The notes under the pieces: model-generated
What the model was told of the DNA's origin: nothing
Seen by the model: the letters and a program-made list of their open reading frames with translations, nothing else
Databases searched by the model: none
Assembly (NCBI RefSeq): GCF_029962835.1
Contig: NC_080577.1
Span: 29,804,501 to 29,868,500, forward strand
Source of the DNA: Magnolia sinica
Lineage: Eukaryota; Streptophyta; Magnoliopsida; Magnoliales; Magnoliaceae
Direction: 5' to 3'
DNA length: 64,000 nucleotides
Part shown: piece by piece, positions 1 through 64,000 of the stretch
Layout: each line of letters begins with the position of its first letter
Position numbering within the stretch: position 1 is the first letter of the stretch
Translations under genes and position numbers: made by a program

Positions 1-620
1 GGTGGTCGTTTAAATAAAAATTAACTAACAATTTCATCAAGATTTTTAAAATATTGTTATTATTTATTTAGAAATGCTCACATCCAACCGTCCATAAGTT
101 GTCCAACATATCATGTGTAGGACATCCACCTGGTCCAATCGGTTGGCCTCCTTATGAGGATCATCTTGTGCAAAACTCAGCACCATCCCCTCCTCAGGTG
201 GACCACACGTATAATCTATTGGATTGGGTGGATATGGCATGCAAATAACATGTTGGAAGTTATTTGTTGGTTGGATGGCAACTTGTCCAATTGGTTGGAT
301 GTGTGCACTTGTTCTTTATATTATAATGATTTTCTCACAACATTATTCTAATGTTAATGTGAAAATTATTTTAAAAATTAACTAATTAATTATAGAAATA
401 TATAATTAAATTTTTTATAATTTTATTGATTTATAATTAAACATATTTTATTACTAATGAAAGTTTTCAGAAAAACTTCAAATTTGAAAATCTTTGGTGA
501 AATTCTTGAACCGAGAAAACCAATATATAATGGCTAATGTGCCAATGATGCACGTCAATCATTCCAAAACCATTGGATTTGCCTATTATTAGTTATAGAG
601 GCATGCATTAAAACATGTTT
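1..620. other. AT-rich intergenic sequence with one copy of a duplicated segment
   Basis: I see no gene here. About 425-615 is one copy of a segment repeated at about 1270-1383 plus 2056-2150; both share the text around 'gagaaaaccaatatata' and 'accattgg'. This copy lacks the hAT-type insertion found in the other and so acts as an empty site for it. Confidence 0.6.
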
Positions 621-625
621 ATTAA

Positions 626-1203
626 TGTTGGAGAATTGTGAAAGCACAAAAAGATAAATCAAGTAAAGTACTTGCAATTGCACAACCAAGTCCAAACAAG
701 AATAATCTAAATTTTATATGGAAAAATCTTTGTGAAAAAAACTGTGACACAAAACGACTAGTATGCACTATGAAAGCAGAAATTACAAGAGATTGAATGT
801 TACCAATTTGAACAAGCTTCGAATCCACTTCACAAGTCTTATTATGCCCTTAAAACCCTTGAGAATGAATTAAAAAGCCCTCTCTATTGCCCTAATCTTG
901 ATTACACCTGATACACACACACACCCCCCCCCCCCCCCCCCAATCACAATCGAAATAATAAACAAATTCCGCACTTATACAATTCTGCGCGCATTTTCGA
1001 TAGGACCTTTGATGCCATTGACGACCCTCAATTATATTGAGTATCAACACTAAAACGTTTTAGCAACCAACATGGGATTTTTTAAATTTTTTCGATGGAA
1101 TCGAGCATCTGTCAATAGCGGCAACGTCTTCTCGATGGTATCGAGTGGTCTGTCAATGGCATCGACAAACTCCATTATTAATAAATTTAAGACATCAATA
1201 ACA
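626..1203 (-). mobile_element. Solo LTR with 5-bp target-site duplication
   Basis: The sequence begins TGTTGG and ends AATAACA on the plus strand, flanked by a perfect ATTAA duplication at 621-625 and 1204-1208. Related sequence lies on the plus strand at about 3629-4249 and from 40546. All share runs about 'spouse' phrases of the type GATGTCATTGATAG and a U5-like end resembling GTCCCAACA, which sets the orientation here as minus. No primer-binding site or coding sequence adjoins it, so it is best read as the product of LTR-LTR recombination. A poly-C tract (about 924-942) lies inside. Confidence 0.72.
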
Positions 1204-1383
1204 ATTAACATTTTTAATACACACCTCTCTCAAACATAGTTGATAATAAGCAAACCCAAAATTTAATAATTTATAATTAAATATATTTAATTATTAATAA
1301 AAGTTTTCCAAAAAACCTCAATTTTAAAAATCTCTTGTGAAATTCTTGAATTGAGAAAACCAATATATAGTGGCTAATGTGCT

Positions 1384-2055
1384 TAGAGCTGTACATGAAC
1401 CAAGTTTGCTCGGTTAACTTGCTTGACTCAACTCGAAAAAGCTTGATTCGACTCGATTTGAAATTAAGTTCGAGTCAAGTCGAGCTGGTTTTTAGAGCTT
1501 GAAAAAATTTCGAGCTGAATTCGAGATTGTTCGAGCTCGAATCAGCTTGGATCGAACCTCAACTCGAATTGAATTCAGATCGAATCAGTTTGGTGATTCA
1601 ATTATTTTGATATTGACATTGCTCACCAAGTGTTTGATGAAATAACTCAATGAAGTATTGTTTCGGGTATATACATTCTCTGCAGGAATGGCTCGTGGCG
1701 AGAAAGGTATGGATATGAAACAAATTAGTATAAAAAAAAAATTACATGATAAAATTACACTCGTATCTTGATTTTGATGCTGCTTACTGAGTGTTTGATA
1801 AAATACCTGTAAATAACTGTTACCGTTTTGCATACCGTGAGAAATTGAAAGTACACTCCATATGTTTGAGAAAATGTCACACAAGCTTGAACTTGGCTCG
1901 AACTGGCCGAGCGGCTAACCAAACCGTGTCCAGCTAGCCAGCTAGCCAGTCAGGCTTGAGGACCAAGCTGAACCGAGTTTGAGCTAGGGTCAGCTAGTGG
2001 TCGAGTCGAGTTGTGCCAAGCTCGATCGACTCGATTCAACTCGTGTACAGCTCTA
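1384..2055. mobile_element. Non-autonomous hAT-type element, copy 1
   Basis: Termini are TAGAGCTGTACATGAACC and its near inverse ending GTGTACAGCTCTA, flanked by an 8-bp duplication AATGTGCT / ATTGTGCT (1376-1383, 2056-2063; one mismatch). The interior is dense in GAGTCGAG/CTCGAACT-like words. An 8-bp duplication with short inverted termini is the hAT signature. Two longer relatives lie at 38956-40160 and 60361-61458. No transposase is visible, so it would have to move in trans. Confidence 0.75.
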
Positions 2056-2147
2056 ATTGTGCTAATAATATGCGTCAATCACTCCCCAAAAACCATTGGG
2101 TTTGCCTAATATCAATTATATTTGAGAGAAGCATGTATTAAACATGC

Positions 2148-2277
2148 TTTTGTTTCTTTTTCTTTTTTGGGTTAGGTTGTTAGTACACACCCATGTCAGT
2201 ACACACGCTCCATGTTAGCCACCCCCACTAGGGATCGATACCAAGACCTCAAGTGTTGAAACGAGGTATCTCCACTC
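2148..2277 (-). mobile_element. 5'-truncated tRNA-derived SINE
   Basis: On the minus strand this matches the 3' two thirds of the SINE at 37606-37786, including the box-B-like GGTATCGATCC, but box A is missing, so it is 5'-truncated. The flanks carry a near-identical direct repeat, CATGTATTAAACATGCT (about 2131-2147) and CATGTATTAAAAATGCT (about 2279-2295), the expected length for an L1-mobilised SINE. Confidence 0.65.
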
Positions 2278-2297
2278 CATGTATTAAAAATGCTTGT

Positions 2298-3628
2298 TAA
2301 CATGTTATAATGCATTTTATGGCGATTTCGTAATATTTGAACAATGCGACACCAGGCACCAATTTCAGTCCTTTTTTGTAACCTCTTTAAAATAATTATT
2401 TTTAGATACCTTTCGGGACCAAAAATGATTCTGTAGAGCCTCTACCATGTGATCGGAATATGGAGGCATCTCTCCACAGCACACGTGGCAGGATGATGCA
2501 TGATCGCTTATATTTCAGAAATCACACCTCTTGTTAGAAGCTGATCCACCAATTTCCTTCAATTTCCCTTAACCGAATATTTAACTGTTAATCATTTTTT
2601 TTCCCTACTTTAGACCCACCATTTGGATGGCTACGATCGTCTGCTCTATGCATTTTCAAAAAATAAATAGATGGACGGATCTGATTTATTCAACATCCTG
2701 CCACGTGTACTATGGACACGTGGCTGTACCTTATTCAAGGAAAATTCCATCATGGGTAATAATCTGTGGACCACTAAGGACCCAAACATGTGAGGTAACT
2801 TGGACCCACTTATCAAAATCACATGCTGTCTCACACCCTTTGCTTGAAAGTCTCCATTCCTTTGATTATTATTTATTAAAGCCAAATTCAGATTTTCAAA
2901 TTGCATGTGATCTGTGCCCATATCTCCTTTTCTCTTATTTATTTCATAAAGCTTGAGAAATTCAAACACCATGACATATCCAAAACCCCATCCACACAGC
3001 AACCTAGAATCTTCCATGTCTCAACCCATATTCAATTCAGGTTGACAAACAAAATACATTGGGATTGGGTTGTTAAGGTTGTTAGGGTTTGGAGGTGATG
3101 GTGGGTGTTAGAGATAGATGGGGCCTATGCTTTCTTACATGGGAACATGAATTTGGAGATTAGTGAATAAGATCTTGGTTTAGGGTCGCGTTTGGATAAG
3201 GGATCCTGAAAAACCATGATTGAGCCTAATCCTAATTTCAATGGGCCTATGCCCTCCATATGTTAGAGGGATAATTATGGGTATGTTTAGATTTTTTTTT
3301 TTTTCTCTTTTATTAAAACTTTCAAAATCACAATTATGTAGAAGAAAGCACTACTTTAGCGTGACAAATGTGATATGGGGGTCATGGGGCCCACCATAAT
3401 TTTTAGATCTTTTTTTTTTTTTCCCTTCGTTTGGCGTTGAGCTATCAATGGCAGACAGGGTGTGTTTCACATTGAGGTATTAGGTTCCAGCCCATCTTAC
3501 CTAAATGTATATAAAAAAATAAAAATCTAAGTTTATAAAAGTATAGTGCATTCAACAGGGCATTGGATACATTTGGTCCAAGACCAATGAAAAAGCATCA
3601 TGTGCGTATGCACAGACATTGAATCTAT
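2298..3628. other. Intergenic, no gene seen
   Basis: The sequence is AT-rich with T-tracts near 3290-3305 and 3410-3422. Open frames of about 110-120 codons lie opposite one another at 2627-3017 with no recognisable motif, so they are not taken as genes. Confidence 0.5.
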
Positions 3629-4249
3629 TGTCTAATGTCTAAAATTTATCTATAATAGAGTTTATCAATGTCATCGACAGAAATTTGTTTGTAACAGAGT
3701 CTGTTGATGTCATTGATAGACCATTTGATCTCATCAAGCATATGACGATGCCATCGCCAGATGATCGATCCCATCGAGAAAATTTGAAAAATACTAGTTG
3801 AGTGCCGAACAATTTAGAAGGTTGCTACTCGATGACATCGAATGATCTTCGATGTCATCAATTAGTCTTCAATGTCTGTCGATGCCATCAAAAGACCCAT
3901 CAAATGCGTGTGCAGAATTGCATAAGTGCGCGATTTGTCTCATATTTCAGTTGGGTAGTATATATACAAGGTGTAATCAAGACTATGGAGATGATTAGAG
4001 ATTTCTAAGTTATTCTAAAAGGCTCAAGGGCATAGATAAGGTTTCAAAGAAGATTCAAGGGTTGTTCGAATTATTAAGATCTACTAAATCTTTTGATATT
4101 GCTTTTGTAGTGCATTACTTGCTGTTCTGTGTCGTTATTTTTTTCCATAAGGATTTTTTCACATAAAATTTAAATTGCCTTCTTGTTGAGTTTATTTGTG
4201 CGATTAAATTTGCTTGATTTTGCTATATGTGCTTATGCGAGTCCCAACA
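3629..4249 (+). mobile_element. Solo-LTR-like sequence, same family as 626-1203
   Basis: The segment starts near TGTCTAATGTCTAAAA and ends GAGTCCCAACA, with the same internal GATGTCATTGATAGACC-like words and the same U5-like stretch as the solo LTR at 626-1203, here on the plus strand. I do not find a matching 5-bp duplication, so the ends are approximate. Confidence 0.5.
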
Positions 4250-5733
4250 AAATTCATAGTGAAAAGTTAACATTACCTGTATAAAATAATGATTTGGCTC
4301 TTTACCATAGGTTTTATGCTTGTACACATGATGCATTTTCATTAGCATTAGACTCTCATTGGTCAAAATCCCCTTCCGTTCCCTACCAAAACGGACCCTC
4401 AATGGCATTTTTGGGTGCCATTAAAAAAACAAGTTCATCTTATTTTATTTAATATTAGTTACATATTAGAGATTAAATTTTTAGTAAGGATTAAAAAATA
4501 TAACCAATAATTTATTGGACTATGACCCTCAATTCGTAACTGATATTATCTAAAACATTGATTTTAGAAGTTGGTTGGGGATTATTGAGACATGGAAAGA
4601 GAGCACATTTTGTGAAAATATATTGAATTATAGGATTTGGGTAGTTAGGGTTTTAGATATTAATGGTTAGGGTTTCACTATGAACAAGACTAAGGTGAGG
4701 CCCACAACTAAATCAATTGATTTGAATCTCCATGCAAGTGAGATATCTCAGAAGCAAGATGAATCAATCTGAACGGTCCATTTCGTGTTGATGGCCATTC
4801 AAACTAAGAAAGTTGGATCATAAAATGAATTTATGGTAACTATGGCTAGGATTGTCTGATAAAAAAATGATTTCTGAGACATTAGCAATCTAATATAGGG
4901 TCCACTAGATGGTCGGTGTAGATCGACCAACGAAAGTTATAAAATGAGTAAATGACAAACCATAGAGAAATGATCCAGGGCCCTCTGAGCAATATAAGGC
5001 TACCATGCAATGATCCAATGCATCCTTAATTTGATTTTTTTTTTTTATCTTATTGTTTCCCAACTCATGGATTGGATGGTAAGGATCGCCTAAAAAAATT
5101 GATTCTTCAAATGAAAATTAATCATGATGGATCAATTTGTTTATTGGATCGATCATGACAGTTGATATTAGAGGCGATTGATCAAATCATTAAGATTATC
5201 CTACCATTGTGATTTTTGCATGGTAACCCATGAAATGTTTTCCAGACCTAATGGACGGTCCAGATTAATCAATTGGACCTACTAAGTGTCCAGGTACAAC
5301 TAAGATCACCACAACTTACAGTGCTCTGAGACACACTGGACCATTTTGTAAAACAGAATAGTTAAGAGGAGAAAAAAAGGGACACGAGGGATCTGGTTTG
5401 ACCATATTGTGTCGGCTGGTCAAACATTATTTTCAAAATAATAAATAAATAGATGGAAAATTTTATTTGGTGGATGGAGATGTCATAAAGTAGAGGTTGG
5501 TATGGTGGACCCCACATAGGGGGTGGGTGTCCTTTTCCAGCTTTGGTACGGTGAGATGTTGCTTTTTAGAGGGCAGGTCATGTGCAAAATGGCAATTATC
5601 CTTTTAGGGTCGATGATGTTGGAAAAGTGGGCCATTTGATTGAATTGGGTCTCATGAATTAGGTGTCTCCGACTATGGAAGCCTTACCTTTTTGCCAGGG
5701 CACCCCTTAATACCCACCCTTTCTATTAATCAC

Positions 5734-5771
<38 letters not shown>

Positions 5772-6483
5772 TGGACATGTGGGCCCACTTATATGGGCTA
5801 CCTGATGAGTAGGGGATCTTAATAAAGAACATGGCACAATATGCTCAAGATCCAATCCATCCATCAGAACATCACCACAGTATTGATGCTCTAGCCCAAT
5901 AAGCAGGTTGACCCATTTGTCAGATGGGCCACAATTTACAAAATAAATGTATGGTTCTGAAAAACTTGGCAGAAGTAATCTAACCCATCTACTAATTTCC
6001 AATGTTAGGGCCTACATGCTAATTGAATTAGATTTTATTTTTGGGAAACATATACAAGGTAGGACCAACATGATGGATGGACTAGATCTTGCATGTGCGC
6101 ATTCTGGCACGTGTGGCGTGTACACAAGCTTTGCTGCACATGCCACAGTTAGCAAAGCTCTTTAATAAAGTATGATTATTATGTTTACATCACTGCAAGT
6201 TTTCGTGATTCTCCCTCTCCTACCATTGAAATTTGTGGGACATGACATCATGATAGGTTTCATGGTAGGGGTGGCGATGGGCAAGCAACCTAGCACTAGT
6301 CCCCTTATCTCTAGCTCTCTTGAAAAGGCCTGGCCTTATAAGGAAAAGAGTAAAGTGATCAACGGTTTTAAATAATCTAATCTAAGAAATTGGTTTACTT
6401 GATTAAGTTATTAGAATATGATTTGAATATGACAAGTGTCTTTAGACTACCCATGTATGGTGAATAGGGATAGGCTTGTTTAT
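4250..6483. other. Intergenic, no gene seen; CT microsatellite
   Basis: Dispersed repeat words such as 'atggacggtcca' and 'gtggaccccaca' recur, marking decayed MITE-like sequence. A (CT)n microsatellite occupies about 5735-5767. No open frame has a recognisable domain. Confidence 0.5.
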
Positions 6484-7126
6484 TGTTGATGCAGAAATTT
6501 GAACGTCATTCTCAGACCACCTGAGATCTGCAAAAGGAGATAAGAATGGAGACCCTGGCTACTCCAGGGGACCCTACGATGCAAAAGTCAGGTATACAAG
6601 ATAGGTCTAGTTGGACGTAGGGTTTTTGAGTAGAGGATTGTGCGTACCTTTCACCATTAGGAGTGGGGTGATGCAGTTGCGTAGATGGATATTCTTTATT
6701 TAGTAGGAGCGTATTGTAGTAGGATTTGGATCCCTGGCGTATCGCGCTGATCCGAAGATCTCGGACAATCGTCTACCTAGGTTCTCGGCTAGAATCTCGG
6801 ATGGATAAGTTTAGTAAGACCTGGACAATTGGATTCAGGTCGAAACTAACAGAGGAGGCCGAGGTAAGGAGTCATTCTGAGGAAAGGCTCGACCGTTCTG
6901 GGCTCCTTTGTCAAGTTGTTGTCGAGCTCATTTTGGTGCCAAGTAGATTAGCGCTCAACCAACTTGCCTTTGGAGACTGTAGTATGATTGTGGTCGATCT
7001 CCTTTCCTATTAGGATTGAGGTTGAGGTCGAGCTCTTAGCCATATTGGTCGCTGATCGGCCTCATGGCACACACGGATGTCCGACCTGACCTTATCTCAT
7101 TGGTGGGCCCATTTTTACCCACAACA
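6484..7126. mobile_element. Solo LTR with TTTAT target-site duplication
   Basis: The element begins TGTTGATGCAG and ends TTACCCACAACA, giving the TGTTG...CAACA form usual for LTRs, and is flanked by a perfect TTTAT at 6479-6483 and 7127-7131. The 643-bp interior contains 'ggggaccctacgatgc', a word style common in plant LTRs. No internal retrotransposon domain adjoins it. The family (Gypsy or Copia) cannot be told from the LTR alone. Confidence 0.72.
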
Positions 7127-7131
7127 TTTAT

Positions 7132-9600
7132 CATTGGCCAGAACGTGGGGTCTTGATTTCAAGCCCAATCTTGCCATTGGGCTAAGTTTAAGGGCTGAGG
7201 ACTGGTCCATTGCCTGCTCTAGTTTATAGATAAAATACCATTTATTATATTTAGATGACTGTGGCTTTTGGATGGCTCTTTCTCTCTCTATTGATTGAAA
7301 CTTCGCAATACCAAAGCATCATGATTGTGTTTGGATGGTTCTCTCTCCGAATATTGAAACTTCTTAATCATTTTATTTAATGGCTAAAATATGATTACTA
7401 TATTCACATGATTCCTTTTTTGGATTACTCACATGATTCTCTCTCTATTGATAGAAGCATTTACTAGGAGAAAAACAAAGAAAGAAGGCATATAATGCCA
7501 GGTCTTTTAAGAAAGATGCTCGCTTCTCTCTCATCATAAGTACATTGATCTCACTCGTGTGAGATGAGATGTGGACAATTAATCAGATGGGCCTTATATG
7601 CCCCCCATATCCATGGCTCAAAAATCAGATTTTGATAGGACTTTCCCAGACATCCGAGCATGGGGGTCTTTTGATCCCTGAACATGGATTGTTTTGTTTT
7701 TCATTATGGATTTCTAGGCTGCTGTCTGGACACTTAGGGACAATCCAGTATGTATCATTTGATCTCACCCTCCATGACAGACTCTGCAGGATGAATGGTC
7801 AGTACCTCTTCCACGTGCACCACGTGTATAATTTTGGACCACTGACAGTCTCTGAGTCTTTCTACAAGCTGTACTATTCGGTTTTGTGCATCAAAAAGTA
7901 AGGTTATCAATATGAGAAATAGATCCGCGTATGGAAACCTTTCCATTCAGCTAGTTGCATTTGGACTCTTTCGAACCCACATCATCTATCCGGACCGTCC
8001 ATCAGGTCCAGTCTACATCAACCTGTCTCAGGAATAAAAATAAAAATAAACAATACTAATCTGACGGTCCAAATCCTTAACTCCACACAAAAATGAATGC
8101 ACAAGATCATTCAAAGAAGATGGGTCTAGTGACCGACGGTTAAGATGATCATTACCATGAATTGAACCTAATGGACAGCCCAGATTGGTGACATGAATGC
8201 CAACTAGTTCAAGTGCATGGGAAGAGCCCACTAGATAATTTATCTCTATGAAATTGGCTTCCTAACAGAAGACATATGGGGTATGAGCACAGACACTATG
8301 GACCGAGTAAAAATGAAACAACAGCTGCATCATGGTTGGCGTTGTACGGTAAGCTCCATTTGTAACGTACAGCAAGAACCACCTGACCTGCAAGCCACGT
8401 CAATCGCTTGTTTGACAGTGCAGTCACTGGTCTCTTACACGTAGAAATAAGGCACGTGTGAAAGATCCAAGCCACTCTGATGCCTTGTTCACACGTGGAC
8501 AAGTGAATTTGACCCACATCACACGTCACATCTGCCACCTCAGAGAGAATCAGGTCAGCTGGGTGTCTGGAGAAACGCATCTGCATTTGGCATTCGTGCG
8601 TTCTTTTACGTTATGTCCCACTACCTAACCAAAGATGGGAGCCCAGTTTTTTTAATTTATTCATTTATTTTTATTTTTATTTTTTATACACAAATGACGT
8701 GTGCCCAGTGGCATTATCAAAGAGGAACACGTTTGCAACACAAAGATCAATCACCACCGTTCAATTTCAGGCCAACGTGATCATCATGAGGGCTACATGT
8801 TACGTAGAGTTTTAAGCCGTTGGATAGGTCCCCTTAATCCTCTTTCGTTTATTTTGTTCAAGCGTGTCAACCAGATGGTCATATCAGCCCATTTCTAGAC
8901 GTCATGGATCTGATCTTACACACCAGTGGGTCATTCTCACGTTTGAGGCCAGCCAACTTAAATAAATATCAGTAGCATGAGGTTTGCTAAATCCACATGC
9001 GTGTGGTGTCGTACACATGCACACATGCGTTGCAATGTGACACGTGTGATCTGAGATTTTCATCACATGAATTACACTGTTTAGATCTACAAATCAAGCC
9101 ATTTTACACCTCCTCAGTGGGCCACAGCATATCTAAACAAAACAAATGGAAATGTGAAATCTGTCTGACGTAGAGAGTGAAATTGTCTGCCTTTTCAGTA
9201 GAAGATTTAGAACTAATTCATACCTTGCGGAAATGTGAGATCTCAAACGTGTTTTGTGTTTTCTTATGGATCTACAAGCGCATGTAATTAGCAATCCTCT
9301 GTGACAGTATTCAAGCACAAATGTGGAGAGGAATCAGGCCGACCACCCTCGACAGAGGTCCTTGTGTTAGAACCCCTCGACAGAGGTCCTTGTGTTAGAA
9401 CCACCCTTGAATAGTAATTCTTATGTTAGATTCTCAGTATGGACTGAGGGTTTTGTGTTAAGGCACTTGAAGATTGGACGTCTAGAATTAGCAATTCCGC
9501 AAATAGAATGCCTTGGAAGTGTTATACTTCCATCTGAAGATCCATTCCTAAAACACCTGTGGCAAGCCAAATAATATGTATGGTTCTATGTATGAAAGTT
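7132..9600. other. Intergenic, no gene seen; short tandem repeat
   Basis: There is no convincing coding sequence. Around 9346-9403 a unit of about 29 bp (containing CTCGACAGAGGTCCTTGTG) is repeated twice in tandem. Several CACGTG/ACGTGT words occur between 8430 and 9050, but nothing links them to a promoter. Confidence 0.45.
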
Positions 9601-9866
9601 AACACCATCTCAAAATTACAAATGCTTTGTTGTCCATTTTCCACATATTGACAATAAAAACCATTTGGATGTGAAGCGTACCTGCATCAGTTTGGTGGCA
9701 GAGAATATATATATATACAAAAAGAAAGGTCCTCACAACCTAGAGAAGACGGCTGATATGAATGCTCCTCGGTCCTCGCTTCCTTATTTCAGCATCACGG
9801 GCCATTCCAAATTATGTAAATATCAACAAGTACTCCATAAGAAGTGAACCAGCTAAAGCGGGCATT

Positions 9867-9872
9867 TTTATT
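9867..9872 (-). terminator. Candidate poly(A) signal of the XBAT35-like gene
   Basis: The plus strand reads TTTATT, i.e. AATAAA on the minus strand, about 190 nt downstream of the stop codon at 10063-10065. That is a normal 3'-UTR distance for a plant gene. It is assigned by motif and position only. Confidence 0.4.
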
Positions 9873-10062
9873 TACAATCCTACTTGATGATCGGGAGATG
9901 ACCAGAACCAGTTTGTTTGTAGTTCATGTATTTCATTTGCGAGAATCTGAACCATAAACAGAGCTCCTCTGATACAAGATTGCCTATGAACATTACCATT
10001 TGCACCCCAGAAATTCATTCAAGTTCCTGAACAGAGTCAGATCTGTGCCTTCGGCTTCGTGA

Positions 10063-10773
10063 TCAAACAGAGAAGATCTTTATAATCTGATCAATCTTAG
10101 CACGGCAGATTGGGCAGCCCAATTTTTTGGCTTTGATGTCATTCAAACAAGACATGCAGCCGATCACGTGACCACAGGGAACACATACCACCTCTTTAGG
10201 GGCGTCCAAACATATCACACACAATGAAGAAGCATCTCCGTCTTCTATGATTTCACTTTTCACAGGTTGGACCTCAACGGCTGGCATGGATAAATCTATG
10301 GGGCTGCAGTCAATGGAAGGATAATGAATCGGGCCATTGTCTGGGCTGTTATCAGGAATTGGTGGGGCAGAAGGAATTACAGAAACTCCCTGAGGAATGT
10401 TTAGGGTGGATGTGCCAACATCCGACCCACTACTCTGGTGGTGCTGAATTGGATCGGCACTTGGCCCAGCTTCTGGTGTACCCCATCCATTATATGTACT
10501 ACTAGCTGGTGCTTCTATCAATCCACTGCTACTGCTCGCTTTTGAAGGAGGTGAAGGTCCCTGTGGTGCGCCCCAACCATTGTGGCTTGCATTGTCAGCA
10601 GAATTCCCCCAACCATTCATGTCGCTTGCTTCAGAGCCCGGGCGGGTGGGAACAATTGGCGGTCTCTCCTCCATAGCCAACTGAATAGAGGCACTGATGG
10701 CCATAGCTAACTGCAGATCTTCAGGATTAGTAGTCGGTGCAGGTCCTGGATTTCCAGCAGCGGGAGGAATGAC
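10063..10773 (-). CDS. XBAT35: XBAT35-like exon 9 (UIM-like motif and RING)
   Basis: 236 codons plus stop after acceptor CTCTTTACAG. It begins [10 protein letters not shown], then the UIM-like helix, a long Ser/Pro/Gly linker with repeated NGWG motifs (NGWGNS, NGWGAP, NGWGTP), the family motif [15 protein letters not shown], and the C-terminal RING (CVIC...CGH...CPIC). The frame stays open upstream to 10794, but the acceptor fixes the exon start at 10773. Confidence 0.9.
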   Translation of the reverse strand, partial: VIPPAAGNPGPAPTTNPEDLQLAMAISASIQLAMEERPPIVPTRPGSEASDMNGWGNSADNASHNGWGAPQGPSPPSKASSSSGLIEAPASSTYNGWGTPEAGPSADPIQHHQSSGSDVGTSTLNIPQGVSVIPSAPPIPDNSPDNGPIHYPSIDCSPIDLSMPAVEVQPVKSEIIEDGDASSLCVICLDAPKEVVCVPCGHVIGCMSCLNDIKAKKLGCPICRAKIDQIIKIFSV

Positions 10774-13700
10774 CTGTAAAGAGACATTAGTCAAATATGA
10801 GGCATGGTCTCCCTGGGAGAGAGTGTGTGTTCACCTTATGTGATGTATGGATTGTGAAATCATACACTGAACAACAGCGGACGAAATACCCTCAAGTGTG
10901 TGCGTGTGTTTTCACCAGATGTGATGTATGGATTGTGAAATCGTACGCTGAACAACAGTGGATGAAATACCCCCCAAAAGGACCTTCATTTAAAAGGTAT
11001 ATTTTCAATATCTCAAGGGTGGTATTGGTAAAAGACATCTAAGGCAATTTCTTAGTCAACAGTCAAGCAAACACATTTTTGGCTGTCAGACTTCATAACT
11101 GAAAATGACAGCTTGAAAAGGACGCCAGAAAGCCTAAGCATCCACATACCAATTGTACCCAAGTCATGCTGAGGTAACATGGCTAAACATACATGCCAAA
11201 TGTCTAAAGTTGAATACTCAAACAAATATGTGAAATGATTTGTGATAAAATGCAAGTAATTCGTGTAAAGATAGACAACTTATCAATTATCATCAGTAAT
11301 TCCCTTCTAGGTCTTTGTATCACCTGATGCATTCCGCGGCAGGCATTATGAAACCATAGCAGCTGCTGCTTGTCGCCCTCATTTGCAGATAAGAACTTAA
11401 ACCGCGTTTCTGCATAGGATGCGGACAATTCCAAATTCAGTAAAGTTTGTTAGACACAGAACATATCATAAATCCTAAACTAATGAAAATTTTCATAGAA
11501 ACATTAAAAAAAGGGACGAGTAGCTGGAATCTGAAAAGGAAAAAAAAAAAAAAAAGATCTCTGTTTCCATAGCAAGTTGCAATGGTAGTTCTAGCCACTT
11601 TTTTCCATGTTTACAGTTTAATCATGGTTGTCTGCTACTTGTGGTTATATTAAGATCATGTGGAGTAAGTGCCAGTGACACCACCTTCCAAAAGATGATG
11701 GCAGGGGTCCTTCAACAATAACATGCATATATGACAAGCATACCATTGCACATTTACCTGTGCACCTCCAACATTTTCAGGAAGTTAGCATGAGTGAGAT
11801 GCAGCAGCTGCAAAGAGGACCACCAAAACCCTAATGATTAATGATATCATTTTCATGAGCCTCATCTGTTAAGTTCTCATTGCCATTTAATAAAGAGATT
11901 GGCATCTTATGGGCACTGTCACCATCCCGATTCAACATGCATGAAGTGGACATTGGAAGGCAGAAGCAGTAGCTCCAAAGAAGTCTACGCTTGATTCCAC
12001 CCAGGAATTACTCATAGAAAAGATACTGAAAGAGCTGAACAAAATCTTTAGGAATTTGGAAGAATCTTTCCACAAAGAAGGAATTTGGATGATTTTTTTC
12101 CTTCTTTCTAATCTACTTAGAAAAGATCTAATGCCTACTGAGGCTGCTTTTAATTTGTGCAAGATGGGCACTTTAGAAGTTACTTCCCCAATTCCTGGAA
12201 AACAAAAAGTTTAGTTTTCCCTTCCGATCTTGGAAACTTACACGGTTCTTTCAGACTTAATTGATAAAAATTTAACATGATTTAAACTAAATCATGCTCC
12301 ACAGGCCTTCCTAGCACTACATCCTCTAGACCTCGACTCTTTGCAAAATCTCATTTGCAGTTATTGCATAATAGTTTGGTCAGCGTGTGACACATGGGGC
12401 ATGACCATGTTGGCAAATGTAAGTGGTGTTTGGTAAACATGTATCTTTTGGTCTCCTTACCATTTTGTGCAGCCAACCACATGAGCATGTCCTTTTTTGT
12501 TTGTGGTCCAATGGTGGTATATGGCCTGTAACACTGTGATACAGGGCCAATACATTTTCTTCCATTAAAAAAATAAAAATAAAATCCATTCGTTACAGGG
12601 CCATAACAGGTGTTATGGTCCATATCATAATAGTCATCAGACTGGCCGTTATGGCCATCATTAACATTATCGAAGACCTTGTAAATGAGTGCTTCTAGTT
12701 ACTGGGTTTCTACAGCACTACATGCTCTAGAGCTTAACTGTTTGCAAATCCCTCATCGTGCTAGCCTTACAATAGGTGGGCTAAGGTGCAGTATGCACCA
12801 GTTGGTTCCCTGCCATTATGTGCAGCAAACTGTTCGAACATAACCCTCCATCTTCAAGTTTTCCTTGGTTCTCAGAGGTCATGCCTGGAGACTGCCCCTC
12901 CAGAACCCTACTTCACTTGCTAGCTTGCCTTTGCATGCGCATAATAGTTGGGCTGCGTGCCAGTGGCTCCAATGTGAGTCTCTACCATAGCCAGTTCCAA
13001 TAGCTCACATAAAAAAGGGAGGGCAGATGTCTTGCATGCAGTCAATCATAAAACTATCGCCAATGTATTATTTAAAAGCTGCCCAAAATTTGTGGGAAAA
13101 GGCTAAGATGGTGATGACGACGGCGAATCTACTTAGAAAAGATTCAAAACAGGAATTATAACAGTTGCTCCACATAAGTTTGACAACTGGATGATATCAT
13201 TGCACTCTACCAGGTTGGGGAATCAGCTGGTTTGCCACTACGAGGCGAAACAGCATATGTAAATCTAAACCAAAAAGCTGGAACAAGGCTACGAGCAATG
13301 ATGAAAACAAGGAAAATGGATGATGATGATAGTGATGATGAATTTACTTTAAAAGCTCTCTCCTAGATGTAATAACTATCACCATTTTCCATCAGAACAA
13401 GATCTCCGGGACTCCAAAAACTGATTTCAACAAATTCACCATGGTGGTGAGAGAGCTGTGAGTGCTAAACTTCAAGTGGATGGAATCTCTCAAGAAACTT
13501 GATAGGATTCTTGTTGGTCTGAGTCAACTGGATGCAATTGGTAACACATTCCCACTGGATGCGACTGAAGTACGCATGGAGCTTTGCCAGTTCAAAAATG
13601 AACACAACTGTCCACTTTTCAACGAGATAGTAGAGGAAGCAAAATGCTTCATTGGGACAGTAATACAGATCTCGGAAGGATATGGGAGTCAGGAATGGGT

Positions 13701-16700
13701 AATGAAGATGTGGTATATGACAGAAAACAGGAGCATTGCGGAACAGGTGAATTTCAAGGAAGGTTTTGAGGTTATGGGATGGCCTGTTGGCAATGTACAT
13801 GGTATGGATAATGGATTTGATTTCTGGAGGGAGTTCTGCAATTCTTTCAAGGGGAAAGATATTGAGAATGGAGAGTTCATGGATGGCTAGTGAGGATATG
13901 GCTTTTGGTGGGGGTTGAGAAGGAAGGTGAGACAGGAAGTCTGCAAGGATGTTATCCTTTCCTTTGATCTTGTTCTCTGTGAAACTCCATTGAGAAAACC
14001 AATTGTACCATCGTAGCAGCTGAGGCTGAGGGATCATCTTCTGCTTGAACTCAAGCATGCGTAGGAATGTTGATCTGCTAATACGAAGACGGAACTTAAA
14101 ACACACTTTATTTCTAAGTAGCATAATAGAAAACTACAACTCAAACTCTATATTTACAACACTTATCAGACTTTACTTATAACTACTCTTCTTACAACTT
14201 ACTTACAACTGAGGAATACATTGTTATTTATAGACGTTGTCGGATGTCAAACAAAATTTCAAAATACTACAATCTGCTGATTATTGATGCACTGTAGGAA
14301 GGCGTGGGACACGTGTCCATTGTTCTGTTGCTTTTGCTCGAGACATTGAAGGACTTGTGAGACACATTAGTCCTTGGTAACAATGATGAGGGACACCTGT
14401 TGCTAGTCGAACTGCTGTGGCCTGGGAGAGGCTTGCTAAAGGAGGACACGTAAGCTTTTGGATGTAGATGAATGTTGACGGATGCTTCTGGATATGGACG
14501 GGTGGCTCTTTTGCTAGAGATGGTTTGTGAGAGCTGAGTGAGAAAATGACATCTGGCGATAGCGACCTTTGTGATGGTGACATGAAAATGACATTTCAAT
14601 GTTTTGCTTTTGAATTCTCATGAAGCTTCTTTAAGTATCACTATTAGAAGAGCTATCACTTTCACTGGAGGAGGGAGTCATGAGTATTTCCATGTTACGT
14701 TCAACATATGTGAGGAAGTGATCGAGGCAGAGATCGCTGTTGGCGGTGGTGATTGAATTTAACCCGATGGAGCTGGGAATATCGGTCATTAGTGGCAAAG
14801 ATGACATTAATCTCAAACAAGTCTATCTCAACTCTCTCCCTGATCCCCTCGAAAATGAGACCACCAAGTTTCTCGAACAAAGAAACTTGCATTTACAGAT
14901 AGTTACATTGGGCCAGATACATCAAACGTCGCTCCTTGCAGTTCAAAAACTGTGCAACCAGCATAAGTTCTTGAAACATGCAGAGACGATGATCACCATT
15001 GCCAACAGTGACCTCTGCCTCGATCACTTCCTCACATATGTTGAACATAACATGGAAATACTCATGGCTCCCTCCTCCAGTGAAAGTGATAGCTTTTCTG
15101 ATAGTGACACTTGAAGAAGCTTCACGAGAATTCAAAAGCAAAGCATTGAACTGTCATTTTCATGTCACCATCACAAAGGTCGCTATCGCTAGATGTCATT
15201 TTTTCACTCAGTTCTCAAAAACCATCTCTAGCAAGAAAGCCACCCGTCCACATCCAGAAGCATCCGTCCACATTCATCCACATCAAAAAGCTTACGTGTC
15301 CTCCTTCAACAAGCCTCTCTCAGGCCACAGTGAAAGTAATAGCTCTTCATTGGGTTCATGTATCTCGAAAATGACAAACTCACCGTCCTATCTTCTAGGA
15401 GAAAATCTATTGTTTCCTACCCCGAGGTAGCATTACTTGCCCCTTGGCGGCTTTGAAGAATTGAGAGTGGGGATGCCACGAACTTTCTGGTAGAATGGAT
15501 GGATTCAGTATTGAGATGGTTGCGCCGATATCTGCGAGAGCAATGACCGGGATTGAAGGCGGAGACAGTTGGCAGATGAGTTCAACTCGAATGAGCGGAG
15601 TTGGACTAACTGCCGTGATCGAGGGTAGAGTGACAACTTCAAAAATGTGGTCGACAGTGTCGATGGCATGAACTGCTTGCTGGTCGTCATCTGATTCAGA
15701 GGAATAATCAGACTGACTGGAAACATCCTCTTCTTTTGAACAAGTGCGTGGCAAACTTCGCCTTGTCATCAACTATAAGCCATTGAACAAATATCTCTAG
15801 GATGACAAGTTTCTTTTGCCATGCCATACCATACCTCCTTATTTCAACACTTGACAGATGCAAATCTGTTTTCCAAGTTTGATCTTAAGGCAGGATTTTG
15901 GCAACTGGGTATCAACCCAGCTGATAGACACAAAACAGCATTTACTGTCCCAAATGCACACTATCAATGGTTTGAAAACCGCTCCGTCTCTTTTCCAAAA
16001 AGCGATGGTTCGGATCTTTAAACCAATCCTATACCACTGCTTGGTGTACATTGATGATCTCTTGTTGTACTCTCCAGATGAGAAGACTCACAGTGATCTT
16101 CTCCAGCAGTTTCATGCAATCTGTGTGGAAAAAGGCATCATGCTCTCAGAAATTCAGAGTCAGTGGGCTCAATGAGACCTTCTGCAAGGAGACCTGTAAG
16201 TTCATCCTGTGCAAGTTTCAAGTGATCAGGATTCATTCCAGGGTGACTTGCTTTTGTGGGGGTGACTGCCACCTGTTGTTTGAACGAAAGGTAAAGGAGG
16301 AGGTAAGTAATGCTGCCTCAAACAGTAAATGTTGTTTTGTGTCTATCAACTGGGTTGATACCCAGTTGCCAAAATCTTACCTTAAGATTAAACTTGGAAA
16401 ACAGATTTGCATTTGTCAAATGTTAAAATAAGGAGGTACGGTATGGCAAAGGAAACTTGTCATCCTGGAGATATTTGTTCAACGGCTTATAGTTGATGAC
16501 AAGGCGAAGTTTGTCACGCACTTGTTCAGAGTGCTTGTTTACGTAGAAAGCTTCGCAGTTCGACTACCAACAGGTATCCCTCATCACTGTTACCAAGGAC
16601 TAACGTGTCTTACAAGTCCTTCAATGTCCCAAGCAAAAGCAACAAAATAATGGACGCGTGTCCCACGCCTTCCTACAGTGCATCAATAATCAGCACATTG

Positions 16701-19700
16701 TAGTATTTTGAAATTTTGTTTGACGTCCAACAACGTCTATAAATAGCAATGTATTCCTCAATTGTAAGCAAGTTGTAAGAAGAGTAGCTGTAAGCAAAAT
16801 CTGATAAGTGTTGTAAATATAGAGTTTGAATTGTAGTTTTCTATTATGCTACTTAGAAATAAAGTGTATTTTAAGTTCCGTCTTCGTATTAGCAAATTAT
16901 CTCCTTATAATATTTCCCGTTTTCTTTTAATTACAGATATTATTTTTTTTACTCCATTTCCTCGTTTAGTGTATTTAGGCCCACATCAACTTCCATCTTT
17001 ACAATGTCTCCGCCATCCATTATAGCAGCAGTAGGATTTAGTTTTTGCTTTCTTGTTTTACTTTTAGCATACTTATGTCTTCGTTTTACTAAAAAAGCTT
17101 AATTTATTCATTTTGTTTGTCAATACTGTCCTGTGCTACAGTAACTATGCTACAGTATCCGTGCTACAGTAACACAGCTATAGTAACATTCTGATTTAGG
17201 TTTTCCGATTAGTGTCTAGGGTTTTCAGAGTTTATTAGGGTTTTGGATATTTTGCCCATGTTTTCACCTGTGCGTTTAACTAGTATCAGAGCCAACACCA
17301 TCATGTTTTTCTAAACTTCTCCTTGTAGGATGTATGCGATGGGCAGGACTATCTTCAGGTAAGCCTTGTAATATTCAATGTTAACATAGTCTATCTCCTT
17401 TTGCTAGTAGATAGCTACAGTCGCCATGATTAATATGCTCTACAGTTGTGCTTCGTGCGATCTTCTGTATCAGAAAACTTGGTTTGACAGTAACTGTTGA
17501 AAAAGCTGGATATAGAATTCCTTTCTAGATATCAAGAAACCATTGGTGAGTTTTGACCGTTTAGCCGAAGTAGGCGTTGAGGTCACCCCCCTTGTAGCCA
17601 ATACGTTCTTGATAAAAGAAAGCGAGTTGTATCAAACTATGCGACACACCAAACATCATCGGGTCTCCTAGGGTTGCCTTATCCTGACCATACATTCTGC
17701 ATTCACTTCCATTATGTCATCTGCTCATTCATCGTTTTCGTCTTCTTCTTTTACTAGGTCTCTTCCCCTTGCATCATGTAGTGGTAATAAATATGATTTT
17801 TTGTATGAGATAGAATATGTAGATAGTAAGGTTCCTACTACTCAAACTCCAGTCTCAAACCCTTATTAGTTCTTCCAGAAAAATCGTGCTTCCGTCTCAG
17901 CCAAAATCAAACAGCTTGTCCAAAAACAGCCAAACTCCATTCGGGAGTATGCTTTGTCTTCAAAATTTGACCAGGCTCCCATCAAAGCCAACCAGCTTGA
18001 AGAATTTGTGACTCTTCAGTTGCTGAAAGAAAACCTTTCTGATTGGAGAAAGCAAGGATATACTCATTTGCACTTTGGTGTTGTCCGCCTTGCAATCACT
18101 TTCCATGGCAGGAAAGGACTCCCATCACCTTGCAAACTCTCCCTGCTGGATATTAGGTTTAAGCAGTACTAGCATGTTGTTATAGGCACAATCCAAACCA
18201 CACTGGACCAGGGTACAGTGTTTGTCACCTTGTATCCCAATTTCAATATCCCGTTCAGTGATCCGCACCTCTTTACAGCTCTCCAAGCCCAAGTTAAAAG
18301 TTGAACATGATAAATGAAGGTGGATCAGAATCATGCTACTAGTGGTCATTTCAGAGAAAATAGGCGATCATTTTCTCATAACCCTCTATCAACACATGGC
18401 CATGCATATGAGAGTCCAGTGGTCCTCACCAAAGACAGGCAACAGCCTAAAATTCCACGAATTGGATGATCCTAATCATCTGACCAATGGACTCTTACAC
18501 TCAAGAGTAGATCATATTTCATTTTTAGGCCACCTGTTGAACAGTTAAGATGACTTGATTGGAATGTTAACATGATGTGGCATATCCATGGTGGGGCCAC
18601 TGGATGGAAACTCTTAGCCACTGCACAGATAGGCACAGGTATGGCAGAGATAGTGTATGGACATCAAATGCCACTGCACAGATGGGCCCATTTGGTTTTC
18701 CAATTTTCTATGAAATGCAAGAGCCATCATTATCATTTCCAGGTGTTTGTTTAAACAGGAATTAAGCTTCATAAATCAAGAGTCAAATACACTTCTAAAG
18801 GAAGTAGGTAAAGTAAATTGTAATCATTACAGTTTCACATTATAAAACTACCATTTTTACAGTGATTTCTGGGTGAAACAAACAATGTAGCAAAATCAGC
18901 ATTGCAGTCAAATGTAAGTGATGCCACCACACAATTACATAAGTAAATAATTATTTACCCATTTTACCCATTTATAGCCATTTCCGGTTGTAATTGGAAA
19001 ACCAAACAGGCCCTAAAAAACTTCTACCATATTTAAAAGTTATAGACAACAACAGTCTTCAGCAGAATCCCAACCGAATGCGAGTAAATTACCATAACTT
19101 CAATCATAGTGCCATAAGTAACATAAAAATCTTAAAGGTGATATGAACTTACTGGAGGCCTTGTCAAAAAGAACCATAACAGGATCTGGCTGGTTGAACT
19201 TTACTTCTTCAATATTGGTCTTCCAAAGTTGGATAATAGTACGAGGCTGAGCAACCTGTTTATCAGTCAGAAGATCTTTGTAAGTAAAATACAGAAACCA
19301 TACCAATGATTTGAACAGCAACATATTTAATTCCAGTAGAAGAAAATTCCCAAAAGAAAAGTTTAAGATTTTGTCCTTGAAGGTACAGACTACAGTCATC
19401 AAAATCACTTGATACACTGCAAACCACAGGGGCTTGCTTTTTCTCATTAGAAAATCAGACCAACCCATCTCGACAATCAGTACTCAATTCTAGCCCAAGC
19501 AGCACTCAGTCTGTTCTTATTTTGTTCTCAGAATGTGCTCAATTTGTAAAATGAGCTCAGCCAGATTATTTTTGTAAAACCTTAAGATTACATAAAACAC
19601 AAAAAAAAAAGTCTGACAACCTATAGAACCTAAGACAACATATTGCTATCATCATCATCTAAGGCTTATAAGTTATACCAGCTAATTGGGCTCGGCTACA

Positions 19701-22700
19701 TTAAGAGGATATATTACTATATACTACTATAATGTTTTTATATTGACATGAGTTAAGCATGAAATATAAAGTTTTTGGAAAAGGACGTATGCCTGAAAAT
19801 ATAAAGTTTTTGGAAAAGGACGTATGCCTGATCTACTTTGACGTAATCATCAACATCATAACATCACCCTCATTGTCAGTGTCACAAAAAACTAGGCACT
19901 TTCCATGTGGGAAAAGGATAGAAAAATCCCTGTGGCAAGAAAAGATATCCCATCCTTTTTCTATGCTAATGCTTCATACAATACAAATAGTAAATTTCAA
20001 ACCACTAATAAAAACTACTATCATCTAAATGACAAGAATAAAAGACTCTCTATATTGCTACCACTCAGTAATAGACTATGAAATTGCATCATGCAAAGGC
20101 TCAGGTATTCACCAGTCGAGGGAGATCCAAAAAATATTTGTTGAGGTGAGCTTCTAGGGACTTGAGAGGGAAACTTGCAGGTAGGATTTTATGATGGCCG
20201 AGATAAGGTACTTCAACTCAAGGTTAAACATCCAGTTTCCCATGGTTCCTCGTGTAGCCAATGGTTAGGCAAACCTTGCTAGACGAGGCTTCTGTAGTTG
20301 GTAATTTTTATCCCGGATTCTATTCTCTCGATCTAATTTCCTTCCATTTTAATAAAGTCGCACGATCTATTGAAAAGAAGAAAAAAAAATATGGGCATTT
20401 TAATGCCCTTAAACATTCTTTGTTCCATATTCTAAAAATAGTCACAAGATAATCCCATTCAATGTTCATTCTAAGCATGCTTTCCTGGTTTGTTTTTTTT
20501 CAATGTTTTGTCTGCAAACCCAGTTCTCTTTCTTCCTCTTCTTCTACCTTTGCTTTGTCTTTCCACTTGCTCCTCCTTCTGATCCTTGATGATTGACTAT
20601 AGAAAACAACATTGTTTATAGAAATGACCATGTAAACTTATTTTAGTCCCTAAAATATCTTTAAAAGTCAACTGGTATTTAAGTACAACACATCGCAACA
20701 TTTTTACAACGGGTCATTAAAATCACTATTGCAGGTTTAGGAAGTATTCCAGTAGAACAAAACAATAAGATATCCTTTACTATTGTTGTTGATCTAGAAG
20801 AAAGAAAGAATGGGAGGAGGGGAGAGGGAAAACATGAGAGAGTAGAGAGCCTTAGAAGCCCCCCCTTTTGTTTTATTAGTAGGGTTTTCACTTAGGAGTT
20901 GAAATTACAAGAATACCCTCATAGAAAGAAACAAAAAGAAACACACTACTAAAGACTCATGTCATAAAGATTGAACCCCAACAGGATCACCATCACACGT
21001 GTGGACACATCACATGTGTGACCATTCTAACGCTACCCCTCAAGCTAGAGCATATATATGATAAATGCCCAGCTTGTCAAAAAACCTATATAGATGAGCT
21101 TGACTTAAAGCTTTTGTGAACATGTCAATAACATGATCTTTAGATTTGATGAACGGTGTGGATATTTCCTTGTTTGGCACCTTCTCTCTGATGAAAAGTG
21201 GCAATCCACTTCAGTATGCTTGGTCTTCTCATGATAAACTGGATTATTGGCGATATGTGATGCAACTTGATTATCACAATATCGATTCATGGGTGTATCA
21301 ACCACAAAACCTAACTCACACATCAATGTCTTTAGCTACACAAGTTCACGCATGGTATGGGCCATAACTCTATACCATGCTTCTGCACTAGAACGGGCAA
21401 TGACTTGTCACTTTTTGCTTCTCCAAGTAACACAATTACCTCTTACAAAGGTACAGTAACCTGTGGTGGATCACCTATCTGGAGGAGATCCAGCCCAGCC
21501 TGCATCAGAGAATCCTTCCATTCTAAGATGTCCATTTTGCTTGTAAAGAATTCCACAACCTGGGGCGCCCTTCGAATATTTAAGTATGCAGAACACAACT
21601 TCCATATGAGATACACGAGGGGCTTGCATAAATTGAGTAACTACACTGATTGGATAAGTAATATCCGGTCATGTAATAGTTAAATAGATCAATTTACCAA
21701 CCAACTGGCGATATCTGCCTGGATCATCAAATAGGTCTCACTCATATGTACTTAACTTAGAGTTTGCGTCCATGGGAGTTGTAACCGGCTTAGCCCCTAG
21801 TAAACTTGTCTCTTCTTAGAAGTCCATAACATATTTCCTTTGCGACAAATTAATTCCCAACTTTGATCGAGTTACGTCAACATCCAGAAAGTATCAAAGA
21901 TAGCCTAAATCCTTTGTACAGAAGTGTTGCTGCAAGAACTTCTTCAACACATATATGCCTTTACCATCATTTCCAGTAATGATGATGTCATCCACATAAA
22001 CAACATGAACAAGAGTGCTAGTCTCACTCTGCCTAACAAAGATTGAGTAATCAGGATGATTGTATCTCATCCCAAACTGCATTATCACTTTACTAAATTT
22101 GTCAAACCACGCACGTGAAGACTGCTTTAACCTATAAATCGATTTTCTTAGCCGACATACTTTATCATACTCCCCCTGAGCAACAAAGTCAGGCGGTTGC
22201 TCTATGTACACTTTTTCAAGTAAACGCATTCTTTACATCCAGTTGATATAGGGGTCAATCTAAATTTTTAACAATAGAGATCACCACACGAATTGAATGA
22301 AGCTTGGCCACCAGGAAAAAGTTTCAAAGTAGTCAACTCTAAAAGTTTGAGTGTATCCTTTTGCCACCAAACGGGCCTTTAAATGATCCACAGTGCCATC
22401 GGACATGTACTTCACGGTATATACCCATCTGCATCTTACTGCACGTTTTCCTACAGGTAACTTAACCAAAGTCCAAGTTTGATTTTGATGAAGTGAAACA
22501 ATTTCTTCTTCCATAGCTCTTTTCCACCCATCAGAATGTAGAGCCTCTTGAAACGATCGAGGGACAAACACATATGACAAGGACAAAGCAAACAACCGAA
22601 ATGAAGGTGATAGACCATTCAAGAAAACAAAATTGGAAAAAGAATGTAGAGTATACGAACATATACCCTTTCAAACAACAATAGGTTGATCAGCTTCATT

Positions 22701-25700
22701 CAGCAAGTCTGGCAGGGCCTGTTACTAGGCGGATCTTCAGATGGATTGGTAGAACTGGTGGAGGAACATTACTAGGTGCTTCAGTACTTCTCGTGGAACA
22801 TCTAGAGTAGACCTGCAATGGTAGAGGATTTGGATGTGACTTCGTGGCTTGCTTTATAGGTAAATTTGTGTTTGTCACCACAGGAAGGCTAGTAGAGATA
22901 TTGGAATATTGCAAAATCTTCCCATCATCTGAGAAATATGTAGTTTCAAAAAATGGGACATCCATGGACACATATCGTCTACGGGTAATAGGATTATAGC
23001 ATTTCTAGCCATGTTGAGTATTTGAGTACCTCAAAAATACGCACTTTACAACTTTGGGTTTGATCTCATCTAAGACATGATCAAATTGATGTACAAAACA
23101 TACACATCCAAAAAGTTTAAGAGGAAGTGAAAAGGAAGGACACTGGGGATACAAGATAGACAAAGGAGTTTGACCTCCTAAAACTGATGAGGGCATTCGA
23201 TTTATAAGATAATATGCAGCTAAAACGACATCACCCTAAAAACTTTTGGAACCTTCACATCTAATAATAATGCCCTAGCTACTTCAAGCAAATGACGGTT
23301 TTTATGCTAAGCAACTCCATTTTGCTGCTATGCATGCGCAAGACGTTTGATGAATGATGCCATGAGATAAGAGATTGGAGTTAAAAAGATTTGATCTCTA
23401 CTCGTTGGCATTCTCTGATCTTAGTGTCAAAGGAAATATCAACCTACACAGCAGATTTATGTCAAAGGAAATATCAATCTACACAGCAGATTTACAGCTT
23501 TACAGATTTACAGATTTACAGCAGATTTACAGCTAATATCTACAGCAGATTTACAGCTAATAGCAGATTTACAGCTAATATCTACAGCTTTGACTGATAT
23601 GACAGTTATACAGATTTATTCCTTCCTTAATTAGGATATATTAGCTGTACAGTATATTTAGATAGATGTATATATGGTAGGGGCTGAAGATCAGCTTGTA
23701 TTTCTTCCCTAAATAGCTTGTAATCTACCTATATAATGGGCAATTGTCAATGAAGAAAGGCAGACTTTTTCAAAAGGACTCTAAACTGTCATGGTATCGG
23801 AGCTATAGCTCTAAATTTCCATTTGTCTCGTGCTCTCAAGTTTCTTAGTCTCGGTTATTCTTGTTCTAGTTCTGTTGACCTCATGTCTTCCGATAAGTCT
23901 GATGTTTCTTTGATTCGTTTCAATGGCAAGAACTACTCTGCTTGGGCGTTTCATTTCAGGATTTTCGTCAAAGGTAAGGAGTTGTGGGGACATGTTGATG
24001 GCAGTAACCTAGCTCCTGACAAAGACAAAGACAAAGACCGACACGCCAAGTGGGAAGTCAAGGACGCACAAGTTATGGCATGGATTTTGGGATCCGTTGA
24101 ACCCAACATCATCTTGAACCTTCGATCTTCTCAGACTGCAGCTCAGATGTGGACATACCTGAAGAAGGTCTACAGTCAACAAAACACTGCTCGTCGTTTC
24201 CAGCTTGAACATGAATTGGCCACTCTCCAACAGGATAGTCTTTCTATCTCCGATTTTTACTCTAGATTCACTAATCTTTGGGCTAAATACACTGATATAG
24301 TTTATGTTGACTTACCATCCGAAGGTCTTAGTTCTGTTCAATCTGTCCATGAAACTACTCAGAGGGATCAATTTCTAATGAAACTAAGGTCTGAATTTGA
24401 AGGCACCAGATCCAATCTTATGAACCGAGAATCTGTCCCCTCCTTGGATACATGCCTAAATGATCTTCTTCGCGAGGAACAGCACCTTCTCACTCAAACC
24501 ACCATGGAACAACGACGATCTACATCTGTTCCTGTAGCCTATGCAGCACAAGGCAGGCCATGAAGCAGGGATATGAGCACTGTTCAGTGCTTCTGTTGCA
24601 AGGGATTTGGTCATTATGTTGCAAACTGTCCCCGAAAATTCTGCAACTATTGCAAAAAGGATGGCCATATCATCAAGGAATGCCCAACTCGACCCCCCAA
24701 GAAATCGGAGACAGCATATACTGTCTCAGTTGGCTCTTCTAGTGCGGGTAGTTTGGTGAATACAACACAAAGTGCTCCTGCTCCTGCTCCCATTTCAGTC
24801 CAACCCGTGACCCCTGACATGATTCAACAAATGATCATTTCTGCATTTTCAGCTTTAGGACTCTCAGGTAAACCCTTCACTACATCATCTCCTTGGTACT
24901 TTGATTCCGGGGCTTCCCATCATATGACAAACAATGCTGCTTCTCTTACCAATGTAAACAAATATTTTGGAAATCTCAAAATTCATACTGCTGATGGCAA
25001 TCATTTACCTATCACGGCCACTGGTGATGTTTCCTCCTCTCTCACTGATGTCTTCGTATCTCCCGGTCTTACCACCAATCTTGTGTCTGTTGGTCAGTTA
25101 GTTGATAATGATTGTAAAGTAGAGTTTTCTAAATCTGGTTGTGTTGTGCAGGATCAACAGTCAGGGCGGATGATCGCGAGGGGGCCTAAAGTGGGACGTC
25201 TTTTTCCTCTTCAATTTCCTTTGTCTTCTTTTTCTTTGCCTTTTGTCGCTTGTAATTATGCTCATGTTGATTACCGAGCGTGGCATAAACGTCTCGAACA
25301 TCCAAACTCTAATGTACTTCATGCTTTATTGAAATCTGGTTTTCTTGGGAATAATGAAACACCATCTCTTAGTGTTGTTCAGTTTGATTGCAATTCTTGC
25401 AGACTTGGCAAAAGTAAAACTCTACCCTTTCCTTTTCACACACCGCATGTTGTCAAACCTTTCGATCTGATACATAGTGATGTGTGGGGTATGGCACCAG
25501 TCACTTTGCATGCTAATTACAAATACTTTGTCACTTTTATTGACGACTATAGTCGTTTCACATGGATTTATTTCCTTCATTCCAAAGACGAAGTATTTTC
25601 TGTTTTTAAGATTTTTCATGCATATATTCAGACACAATTTTCGGCCCATGTCAAAATCCTTCGTTCTGACAATGGGGGTGAGTATATGTCTCATTTGTTT

Positions 25701-28700
25701 CAGGACTTCCTACAGAATCATGGCATCATCTCTCAACGGTCTTGCCCTTCGACACCTCAACAAAATGGAGTGGCTGAAAGGAAGAACCGTCACCTTCTTG
25801 ATGTGGTTCGCACTCTTCTGTTAGAATCTTCCACGCCCTCTCGATTTTGGTGTGAAGCTCTTTCCACTGCTGTCCATCTCATTAACAGATTGCCTTCTCC
25901 CACATTGAACCATGACTCACCTTTCACCAGTTATTTGGTCACCCTCCAACTTATTCTAACCTTCGTACCTTTGGTTGTGTCTGTTATGTTCATCTTCCTG
26001 CACATGAACGCACAAAACTTACGGCTCAATCAATTAAATGTGCTTTTCTAGGATATTCAGTACAGCAAAAAGGTTTTCTTTGCTATGATCCAAATCTGTG
26101 TCGCATTCGAGTTTCTAGAAATGTGATTTTTTTCGAAAATCAATATTTCTTTTCTACCCATCAGGATCATGTTTCTCCTTCATTTTCTGTTTTGCCTATG
26201 TTTCCTAACTCTCTTGCAGATCCAGTCCCTTCTAAACCTCTCCTAGTGTATCGACGACGCTCCACCGCCACTTCCCACCAACCTTCAGCACCTCCTGAGC
26301 CCCCTCAAGCTTCTTCCCCGACTGCTGCTCCTGTTTCAACACCTGCACCTCCCTCTCTCCGACTCAGTACTCGGGTTCGTAGACCCCCAGATAGGTTTGG
26401 TTTCTCTTCTCCTTCATCCTTCATAGCCACTTTGTCGTCTATTTCTCTTCCTTCATCTTATAAACAGGCAATGGAGCATGAGTGTTGGCGAAAAGCAATT
26501 GAAACCGAACTTCTCGCACTTGAAGAAAACCAAACATGGGATGTTGTTCCATGTCCCTCCTCCGTGAAACCCCTTGGCAGTAAGTTCGTGTTTTCTATCA
26601 AGCTTAATTCCGATGGGTCCATAGATCGTTACAAAGCTCGGTTAGTGGCACTTGGCAACAAACAAGAATATGGTCTCGACTATGATGAGACCTTTGCACC
26701 GGTCGCCAAAATGACCACTGTCCGAACTATACTCGCTCTTGCTGCATCCCAATCCTGGCCCTTACATCAAATGGATGTTAAGAACGCATTTCTCCACGGT
26801 GATCTCAAGGAAGACGTTTACTTGAAACTTCCCTCTGGTATGCCCACTTCCTCACCTACTGATGTTTGCAAACTGAAACGTTCTTTGTATGGTTTGAAGC
26901 AGGCACCAAGAGTATGGTTTGAGAAGTTTCGATCCACTTTGCTTAGTTTTTCTTTCACTCAAAGTCAGTATGACTCCTCTCTTTTTCTACAAAGGACATC
27001 CACAGTATCGTCGTCCTCCTTGTTTATGTGGACGATATCGTCATCACTGGCTCTGACTTGGAGGCAATCTCTGCGGTTCAGACTTTGTTGAATTCTACAT
27101 TTCACATGAAAGATCTTGGCCAGCTCACCTATTTCTTGGGTTTAGAGGTGCATCATCAACCGCACGGTCTCCTCTTGCATCAGCACAAGTATAGTCAAGA
27201 TCTGGTTCAGCTAGCCGGTCTCACCAACGCTACTTCGGTTGACACCCCCATGGAACTTAATGTGAAATATCAACGTGACGAAGGGGAGCTTCTTGAGGAT
27301 CCTACTACCTATCGGAAGTTGGTTGGTAGTCTTATCTATCTAACCATTACCCGACCAGACATCTCTTATGCTGTTCATACCGTCAGCAAATTCATGCAAG
27401 CACCGAGGCATCTCCATCTATCTGCAGTCCGCCGCATAATTCGCTACATTCTTGGGACACCTACTCGTGGCTTATTCTTCCCTTCCGGTTCTTCACTTCA
27501 GCTACAAGCCTATAGTGACGCTGACTGGGCTGGCTGCCCAGACACCAGGAAATCTACTACCGGCTGGTGTGTGTTTCTTGGTGATGCCCTTATCTCTTGG
27601 AAATGCAAGAAGCAGGACCACGTCTCCAAATCATCTACTGAGGCCGAGTACCGAGCCATGTCTGCAGCATGCTCCGAGATCATTTGGCTGCGTGGTCTCC
27701 TCACAGAGCTCAGTTTCATTCCCGTACATCCTACTCCACTCCATGCTGACAACACTAGTGCCATCCAAATTGCCGCAAACCCAGTCTATCACGAACGCAC
27801 CAAGCACATCGAGGTTGACTGTCACTCAATCAGGGAAGCCTATGATCATCAAGTCATCACTCTTCCACATATCTCCACAACTTTGCAGATCGCCAATATC
27901 TTCACAAAATCCATGCCACGTCAGCGCCATCATTTTCTCGTTAGCAAATTGATGCTTGTCGATTTACCAGCATCAATTTGAGGGGGGATGTCAAAGGAAA
28001 TATCAATCTACACAGCAGATTTACAGCTTTACAGATTTACAGATTTACAGATTTACAGATTTACAGCTTTGCAGATTTACAGATTTACAGCAGATTTACA
28101 GCTAATATCTACAGCAGATTTACAGCTAATAGCAGATTTACAGCTGATATGACAGTTATACAGATTTATTCCTTCCTTAATTAGGATATATTAGCTGTAC
28201 AGTATATTTAGATAGATGTATATATGGTAGGGGCTGAAGATCAGCTTGTATTTCTTCCCTAAATAGCTTGTAATCTACCTATATAATGGGCAATTGTCAA
28301 TGAAGAAAGGCAGACTTTTTCAAAAGGACTCTAAACTGTCACTTAGAACATATTTTAGCATCAAATCGAGTTTGGATTTGAGCATGAAATTCTTTAAAAC
28401 ACATAAACACCTTAGAATTATCTTTCATCAAATATAACCATGTCATTCTAGAGCAATCATCCACAAAAATAATAAAATAAAGTCAAATAAACTAGAAATA
28501 TGAATGGGTCCCTAAACATCTGAATGTATCAAATAAAATGGTTTATCACTAACTTTATCTTCACAGAAAAGAAAAGACATTGTGATGCTTGTGTAACTCA
28601 CAAGCTTCATATCCTAACTTAGACATATAGGACAAAGATGAGACAAGGCTCTTCAAATTAGGTAAAGATGGGAGCCCAAGCCTGGAATGCAATTGATGTG

Positions 28701-31700
28701 AAGAGATATTAGCTTGCAATGTAGCTCCAGCTTCAGTCATTTCACTCTTGAGATAGTGGAGTCCATTAGATTCATGCCCTCTGCCAATCATCCTCACCGC
28801 CTTTAGATCCTCAAACTCACAATAAGAGGGGAAAATTTTTGACAGAGCAATTCATAGATTTGGTTAGTTTGCTTACAGATAATAAGATCAATGGGAACTT
28901 TGGAATATACAAAACTAATGACAAGGAAAGATCAAATGTAGGACAAGAAGATATAGTGCCTTCACCAAATACACTAGTTGAAGTGCCGTCGGTCAAGGTG
29001 ACAAATGAAATGGATGAAGACTGGACTAACTTGGATAGCAAACTACGCTTACTGATCATATGATCGGAAGCACCATAATCAATAATCCACATGGATAACA
29101 CTAAAAAAATGTAAGACAAGATGTACATGACCATGCAATGGTAGCAGTGGAGGAAGATGCATGAGTGGAATGATTTTCTAGAAGCATGGCGTAATCTTCT
29201 ATGGACATAATGATTGTATCACCTGAAGTAATCGGCTCAGCATGAGTGGCAAGATTGGATACATAACCTTCAGAACTAACTTCAAAATAATTGACTTGAT
29301 TAGCCCAGGCAGGCTTCCCATTTAGATCTCGGCATGAATCAATACTATGATTGTTGAGGCCACAATGAGTGCAATGACGATTACTGTGACCACGACCACC
29401 TCCAAATCTACCGCCTTGACCACGGCCACCTCGACTTCCCCCATCACCTCCACCCGCTGCACCCATCACCTCCACCCGCTGCAGAGATAAAAGTTGAACT
29501 ACCTGATGAAGTGAAACTCTGAGTAGACATGTCAGTCGTCCTCTGAATTCTGGCAAACGCTTTTGTCACTGAGAGAATTTCACTACCTCGAAGAATTTGG
29601 GACCTCACAGGCTCGAACTCAGGTGGAAGGCCATAGAGAAATTTAGCAACACGAAATTCCTCCATTTGCCTAAGCATAACCTCGAAATTTGTTGACAATG
29701 GTTGATCTACATTCAACTCTTACCACATGCCGCGTAAGGCAGAATAATATTCTCCCACACTTTTATCTCCCTACTAGAATGCAAATATATTTTGTAGGAG
29801 TTCATAAATACGGATTAAGTTTTTTTTTTTTCACCAAAATACATCTCCTTCAAAGCGACCAAGACATCTTTGGCAGTCTTAAGGAAGATTACATTGGCCA
29901 TAATATGTGGTTCCATACTATTACACAACAATGCCCTAATTTGGGTAACCTCTGCCACCCAATCATCATAGTCTGTCATAATGATATTAGGTTTGGAGGA
30001 TGTCAAATATTTAACTTTTCTCTTTCTAGTCAGAAAAACTTCTACTGATGTGGCCCACTATAGATGGTTCGTGCCATTCAATTTCATTGATGTTATTTGG
30101 AGAGGCACCAAATCTGATGAGGATAAAATACTGCCCTTGGGATCATTTTTGAATAATAACAATAATTTTTCTTGAACACAAATCCTTCAACTTATCTCGA
30201 TCAACACAATAAAGGAGAGGCTTCAAACTTCTGAATTTTCAGCCTTCAAATATGATTTCATGCTTCAAAAAATTAAACATAGATTGCATATTAGATGAAC
30301 GATGGCCCACGTGGTTCCATCATGCGAATATAATGCAAAAGCGGGCCTTACACACCTTCATTAAACACGATTTCACCACCTATCACGTGGCGGTACAACA
30401 ACCAGAACAGATTAGGTTAGATCAACCCCAAACAAGTTAGGGTTTCCTAATAGAGAAAATGAAAAGAAAATAAATAACAAAGTAAGACAGAAGAGAGATC
30501 AAGAAGCAAAACTGGATCAATGTGGCTCTGATACCATGTTGTTGATCTAGAAGAAAGAATGAATGAAAGAAGGAGAGGAGAGGAAATACGTGAGAGAGTA
30601 GAGAGCCTTAGAACAACCCCGAACAGGTTAGGGTTTCCTAATAGAGAAAACGAAAAGAAAATAAATAAAAAAGTAAGACAGAAGAGAGATCAAGGAGCAA
30701 AAATGGATCAACGTGGCTCTGATACCATGTTGTTGATCTAGAATAAAGAATGAATGAAAGAAAGAGAGGAGAGGAAAAATGTGAGAGAGTAGACAGCCTT
30801 AGAAGCTCCCCAACTTTTGTTTTATTACTAGGGCTTTCACTTAGGAGTTGAAATTACAAGAATACCCTTATAGAAATGAACAAAAAGAAACACACTACTA
30901 GAGACTCAAAGACTCATGTACATTCAACCCAGATACATAAAGACTGAACCCCAACAAGATGACCACACGCGTGACCATGTCACACGTGTGGACATGTCAC
31001 GCATATGACCATTCTAACAACTACAATTAAATAAATAAAAGACTCTTTATCTAGCATTTCCTCCACTCATAAAATGCAAAAACATTTATAACATTACACC
31101 AAAATTGACTTCATTATAAGACCTTTTCTTTAGAACCATAGCCAACAAGGAATTAAAATCAACATACTATCAGTGGAGAATATATAGAGCCAGACATAAA
31201 TGATACAAATACCCCGTATGACTAACCAAATTGGATTCATCCATGAATTAAATACAGTGATTTCGAGATGTGAACCGACCATTGAGTGGCTAGTGTCACA
31301 CACTAAGAAAATCAATGACAACCAGCATACTCCATAAATTGGATCGGAAGACACATTCTGGATTAGGACTTATGAACTCCCAAAGGACATTGACCCAAAC
31401 CGATGCAAACTCCAGCTAGAGCAACAATAACATAGGAAACTATTAAAAAGGCCCAAGTCTAAGGCGTGTTTGACTCAAATAACAATAATATCTTTTTTCT
31501 ATTTTTCCTACATCAGCAAGTGATACTTGTGTGGGGATATGAAAGAGTTCTTTCTTTCCAATACAGCACAAAAGAGCCTCATTTTGTAATTTGGAGATTC
31601 CACTACAAGATGAAATTCCAAAATCACAAAGTGTTTGTCTCTACTCCTGAAATGGCATGAGCCAAATACAGCTGAAAAAGGAATTAAGGAAATCACAGAT

Positions 31701-34690
31701 TTCACAAGCTTCTACAGATCCATAGCTGTGATGTGTATACACAACATACACTACGAAACTGTAGGTAGAATAACAAATAGACTGCAATCGCAGGCATAAG
31801 GAAATGGAAGAAAAATAGAGTATCTTACAAAAGTCATAATGATAAAGAATCATATCATAAATCAACATTTCCTTTTGTATAAAGAACCTGTGCTCCACGC
31901 TACCTGTAGTCCAGGATATATAGCAAGCTCAAACTTTTTAGGGTTCTGAGGATTACGAGAATCACGGGGTATCACCACCACCCAACTGCAAATAAGGCAA
32001 CAATACTTAACATAAACATCTTGCAATTCACAATAAAGAATTACACACAATAGGTTCAACAGAAAAATTATGATATCCACTAACAAAAAAAGTGTCAAAG
32101 AAAATAATCCGGTTCAACAATGCGCCCACATTTTTCGAGATACCCATTGGGGAGCAAGTGCTTCTAGAAAGCCCGGCCCATAAAGCTCCCTCAGCCAACC
32201 ATAGAAAAGGCCAATATGACCCTGTTTACAAGTCAGTCAAAAAATACCTTTAGCTAAAGAGAACAGACACAAAATGCATGCGCACACATATGCAAAGAGG
32301 AACATGTATAGCATACCTCGATAATACGTACAACATTGGAATGTCCCTTTGCTCTAGCCATGTCAAGAGGAGTCTGACAATCATCATTCATTACTAATGC
32401 ATTTGCTGGAATGTTAACATCCAATCACCAATTAATAAAACGATAACCACATTACAAAATGGACAGAATGGTCTTGCTTTTTGTAAAGAAACAAACTAAA
32501 ATTTATCTTTGAAAAACAAGATTACCTCCATGAGAAAGAAGTAGCCTAACGGTATGGTCTAGGCCTCGTTTTGCAGCATGATGCAACGGAGTTCCAGCAT
32601 GAGACCCTACAGTGCATAAATAAGAATGAGAGGAGATATGGATTATCAAGTAAATGAAAGTACCTTATGTCATGTTTCAGCATACTTGGCACATTTATAG
32701 TAAAATTGTGTGAAGACATAATAAGTGTGAGAAATGAGATCCATATGCTGCCACATGGGCCAATGCCAGTGCAAGAGGGTGCACTTCTTTAGGTTAATAG
32801 AATTTTTCAAGGGAGTAATCTACATTATTGTTTGATAGCTTTTGATATGACTTAATAAATATGTTTTTGCAGCACTTAAGACTTCCATACAGATAGAAAA
32901 TTGATAAAAGAAGACAATAGTGGAACTGTGGAAGATATAAGCTAACATCCAGAATCAGCTTTTGCAGTTCAAGTTTAGCACAAGCCTCAGTATAGATTTT
33001 CCAGAAGTTACTAAACCCCTCCTTGGCTTTACACGATACACGTGGTTGTGGGTGATTGCATGTATCCATAGGGATTAGTCTCACTTCAAAAGAGGTGGGG
33101 ACACCTTGTGTCTTCAAAAAAATTTTTTTTAAAAAAATAGTTCTTCCTGGGAGAAGGCAACGATAAAGACTCGATAGTTGCTCCTTAAAAAATAAAAAAG
33201 GAAAATTGAAAAAGAAACCCTGGTTTCTAACACCACAGTATCTATTGGTACTGTAGCAGCTCATTCTAACGCTTTATGTGGGCTTTCCTGATCACTTAAT
33301 ACAAATGGCAAGTAAACCAAGAGAGTACTTACAGAATTTTAATAAAAGTTTCTGTTATGATAAAATAAAACAGTTTGATATCCGAAGCGGCTCATGGTCC
33401 TTCCACGTCTCACCTATTTCATCATTGGTTATATGGTGCCCTTCCTTGCGTGGCGGTGTTCATTTGACTTGCAGCCAGGAAGAGAATCCTAACCGTCGAC
33501 AATCTTCAAAGAAAGGCATTAGTTCTCCCCAATATTTGTTTGATGTGCATGGAAAACGAGGAGACGATTGACCACCTCTTCATTCATTGTCTGTTTGTGA
33601 TCAGAGTGTGAGATCATTTCCTAACCTCATTTCTCACTCCCTAGGTGATCCCGGAGTCAGTTGAAGATTTGCTTTAGGCATGGCATGGAAGAGGAGTCGG
33701 TAGAGTTGGTAGAGCCATGTGGAGACTGACCATCATGGCTGTGTTTTGGGTGATATGGGGTTCTAAAAATGGGCGTTGTTTTCATAATAAGAGAAAGGGT
33801 CTAATAGAGATCATTAGCAAAGTCAAAGGCCTTGTCTCAAATCGGATGATGTATGTAAAGGCAGCTCCGGCTGGTCCTATTTTTGAGTGGTCTTGCTTCG
33901 TGCTTTCAGGTTGTGTTATTTCCTCATGTTTTGGCAAATGTTTAATAATTTGCTGTTATTTCTCGACAAAAAAAAAAAAAAAAGTTACGATAAAAGAAAA
34001 CGCAATCATGTCCTCCACCAAAAAAGAAGATTGATTGATGAATCAGCAATTAGCCAATCAGATACAAGAAATCCTAACAAAAGCTAGAACAATTACAGAA
34101 ACAAGTAACAGACCTTTCAAAAAAAAAAGGTGAAAGACGTTCATAAAGTAGACATTCAGCTCGACTGTATTTTATTTATTTATTTATTTTTACCTGGACG
34201 GTAAGCATTCACATTCGCACCCAGTTCAATAAGAGTTTTGACAACAGGCAAGAAGTCAGCCCTCATGCATGCTAAAATCAGGGGAGTCTTCCCTTCTCTA
34301 TCCATCCACTGCACAAAACTTAAAGAGTGTCACATATCCTCCTACACATGCATGATACATACATGCCGATATATTCACATAACTTCCTACACATACATGA
34401 TCCATACATGCCTATATATGTGCATAACTTCCTCCACAGGTATAAAACAAACCTCGACTATATGCAATCTAGATACTGTACAGAAATTCCAATCACTAAT
34501 CAATCAGAAATAAAAATAAATAAATAAATTTTAATCGATCTAGAACAGAATACCACGGCTGAATTAAAAACATGTGAAATTCAGCTACCTCGAGGCTGGC
34601 ACCGTCACGTCGAAGAGACTTAATCCCTTCGACATTTCCATAATTGACCTGCTGATAAAGCATCTCATCTTTCGAAAGCTGTTGCCCCAT
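10063..34690 (-). CDS. XBAT35: XBAT35/XBOS34-type ankyrin-repeat RING E3 ubiquitin ligase (nine exons)
   Basis: Nine coding exons splice in frame with GT-AG borders: 34690-34589, 34308-34194, 32606-32526, 32405-32317, 32221-32130, 31985-31904, 19255-19153, 11409-11324 and 10773-10063. They total 1461 nt, or 486 residues plus stop. The N-terminus [14 protein letters not shown] matches the XBAT34/XBAT35 family. Residues about 13-120 are ankyrin repeats ([31 protein letters not shown]); about 265-285 contain a ubiquitin-interacting-like motif ([15 protein letters not shown]); residues 435-473 form a C3HC4 RING with all eight ligands. In the family such proteins transfer ubiquitin to targets, and Arabidopsis XBAT35 acts in ethylene-linked hook curvature and cell-death control. 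Introns 6 (12.6 kb) and 7 (7.7 kb) are swollen by mobile elements. The reading frame is intact, so the gene looks functional. The split between XBAT34 and XBAT35 orthology is not resolvable here. Confidence 0.9.
10774..11323 (-). repeat. Intron 8 with an 81-bp tandem duplication
   Basis: Two units at about 10819-10899 and 10900-10980 share TGATGTATGGATTGTGAAAT and AACAACAG(C/T)GGA(C/T)GAAATACC at an 81-bp offset. The duplication is confined to the intron and does not touch the splice sites. Confidence 0.6.
11324..11409 (-). CDS. XBAT35: XBAT35-like exon 8
   Basis: Acceptor CCTATGCAG; encodes [17 protein letters not shown] and on to CRGMHQ, donor GTGATA at phase 0. The conserved NEGDKQQL...W motif of the family lies here. 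The basic, nuclear-signal-bearing alternative exon known from Arabidopsis XBAT35.1 was not found. Confidence 0.85.
11410..13464 (-). other. Distal part of intron 7, no coding sequence seen
   Basis: Unique-looking intron sequence with a poly-A tract (about 11540-11556) and, at 12500-12660, a stretch rich in 'ggccgttatggcc'-like words also seen at 57000-57475. No exon of the flanking gene could be placed here. Confidence 0.45.
13465..14075 (-). pseudogene. Endogenous pararetrovirus: RNase H and C-terminal part of the pol polyprotein
   Basis: On the minus strand an open frame carries the C-terminal RNase H signature ([13 protein letters not shown] ... [16 protein letters not shown]) typical of Caulimoviridae, followed by about 145 residues of the polyprotein tail. 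On its upstream side it is joined directly to a promoter/R-like region at about 14075, which is not the viral gene order, so a rearrangement junction lies there. The upstream reverse transcriptase is absent. It sits in intron 7 of the XBAT35-like gene, in the same orientation as that gene. Confidence 0.7.
14081..14275 (-). promoter_or_regulatory. Pararetroviral promoter/R region, left copy
   Basis: On the minus strand a TATAAATA box (14232-14225) is followed about 115 nt later by AATAAA (14112-14107), the short promoter-to-poly(A) spacing of pararetroviruses. The region is an inverted copy of 16690-16900. In this orientation both the promoter and the poly(A) signal read in the sense direction of the host gene. 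Confidence 0.6.
14276..14745 (-). repeat. Left arm of pararetroviral inverted repeat
   Basis: The minus strand of this segment matches the plus strand of 14990-15330 and then 16556-16690. Shared landmarks are CCTCGATCACTTCCTCACAT, GTCGCTATCGC, AAGCTTACGTGTCCTCC and CCTACAGTGCATCAATAAT. With the left promoter region the arm continues to about 14080. Confidence 0.75.
14740..15115 (+). pseudogene. Endogenous pararetrovirus: coat-protein-region fragment
   Basis: An open frame of 124 codons includes [32 protein letters not shown] and a Ser/Asp-rich end ([12 protein letters not shown]). This resembles the central coat-protein region of florendo/petuvirus-type polyproteins. The downstream zinc-finger part of a coat protein is missing. 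The segment spans the centre of the large inverted repeat; the last 120 bp are duplicated inversely at 14620-14745. Confidence 0.5.
14990..15330 (+). repeat. Right arm of pararetroviral inverted repeat, proximal part
   Basis: This pairs with about 14410-14745. The arm breaks at 15330 after GGCCACAG and resumes at 16556 with CAGTTCGACTA; the left arm has both halves joined without interruption. Confidence 0.72.
15407..15735 (-). pseudogene. Endogenous pararetrovirus: protease fragment
   Basis: Minus-strand frame with a retropepsin-like core, [19 protein letters not shown] followed by IGATISIL. The usual catalytic Asp-Thr/Ser-Gly triad reads Asp-Ile-Gly here, so activity would probably be lost. 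It meets the oppositely oriented reverse-transcriptase fragment head to head near 15735. Confidence 0.55.
15738..16180 (+). pseudogene. Endogenous pararetrovirus: reverse-transcriptase fragment
   Basis: Recognisable reverse-transcriptase pieces are [15 protein letters not shown] (from about 15876) and, in another frame, [20 protein letters not shown] (from about 16038), with the catalytic YIDD. The change of frame between them shows at least one indel. Only part of the domain is present. Confidence 0.72.
16310..16535 (-). pseudogene. Endogenous pararetrovirus: second, inverted reverse-transcriptase fragment
   Basis: The minus strand repeats 15738-15960 (landmarks TTCGCCTTGTCATCAACTAT and GATACCCAGTTGCC seen from the opposite strand). 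It is a diverged copy, not a perfect palindrome, so the two copies may have come from different viral molecules. Confidence 0.65.
16556..16900 (+). promoter_or_regulatory. Pararetroviral promoter/R region, right copy
   Basis: A TATAAATA box at 16738-16745 is followed by AATAAA at 16858-16863. The segment is the inverse of 14080-14420. It drives towards the leader and movement-protein remnant on the plus strand, antisense to the host gene. Confidence 0.6.
17281..17293 (+). other. Pararetroviral initiator-tRNA primer-binding site
   Basis: TAGTATCAGAGCC differs at one base from TGGTATCAGAGCC, the complement of the plant initiator tRNA-Met 3' end used by Caulimoviridae. It lies about 540 nt downstream of the right TATA box, within a long leader as expected. 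Confidence 0.6.
17900..18310 (+). pseudogene. Endogenous pararetrovirus: movement-protein-region fragment
   Basis: The frame from 17954 contains [20 protein letters not shown] and then LLDIRFKQY before an in-frame TAG at 18170-18172. Beyond the stop the same frame still matches the movement-protein domain to about 18300. The fragment follows the leader and primer site in normal viral order, so 16556-18310 is the least rearranged part of the insertion. Confidence 0.65.
18311..18683. other. Intron 7, no coding sequence seen
   Basis: The pararetroviral similarity ends near 18310 without a visible duplication. The following 370 bp have no recognised feature. Confidence 0.4.
18684..19013. mobile_element. 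MITE with 'ggcccatttggttttccaatt' type termini
   Basis: The left end GGGCCCATTTGGTTTTCC and right end GGAAAACCAAACAGGCCC are inverted repeats about 330 bp apart with an AT-rich interior and no frame. This is the common plant MITE layout. It ends about 140 bp from exon 7 of the host gene. No clear target duplication is seen. Confidence 0.6.
19153..19255 (-). CDS. XBAT35: XBAT35-like exon 7
   Basis: Acceptor ATAAACAG; encodes [17 protein letters not shown] and on to FDKAS, with a strong donor GTAAGT at phase 1. This 103-bp exon is isolated between introns 6 and 7, the two expanded introns. Confidence 0.85.
19256..20778 (-). other. Intron 6, proximal part; small tandem duplication
   Basis: A unit of about 35 bp (AAATATAAAGTTTTTGGAAA...) is duplicated in tandem at about 19760-19829. 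Near 20350-20395 an A-rich tract preceded by 'aataaagtcgcac' resembles a LINE 3' end, too short to classify. No exon is seen. Confidence 0.45.
20784..21032 (-). repeat. 3' LTR of the outer Copia
   Basis: Matches 30728-31019 but is shorter and has lost the canonical terminal T: its minus-strand start reads CGTTAG instead of TGTTAG. The polypurine-like AGGGGTAG lies just before it on the minus strand. Confidence 0.8.
21110..23419 (-). pseudogene. Outer Copia integrase C-terminal part, reverse transcriptase and RNase H
   Basis: Integrase resumes at 23419 ([10 protein letters not shown]) and runs to about 23000 ([14 protein letters not shown]). Reverse transcriptase covers 22622-21894 with [12 protein letters not shown] and the catalytic [13 protein letters not shown]. 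RNase H remains as [17 protein letters not shown] near 21230. A stop and frame changes break the chain at several points, and part of the RNase H is missing. Confidence 0.75.
23425..23791 (+). repeat. 5' LTR of the inner Copia
   Basis: Begins TGTCAAAGGAAATATCAA and ends CTCTAAACTGTCA. The first 35 bp are duplicated in tandem (restart at 23460), which the 3' LTR lacks. Much of the 5' half is built of CAGATTTACAG units. Confidence 0.88.
23792..23804 (+). other. Primer-binding site of the inner Copia
   Basis: TGGTATCGGAGCT directly abuts the 5' LTR and differs from the canonical TGGTATCAGAGCC at two positions. It is complementary to initiator tRNA-Met. Confidence 0.8.
23883..27981 (+). pseudogene. 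Inner Copia gag-pol polyprotein, broken at three points
   Basis: The frame starts at ATG 23883 ([18 protein letters not shown], gag). An in-frame TGA at 24561-24563 stops it between gag and two zinc knuckles (about 24589-24672, [14 protein letters not shown] and [14 protein letters not shown]). Then come the protease [10 protein letters not shown] (about 24900), integrase ([27 protein letters not shown]), a frame change near 25920-25935, reverse transcriptase from about 26460, and a second frame change near 26990-27025 just before the catalytic YVDDIVITG. RNase H follows (about 27500-27840) to the stop at 27979-27981. Domains are complete otherwise, so the breaks are recent or could be assembly errors in part. 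Confidence 0.85.
27989..28341 (+). repeat. 3' LTR of the inner Copia
   Basis: 353 bp, preceded by the polypurine tract GAGGGGGGA (27980-27988). It carries more copies of the CAGATTTACAG unit than the 5' LTR near its start, but is the same from GATATGACAG onwards. Confidence 0.9.
28347..30006 (-). pseudogene. Outer Copia gag, zinc knuckle, protease and integrase N-terminal part
   Basis: Minus-strand blocks in order: gag (about 30006-29444, e.g. [17 protein letters not shown]), a Gly/Arg-rich stretch and zinc knuckle [14 protein letters not shown] (about 29380-29330), the protease site as DYGASDHM (about 29090) where DSGA is usual, the pre-integrase zinc motif (about 28700-28560), and integrase core ([14 protein letters not shown], about 28470). 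The blocks are split over several frames. The integrase is cut at 28346 by the inner element. Confidence 0.75.
30436..30817 (-). repeat. 191-bp tandem duplication of LTR end, primer site and leader
   Basis: The unit starting TTAGGGTTTCCTAATAGAG at 30437 recurs at 30628, 191 bp on. Each unit includes a full tRNA primer site (GGCTCTGATACCA at about 30524-30536 and 30715-30727) and the adjoining LTR tail, so the element has two primer sites in a row. Confidence 0.75.
30715..30727 (-). other. Primer-binding site of the outer Copia
   Basis: The minus strand reads TGGTATCAGAGCC immediately after the LTR, an exact complement of the initiator tRNA-Met 3' end. Confidence 0.85.
30728..31019 (-). repeat. 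5' LTR of the outer Copia
   Basis: On the minus strand it begins TGTTAGAATGG and ends GATCAACAACA, directly before the primer-binding site. It contains short direct repeats of CACACGTGTG/GACATGTCAC type near its start. It differs from the 3' LTR by several substitutions and an extra ~40 bp. Confidence 0.8.
31020..31903 (-). other. Intron 6, distal part; no coding sequence seen
   Basis: About 880 bp separate the outer Copia from exon 6. Some open frames of 65-85 codons occur on both strands without motifs. No repeat family is recognised. Confidence 0.45.
31904..31985 (-). CDS. XBAT35: XBAT35-like exon 6
   Basis: Acceptor TTATTTGCAG; encodes [20 protein letters not shown] and continues to GLQ at phase 0, donor GTAGCG. 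It is the last exon before the 12.6-kb intron that holds the nested Copia elements. Confidence 0.85.
32130..32221 (-). CDS. XBAT35: XBAT35-like exon 5
   Basis: The exon opens [18 protein letters not shown], a family-specific stretch after the ankyrins, and runs to a donor GTGGGC after SRK. Reading through this donor meets a stop after a few codons. Splicing at it restores isoleucine-tryptophan and the conserved WVVVIP of exon 6. Confidence 0.82.
32317..32405 (-). CDS. XBAT35: XBAT35-like exon 4 (ankyrin)
   Basis: 89 bp encoding the last ankyrin unit ([19 protein letters not shown]), ending VVRIIE at phase 0 with donor GTATGC. Intron 4 is only 95 bp, in contrast to introns 6 and 7. Confidence 0.87.
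32526..32606 (-). CDS. XBAT35: XBAT35-like exon 3 (ankyrin)
   Basis: 81 bp, phase 1 at both ends, with the typical ankyrin core [11 protein letters not shown] followed by RLLLSHG. The phase-1/phase-1 borders keep the repeat unit in register. Confidence 0.87.
33366..33983 (+). mobile_element. 5'-truncated L1-type LINE in intron 2
   Basis: The 3' part of an L1 element: zinc-binding reverse-transcriptase tail pieces (in one frame [20 protein letters not shown]), then [18 protein letters not shown], ending in poly-A at 33968-33983. It is flanked by a 12-bp duplication GTTATGATAAAA / GTTACGATAAAA (33354-33365, 33984-33995; one mismatch). It lies antisense to the XBAT35-like gene. Confidence 0.8.
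34194..34308 (-). CDS. XBAT35: XBAT35-like exon 2 (ankyrin)
   Basis: The acceptor is TTTTGTGCAG and the donor GTAAAA. The exon starts [14 protein letters not shown] and ends NVNAYRP plus one base of a glycine codon. It carries the first complete ankyrin repeat. Confidence 0.88.
34309..34588 (-). repeat. Intron 1 with a short tandem duplication
   Basis: Around 34338-34437 a unit of about 52 bp built on 'cctacacatgcatgatacatacatgcc' words occurs twice. It is intronic and leaves the splice sites intact. Confidence 0.5.
34589..34690 (-). CDS. XBAT35: XBAT35-like exon 1
   Basis: It encodes 34 residues from the start codon, ending in GASLE, phase 0, with donor GTAGCT. Glycine 2 behind the initiator makes N-myristoylation conceivable. 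The start is supported by the family-wide MGQQ opening. Confidence 0.88.
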
Positions 34691-35223
34691 TTTGCCAGTG
34701 AACAGAGAACAAACCCTGCAACCTCAAAAAGATTGAAACACGAAAAGCAAAAATCGATTTTTTTTTTCCAGAATTTTCGAAACAAAGGCAGAAAGCTAGC
34801 TTGGAAAGGGGCGATTGATGCAAAATGCCTAAAAATTCATATCAAGGGTTTTTCAATTCGAAAAGGCCCCCAAACAGAATCCCAACCCTAGAATTGAAAT
34901 TTTCCAAGGATTTCCGAATTTGATACGAAATAAAATTAACAAAAAGCAAAATTAGGAAAAAATGATTGTCTTCAACCCTTCAAAATCGATTTTAAAAAAA
35001 AAAAAAAAACTTTTTCGAATTAAAGAAAGATGAAATGCAAAAAAATAAAATCTGAAATTAAGGCAAAAAAGAGGAGGAAAATCGATTTCGTAAAGAACCT
35101 CTCACTGAATTCAGGAAAAAAAATGGGAGAGATTCCTTCGCAGAAAAGCAATCTCTTCGTTTCCGAAAAAGCTTCGGTGAATTTTCAATTCCTCTCGCAA
35201 TTTATACGGAGACGAAAATGAGA
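34691..35223 (-). promoter_or_regulatory. 5' UTR and proximal promoter of the XBAT35-like gene
   Basis: Upstream of the start codon an acceptor-like TTGAGGTTGCAG (ending at 34716) and a donor-like GTTCTTTA near 35097 would define a leader intron of about 380 bp, a common arrangement in plant genes. The sequence is A/T-rich with poly-A runs at 34993-35009. Transposon-like sequence starts at 35224, so promoter space is short. The transcription start is not determined. Confidence 0.4.
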
Positions 35224-37252
35224 AGGACGCGGATTGCGTGAGACAGCCTGTCAAGGGAAGTTCCTGCAAGCTAGGTGGGACCCACCGTGATGTTTGTGAG
35301 AAATCCACCCCGTCTATCTGTTTCTGCAATTAATTTTACTATATGAACCCAATAATGATATTGATACAAAACTCAAGTGGGCCACACGATAGGAAAAACA
35401 TGTTAGGGAAATGGCTACCGTTGAAACCTCCGTGGCTCCATATTGATGTTTATATGCCATCTAAACCGTTCATAATGTCATTCCACAGTATAAATTGAAA
35501 GAAACAAAAATATTAGTCTGATCCAACCTTCTGTGGCCCCACAAAGGTTTCAGCGGTGGACGTCCAATTTCAATTTTTCCTGTCGTGTGGCCCATTTCAG
35601 TTTTGGATTTTCCTCTAGACTTGGATCCTAAACTAATTTGAAAAACAAAAACGAATGATTGGAGTAGATTCCTCATAAACATCACAATGGGCCCCACCTG
35701 GCCTCTGACCGTAAAAACCTGTTCAGGCAATCCTCGTCCGACGAGATGGCTGTGTACATCCGCAATGAGGGGGAGTTCCTTTAGTTGGAAGTAGTGTGGG
35801 GCCACAGATATTCCTGTCGTAAATCCACTCCGTCCATCAGTTTTTAAAGACCACAATAAAATGATGATACAAAATTCAGGTAGATACAATACTTATCTAG
35901 ACCACACCACACAAAAAAATGGGGAACTGAACGTCCACAGTTGAAACCTTCCTGGAGGAGGGCGTTCAATTCCTACTGTTTTGTATGGTGCGTCCCACGT
36001 ATTTTTTGATCTACGATATTTTTATATTCATGTAGCATTGTCTTAAAAACCCGATGGACGGATTGGATTTGTCATGCGCGTCTCTCTAAGTCCCACGCAG
36101 CTTACTACTACATGAAGTGCCCCTTGTTGGAAGCTGTATGGGGGTATTCCTGTGACAAATCCACTCCGTCCATTAGTTTTACAAGACCACAAAACTATTT
36201 AATTATAAAAATCAGGTATATCCAAAACTCAGGTGGGTCACACCAAACGAAACATTGGGAACGTCCACAGATTGGAACATTCCTAGAGCTGACCATGATG
36301 TTTATACACCATCTAAACCGTTCATGAGGTTACTACACTCCGATAAACTGAATACACAAATATCATGCTAATATGAAACTTCTGTTGCCCCACAAAGCTC
36401 CTAATGGTGAGCGTTCGATCCCTGCTGTTCAGTGTTAAATAGCTCACTGAGTCATAGATCTGCCTCATGTTTATATTCCTGTTCTATTATAGTATTTTAA
36501 AGTTGATAGACGGAGTAGATTGTCAAGGGCATCTCTATGGATGGCCCTATAAAGCTTCCGACGACACCAGAGGCACAGGAATATCGCTGTGCCCCGGAGC
36601 CAGCAATATGAACATCTGCCGAATTTCTCTTGACAACCGCCTACTTGTGAAAGCGTTTATAGCTGCTGGAGTACGCATCAGCGATTTGGCTCGTGCATGT
36701 AAATGGCGCATGGAAACAAGATCAAAGTTTTGTGGGCTTATTATGATGTATTTATTATATCTATACCGATCATCCATTTGATGAGATCACTTTAGGACAT
36801 TTACCCAAAAATGAGTCATGTATAAAGCTTAAGCGGACCACATCACAAATAATATTGGGACAATAATTCCCACCGTTAAAATATTCATAGGGCTGCTATA
36901 ATGTTTTTTTTTTCTTTTAATCTGTTCGTAAGGTCACACAAACATGGAAGAATAGAAAAAACAAATATCGTAAGGTCACACAAACATGGAAGAATAGAAA
37001 AAACAAATATCAGATTGATCCAAAACTTCCGTGACCCCAAGAAGCTTTCAATGGAAGACCTTGAATCTCCCACTGATTTTTGCAGTGTGGTCCAGTTGAT
37101 CGTTGAATCTATCTTATTTTTGGGCTTAGCCCTTAGAACTACCTTCTAAAATGGACGGACGGTTTGGATATAACTCGTAACTTATGGTGGGGCCCACAGA
37201 ACTTGGTGACGTCAACACACCATTGAGGTGGTACACCAGCCAATCCGCTTCC
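35224..37252. mobile_element. Array of MITE-like units upstream of the XBAT35-like gene
   Basis: At least three related units of roughly 400-450 bp occur here, each with CCACCGTGATGTTT or GTGGGGCCCAC ends and internal words such as 'aaatccactccgtccatcag' and 'ccatctaaaccgttcat'. The outer ends, GGACGCGGATTG at 35224 and CAATCCGCTTCC ending at 37252, are inverted and match the termini of the Mutator-type MITE at 42261-42646. No flanking duplication is seen, so this may be several insertions. A 42-bp tandem duplication lies at about 36928-37011. Confidence 0.5.
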
Positions 37253-37605
37253 CTACTTGTGTGTCACTGATGAAAATGCTGCATGCTGTCAGACAGAGGA
37301 GTTTTTCTGGCCATGATGCATCCACGGTGGGTTGCAACAGACCAGTGGTCTTGATTACTTAATCATGGGCCCCGCTTGTCCGAATTTGAATCCCCGCGTG
37401 TAGGCAGACTGAAAATGAACGGGTTTATCTTTTTTGTTGAATTTGGATGTAATGACTATTTTGAATTTCAATCGTCTAGAGAATGTCCCGTCAGTTACAA
37501 GATTTGACTCCCCGTAGCTTTTGATTTTTTTACCATCCGAATGGTTTAGATAGAGGTACTTTTATAACAAGTGTAGAATTTGTGAGTGAATTAGAATGTA
37601 GGAAC

Positions 37606-37786
37606 TGGTACACCCAAGATCCTTAGCTCAACTGGTAGACGGAGTTAACAAACCTCGTTTCAACGCTTGAGGTCTTGGTATCGATCCTTAGTGGGGGTGG
37701 CTAACAGTGGAGTGTGTATTGACATGGGTGTGTACTAACAAGTTAACCCAAAAGTAATAAATAAAAATAAAAATAAAAATAAAAAA
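37606..37786 (+). mobile_element. tRNA-derived SINE with intact internal promoter boxes
   Basis: Box A TAGCTCAACTGG (37624-37635) and box B GGTATCGATCC (37677-37687) lie 42 bp apart, followed by a unique tail and an A-rich end with TAAAAA repeats. Flanks are AATGTAGGAAC (37595-37605) and AATGTAGAAC (37787-37796), a target duplication with one indel. A truncated relative lies at 2148-2277. Confidence 0.8.
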
Positions 37787-37796
37787 AATGTAGAAC

Positions 37797-38955
37797 CTAG
37801 TAGAATATCTAAATGATAGACTACATGGTTTAGTCTGATTCTGAAGTGTACCAATTCTAGTTCCAAAAGTTATTGAACTAGTTAGTACAGTTCAATTTTT
37901 TGGTTTGTGGTTATGTAGAATCCAATCAGAGTATGGTGCCATTAGCTAAAAAATACTTAATTTTTTTTTTAAAACATGAAAAGCTAGACCATTCATCAAA
38001 TGGATCACAATACAAATAGACATTGGCAATAAAATTATTTTGGGAGCACAAAAAGATCATAAAAAGAAATCATGACAAGATTACTCTCTGTTAAAATGTT
38101 CAGTAGGAGAGGCTGAATTTTATTTTATTTTTAAAAACCTATGTAATTGAGTTGGATAATAAAAGGCCCGTAACCGTATAACTCAACCGGAACCAAACTG
38201 GTTTTTTACGGTCTGGTTCCAATTCAGTTCTAAAGTGCAAACAGTCCGGTTCCGGTTCTAGTTTTCCAAGAATGGTGGGGAACAGATCCGTCCTATTTCA
38301 ATCCAAAATCAGACCAAACTGGACCACATGCACCCTTAGTATGTACCAACACACTCTGACCGGGTGGATTTATCATAAAAGTTATGGAGGGCCACCTATC
38401 TTACCACCTCAGGAACTTTCTAGAAAAGCCTCTGGCAAGCAATCCGCATCTATGAATGGATGTTTGTGATAAATTCACTTGGTCCATTCGTTTTGCAAAC
38501 TCATTTTAATGTTCAATGCAAAAAGTAGATCTACTTTGATGCTTATATGTAATTCAAATGGTTTATAAAGTCATTTTCATTGGATGAAAAAATAGAAAAG
38601 CTAAGCCTGATACAAAATTACCGTTATGGTACGTATATTTCAACAGTGGTCATTCACTTACCACTTTCTCCTCTCATGTGGCCCACTTGAGTTTTGAGTC
38701 CACTTTAATTTTGATCTCTTTGCCTAAAATGATATTGCAAAACGGATGGATGGGGTGGATTTATCACATAGGCTCCACCTAGCTTCCGACAATAGAAACT
38801 TCTTGATCGGCAGCCCAATTCCATCACCTCATTTAGTCGCAGCAAGGTACTATGGTTATCTCATCCTCGAGCCAAGGACACAGACATGAACAGGGGTATC
38901 CCCCAAAGTTTCCTAAAGTGCAAGATAAATATCTTACTCATGCCTACCCTACCTG
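37797..38955. other. Intergenic, degraded MITE-like repeats
   Basis: Around 38160-38270 'ccggttccggttctag' words, and at 38340-38800 further 'ggtggatttatcat...ggcccac' units, resemble the array at 35224-37252. No gene is seen. Confidence 0.45.
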
Positions 38956-40160
38956 TAGGGGTGTACACGAACCAGGCTAGCCCGGTTAGCTCGCTCGACT
39001 GGGCCCGACTCGGAACCGAGTTCGGGTCGGGACAGGCCATTTTTCTCAGCCCGAAACTGAGTTCGAGCCGAGTTCGGATAGGGCCCAGTTCGGCCCAACT
39101 CGGTCCAAAACCCGACTCGACTCGACTCGACTCGGCCTGACCCGAACTCAGCCTGACACTACTTTGCTGATTTAGGACCGTAGGTTATTTTTCATTTCAA
39201 TACAAGTTTTAGTAATGCGGCAGTCGTATGAAAAAAGATGTTTTCTGGTTTTTTGTTAATATCAACAGGAACTTAATTCGAATTATTTGTGTGTCACATG
39301 TACGATTTCTCGTACCTACCTATCATCCGTTCCACAGCCAGAGTATCAAAGTATTTATTATTCCATATGGTAGTTATAAACAACTTAAAAAATGGGGAAG
39401 ATTCTCTAACTGTACACATGGTGTAGTTGTACAGCAGCTCAAATTATATAAATAGTTTAGCATAAACCAACAATCTGATTTTGACTTTTGAAGTTGGACC
39501 AAGTGCTACTTTACTCCCAACCGCCCATTTGTCGGCCATTAATTGAACGGCTACAATTGATTGATCAGTGCTATTTTAGAGATACAGTCCATCTGTAATG
39601 GAACTCACAATTTGGATGATTTGGATAGTTGAACATCAGTGCCACAATGAAGAGGATAAGTCACTATCATTTTTTAAAATGGTGGAAAACTAACATAGAA
39701 GTCATTTTCCCCTCATTTATTTATAGCAAGTTGATGGACAGAAAGTCAGAGAAAAGAATAGATAGTGTTTTTATTACTACTACAAGTAAGACGTTACTTT
39801 CACTATCTTCAAAATCGTATCGCTAGGATTCCTTTGTGTCAGGATGCAAATAAAACTGATCACCTATTACAGGGTACCACACCTTTGTTGTATTCATTTT
39901 GGCACATATTCCATTCAATCTTATTTTGGATGCAAATGAGTTAATTTTTACTAGTGAGATCTTATTATGGTGAATCGGCATACAGTGTCAGAAACTGGCC
40001 CGAATTCAGGTTCGAAATTTGCCCGAACTTGAAGGTTCGAAACTGGCCTGAACTCGCCCGATTGCTGTCGGGCCGAGTTTAGGCTCGACATGTTGGCCCG
40101 GTGACCGGGCCGAGCCGAGTTGAGCCCAGTTCGACTCGGATCGACCCGTGTACACCCCTA
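38956..40160. mobile_element. Non-autonomous hAT-type element, copy 2
   Basis: Termini TAGGGGTGTACACGAACC and CGTGTACACCCCTA are inverted, flanked by CCTACCTG (38948-38955) and CCTACCTA (40161-40168), an 8-bp duplication with one mismatch. The subterminal parts are rich in GACTCGG/CCGAACTC words. The central ~800 bp is AT-rich with no transposase frame. Confidence 0.82.
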
Positions 40161-40545
40161 CCTACCTATAGCATTTTTTCCTACTAAATGTGGACCATTG
40201 CTAACAAGGATTAGGACCTTCGTACATGGTTCATTCAAAATGGGGCCATGATATCGGTATGGATGGCTAAATCAATGGGCCAAGCTTCTGCAAGATGATA
40301 TCCCCGCACGGAGGATTTGTTACCGCTGAGAAAAGTTGAAACAGCTCCTTGTCTTATCCACAAAGTAACATAGGCTTGTCTATTTAATTGGCATGTACCT
40401 TGCGCATGGTTAAATAACCTTTTGGGAAGATTTCAATGATTAGGAAACAAATTGGGTAGTGTGGGGTCTATCAACATTTTTTTTTGTTAAATATCTATAT
40501 TGCGCATCTATTTTCAATTCATTTTATGCCATGAGTGTTATTGAG
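40161..40545. other. Intergenic, no gene seen
   Basis: Nothing beyond T-rich sequence (about 40479-40488) is seen. Confidence 0.4.
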
Positions 40546-40836
40546 TGTTGTTGATGTCTTAAATCTGTAAGCGAGGTTTATTGATGTCATTAATAGACCA
40601 TTTAATGTCATAGAAGAAAGGTTGATGCCATCAATAGATGCTCGATAGCATTGAAAAATTTTGAAAAATTCTAAAAAAATTCATGTTGGTTGTTGGAATG
40701 TTTTAGTCTTGCTACTTATGTCATTGAAGGTGTTCAATACCATCGAAAGATCATCGATGCCATCAAAATTCCATCGATGTCCCATCAAGCGTATGCAGAA
40801 TTGTGTGCGAGATTTGTTTCCTATTCCAATTTTGAT

Positions 40837-40891
<55 letters not shown>

Positions 40892-41740
40892 TGTAATTGG
40901 AATTTAGAAGTATATAGAAGGGTTCCAGGGCATTTTAATTCATTTCTAAGGGCCTGTTTAGGAACATGGATTTGGAACCCCCTGGATTTGAATTCCTCTT
41001 GTTGTGTTTAGCACCCTGGATTCAGAATACTCTATAATCCAAAGGTAGCTATGTATATTGTATTTATGGGCATTTAAATTTAATTACTAAATTAACTTTA
41101 ATATCTATAATTAATGTATAAAATATTTGACATAATGGTTGTAATAAGCCCGTTGAAATATATACGATTTGCCCAAAAATGATGAAATTTCAAGTCTCCG
41201 ATGGGTCACAACCACAAGATCACATCCGAGTGACTAACCAACGATTTCTAATTGTTGATTTAAATGGACAATGTTTGGATAGCATAGGTTATCGCATTAA
41301 AGTAATTACAGTGATGCAATTGAGAATATAATTATTTTGGGTTATCATCAGTTAGCCATGTGTCCAATATATTAATAACCTAGTGACACATGTATTACAC
41401 ATGCAACTCTTGGAAGGATTTTAGATGTAATCTAAGATTTTATCTTGAATTTCAAACCCCCTTTTTGAGGGGATTTGAAACTTTCAATTACTTTATGCGT
41501 CAAACTCAAACATAATAGAGATTTGAAATCCTCTCAAATCCATGGTGCCAAACAACTCTTAAGGGTTTCAAGGGCATAAATAAAGCTTGCAAAGTGAATT
41601 TGAGATTTGTTTGAATCCATAACACTTTATCTCTTGTAATTTCTGTCATCGTAATACATATTGCTTTATACTATGGTTTTTCCCTCAAAAGTTTTTTCAC
41701 GTAAAATTCAGATTGTTTGTGTTGGGACTTAATGCGATTG
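40546..41740 (+). mobile_element. Solo-LTR-like sequence split by a MITE and carrying an AT microsatellite
   Basis: The start TGTTGTTGATGTCTTAAAT matches the 5' end of the solo LTR at 626-1203 (read on minus), and the right part (about 41565-41740) matches its U5-like end. An (AT)n tract fills 40841-40889. Between about 40947 and 41565 lies a MITE with ends GGGCCTGTTTAGGAACATGG and, inverted, CCATGGTGCCAAACAACTC. The 3' end of the LTR is not defined. Confidence 0.5.
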
Positions 41741-42251
41741 GTTACCCTAAATGAGTAGGCAAAACAACTGGAAAGACAGATACATCACAGTGGGCCCCAC
41801 AGCGCCCAACACCAGCTACCTGGGTGGGGTTGGGATCACCACCCAATCCGGCTCGAATTGATTGTAGGTGATCAGTCCTGTGAGAAACCAGTCAGTGGGT
41901 AACCAGTTACACCTGTCTAGGAAGATAGATGCTTGAGATGCAAGCCCCTTATCTCCACATTGAACTGTTCATCTAAATGAGCCACAGAGTAAGTATTCAT
42001 GGATCAGAGATCCTCACCATTCATAGAAAGGTGAGTTAGAAACCACTTTCCTGAGCCGTCATTTCTAATCGTGTTGTTCTTCTTCGTCATCGTCATCCTC
42101 TTTATTACTATCATTATTTTGTAGGCTGTGGTTAACTGCTTACAACTAGGTGGGCCAGCCCAAAAGGTCCACCGAGCTTTGCTAACATGGACCATGCTCA
42201 TACTTAGGTCTAGCAATCTTTCCATTAGGGCATGGCCTGATCTGGGCCCAT
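41741..42251. other. Intergenic, no gene seen
   Basis: Contains 'gtgggccccacagcgccca' style words but no clear element or frame. Confidence 0.4.
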
Positions 42252-42260
42252 CAATTTATG

Positions 42261-42646
42261 GGATGCGGATTGCCTACTGAGTAACTCAGTAAGCATAAAC
42301 TCTGTGGGGCCCACCACAGGGGTACGTGCATTATCTACATCGTCCATCCATTTTTTCAGATCATTGTAGAACCCAAAATTGAAGCATATCCAAAGCTCAA
42401 GTAGACCACACCAAAACTTCTGTGGACCCTATGAAGTTTTCAATGGTAAGTGTTCAATTCACACCATTTCCTATGGTGTAGTCCACTTGAGCTTTGGATA
42501 TGCTTCAATTTTGGGCTCATACCCTAAAATGATATGCAAAAATGGATGGACGGCATGGATAAGACACATACATTATGGTGGGCCCCACAGAGCCTATTAG
42601 GCTAGGCGTGCTGAGTTATGAGTAACTCAGTAGGCAATCCGCTTCC
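42261..42646. mobile_element. Mutator-type MITE with 9-bp target duplication
   Basis: Ends GGATGCGGATTGCCTACTGA and TCAGTAGGCAATCCGCTTCC are inverted; the whole 386 bp is nearly self-complementary (AAGCATATCCAAAGCTCAAG pairs with CTTGAGCTTTGGATATGCTT). It is flanked by CAATTTATG (42252-42260) and CAATTCATG (42647-42655), the 9-bp length typical of Mutator-like elements. There is no coding capacity. Confidence 0.82.
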
Positions 42647-42655
42647 CAATTCATG

Positions 42656-43600
42656 AGGGCTTAGGCCTGATTCCAAGCCCCCACCTAATCAACGGCCCAA
42701 ATCAGTAGAAGCATGGCCCATTATTCGGTAATCCAGCCAGTTGATCCACTAGAACTCCTCATGGATAGATCCCAGCCATCCAATCATTAGCAGTAACATG
42801 TAGATCTGTTGTATTTCTTTCTCACTATGTAAAGGTTCATGATCCAAAGCTCAGCAATGCCGTACAGGCAGACATGTCTGTGATGCTCCTCATGGGACCC
42901 TGCCAAGCCCCTTTTAATATTATTTTTATAGGTGAATTTTCAATTATTTATTTCCTTCGTTACGCACGTGCGGATGCGTGCGTGTGGTGAACTTCCAGAA
43001 CTGGATTAGAGCTGATACGATTTTTTATTTTATTTTATTTTATTTATTTATTTATTTTGTGGCTGACGATTCCCTGCACATTTTTTCTCGGATCCAAATC
43101 CAAACTTCCTTTAAAATAAAAAATAAAAAAAAATAAAAATCCAATTCTTCGCCGCTGTGGCCATCAACAGGTGGCCCACTGATTGAAAAGTCTACAACTC
43201 CACCTGAGCACCGACCAATGGAAGCGGATTGCGTCCTGCCCCCACCTGGACCGTCCAAGCAGAGCAGGGATCTGTGGGGCCCACCGTGATGTAAGGATTT
43301 TATCCACCCCCTCCATCTATTTTCCAGATCATTTTAGGGAACGAACCTAAAACTATGGTAGATCCAAGGCTCAAGTGGACACCACAGTGGGAATTGAACG
43401 CCCGGCATTAAAAACTTCTTGGGAGTCAGCCGCATAAGTTTTGATATTTGTGATGTCCCTTCATTCGGATATATATGAAGTTTTGGATCAAGCTCATATT
43501 CGTGCTTGTGTGGTAAATCTATGCCATCCATGAGTTTTGTCCAAATCATTTTAAGGCATGGTACAAAGCATGAGGCATATCCAAATCTAAAGTGAACCTA
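42656..43600. other. Intergenic; partial MITE
   Basis: At 43216 a sequence starting GGAAGCGGATTGCG followed by 'ggggcccaccgtgatg' (43275 on) matches the left end of the Mutator-type MITE family, without a right end. A T/A-rich low-complexity tract lies at 43020-43060. No gene is seen. Confidence 0.45.
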
Positions 43601-44061
43601 CTGGACGGTGCTCTATGGGCCCCACCATGATGCATGTGTTTTATCCATGTCATCCATCCATTTTGCCCTATCATTTAATGGCACGGGCCCAAAAAATGAT
43701 TCATATCCAAATCGCAGGTGGTGGACCACATCATAACCCAGGAAACAGTGATGATTGAAACACCTACTACTAAAAACTACTTCTTGTGGGCCACAAAAGT
43801 GGTAGATAAGGCTGATATTTGTGTTTTCCCTTCATCTAGGTTTGTGTGACCTAATCAGCAGGTTGGTTGGTAAATAAATATTACAGTAGACCCAAGGAAC
43901 TTGATGGTGGACGTTCAATCACCATTGTTTCCTGTGGTGTGGTCCAACTGAGATTTGGATTTGCATCATTTTTGGGCTCATGCCATAAAATGAGCTGGGA
44001 AAATCAATGGACAGCATGGATAAAACATATACATCATGGTGGGGCCCACAGCACTGTCCGG
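43601..44061. mobile_element. Long-inverted-repeat MITE
   Basis: The left end CTGGACGGTGCTCTATGGGC and the right end GGGCCCACAGCACTGTCCGG are inverted, and inner segments also pair ('catgatgcatgtgttttatcc' with 'ggataaaacatatacatcatg'). The body is a ~460-bp imperfect foldback of the 'gtggggcccacc' family. Confidence 0.65.
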
Positions 44062-44599
44062 GGCTTAACATGTCTAAAGTGTTAGTTATGAGTGACCCAT
44101 TTGGGTAATGGGTTATTCATAGAACAATATCCAGTGCTTAACATTGTCTATACATGTGGCTCTGATGCACTATCCAGACCATCCAAATTATGGGACCCAA
44201 CGTAGATGGAGCATATGTCCATAATCAAGTGGATAAACAAGTCCTGACCATTTGCTTAATGGCTACTGAATGGATGGTTAAAAGTAAAACAGGGAGTGAT
44301 CCGAATTCTAAAGGAGAAATCAGAATTATTGTACTATCTTCTCAGAGCAACATTTGTGCGATCTTTGCAGTTAAAAACACTTTCTAATATCTACAAGTGA
44401 TTTAGGGGGAAAAAACTGAGAAAAGAAAAGAAATTAGTACTTTACATTTGGCAGGCTGCGGTGAATCATGTTGGATCTCGTAAGTTTAGATTCGTCCCAT
44501 CCAGCTTAAAATAAGATTTGAACATCTTACTTTCAACAAATGCCTATTGAACAGGTTAAAAATGACAAATTTGGATAATTCGAACTTAAATATGGGTGA
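44062..44599. other. Intergenic, no gene seen
   Basis: AT-rich sequence leading into the decayed PIF/Harbinger element; its 5' boundary could not be set. Confidence 0.35.
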
Positions 44600-44661
44600 T
44601 ATAATTGAGCAAGTGATTATTATATTTACAGTAGCAACTACAGCTGCATCATCGCGACCAT

Positions 44662-45270
44662 TGTTGTCAAATGTGACCGCATATGCCATCATGGCATATG
44701 CGATCTTGGTAAGTATGTCATGGCATACTTCTATATGCGACTAATATACGATCACATACGGCATATGTAATCGCATATTTCCCAATAGCCATAGTGGAAA
44801 CAATTTTTTATTTTTTATTTTAGAGAACTTTTGTCTATAAATAGACACTCATATCCCCTACATTTTCACTATTCTTTATTCTAAAGTTCTAAATCTTTTA
44901 CTCTTTCTTTCTTATGTTTATTTTTTGTATTTTGTAAGTTGTGCTTGTTGTAAATTATAACTTGTGAGTTGTTTCAAGTTATCCATTTATTAGTAAAATT
45001 TCTTTGTTCGAAGCTTTTAATAATTAACTCTCTTTTAATGTAGCTTGTTGATTATTTTGCTAAAATTGATATAATATAATATAAGTAATTAAATATATAA
45101 TTTAATGAAACACTCAAATTATAATGAAATAAGTAAAATAATCCAATCCAATCATGTGTACTAATTAGGCAAGTTTTTCCTATTTTTTAGAATTTTTTCA
45201 AATTTTTATTTTAAAAAATGTCATGGCATATGCGATTGTGCAATCGCATATGCAATTTGATAACATTGAT
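44662..45270. mobile_element. MITE-like insertion inside the PIF/Harbinger remnant
   Basis: 'ttgtcaaatgtgaccgcatatgcc' at the left pairs inversely with 'gcatatgcaatttgataacat' at the right, around an AT-rich core. The flanking texts 'catcgcgaccattg' and 'gatcgcgacaatg' read on into one another as coding-like sequence. Further CATATGCGAT palindromes lie at both ends. Confidence 0.5.
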
Positions 45271-45279
45271 CGCGACAAT

Positions 45280-46331
45280 GATTTGTAATGCTACATCCAC
45301 GGTCGTAACAATGGTCGCTGCACATTATACTACGGTCGAGGAGAAAAATCATCTTTTACATGCCCACAAGTGGACTAGGCCCCGATTTACTAATGTGATT
45401 AATAATAGACATTGTATAACATGTTTTGACTATATTTGAATAAGGATTGTTTTATTCATTTATAAGAAATAATTCATGAGAATAATCATTTGTCCGACAC
45501 GTTCCAAATTAGCTCAAAAAAACAATTAATAATGTTTTTTTACATCATTAGCCACAATGTAAAAAATTGCATTCTACAATACCATTTTAACTGTCCAAGA
45601 GAAATTATAAATCAATACTTGAACCAAGTATTGAATGCAATTATCAAACTTCATGACATATTTATACCTCTCCAGCCAAGTATCCCTTCAAAAATATAAA
45701 ACAATGAATGTTTTGTTCCATATTTTTAAGATAGTATCAGCGCTATAAATAGTACATGCATCTTGTTGAAGATCCCAATGAAAGATCAAGGTTCATGGCG
45801 TAATAGAAAATGGTTTATATCCTAATATATTTTAGTAGCATGCTCGTTTGATTTAAAATTTCTATATGTACTTACTAGTTGGAAAAAAAATGTTGTGAAT
45901 TCACGTATACTGGTATCTACATGTACACGAGAAGGGAAATAGCTTCTATTTAGGGGTAAGTATTACTTAGTTGATGCCGATTTTCTTAACACCCTAGCTT
46001 CCTAGCACCCTATCGAGGAATTTGTTACCATTTAAAAAAATTTAAGTAAGGTTGTCTTTTGAGGGACAAGAAAGAATTGTTCAATGTTCGCCATTCGTCA
46101 TTAAGAAATGCCATTGAATGTACATTTGGAATTTTAATAGTACGATTCCCTACATTAAAGAGCACATCGAACTATCCAATTGAGACACAAGTGAAGATTG
46201 TAATAGCCTGTTACGATATACATAATTGCATTATTAATGAAAGGAGTGATGCACTTCTCAATAATTTTAATGATATAGGGTATAAAATAAATTTAGATGT
46301 GAATATCATCCACGTGCCAATGATTTCATGA
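45280..46331 (+). pseudogene. PIF/Harbinger transposase pseudogene
   Basis: Recognisable blocks in order: HKWTRPRF, NCPREIINQYLNQVLNAII, PSIPSKI, a catalytic-region relic, GKYYLVDADFLNTLA, then in frame from 46059 DKKELFNVRHSSLRNAIEC, FGILIVRFPTLKS and QVKIVIACYDIHNCII. These match the HARBI1/ALP1-like DDE_Tnp_4 family C-terminal half. Several stops separate the blocks, and the first DDE region reads ISAINSTCI, with the catalytic Asp replaced by Asn. Confidence 0.72.
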
Positions 46332-46649
46332 TGGAATAGTCAAAATGGATGAAAGCGATAACAACATATTAAATAAAGAGATGTAAACTAGAGAACCAAG
46401 CAGAAAGGAAGAAAATTCTTGAGGTCAATTTGGCGATAGTCTCGCAGAAGCGATGTGTGAAAATTTAAATACGTGTAATTGCTAACATTCCTTGTGTGAC
46501 TATTGTCCAGTAGTAGATAATGAAGCATATTATTTTTTTTTTGTTGTACCTGATTTTGCATGTTCAACTACTTTCTTAATCAGGGATGTCAACATCAAAT
46601 GAAACGTCATCATCTCTTAGGAAACCAATAAAATAAAATCCAAGAATGG

Positions 46650-47144
46650 ATAGTTGTATGATATGATGTGTTACTGAAACACACCTCCCTTAGCTATCGT
46701 TGTAACAACAAATTTAAACCAACAATATATACTGTAGTAATAAGTTCGATTGCTGTAACAACAATTTTAAACCAACAATATATACTGTAGTAATAAATTC
46801 GATCTGTGAGAAGTTGGGCATCAAGCTTATGCTCAAGCACTGAAAAAACTTAATCAAGCCAGTAAGAATGAATTATCATAAGATAAAAATCATGCTCGAA
46901 TTAAGTGAATTTAGATTAAACACACGTACCCACGAAACCATATGTGCACTTTGGAGCAAAGGAGTTTGGAAACAACCCATTTCCTCATTTTGATAATATG
47001 ACAATAATTGCAAGGAACGACCATGCTAATGGTCGCAAATCAGCGGCACAGACTAAATTAATTGAGATGCTTGAGAATTTAAAGAGGGGGGGGATGCAAG
47101 ACTCCCTCATAGTTTTGTGCAAACGCATAGGTGAAAAACATTAA
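46650..47144 (+). pseudogene. Myb/SANT-like companion gene remnant of the Harbinger element
   Basis: The open part, FGAKEFGNNPFPHFDNMTII, resembles the end of the trihelix/Myb-SANT-like domain in the second gene of PIF/Harbinger elements; upstream similarity is interrupted by stops. Assignment rests on this motif and on its position downstream of the transposase. Confidence 0.45.
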
Positions 47145-47150
47145 GGTATC

Positions 47151-47849
47151 TCATAGAACACAGATATAGCATAGTTCTTCGTTGAATTGTCTGTTGAACT
47201 GAGACGAGTTTTTGGTAAACGTTATTTGAGATTGAGGGCGTCACGTTCTTTCCATCTTATAATTTTATCAATTTTGCATATTTGGGCCTGTATAACGCTA
47301 ATTATTTTATATTTGTTAATTGCTATTCTTTTCTTTATTAATGTGTGTGCATGTATGGTATGTAATTTGCATGGTGTGTGTTTCAATCACACATACATTA
47401 GAGTAGATACGTTTGGCCTTTTACTTAGTATAAAATTTAATGAGCCCACTTTTCTAGCCCACCTGAAGTTCGGAATTGTTTTTTCTCCCCTAAAGTGTAC
47501 ATTTCAATGAACTTACTGCAATAATTATTTATGTTATGTGACACATGTTAATCACTTTGGAATATTACAGATGATTTACTCGCCCACCTTAAGATTTCTG
47601 CGACTATACTGCAAAATTTGAATGCATTCCAAATATAGGCTACCAAACAAAAATTTTAGAATCCAGGTTTCCAAATATAAGATGCCAAAGACAACCCGAG
47701 TATTTTGAATCCAGGGTATTCTGAATACAAGCTATATGGTTGCATGGAACATCTAAGCCTTGTAAAAAGATGTACACACCATAATCATGCGTGCAGATCT
47801 AACCAATCCACTCATTAGGTGGGACAACTAGGTATTAGTCTTTGACAAC
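47151..47849. other. Intergenic, no gene seen
   Basis: Contains a 107-codon frame (47187-47510) without domain similarity and phrases such as 'gaatccagggtattctgaata' (47710), also found near 41010-41040 in inverse or direct form, suggesting a MITE remnant. Confidence 0.4.
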
Positions 47850-47854
47850 ATATC

Positions 47855-48096
47855 TGATGCAGGAGAACTAACCACTTGAATCAATCCCTTCATCTCATAG
47901 CACAGGCCCCACTTCCCATTGGTTAGGTCTCAGCCAAACCCCCCTCATGGGCCCCACATCACATGGGTTCTGCCTCACATAGGTGGGGCCCGCCTCACAT
48001 GAGCCACATGCCTCACACAAGCGGCCCACCCCGAGCGTGCCCTTGCATCCCACAGGCCACCCCACTCGAGTCCGGTGTGAAAATGCCCCTGCATTA
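47855..48096 (-). mobile_element. Solo TRIM-like LTR with ATATC duplication
   Basis: The 242-bp sequence begins TGATGCAGGA and ends CCTGCATTA, flanked by perfect ATATC (47850-47854, 48097-48101). Two relatives flank a tRNA primer site at 56421-56937, which shows that the repeat is an LTR. Orientation is taken from that element. It lies about 300 bp from the RHON1-like stop codon. Confidence 0.72.
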
Positions 48097-48101
48097 ATAT
48101 C

Positions 48102-48396
48102 ACATCATACTGATTTTCTTCCTGGGTGAAATTTATGGTGCAGTCCGCCTTTTTAATGGCTAAGATTTTCTACACAGAAATGATAGGTGGGAAAGCGGGG
48201 AAGCATTAAAAGCAAAAGCTTACCTTGATTTGCAAATATAATCACTGCTCTATGAAAATCCACTGCTACCAAAAGTCCTAACACTACCAAAAAAGCTACA
48301 AAAATAGCTGAAAACTTGGAAAAGGAAAAGAGATGAAAAAGAACATCCAAACCTCAGCATGCAAGGATAGTTTATCTTCCCAAATAGATGGTGGTA
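48102..48396 (-). other. 3' UTR region of the RHON1-like gene
   Basis: Follows the stop codon at 48397-48399. No canonical AATAAA is visible on the minus strand before the solo LTR, so the transcript end is unknown. Confidence 0.4.
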
Positions 48397-49457
48397 TCAA
48401 CTGACGTTTCTGCTTAGTAGTTCGACAAGCTTACCTTTCTTCAGCTTCGAGTAACCTTTCACGCCACGAGATTTCGCAAGGGCCCGCAATTCAGGTAGTT
48501 TCAATGAGCTCAAATCAACGTCTTCTGTCGGTGACGGTTCCGTTATCTCATCATAAGCTTCCTCAGCATCAGAAGACTCAGACAGCTCATCAAACACTGC
48601 ATCATCTTGCACATCCAAAGAAATGGGCTCTGGGTCCAGCTCAATTACATTCTTATTTCTCTTCCCCTGTGATTTTGGAGATGGACTTGGAGGGATATTC
48701 TCATCAGTGGAATAAACTGGTTGGTATTTTACTCTGGGTACAGGTGATTTACGTCGGAAATTTGATGCAGGCCGAGTAAAATGTGCAGTGCTCGGTTCTT
48801 GCACCTCATCTGTCGCGATGGTGTTTGTGTTGAAGAAATTCGAATTCTGTTCATCGTCAAATGGGCTGCTGTTTCTTTCGGGTTGCTCGAGGTTGAAGTC
48901 TTCACCACTGCTGCTTTTCTTCCCTTGCTTGACTGAGTGTTTTCGTAAGAGCTTGAGAAGGGAATCGACTGTCCCTCTCTCCCCTTGTGAGGCTTCAATC
49001 TTCTTCTCTTCTTTGATTGCAGCTCGTTCCCGGAGTTGGGCTTGGACCTTCCTGAATAGTTCAACAATCTCCTTCTCTCTCGGTCCAGGTGTTGCAGTAG
49101 CTTGAAACCTCGGGCTACCAGAAAGAGAGAGTAAAGGTCCGTTTTTGGAGGACAAAAACTCCGATTCTTCAAGGTTATCAGAGTTACTGTCTCTCTCTTG
49201 GTTGTGCCTGTTCTTGCCTCTGGAGAACCCATGTCCCTGTTTGTTTTGCCTTGAGAAGTCAGGGTTTCTTCTGTGGCCACCAGAGCTTGCAGTGCATACA
49301 AAAGATGGGCTTTTGGTGTCATAAAGTGGGTTATTTCTCAATAGTATCTTGACCCGTGAAAATGGTTTGTAGTCACGAGGACATGAATAAGATGACACAG
49401 CCACTCGTCCCGAAATTCCTGAGCATGGGAAACATCTCCCCTCAGATATTCCATAAC
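48397..49457 (-). CDS. RHON1: RHON1/BP-73-type Rho-N domain protein, 3' exon (partial gene)
   Basis: After an acceptor TGTGTGTGTGCAG the exon encodes 353 codons including the stop, beginning GYGISEGRCFPCSGISGR, a conserved N-terminal stretch of plant Rho-N domain proteins. The middle is hydrophilic, with EKEIVELFRKVQAQLRERAA (a helical segment) and many Ser/Glu/Asp. The C-terminus is the Rho-N fold, SLKLPELRALAKSRGVKGYS then KLKKGKLVELLS. Arabidopsis RHON1 is a chloroplast RNA-binding protein involved in RNA processing with RNase E and in transcription termination; rice BP-73 is a relative. The exon enters at phase 1, so the start codon and transit-peptide start lie upstream beyond 49457 and were not identified. 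A methionine at 49467 is in frame but lies in intron sequence. Confidence 0.82.
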
Positions 49458-50448
49458 CTGCACACACACAAAAAGAAAAGAAAGAAAGAATTCTTTATAC
49501 CATAGAACACACTATCCATAACAGAAGATAATAGTGTTAGTTGTGTTGATCAAACTATATATATATATATATCATACCAACTCTTTGCTTATTATGGGTC
49601 TTTTTTTTTTTAATTGCCATTTTCATTACAGATTTTCTTAGTTGTTTGACATTGACCAAGACCTTTAAGAACAGAACACGTGTTGAATTTTTGTAGTTTA
49701 GAGCACTGTATGGTGAAGCCTTTTATAGCAATCCTAATCAAGAAACAACTGAAGCTCATTTTCAAGAGCCAAACTTCTTAACCTACCAGCCTGCTGGAGT
49801 AATTAATTTCCTTGTATGAAGGGACCAGGTTCCCATGGTTAATATTTTCAGTGTAACATGAACGCTCCATTTCTTAAAGTGTTGCAATGTAAAGAAAATG
49901 TCCCATTAGATTGACAGATACAACATGGGTTTATATGATTCATCAGTGTAGAACTAAATTCACAGGTGAAGAAAGTCGGGGAGTTTTCAATGTGCAGTAG
50001 TTTTGTATTACATTCAAGCTTCCAGAGCCACTCCGAACAAGGTTCTATACACGGTTAACCCTAAGCCTACTAAAACCAGGGTATGTTTCTATTACCGAAA
50101 ATCCTCCTCAAACAAATTTGGTTCAGGTAGGGTCCTCCTGAATCCGTGCCCAGGAGGCTGCTGGCCAAGGGCACACTCCGGGATCTACTGCTACAATTTT
50201 TTTTCTTGAAGGGTGGGATCGACCTCTACAATACAACTAGTAAAACAAAATATAAGACACCTGCATGCATTTAAGTACTGGCTTGGAGTGTGACTCACCT
50301 GGGGACCAAAACGAGCACGACTCGGTCTGACTCGGTCCCGTTTAGGTCTTATATCAGCGTGGAAGCTTGTATTGTTTTGGACTGAAGCCAATACGACTCG
50401 GACAATATTGGGTTGTATCCAATGATATTTAAAACCAAATGCAACATC
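49458..50448 (-). other. Intron 1 of the RHON1-like gene (presumed), no exon seen
   Basis: A (TA)n run at 49556-49573 and a T tract at 49602-49612 occur. A strong donor-like GTGAGT on the minus strand near 50298 follows an open stretch (MASVQNNTSFHADIRPKRD), but its phase and lack of similarity do not support it as exon 1. Confidence 0.4.
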
Positions 50449-50458
50449 AAGAAGGTAT

Positions 50459-51120
50459 GATCTCCTAATTTCCAGCTCTTCATCTCAGTCGCAAGTTAGT
50501 CACGCTGGACCTGTTTGGACTTATGGCACTCCTCCAAAAGTTGCTACATTTGCATGGCTCGTTGACAGGAACAAAATTTTGACCATCAATAACCTCCTCA
50601 AATGGGCAATGGTCCTCCCTAATGCCTGCCTCCTTTGCCTATGTGATGTGGAATCAGTGGACCACTTATTCATTGCAGCTTTGCATCGGAAGCCTGGAGC
50701 AGCTTCTTGGTCTCTTTCGGTGTTGTTTGGGTATGCCTTTTTCCATTGAAGGCTTATTTCAATCCTGGCATGCGGAAGCTCCAGAGAGCAAAAGCAGTTC
50801 AGGATGGAGGATTACTATGCTGCAGTCCTTTGGTTCATTTGGGCTGAAAGGAATAACCACTGTTTCAGGAATCAGAGATCCTCTCACTTTGGGGTTGTTT
50901 GCCGGGCTAAGCCTTGTATTAGGGACTGGATGCCTGACTAATCTTTTCCCTTCTTCCTAGGGTGGGGCTGCCTTTGTCTTGGGTTTGGGCTCCCCATTTA
51001 TAGCTGGCCTTGCTTTGTATTTGGGGTTTGGACTCTCCTGTAATTGGGTTTTGTAGTTGGGATTTGTTTCCTTCTTTTTTTTTCGGCTTCAATAAATTCA
51101 GTATCTTTCAAAAAAAAAAA
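50459..51120 (+). mobile_element. 5'-truncated L1-type LINE with target duplication
   Basis: Encodes the zinc-binding tail of an L1 reverse transcriptase (TPPKVATFAWLVDRNKILTI, CLLCLCDVESVDHLFI), then a C-terminal piece, 'aataaattcagtatcttt' and poly-A at 51110-51122. AAGAAGGTAT flanks it on both sides (50449-50458, 51121-51130). It is antisense to the RHON1-like gene. Confidence 0.78.
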
Positions 51121-51329
51121 AAGAAGGTATAAGTATCGAAGTGTAATAAATCATTCATTTAGGGTCGAGTTCATATTGAAGTAATACCAAGCCTCTCCAA
51201 GGCACAACTCAAGTCAAACTTGGTGACTTGGATTCAAATCAATGATGCAGCTCAAGGGCTGATCTAGCCCCCAATAATTTATCCAGTGGTCTAAACATGT
51301 TCCAACCAGGGCCACATATGTGAGGAATG

Positions 51330-53465
51330 CATTGATTTGACGAGGGGGGGAAGCCGACATTGTGTAAAGTTGACATGGAGAAAGCATATGACCATGTGGA
51401 CTAGGATTTCCTTCTTTATTCCATGCAAGGATGGGGTTAGCAGAGTGAAGTGGATTAGGTGGATCAAGGGCTGCATCTCATCAGCAGTGTTCTCTAATGG
51501 GTCAATGGGTCTCCATATTGCTCTTGAGTTCTTGAAGGTTCTGGTGAGGTGACCCTCTATCCCCAGCTTGTGGACGAGAGCTTGGAAATGCACTTGGGAA
51601 AAGCAGCTAACCTTGGATTCATTAAAGGCTCAGGCATTAGTTTGTCTATCTCCCACCTTCAGTTTCGCATTGATATGCTTGTCTCATGCAATGCAGATTT
51701 GGTTCAAGTAAAGTACTTGAAAGGAATTCTTAGATGTTTTGAGGTTGAATCGGGGCTTCAGATTAATGTTAGGAGAAGTGTAAAAGCTGGAGTTGAGACC
51801 AGCGAGGGATGTATTGAGGAGTTGGCGAACAGGATGGGATGCAGGAAAGACAGCCTTCCAATTAAATATCTTGGGCTGCCTCAAGGTGGCAAACACTTGA
51901 ATTCAGGGTCTTTGAAACCCTATGGTTGAAAGGATACAGAAAAGAATGGCAGGTGAAGAAAATCTATTGATCATTTGGAGGCACAATTGTAGTAATTAAA
52001 TTGGCTCTGGCAAATCTCCCAGTGTCTTATCTCTACAGGATGCTGCTGAAGATAGCAAAGTAACACTTAAAAGTTGAAAGGGATTTTCCACGAGAAAGAA
52101 AATGAGGGCCGTGAAACCCTCCTTATTGAATGGAAGTGCAAAAAATCAAAGAGAAATGAGAGGGTTGGGAGTGGGAGATGTGAGAGAGAAAAATCTGGGC
52201 CCTTCTGAGCAGATGCTGGTGGCGGTTTAGTGAAGAGCAAGAAGTGCTATGGAAATCTGTGATCCATTGGAAATATGGTGCATCTGAAGGGGGTTGCTTT
52301 CCTGGAAATCCTAAGAGGAACAGACCTTCAGATGGGTAGAAAGCCATAGGTTGGGAAGAGCAAACCTCGTTGTAAGTTGCAATATCTCCCAAAGAATGGG
52401 CGGCCTGCTCAGTGGAGGAATCCAATACTCTCGGGTCATCGCGAGAGATTGAGATTCTGGCATGATCCTTTTGTTCACAATACCACTCTAGCAGAGTCTT
52501 TCGCCACTCTCTTCAAGCTGTCCACTAATAAGGATGCATTGATTGCAGGATGCTATGATACCAATGGTGGTGCGGTACATTGGAATGTGACTATGTGTCA
52601 GAATCTCTATGAGGAGAAAGTTGCATCCTTTAGAAGGCCGATGGAGAAGCTCTATAATACACGTGGTTAGTTCCAAAGCCAATAGGAAAGTTTGGAAATG
52701 TACAAAGGACTACCACTTCTCTCCAAAGTCTTTTTTGGACTCCATATCAGCTTGCTAAAACATGGGTCAAGAATCTCTATCAATGATGCTCCATCTCTGC
52801 TCACTAGACTGTGGGTCATGAATGTGCCACTGAGGATTGCAATGGCAAACAGAGTGCTCACAGCTGATGACCTTAAGAAAAGTAATATGGCAGTTCCAAA
52901 CAGGTGTTTGATGTGAGAGGAGGAAAAGTCGGGCAATCACCTTTTTCTTCATTGCAAAGCGGACAGCTGTTCAAGGAAGTTTATACTCAGCAGATGTGTT
53001 CTTTATTTGATGACTGATGCCACCTTTTTAGATCTGTTTGATGGATGGGGGAAAGGTCACTTCTCTCCTAGAGGTTCTATCCTTAGGAAAATTGTGTCAT
53101 TTGCTATTATGTGGCCAATCTGGAAGAAGGCAGATCGTAGAAGGCAAAGAAGCTAGGGTGGAATGCTTGATTACAGCAGTTCAGTTAATGGTGGTGGACT
53201 GGGATGTGCACTTGCCCAAGTTCAGAGGAATCTCTGTATCAGAACTCACTGCTGACTGAACTGTCAATTGCCAAGGAACCCCTTAGATCCCTGCTCGCAC
53301 AGTGGGGCTACAGATGCTTATTTCTTCACTTCTGCAATCAACGCATCCTTATTAGTAACTGTTTTTTAATACCTTGGCTCCTTTGGGAATGATAGCTCAA
53401 CATCTCTGCTTTTTACCTGCTGCATTTGGAGTGACTTTGTTTTAATAAAATCCAGTAGAAAAAAT
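51330..53465 (+). mobile_element. L1-type LINE reverse-transcriptase remnant
   Basis: Fragments in order: VDMEKAYDHVD (51370), a stretch from 51660 ending SLPIKYLGLPQGGKHLN (51860-51900), RERLRFWHDPFVHNTTLAE (52439-52495), VPLRIAMANRVLTADDL (52825-52875, zinc-binding region), and a tail with 'aataaaatccagtag' at 53445. Many stops and frame changes are present and the catalytic FADD motif is not recognisable. It is older than its left neighbour. Confidence 0.7.
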
Positions 53466-54840
53466 AAAAGTTTTTGAGAGGGTCTTCTCTTGTAGGGTGT
53501 GGTTATCAAAATCCTAGAGGTAATCTCCACCTTTTGCTAGTGTTTCCTTCTCCTTCGTCTCCTTTTAATGGAATTTTTAACGTTGTGTTTAGGATTATGT
53601 GGATTAGATGACTGATTTGTGCAATCAGCCTCCTACGTTGCACCAATCAACCTGGTTTTCGAACCATACCTCGATCCCTCTACAAGCACTGCACTGAACC
53701 ATCTAACATGTTTTGGATAAGATTTCTTACCTGTCCAAGTCCAAAACCAGCTCCTAATCAAATATAGATGTTTCCATATGCAATTTGCTGTACTTCTCTA
53801 CCCACCAAATATTTGCTACATCTCTATTTTAACTTCGGATTCTTCCATTTTTATTGTCAGCGGAAATTTTAAACATGTAATGTTTTCAAATGAAATCTGG
53901 AATCCCATCTCATATAAGAAGAACCATCTTCATGGAAAAGGGACCGAAAAGGTATGAAAATTCACCAACCTATTGAACGATGTCAACTTGCTAGTTTGCA
54001 AAAAAGAGGATCCTAGATATCAATCCCCACTGTGCCAAGATACATCTCTTCATCAACATTCAGTAGACATACCAATTAAAGCTAAGGGCAGGCAAGAACT
54101 GCGACAATGTCTAATAAGAGCATTTACTTGATCAACATTGATAAATAAAATCCATCATACCACATTTACTGTGAAATTTAACAGTGTCATTCTATTAAAT
54201 TCAAAATAGTTTTTAATATTGTAGATGCAGCTACTTTGCTATGAGAAATATCTGGTGAACAAAAATTGTAAACTTTTTTACCCATTTACTCCATGAATTA
54301 TAAATCGATGTAGATGTTTTAAGGATAGATCTGGCACATTCCAAAGCTTATACTTGGAAGACCATAAGCACAGAGAATCAATCTAAAACTAGAAATTATT
54401 AGAAAGTTCAAAATCAATGGAACTCATCAAATCTCAAGATACAATAACATCTAAAAGTCTAAGGGTGTAGTGAGGACCAAAAAACTTACAATCTTCTCAT
54501 GAAACATCAATGTAACAAATTCAGTAAGATATCAAGGAGAAAAACAAAGCAAAAAATCCCAAACCACAGTAAAACTGAAAGAGCCAATTGTAATTATTCA
54601 TCCAATATAGTGGACCTATTAAAATTCCACAACATATAAATCAAACTTCCTGATTCCCATACTCATCAATTTAAACCTACTCACACAGAAATAGCAAAGA
54701 AACAAAGACCAAAATAGCATTACAATATAGACTATTGAGGAGCTATCAAGAATCACAGTGTGCAAAAACACCTTAACAAGTGAAGCTATATATAGCATCA
54801 ATTGCATAAATATACAAAAGTATACAAAAAGATCAACTGA
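53466..54840. other. Intergenic or intronic, no gene seen
   Basis: AT-rich, unique-looking sequence. A donor-like ACAG|GTAAGA occurs on the minus strand near 53731, but upstream of it frames are closed. Confidence 0.4.
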
Positions 54841-56410
54841 TGCATGACGGTCTAAACGAAAATGCATGAGTGAGCACATAAATTATCCAGTGAAATAAAC
54901 TAAGCAAATCAATTGAAATATTCAACATTCCACATCATATTAAAGACAATAACAAAGGAAACATGCAATGGTTGAAGACCATCATCACAATCTTGCAGTA
55001 CCGTATTCAAATCATGCGTGGATTAGATCCGACGAGGGATGGGACCTCCCGATCTTGCATGATTTCAATTCAACAGTCAATGTAGCTTTTCTAGTCCAGG
55101 AAATCAAATGATTTCTGGAATAGGGACAACTGGAAAATCTAAGAGAGGGTTGTGATCAATTCTCAAATTTTCAGGGTAAGGGGACTTCAAATAATCTAAT
55201 TGTAAACAGTAGCAATCAAAGAATACTAGGCATAGAAAGAGAAGAAGAAGGTCGGAGGGTTAGAAACAAAATTTATAAGAAGAAGAGATTAGGGGAAGAG
55301 AAGAAATTACCACAGAGAGAAAGGAGAAGGAGGCACCAAGCTTTCATTTACATATATATATATATATATATATATCATACAGTTTAGGGTAGAAAACACC
55401 ATATTTATAAAATTCGTATAAAAAATGACTAAACTATCCCTATAACAAAAAAAAATAAAAATTGTTCTTCTATATAGTCTTCTAACTCATCCTACATGTG
55501 TCCTCCTAATGTGGGGCCCTCAATTAATACAGGGACACGTGTAAGGTCTTCAAAATCCCCTTGGTTGTGCCACAAACTATCATCGAGGCATAAAGATGCA
55601 TTCGTCGGCCGCCTTCGTCTTTGATAAACTTTGAAAGGTCTAATGTCTTTATCAACTCCCTTTAAAGTTTATCAATAATGGCACGATGATGGTTCATGGC
55701 ACAACCAATAAGGATTTTGAAGACCTTACACATGTCCCTGAATTAATTGAAGGCCTCACATTAGGAGGACACACGTGTAGGATGAGTTAGAAGATCATAC
55801 GAAGGAACAATTTTTTTTTTTATAGGGATAGTTTAGTTATTTTTATCCGAATTTTATAAATATGATGTTTTCTACCCTAAACCGTATTGTGTTTTTTTTT
55901 AAATGAAAGCTTGGTGCTTTCTTCTCTTTTCTATTCATGTCAATTTCTTCTCTTTCCGTAATCTCCTTTTCTTATAAATTTTGTTTCTAACCCTCTAACC
56001 TTCTTCTTCTCTTTCTATACCTAGCATTCTTTGATTGCTACTATTTACAATTAAATTCTTTGAAGTCCCCTTACCCTAAAAATTTGAGAATTGATCCCAA
56101 TCCTCTCTTAGATTTTTCAGCCATCCCTATTCCAGAAATCATTTGATTTGTTGGACTAGAAAAGTTGCATTGACTATTGTATTGAAACCATGCAAGATCG
56201 GAAGGTCTCATCCCTCGCCAGATCTAATCCACGCATGATTTGAATATGATACTGCAGGATTGTAATGATGGTCTTCAACCATTGCATGTTTTCTTTGTTA
56301 TTATATTTAATATGATGTGGAATGTTGAATATTTCAATTAATTTGCTTAGTTTATTTCACTAGATAATTTCTGTGCTCACACATGCATTCTAGTTTAGAC
56401 CGTCCTGCAT
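54841..56410. repeat. 1.57-kb palindrome (long imperfect inverted repeat)
   Basis: The left arm 54841-55587 and right arm 55682-56410 are reverse complements with scattered mismatches. Matching landmarks are TGAAATAAACTAAGCAAAT, TGCAATGGTTGAAGACCATC, AAGCTTTCATTTA with the inverse TAAATGAAAGCTT, and GGTTGTGCCA. Inside the ~95-bp loop a smaller hairpin, GATAAACTTTGAAAGG with CCTTTAAAGTTTATC, sits at the centre. Each arm contains TATA-like TTTATAAATATG followed by pyrimidine-rich leader-like sequence, so the arms resemble a gene 5' end duplicated head to head. No frame of note occurs. A foldback transposon is the alternative. Confidence 0.82.
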
Positions 56411-56420
56411 CAAATTTCTT

Positions 56421-56937
56421 TGATGCAGGACAATTAACCACTTGCTCTAAAAGCTCGAACTGTTAGAGCATGGCGATTTAATCCATTTATCTCATAGCTT
56501 AGGCCCCAAATCACACGAGTACTGCCTCACACGGGTGGGGCCTACCTCACACAAGCCACCCGCCTCACACGAGCCGCCCACCTCGAGTGTGCCCTTGCAT
56601 CCCACTCGAACCGGGTGTGAAAATGCCCCTGCATTAATCACCTCCGGTGAGGAGTCTCAAACATAAGACATCTCGCTCTGATACCACTTTGATGCAAGAC
56701 ACCACTTGCTCTACAAGCTCGAACTGTTAGAGCATGGCGAATTAATCCCTTTATCTCATAGCCTGGGCCCCACATCCTATGGGTTAGGACCTCAGTCGAA
56801 CCCCCCTCATGGCCTCAAATCATATGGGTACCACCTCACACGAGCCACCCACCTCACATGGGCCACCCACCTCGAGTGTGCCCCTGCATCCCACAGGCAA
56901 CCCCACTCGAGCTCGGTGTGAAAATGCCCCTGCATTA
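56421..56937 (-). mobile_element. Very short TRIM-like retrotransposon
   Basis: Two direct repeats (56421-56636 and 56690-56937) flank only about 53 bp. The spacer holds a minus-strand tRNA-Met primer site TGGTATCAGAGC (56686-56675) 3 bp from the right repeat. Repeats begin TGATGCA and end GCATTA, and contain 'gtgtgaaaatgcccctgca'. No coding sequence fits, so replication would need trans-acting proteins. Flanking 5-mers do not match, so the borders may be altered. It starts 10 bp from the palindrome. Confidence 0.68.
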
Positions 56938-56999
56938 CCAACATCTTAAACTAACATCAAAACGCACAAAATCAATTAGTAGATGAAAATGCAAGGTAT

Positions 57000-57475
57000 T
57001 TCATAACGGTAACCATAGTTATAATGCCCACCACCATTGCCATTATGATACAAGCCGTAACAACCGCTATGGCCGTCATTACTGACTCTCCTTTTTTTCA
57101 AATATATATATATCGGCTGCCATCAGTCATTTTTTCCGTTATGGCTGTGACGACCGTATAACGCCCCACAGATGCCAACGTTACCGTTAAGTAATGGCCA
57201 TTATAACACACCATGTGAAAATGTTTAGATTGCCACACAATCAAGGTGTTCCATATCAGTAATGATAGACGTAATGGCCACTATTGTTACCATTACGATA
57301 CAGGCTGTAATGGTCGTTATGGCCTTTTTTTTTTCCTTTTTTCTTTTTGAAATATCTGTTTTGGGGCCACTACACGTCATTTTTTCTGTAATGCCCATTA
57401 CGGCCCTATAACGCATAACGGTTATGACTATTACCGTTATGTAATGGTTGTCATGTAACTGTTTTGGCATACCGT
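57000..57475. repeat. Two-unit repeat rich in 'ggccgttatggcc' words
   Basis: Two related units, about 57000-57230 and 57240-57475, share 'ccattatgatacaagccgtaa', a T-rich core and 'gtaatggccattat' ends. Each unit is itself partly self-complementary. A diverged single unit lies at 12500-12660. Likely a MITE dimer. Confidence 0.55.
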
Positions 57476-58190
57476 CCGCACAATATTACATGCCCTTAAA
57501 TACAATATTTTTATATTAAACTTCTAGAAAAGCATGATTCATGTATCTAAACAAATGTCTATGACTCACTTGCAGAAACAACTAAAAGAAAGAAATTGCG
57601 TCTTTCACATCAATATAAACAAAGCAAAATCTTAAAATATTGACACACGATACAAGCACACAGGGCAAATTGGAGAAAGCTGCCACCGAACTTCTAACCA
57701 ATTTCAAACAAGCCAAATTTCACAAGCATTTCTACATCATAAAACCTATTAATTTCGGGTGGTAGCTTAGGATGAATCTTGATGATGGCTTCAGTTGATT
57801 CCTGGTAGAAACAAAATTCTTACCATAGATCATTTGAGGAAGAGAAATATGGACATTACTAATATTTACATTTTACACAATCGGGGTGAGGAGACAACAG
57901 ACCATTCTGCATTACAAGTTTTTGACCTTCAAAGATTTATTGGATGATGCTAAGACGGATCCAAGAATTTTTCCAAGCATGGCATGGAGTAAGACTTGGA
58001 AGGAGAGAAACAAATATTGATTAGGGGTTTTGGGAAAAGCATCACCTATTGGTAACATTAAGGATTTTGGAATTGGAAACCCAGAAAGATGGTGATTGTG
58101 CATCTACAATTCTGTTGTCTGTTGATTTTTTTTTTCTGAAAGATGATGCAATTTATTAAGGCCAAAGAACAGAAAGGAAAAGGGAAAACA
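57476..58190. other. Intergenic, no gene assigned
   Basis: A minus-strand frame (58103-57912, MHNHHLSGFPIPKSLMLPI...) has a GT donor in phase 1 after 19 codons and could in principle splice to the RHON1-like exon, but nothing else supports it. Confidence 0.3.
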
Positions 58191-59415
58191 AACAAACAAA
58201 AACTAGGTGCAACTATGTGAACCTTCCATGCATCTATATGGGCCTTCCACTAGGGGGAAATTGACCGCTGCCTCATTATTGGATCCAATTATTAAGAGGT
58301 TGAAGAAGATGTCAACTAGGTGGAAAGGGACATATCTTTAGGGAGGAAAATTACCGTTATTAAGGCTTCCTTCTCAAACCTCCTGGTCTATTTTCTATCA
58401 CTTTTCAAGATTCCAGCTATAGTGGCATCAAGAATCAAGCATCTTCATAGGAACTTTTTGTGGGAAGGGAGAGAGTCCGGATGTAAATTTCACCTTATAA
58501 ATTAGAGGGACATGCAAAAACCAGTGACAAAAGGTGGCCTTGGAATTGTTAATGATAGGCAAAGGAATTGGACTCTCCTAAATGGTGGTGGAGGTTTGTG
58601 GAAGAACTAAGTGCCCCATGGAGGAATGTAATTGTTGGCGAACATCATGCATGCAGGGGTGGGTGGTTTCAAAGCACTTATGTTTCTTCAAGAGGATCTG
58701 GGGTGTGAAAAGCCATTAGCAAGATGGGGTAGCAATTTGAAGGAGCCAACAAGGACATTTCAAGCAGAGTCCAAGGAAGTCACTATCAGTTTAGTAAAGG
58801 CGACAAAGTTCAGTTTTGAATGGACGGCAGATAGACAATGTCCTGCTTGCAACTTAATATCAGGCTTTGCTCATGCTCACGATGGAAAAAAGGGTGAGAA
58901 GGTCCAGGACTGTTACGAATTGGTAGCGATACAAAAGGAAACAGCCACCAAGTAGTGGATTCTCGGCAAAATCACTTTTTTCAGTGTACCGTGGAACGGC
59001 TCTTTTCCCCCTTGTGCTTCAGTTTGGAAGGCTCTAACACCTTCAAGAGTTAAAGCATTTGCTTGGGTGGGCTACAAAGATGCAATTCTGTACTTGCTCA
59101 TTTTGGAGTTTCTTGGACTTCCCATAACTTCATTGGAACGCGCTATGCAAGCCGAATTTTTGTCAAAAAAATTTGAGTCCAAATAAAAAGTTATAACCTA
59201 ACACAGAAAGCTATAAGCGATCCAGTCATTGGTATCCCATATGGAGCTTGCTTTTAGTGGTGTATGTCATTTAAAGGTTGAAAGGAGATTCTTTGGAAGA
59301 TTCTTCGGAATATTATGGGGATTGTGGAAGGGGAGAAATAGAAGAATTTTTTCGGATAAGTCCTCCTCGGAGGATTCCATAAGATGAAGGATTCTTGACA
59401 TGATCATTAGCTAGA
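58190..59415 (+). mobile_element. L1-type LINE reverse-transcriptase remnant
   Basis: Contains SLGRKITVIKASFSNLLVYF and HRNFLWEGRESGCKFHLIN (58320-58500), VTKGGLGI, a degraded zinc-binding part (58830-59080, ...PSRVKAFAWVG), and a C-terminal ILWGLWKGRNRRIFSD (about 59310-59357). Stops and frame changes break it repeatedly. Confidence 0.7.
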
Positions 59416-60352
59416 CAATGCAGGCAGGATTCCATGATTGTTCAATAGACAACCATTCTAGGAGTTTGGGAAGGGATTTAGAAAGCCGAAGTTCGAAGGC
59501 TAGCTCTGTATGGGGTTCTCGGGCTGTTTTGTTGCCTTTTTATGAGCTACCCTTTTCTTTGATGACTAGTGGTGGAGTGACAAGAGGGTCACTTGTTGTA
59601 TTGGTGATCAGGACATCCAACTATTTAGAATATACCAAAGAAGGAGGAGATTGGCCCAGTCTTCACTTTGGCTCGATGAATTCTACATGGACCTGGGTGG
59701 GCCACACTGAGGACTTGACGACCCCATATGCATGATTGTGCATCTTACATTAGGAAGATGCATGCAAGCTGCTTCTTTGAAGAGTTTTGGCCGTTGGATT
59801 GCAAGGACACGACGATTGGACCATTGGATCATGTGAATCCTTCGATCGAGCAGTTGGATAATTGTGATCCTTGATCATTTTGGTCATTAGTACTAGGATT
59901 AGCTGATTTTATGTTTTTTTTATAGTTATTTAAAGTTTAGGACGAGTTATTTTCATTTCATTGCATCATGGGACGTGAGGTATGTTTTTTTAAGTGAGGA
60001 TTATTTTTTTCAAAACACGCGTTGAGACTATAAGGGGGGGGCAGCCATAGCCCATAATGATGGAATGAAAAAGCCTTTTTTTTGCTTGAAAGAGCTTTCT
60101 CTCATGTGATTTGAGAATCTCTTGTGAAAATAGACTATTTGGTGTGCATCCAAAGGTGTGAAACCTAGTTATCATTTTCATCTCTATCTTATTCTCTTCT
60201 AAAAAAGTATTTTTTTTATTCACATCTCTTCTCAAATCCTTCTTCTCTACCACTTTTCTTCTATAAACCCTAAATCCCTTTACTCTTTCCTTCTAAACCT
60301 AAACCAATTACCTAAATCCATCTTTTTCTAGCCATCACTCAACCAAACCCAA
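59416..60352. other. Intergenic, no gene seen
   Basis: A 105-codon open frame at 59418-59735 and an 87-codon minus frame at 59990-60253 have no recognisable domain. Confidence 0.4.
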
Positions 60353-60360
60353 CCCGTCAC

Positions 60361-61458
60361 TAGGGGTGTACACGAACCGAGCTAGCTCAATTAGCTCGCT
60401 CGACTCGACTCGAAAAAGCTCGATTCGACTCGGTTCGAAGCTGAGTTCGAGCCGAGTCGAGCTGATTTTTTGAGCTCAAAAATGAGTTCGAGCAGGCCCC
60501 AGCTCAACTCGACTCGGATCGAATCCAGCTCGAATCGAACTCGGATCGAACCAGTTCGGTGACTCGGTTACTTTGCCATTGATGTTGCTCACCAACTATT
60601 TGATAAAATGACTCAACGAAATGTGGCTGGTGGCAAGGCAGGTTTGGGGAGAGAGCGTGTTCACTTTTGAAGACCAACTACAAATATGGTTTGGATTTTG
60701 CTTTTGTATGCAATGTTAGCATCTGTGCCCCCCTCAATAGATGCTTATGCGGTACACTTTTTGGGCCTGTTTGGATATGAGGAATCCACGATGTTGACAT
60801 GGATAGCTGTTGTGATTATCTTTTCAGCACTAGCCAAGTGGATTTAAAAAGGGTGTTGTTTGGATAGTAAATGAAATATGAGACTTATTAGATATTAGTC
60901 ATTTTATATCTTGAGCAAGGTAATGTAGACGAGAGTAACACTGTTGTAGACGGAACTACTGGTTACTTTGCTAGGCCGTAGTTTTCTTTGTAGTCAAAAC
61001 AACAAAAAACCAACAGAGAAGAGAAACGTTTCCTTCTCGTCTTCATGTGAATTACTTGTGTCTAGGGGTGCACATCGAGTCGAACCGAGTCGAGAGTTTT
61101 CTTTGTAGTTGGTGGGGCTGTCATGAAACAAATACCTTTTTTTTCCCTTTTTTTTTGGGTTTTTATGTTACTTAGAAGGTGTTTGATAAAATACTTGTAA
61201 AACCATTGCCCCTGTTTGTCAAACAGTGGGATTTTGAAGTTGTAGTTCAGGTGTTTGTGGAAATGCCTTAATGGCGAACTCAACTTGATCTTGGCTTGAA
61301 CTCGGCCTGAGCTGGCCCGAGTTGCTGACCGAACCGAGCCGAGCTGGCCAGTCAGGCTCGAGGATCGAGCCGAGTCGAGTTCGAGTTGAGGTCAGCCAGT
61401 GTTCGAGCCGAGTCGAGCTGAGGCCAGCTCGACTCGGTTCAACTCGATGCACACCCTA
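60361..61458. mobile_element. Non-autonomous hAT-type element, copy 3 (composite)
   Basis: Begins TAGGGGTGTACACGAACC and ends GATGCACACCCTA, flanked by CCCGTCAC (60353-60360) and CTCGTCAC (61459-61466), 8 bp with one mismatch. A second terminus-like TAGGGGTGCACATCGAGT at 61063 matches the right end better than the outer left end does, so one related element seems to have inserted in, or recombined with, another. Confidence 0.75.
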
Positions 61459-61466
61459 CTCGTCAC

Positions 61467-62029
61467 CACCGGCCCCACACATACGGATAGGGCCGTACAA
61501 CCGTACGGTCAGCCCCTTCCCTCCCTTTTCTTCCCTTTCTTCCCTTTCCTCAATACATCTCCCTATCCCATAAACCCTAGCCTAAAACCCTAATCCACAA
61601 TTCCCTACGAAACCCTATTCCCCCAATCCCCTACAAAACCCTAAATCCTTAATTCCCAAATACTAAATCTCCCATTTTTCCTAAAATTCCCAAAACCCCT
61701 TGAAACCCTAACCCTAGAATTGCGCAAATCTACCCATTGAATTATAACCATACCTATGCTAACGTGAGAGTTCCAATCTCTCATTGGGCCTTAGATTTTC
61801 ATACTTTTGTGGTTTATGCTTGTGTGGGATTGTGATTTAATGTAAATCTGAATTTTATTATCTATTTGGTACTCTTTTAATCATGGTAGAATTGCATGTT
61901 ATTATATTTGCCTTACTTTGATTAATCTGTTAATAATCTCCTACTTCTAAATGGTTAAATCACATGTCTTGCATCAATTGGCCATTGCTAATTGCTACCT
62001 TTGCATTGTTTTTCTTTTTTCCACAATAA
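61467..62029. other. Intergenic, no gene seen
   Basis: Many 'aaaccctaa'-like words occur between 61570 and 61710, in irregular rather than telomere-like arrays. Confidence 0.4.
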
Positions 62030-62275
62030 AGTTTGCAATCTTTCAAAAAGAAAGAAACAAATGTTTGGCGACTTTTGTTACTTGTGGTCATTTGGTCAAT
62101 TTGGAATGAACATAATAAAAGAATATTCAAAAACAAAGTGAAGCAGATGGAGGTTGTGTTAAGAAGGGCTTTAAGTTCAGCACCAGGGATCAACGAGCTC
62201 CAAAGCAACACAAGGGTATTCATTGAAGAAGCAGAAGCTCAGAATGATGGATTACTTTAAGACCATCACCCATTA
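62030..62275 (+). mobile_element. L1-type LINE 3' coding fragment
   Basis: WRLLLLVVIWSIWNEHNKRI and following residues match the C-terminal tail of L1 reverse-transcriptase proteins. The piece is preceded at 62022-62053 by 'aataaagtttgcaatctttcaaaaag', which looks like the tail of a different LINE. Confidence 0.6.
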
Positions 62276-62371
62276 TTTTGAATTTAATTTTGGTCATGTA
62301 GTGTGTTTCCCTAACCTCTTGGGCCCTATCAAATACCAATTGAATCAATGTTAATAATCCAACAAAAATAA

Positions 62372-62665
62372 TCAGAAAAAAAGAAGCAGAAGAAGAAGAA
62401 GAAAAGGCCATTGAACTTCAACCCATATCAACATCCCATAAACAACAGAAATTTTAACAAAAGAAAACACAAACTCCATCTTCCGGAACTCTTCTAGCTC
62501 AGTCGTCCGGGTAGTTAGGGCGATTAAGTAGGATGTAGTGGATTGGGCCTCTTGTTCAAAGAATATTGACACTTGTAAATTGTCTTCTTTTTTGGGGTTG
62601 TAGCTGATTTCTTTGGCTGCATTCTTTTCTGCCTCTTGGCAGTTTTCTAATAATAGCTTTGTCAC
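62372..62665 (-). other. Unassigned open frame with splice-like border
   Basis: After an acceptor-like TTTCTTTGAAAG the minus strand reads VTKLLLENCQEAEKNAAKEI and on to TTELEEFRKM, a helical, charged stretch that looks more protein-like than its surroundings; the end is a run of Leu/Phe from poly-(CTT). No family is recognised. It could be one exon of a gene or chance. Confidence 0.2.
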
Positions 62666-63439
62666 CTTTCAAAGAAATAATTTAAATAATTACAAAAAAC
62701 AACTCAATTGAATCCTGAAGACCCATTCACAAAACTTGGACAAAAAACTAACATATCATGCTTCCCATAAATGCAAATTTCAGCCAAATCAGATTCCATA
62801 ATCCACTTGGAGTTCCACATCAAAAAATTTAAGAAAGAAACTTGACTTCAAAAAGCTATGTACCATCACCAATAAATGCTAACTTAACCAAAATTCCCAA
62901 TAAAATTCTCATGACCCGTTCAGTGAAACAATAGCAAAAGACACATTTACAGTAGTACAAGTAATCGAATTCATGCACCAAGTTATGAAATCATGAAAGT
63001 CACTGAACTTCATAAAACCATGTTATCAATTTTACCAGAAATTCACACAGCTAATAACAAGCCCTCAAAAACCATATTTGCTGAAGCAAATTTTTTTTTT
63101 AAACATCCAAGTCTTACTATGAGCAATCAAATTCATCTATTAAACCATAAAGCCCAAGAAACCACTGAATTTGTAGAAACCAATATACCGATCTCCTTAC
63201 AAGTGCAAAAGAGGAATAACCACCTACAACTGGCAGTGCACTACAACCAATTTTTTATGCCTTCAGAGTATCTCTTTCCAATTTTCAAAGGACCAGACTG
63301 TTATCCCGGAATGGAACAGCCCACTCACCAGAACGGCTCAGGTGACTATGAACCCATTTCTGGTAGGAAACCATTCAAACCATCCAAGTCACCGGGTCTA
63401 GCCAGTAGGGTCACTTTGTCTGGGCCAACGGCCTAAGTC
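62666..63439. other. No gene seen
   Basis: A 147-codon plus-strand frame at 62993-63436 has no recognised domain and a composition like its non-coding surroundings. Confidence 0.35.
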
Positions 63440-63890
63440 AAAGGGTAAAACCTTTATTTCATGCATGATCATCATCCAAACCTTGTCCCAAGTCCCAACT
63501 AATTACAGGAATCCAGTTACACCAATCCAGTCTATCACGGACCATATCCTTGGTAAAACCAGATGTTCTTAAGTCTTTTCTTACTGCCACCACCCACATC
63601 CTTTTGGACCTTCCCCTTGCCGTCTCAGAGCCTTCAACTTGAATTGACTCACACTTTGTAAGCGGGGTAGTTCTAGGTCTCCATTGCACATGGCCAAACA
63701 ATCTTAGTATACTTTCCCTTGTACTATTACCTAATGGTGCTACTCATAAGTTCCTTCGAATGCTTTCATTCCTAAATCAATCCTTGTTTCTCTTGCTACT
63801 CATCCATCTCAACATCCTCATTTCCGCTACACTCATCCTATGAACATGTTGTTCCTTGACTGGCCAACATTCTATTCATTTGTAGTGTCA
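63440..63890 (-). mobile_element. RTE-type LINE C-terminal remnant
   Basis: On the minus strand, pieces such as EMRMLRWMS, LRLFGHVQWRPRTTPL, GRSKRMWVVAVRKDLRT and FTKDMVRDRLDWCNWI match the C-terminal end of RTE-clade non-LTR reverse transcriptases. Two stops lie between the first and second block. Confidence 0.7.
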
Positions 63891-64000
63891 CAGGTCCAAT
63901 GGGTTGGACTGCTCTGAACTGACCCAGCCACAAGAACAGGTTGTGTCCGGTCCCTCACAAGCCCAGACATCAATCTTCCAACGAATACCCTGAAACTAAA

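Follow-up and report, generated by a model that had tools for sequence, protein, structure and literature searches.

Caulimovirid fragments arranged as inverted repeats in an intron of an XBAT35-like gene of Magnolia sinica

Viral fragments within a host intron

We analysed a 64-kb stretch of Magnolia sinica DNA (referred to here as the window) that contains a minus-strand gene for an XBAT34/35-type RING E3 ubiquitin ligase, with 99% identity to a Magnolia sinica protein and two predicted isoforms in public records. Its RING domain matched PF13920 (E 1.3e-14). The count of nine coding exons was inferred from seven stretches matched by tblastn, two of them with an intron-like insert. The exons at 19258-19139 and 11413-11318, located by tblastn with protein P0003, lie on either side of the viral block, and bear out its placement in intron 7 (coding exons counted) in a preliminary description of this DNA. 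The intron carries about eight short pararetrovirus (caulimovirid) fragments of alternating orientation. The features of the locus are as follows.

10063..34690, minus strand: host gene, with nine inferred coding exons between 34690 and the RING exon at 10776-10063
11414..19138, minus strand: host-gene intron 7, its ends placed to within a few codons
13465..14072, minus strand: fragment A, an RNase H end (by homology) and a coding extension that matched no database entry
14073..14415, minus strand: fragment B, first block, a viral promoter/R copy forming the left arm of repeat I1; 93.3% inverted match to 16555-16897
14415..14753, minus strand: fragment B, second block, an ORF end and upstream intergenic DNA forming the left arm of repeat I2; 92.3% inverted match to 14992-15330
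14758..15330, plus strand: fragment C, an ORF running into an intergenic region, including the I2 right arm (14992-15330); left border approximate
15328..15348, plus strand: 21-nt filler copied from the locus, at the break point
15349..15736, minus strand: fragment E, a probable aspartic protease region, degraded; borders approximate
15737..16155, plus strand: fragment F, reverse transcriptase palm with a broken frame (Pfam, PDB and protein homology), including the left arm of repeat I3/4 (15737-15948)
16156..16321, minus strand: fragment G, reverse transcriptase N-terminus, out of order; homology at 16236-16156 only
16322..16554, minus strand: fragment H, a second reverse transcriptase copy with one in-frame stop, including the I3/4 right arm (16322-16528)
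16555..18310, plus strand: fragment I, made up of promoter/R (the right arm of I1 at 16555-16897), a leader, a possible primer site and a movement-protein-like ORF; right border approximate

Among the viral parts listed in the preliminary description, RNase H and reverse transcriptase (RT) are firm. RNase H at 14097-13930 (minus strand) had 62.5% identity over 56 residues to the Tanacetum protein P0001 (E 2e-21), which matched four fragments of the locus. The border between fragments A and B near 14072 was set from the repeat, and the P0001 match starts at 14097, within the end of the I1 arm. When a 200-residue piece of fragment A was used in a protein search, two of 36 candidates scored at E ≤1e-3, each spanning 23% of the piece. 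RT homology in fragment F (plus strand) lies at 15815-15970 and 16083-16151, with PF00078 matched in two frames (E 1.3e-5, below the cut-off, and E 9e-11, above it), and in fragment H at 16473-16321 (minus strand). The two RT pieces claimed earlier were both recovered, and the count rises by a third that had gone unlisted, in fragment G at 16236-16156 (minus strand; 56% identity over 27 residues, E 1.2e-6), the remainder of that fragment being unmatched.

The protease and the movement protein had also been named; matches to both are present (PF00077, E 0.031; PF01107, E 0.014, in the ORF at 17870-18172) and both are below the Pfam curated cut-offs. The piece that follows this ORF (18176-18301) had no match. 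The claimed coat-protein region found no support, since a Pfam search with E up to 1 turned up just two weak matches, both unrelated, and none of four candidates from the protein search scored; because the locus is fragmentary, a missing coat protein does not exclude a caulimovirid. Both proposed promoter/R regions hold up, each with TATAAATA and AATAAA, at 16738 and 16858 on the plus strand and, in fragment B, at 14232 and 14112 on the minus strand, which is host sense. The proposed initiator tRNA-Met primer site, at 17281-17293, has one mismatch to the 13-mer and is a weak candidate, as the window holds 6 matches with ≤2 mismatches vs. 1.07 expected by chance, some of the others coinciding with or close to retroelement repeats. 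Fragments B and C are assigned a viral origin by linkage, not homology. The ORF of fragment C is at 14722-15114; the frames of short ORFs are uncertain.

The caulimovirid type of the RT and RNase H rests on best matches (PF00078, PDB 8r0s and P0001). Both domains are shared with Ty3-type LTR retrotransposons, the primer site is not exclusive to either group and the movement-protein match is weak, all of which would fit pieces derived from such elements instead. However, the best solved-structure match of the RT piece at 15855-16175, first of five, was 8r0s 'Enzymatic polyprotein' (E 3.2e-7), which we take to be the cauliflower mosaic virus RT, and the same structure was the best, although weak, match of the RNase H (E 0.02). 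In the protein search the top match carries the name 'putative reverse transcriptase domain, viral movement protein', and leader, primer site and movement-protein-like ORF follow one another in fragment I as they do in caulimovirids. The Pfam results listed for 14 scanned pieces, the host RING exon included, contained no integrase family. We regard a Ty3 source as very unlikely. A complete viral genome with open reading frames, as a replication-competent endogenous caulimovirid would have, was not found at the locus, which holds short pieces with broken frames only.

Inverted repeats and a split arm

The fragments form three pairs of inverted arms.

14073-14415 / 16555-16897: pair I1, 343 nt, 93.3%
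14415-14753 / 14992-15330: pair I2, 339 nt, 92.3%
15737-15948 / 16322-16528: pair I3/4, 212 columns, 91.5%, with one 5-nt length difference

Together with the RT and RNase H homology, these pairs support the earlier picture of scrambled pararetrovirus pieces in alternating orientation with inverted repeats. No other copies were detected in the window at E 1e-3, and the only off-diagonal matches of a 13.0-18.7 kb query were the three arm pairs. Two further short inverted pairs (30 and 27 nt, 70-74%) look like chance.

The second block of fragment B is continuous with the I1 arm, and on the other side the right arm of I2 plus I1 halts at 15330 and restarts at 16555, with a 1-nt overlap. I1 and I2 were probably once a single 682-bp inverted repeat, the right arm of which was interrupted at one point by further viral pieces spanning 1.2 kb. 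This is the one point at which a junction can be read exactly, fragment B being the uninterrupted second copy. Here the filler at 15328-15348 matches 14667-14647 at 20 of 21 positions (inverted, 35.3 bits) and 15078-15098 at 19 of 21 (29.5 bits). In 20 three-mer shuffles, there were no matches of at least 32 bits and a mean of 0.2 of at least 28 bits. A 21-nt self-copied filler at the split point suggests break repair. Divergence was equal between the arm pairs (49/682 vs. 13/207, Fisher P 0.76).

Long-read fold-back chimeras create inverted repeats, and the structure could on this account be a sequencing or assembly artefact. Such an artefact would be expected to give near-identical arms, and the 6-8% divergence seen here argues against it. 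In addition, the spacers are unrelated and the public proteins P0003 and P0004 match the flanking exons across the intron. We regard an artefact as extremely unlikely.

Predicted hairpin and decay of the arms

The preliminary description held that host transcription would cross both arms and give an RNA able to form long viral hairpins. As a prediction, the folding was borne out. The host-sense RNA is predicted to form 854 pairs, nearly all of each arm being paired, with 335, 319 and 200 pairs joining the three arm pairs. The predicted energy was -1751 kcal/mol vs. -724 to -871 kcal/mol in five equal-length stretches of the window, one of which (11420-14270) partly overlaps the viral block. 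On this modelling the hairpin idea is physically sound. Judged from the TATA positions, both viral promoter copies face out of the repeat block, so that only transcription from outside, such as that of the host gene, would cross both arms.

Selection for the hairpin was considered and found no support, since in host sense the mismatches of all arms comprise 30 G.U and 26 A.C (P 0.69), with no surplus of pairing-preserving changes. I1 alone leans toward preserved pairing (15 G.U vs. 6 A.C); the corresponding counts are 9:13 in I2 and 6:7 in I3/4. Among the arm differences there are 56 transitions vs. 6 transversions. The controls were less transition-rich: a Copia LTR pair gave 6:6 and a tandem pair 7:6 (pooled P 0.0002 vs. 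the arms), and a palindrome gave 55:21 (P 0.01). Transition differences affected 11 of 44 CG, 15 of 59 CHG and 30 of 273 CHH contexts (CG plus CHG vs. CHH, P 0.001). The Copia LTR pair, as the other control in the gene, had no CHG excess (CHG 0/46 vs. CHH 5/64; small numbers), and the CG/CHG gradient is not universal in this gene. The arms look like neutrally decaying repeat DNA that was probably methylated, judging by the substitution pattern, with no sign of selection keeping the hairpin. With two arms only, the C-to-T direction is unpolarised, and some of the transitions could stem from mutation in the virus prior to capture.

Viral variants, too, commonly differ by transitions, and the arms may already have been distinct viral strains at capture, which would make the repeats younger than their divergence implies. 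We consider this distinctly unlikely. The 18 coding differences examined have no third-codon bias, with 5/3/1 at codon positions 1/2/3 in the RT (9 of the 13 differences of I3/4) and 2/3/4 in the I2 ORF (9 of 26). Both the in-frame stop of fragment H, in its RT arm, and the 5-nt length difference are located within arms, and the CG/CHG enrichment fits decay inside the genome. Of the 889 sites compared, 62 differ between the arms, vs. 12 of 347 in the LTR pair of the Copia element in intron 6 (P 0.016, from a test in which the LTR column held all 347 sites instead of the 335 unchanged ones), and the viral locus is probably older than the Copia insertion. We give no absolute date because methylation inflates the rate.

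Possible function, history and related loci

It had been proposed that the hairpin RNA could feed small-RNA production against related viruses. The observation behind this proposal is partly confirmed, and the interpretation is partly supported. For tomato, an idea of this kind is already in the literature; there, transcriptionally competent siRNA areas (TSAs) consist of rearranged endogenous caulimovirids with inverted repeats and yield hairpin-derived 22-nt siRNAs (Valli et al., 2023, described in the review PMC10377300). An active immune locus of this kind would have a host-transcribed hairpin processed by DCL2 into 22-nt siRNAs that silence related caulimovirids. The anatomy fits, with a rearranged caulimovirid in inverted-repeat form within an intron of a gene for which two isoforms are predicted, and so do the strong predicted fold and the lean of I1 toward preserved pairing. 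The viral AATAAA at 14112, in host sense and just beyond the hairpin, could yield a stable intronic poly(A) RNA. However, introns are normally spliced out and degraded, the arms taken together lack a G.U surplus and their decay resembles that of methylated repeats. Scans of viral contigs gave no confirmed relative from 2, 13, 2 and 9 pattern matches to the RNase H, RT, P0001 and movement-protein queries, respectively, a point that weighs little if the collection is poor in plant viruses. Although such loci are reported from tomato and soybean (PMC10377300), activity of the Magnolia locus seems unlikely. More doubtful than either this or capture of distinct strains is an intron-borne antiviral memory, with the host promoter driving a caulimovirid hairpin that ends at the viral poly(A) signal at 14112. 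If this were true, silencing of incoming viruses would be transcriptional through the promoter arms and post-transcriptional through the RT arms.

The reading that we favour, with a probability of about 0.75, is a decayed caulimovirid captured in the intron, probably by break repair, followed by silent, probably methylated decay, with a hairpin that, if diced, most likely feeds local silencing. Viral DNA fragments would have been captured, probably while a chromosome break was repaired, and put together in alternating orientation, templated filler included. The first product may have been the 682-bp inverted repeat around a spacer of 238 bp. Protease and RT pieces, themselves with an inverted pair, would have been inserted into the right arm at much the same time, after which the block presumably decayed as silent, cytosine-methylated, TE-like DNA. 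Read-through from the host gene could give an intronic hairpin RNA of about 850 bp in three stems which, if diced, would most likely lead to local small RNAs and methylation, not to a selected antiviral defence. The way in which the arms have decayed suggests that repeats of this kind can be a side effect of capture, with no defence role required, and templated filler with an arm split at a single point suggests how they may originate. Small RNAs from the arms, if found, would show that a host intron can hold a viral hairpin with the gene unbroken.

The Magnolia locus is a new, probably inert example of a type already described in tomato. It shares with the TSAs a caulimovirid in inverted-repeat form, the transcript of which would form long hairpins (PMC10377300), and differs in being from a magnoliid and within a host intron, with arms 92-93% alike and decaying. 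Endogenous florendoviruses are also caulimovirid fossils that are sometimes intronic; in Vitis, about 9% of the loci overlap a gene, almost always within an intron, and capture through double-strand-break repair has been proposed (Geering et al., 2014, PMC4241990). By contrast, the repeat finder gave no (TA)n array as a border clue at 11.3-19.3 kb, and the Magnolia locus is placed to family level only. eBSGFV-7, an endogenous banana streak virus of Musa balbisiana, is considered recent and capable of releasing virus (PMC10377300), whereas the Magnolia frames are broken and only parts of the viral genome are present. The LycEPRV clones of tomato are likewise rearranged pararetrovirus pieces, fragmented and inverted or partly duplicated, that carry a TATA box, a poly(A) signal and a tRNA primer motif, but they are mainly heterochromatic and beside transposable elements, and the passages compared do not place them in a gene intron (PMC1899175). 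In soybean, integrated cucumber mosaic virus RNA1 in inverted-repeat form is proposed to give an siRNA-yielding hairpin transcript; this, too, is inverted viral sequence in a plant genome, but of RNA-virus origin, near-complete at 3.4 kb and with observed siRNAs (PMC6256188). To the inverted-repeat viral fossils of tomato and soybean the Magnolia locus adds a magnoliid case that lies inside a host gene.

Host gene and intron 7

The window contains plant DNA, and the joined exon translations of the host gene (488 aa) matched P0003, a Magnolia sinica protein named XBAT34 isoform X1, at 99% over 100%. A RING domain is encoded in the last exon, and the protein presumably has ankyrin repeats, as we take the precomputed Pfam accessions of P0003 to mean. 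A tblastn search with P0003 gave seven stretches; an insert resembling an intron interrupts two of them, and from this we infer that the gene would have nine coding exons. The positions of exons 7 and 8 delimit intron 7, so the viral block lies inside this intron, as the preliminary description had it.

34690 to 10063, minus strand, host gene (exon translations compared with P0003)
19258-19139, minus strand, host exon 7 (tblastn of P0003)
11413-11318, minus strand, host exon 8 (tblastn of P0003)
about 11414-19138, minus strand, intron 7, between exons 7 and 8, housing the viral fragments

In the other predicted isoform, P0004, some of the upstream sequence is missing but the junction over intron 7 is retained. 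Intron 6 carries an LTR retrotransposon at 23425-28341 (LTRs 23425-23791 and 27989-28341, with 12 of 347 compared sites different), presumably of Copia type judging from its ORFs.

Viral fragments and inverted repeats

By domain comparison, the identity of the reverse transcriptase (RT) is firm, with PF00078 matching in two frames, one at E 9e-11 (above cut-off) and the other at 1.3e-5 (below). The best of five solved-structure (PDB) matches to the RT piece at 15855-16175 was 8r0s (E 3.2e-7), which was again the top match, though weak (E 0.02), for the RNase H piece. This entry is listed merely as 'Enzymatic polyprotein' and we take it to be the cauliflower mosaic virus enzyme. P0001, a Tanacetum protein retrieved with the RNase H piece, aligned with four separate fragments (E 1e-6 to 2e-21); its best match in the remainder of the window was just E 0.8. 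The four take in the RT and RNase H pieces previously listed, together with an RT N-terminus at 16236-16156 (-) that the list had omitted. The protease and movement protein gave sub-threshold Pfam matches, and a coat-protein label found no support in Pfam or the protein search. We called fragments B (14073-14753, -) and C (14758-15330, +) viral because they are linked to the promoter/leader copy; homology played no part in this. Past RNase H, an open frame of ~150 aa (13465-13930) lies outside every protein-search match and is perhaps a polyprotein extension. In the presumed viral leader, a 14-bp unit (TGCTACAGTAACCA) is repeated 3.9 times at 17134-17187, upstream of the possible primer site.

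Comparison of the 13.0-18.7 kb stretch with the whole window at E 1e-3 gave three off-diagonal matches only, every one inverted, in agreement with the inverted repeats first described.

14073-14415 / 16555-16897, inverted, arm pair I1, 343 nt, 93.3% identity
14415-14753 / 14992-15330, inverted, arm pair I2, 339 nt, 92.3% identity
15737-15948 / 16322-16528, inverted, arm pair I3/4, 212 columns, 91.5% identity

The left-hand I2 and I1 arms form one unbroken run (14753 down to 14073); the matching right-hand sequence halts at 15330 and restarts at 16555, with one nucleotide common to both. The simplest reading is that I2 and I1 were once one 682-bp inverted repeat, the right arm of which was split by a 1,224-bp block of protease (-), RT (+), RT N-terminus (-), and RT (-). 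The 21 nt at the break point (15328-15348) copy a stretch present in both I2 arms (20/21 and 19/21), and none of 20 three-mer shuffles reached the 35.3 bits of the 20/21 match. End-joining repair is expected to leave templated filler with short overlap, and we infer this mechanism here. Both duplications are probably of one age because their divergence is equal (49/682 vs 13/207, P 0.76). The viral-fragment anatomy is real and the structure somewhat richer than first reported.

Probable decay of the arms

Transitions account for 56 of the 62 arm-to-arm substitutions. The transition:transversion counts were 6:6 in the neighboring Copia LTR pair, 7:6 in a tandem pair, and 55:21 in a palindrome at 54.8 kb, so that the excess in the viral arms is significant against the first two pooled (P 0.0002) and against the palindrome (P 0.01). 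Transition differences affected 11/44 CG, 15/59 CHG, and 30/273 CHH sites (25, 25, and 11%; CG+CHG vs CHH, P 0.001). A comparable gradient in the palindrome (27, 32, and 18%) is what silenced repeat DNA should show, and the Copia LTR pair has none, with small numbers (0/46 CHG vs 5/64 CHH). Codon positions were 5/3/1 for 9 of the 13 differences in the RT arms and 2/3/4 for 9 of the 26 in the I2 ORF. The differences, which are transition-rich, CG/CHG-enriched, and show no third-position bias among those counted by codon, look like decay within the genome and unlike viruses diverging under selection. In host-sense RNA the transitions give 30 G.U and 26 A.C mismatches (P 0.69), so pairing is not visibly kept; I1 alone tilts towards G.U (15:6 A.C).

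The palindrome, outside the host gene, has 513-nt arms (54838-55350 / 55900-56412, 90%), and the ~1.6-kb stretch holding them matched its own reverse complement at 84%. The tandem pair (30417-30804; units of about 197 bp, 93% alike) is perhaps retroelement debris; in each copy the minus strand carries a single exact TGGTATCAGAGCC, at 30524-30536 and at 30715-30727.

Predicted hairpin and related loci

The predicted fold of the host-sense strand at 14060-16910 had -1751 kcal/mol, compared with -724 to -871 kcal/mol for five equal-length window stretches, one of which partly overlaps the viral block. The three arm pairs are united by 335, 319, and 200 predicted base pairs, which supports the earlier proposal of long viral hairpins from host-sense RNA. 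The TATA boxes of the two viral promoter copies, at 14232 (-) and 16738 (+), both face outward; transcription of the predicted hairpin would therefore need to come from outside, with the host gene as the simplest source. Immediately beyond the hairpin, at 14112, a viral AATAAA stands in host sense, and such RNAs might stop there.

The locus belongs to a known kind. In tomato, rearranged endogenous caulimovirids with inverted repeats (transcriptionally competent siRNA areas) are described as giving 22-nt siRNAs and trans silencing (PMC10377300). Soybean inverted repeats, some of cucumber mosaic virus origin (PMC10377300, PMC6256188) and some derived from caulimovirid and TE sequence (PMC10377300), are described as likewise supplying small RNAs. 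Tomato endogenous pararetrovirus clones are described as rearranged, inverted, and truncated, with further cases cited there (PMC1899175). In Vitis, about 9% of florendovirus loci overlap genes, nearly all in introns, and capture at double-strand breaks is proposed (PMC4241990). Two Magnoliaceae genomes have been surveyed (PMC13308828). Among the titles and abstract openings listed for the open-access literature searched, some of them from match lists cut short, none concerned this locus. The evidence favors an inert, decaying locus.

Elsewhere in the window, a minus-strand ORF at 48397-49494 (365 aa) is perhaps one exon of a gene for a SAP/Rho-termination-like plastid protein.
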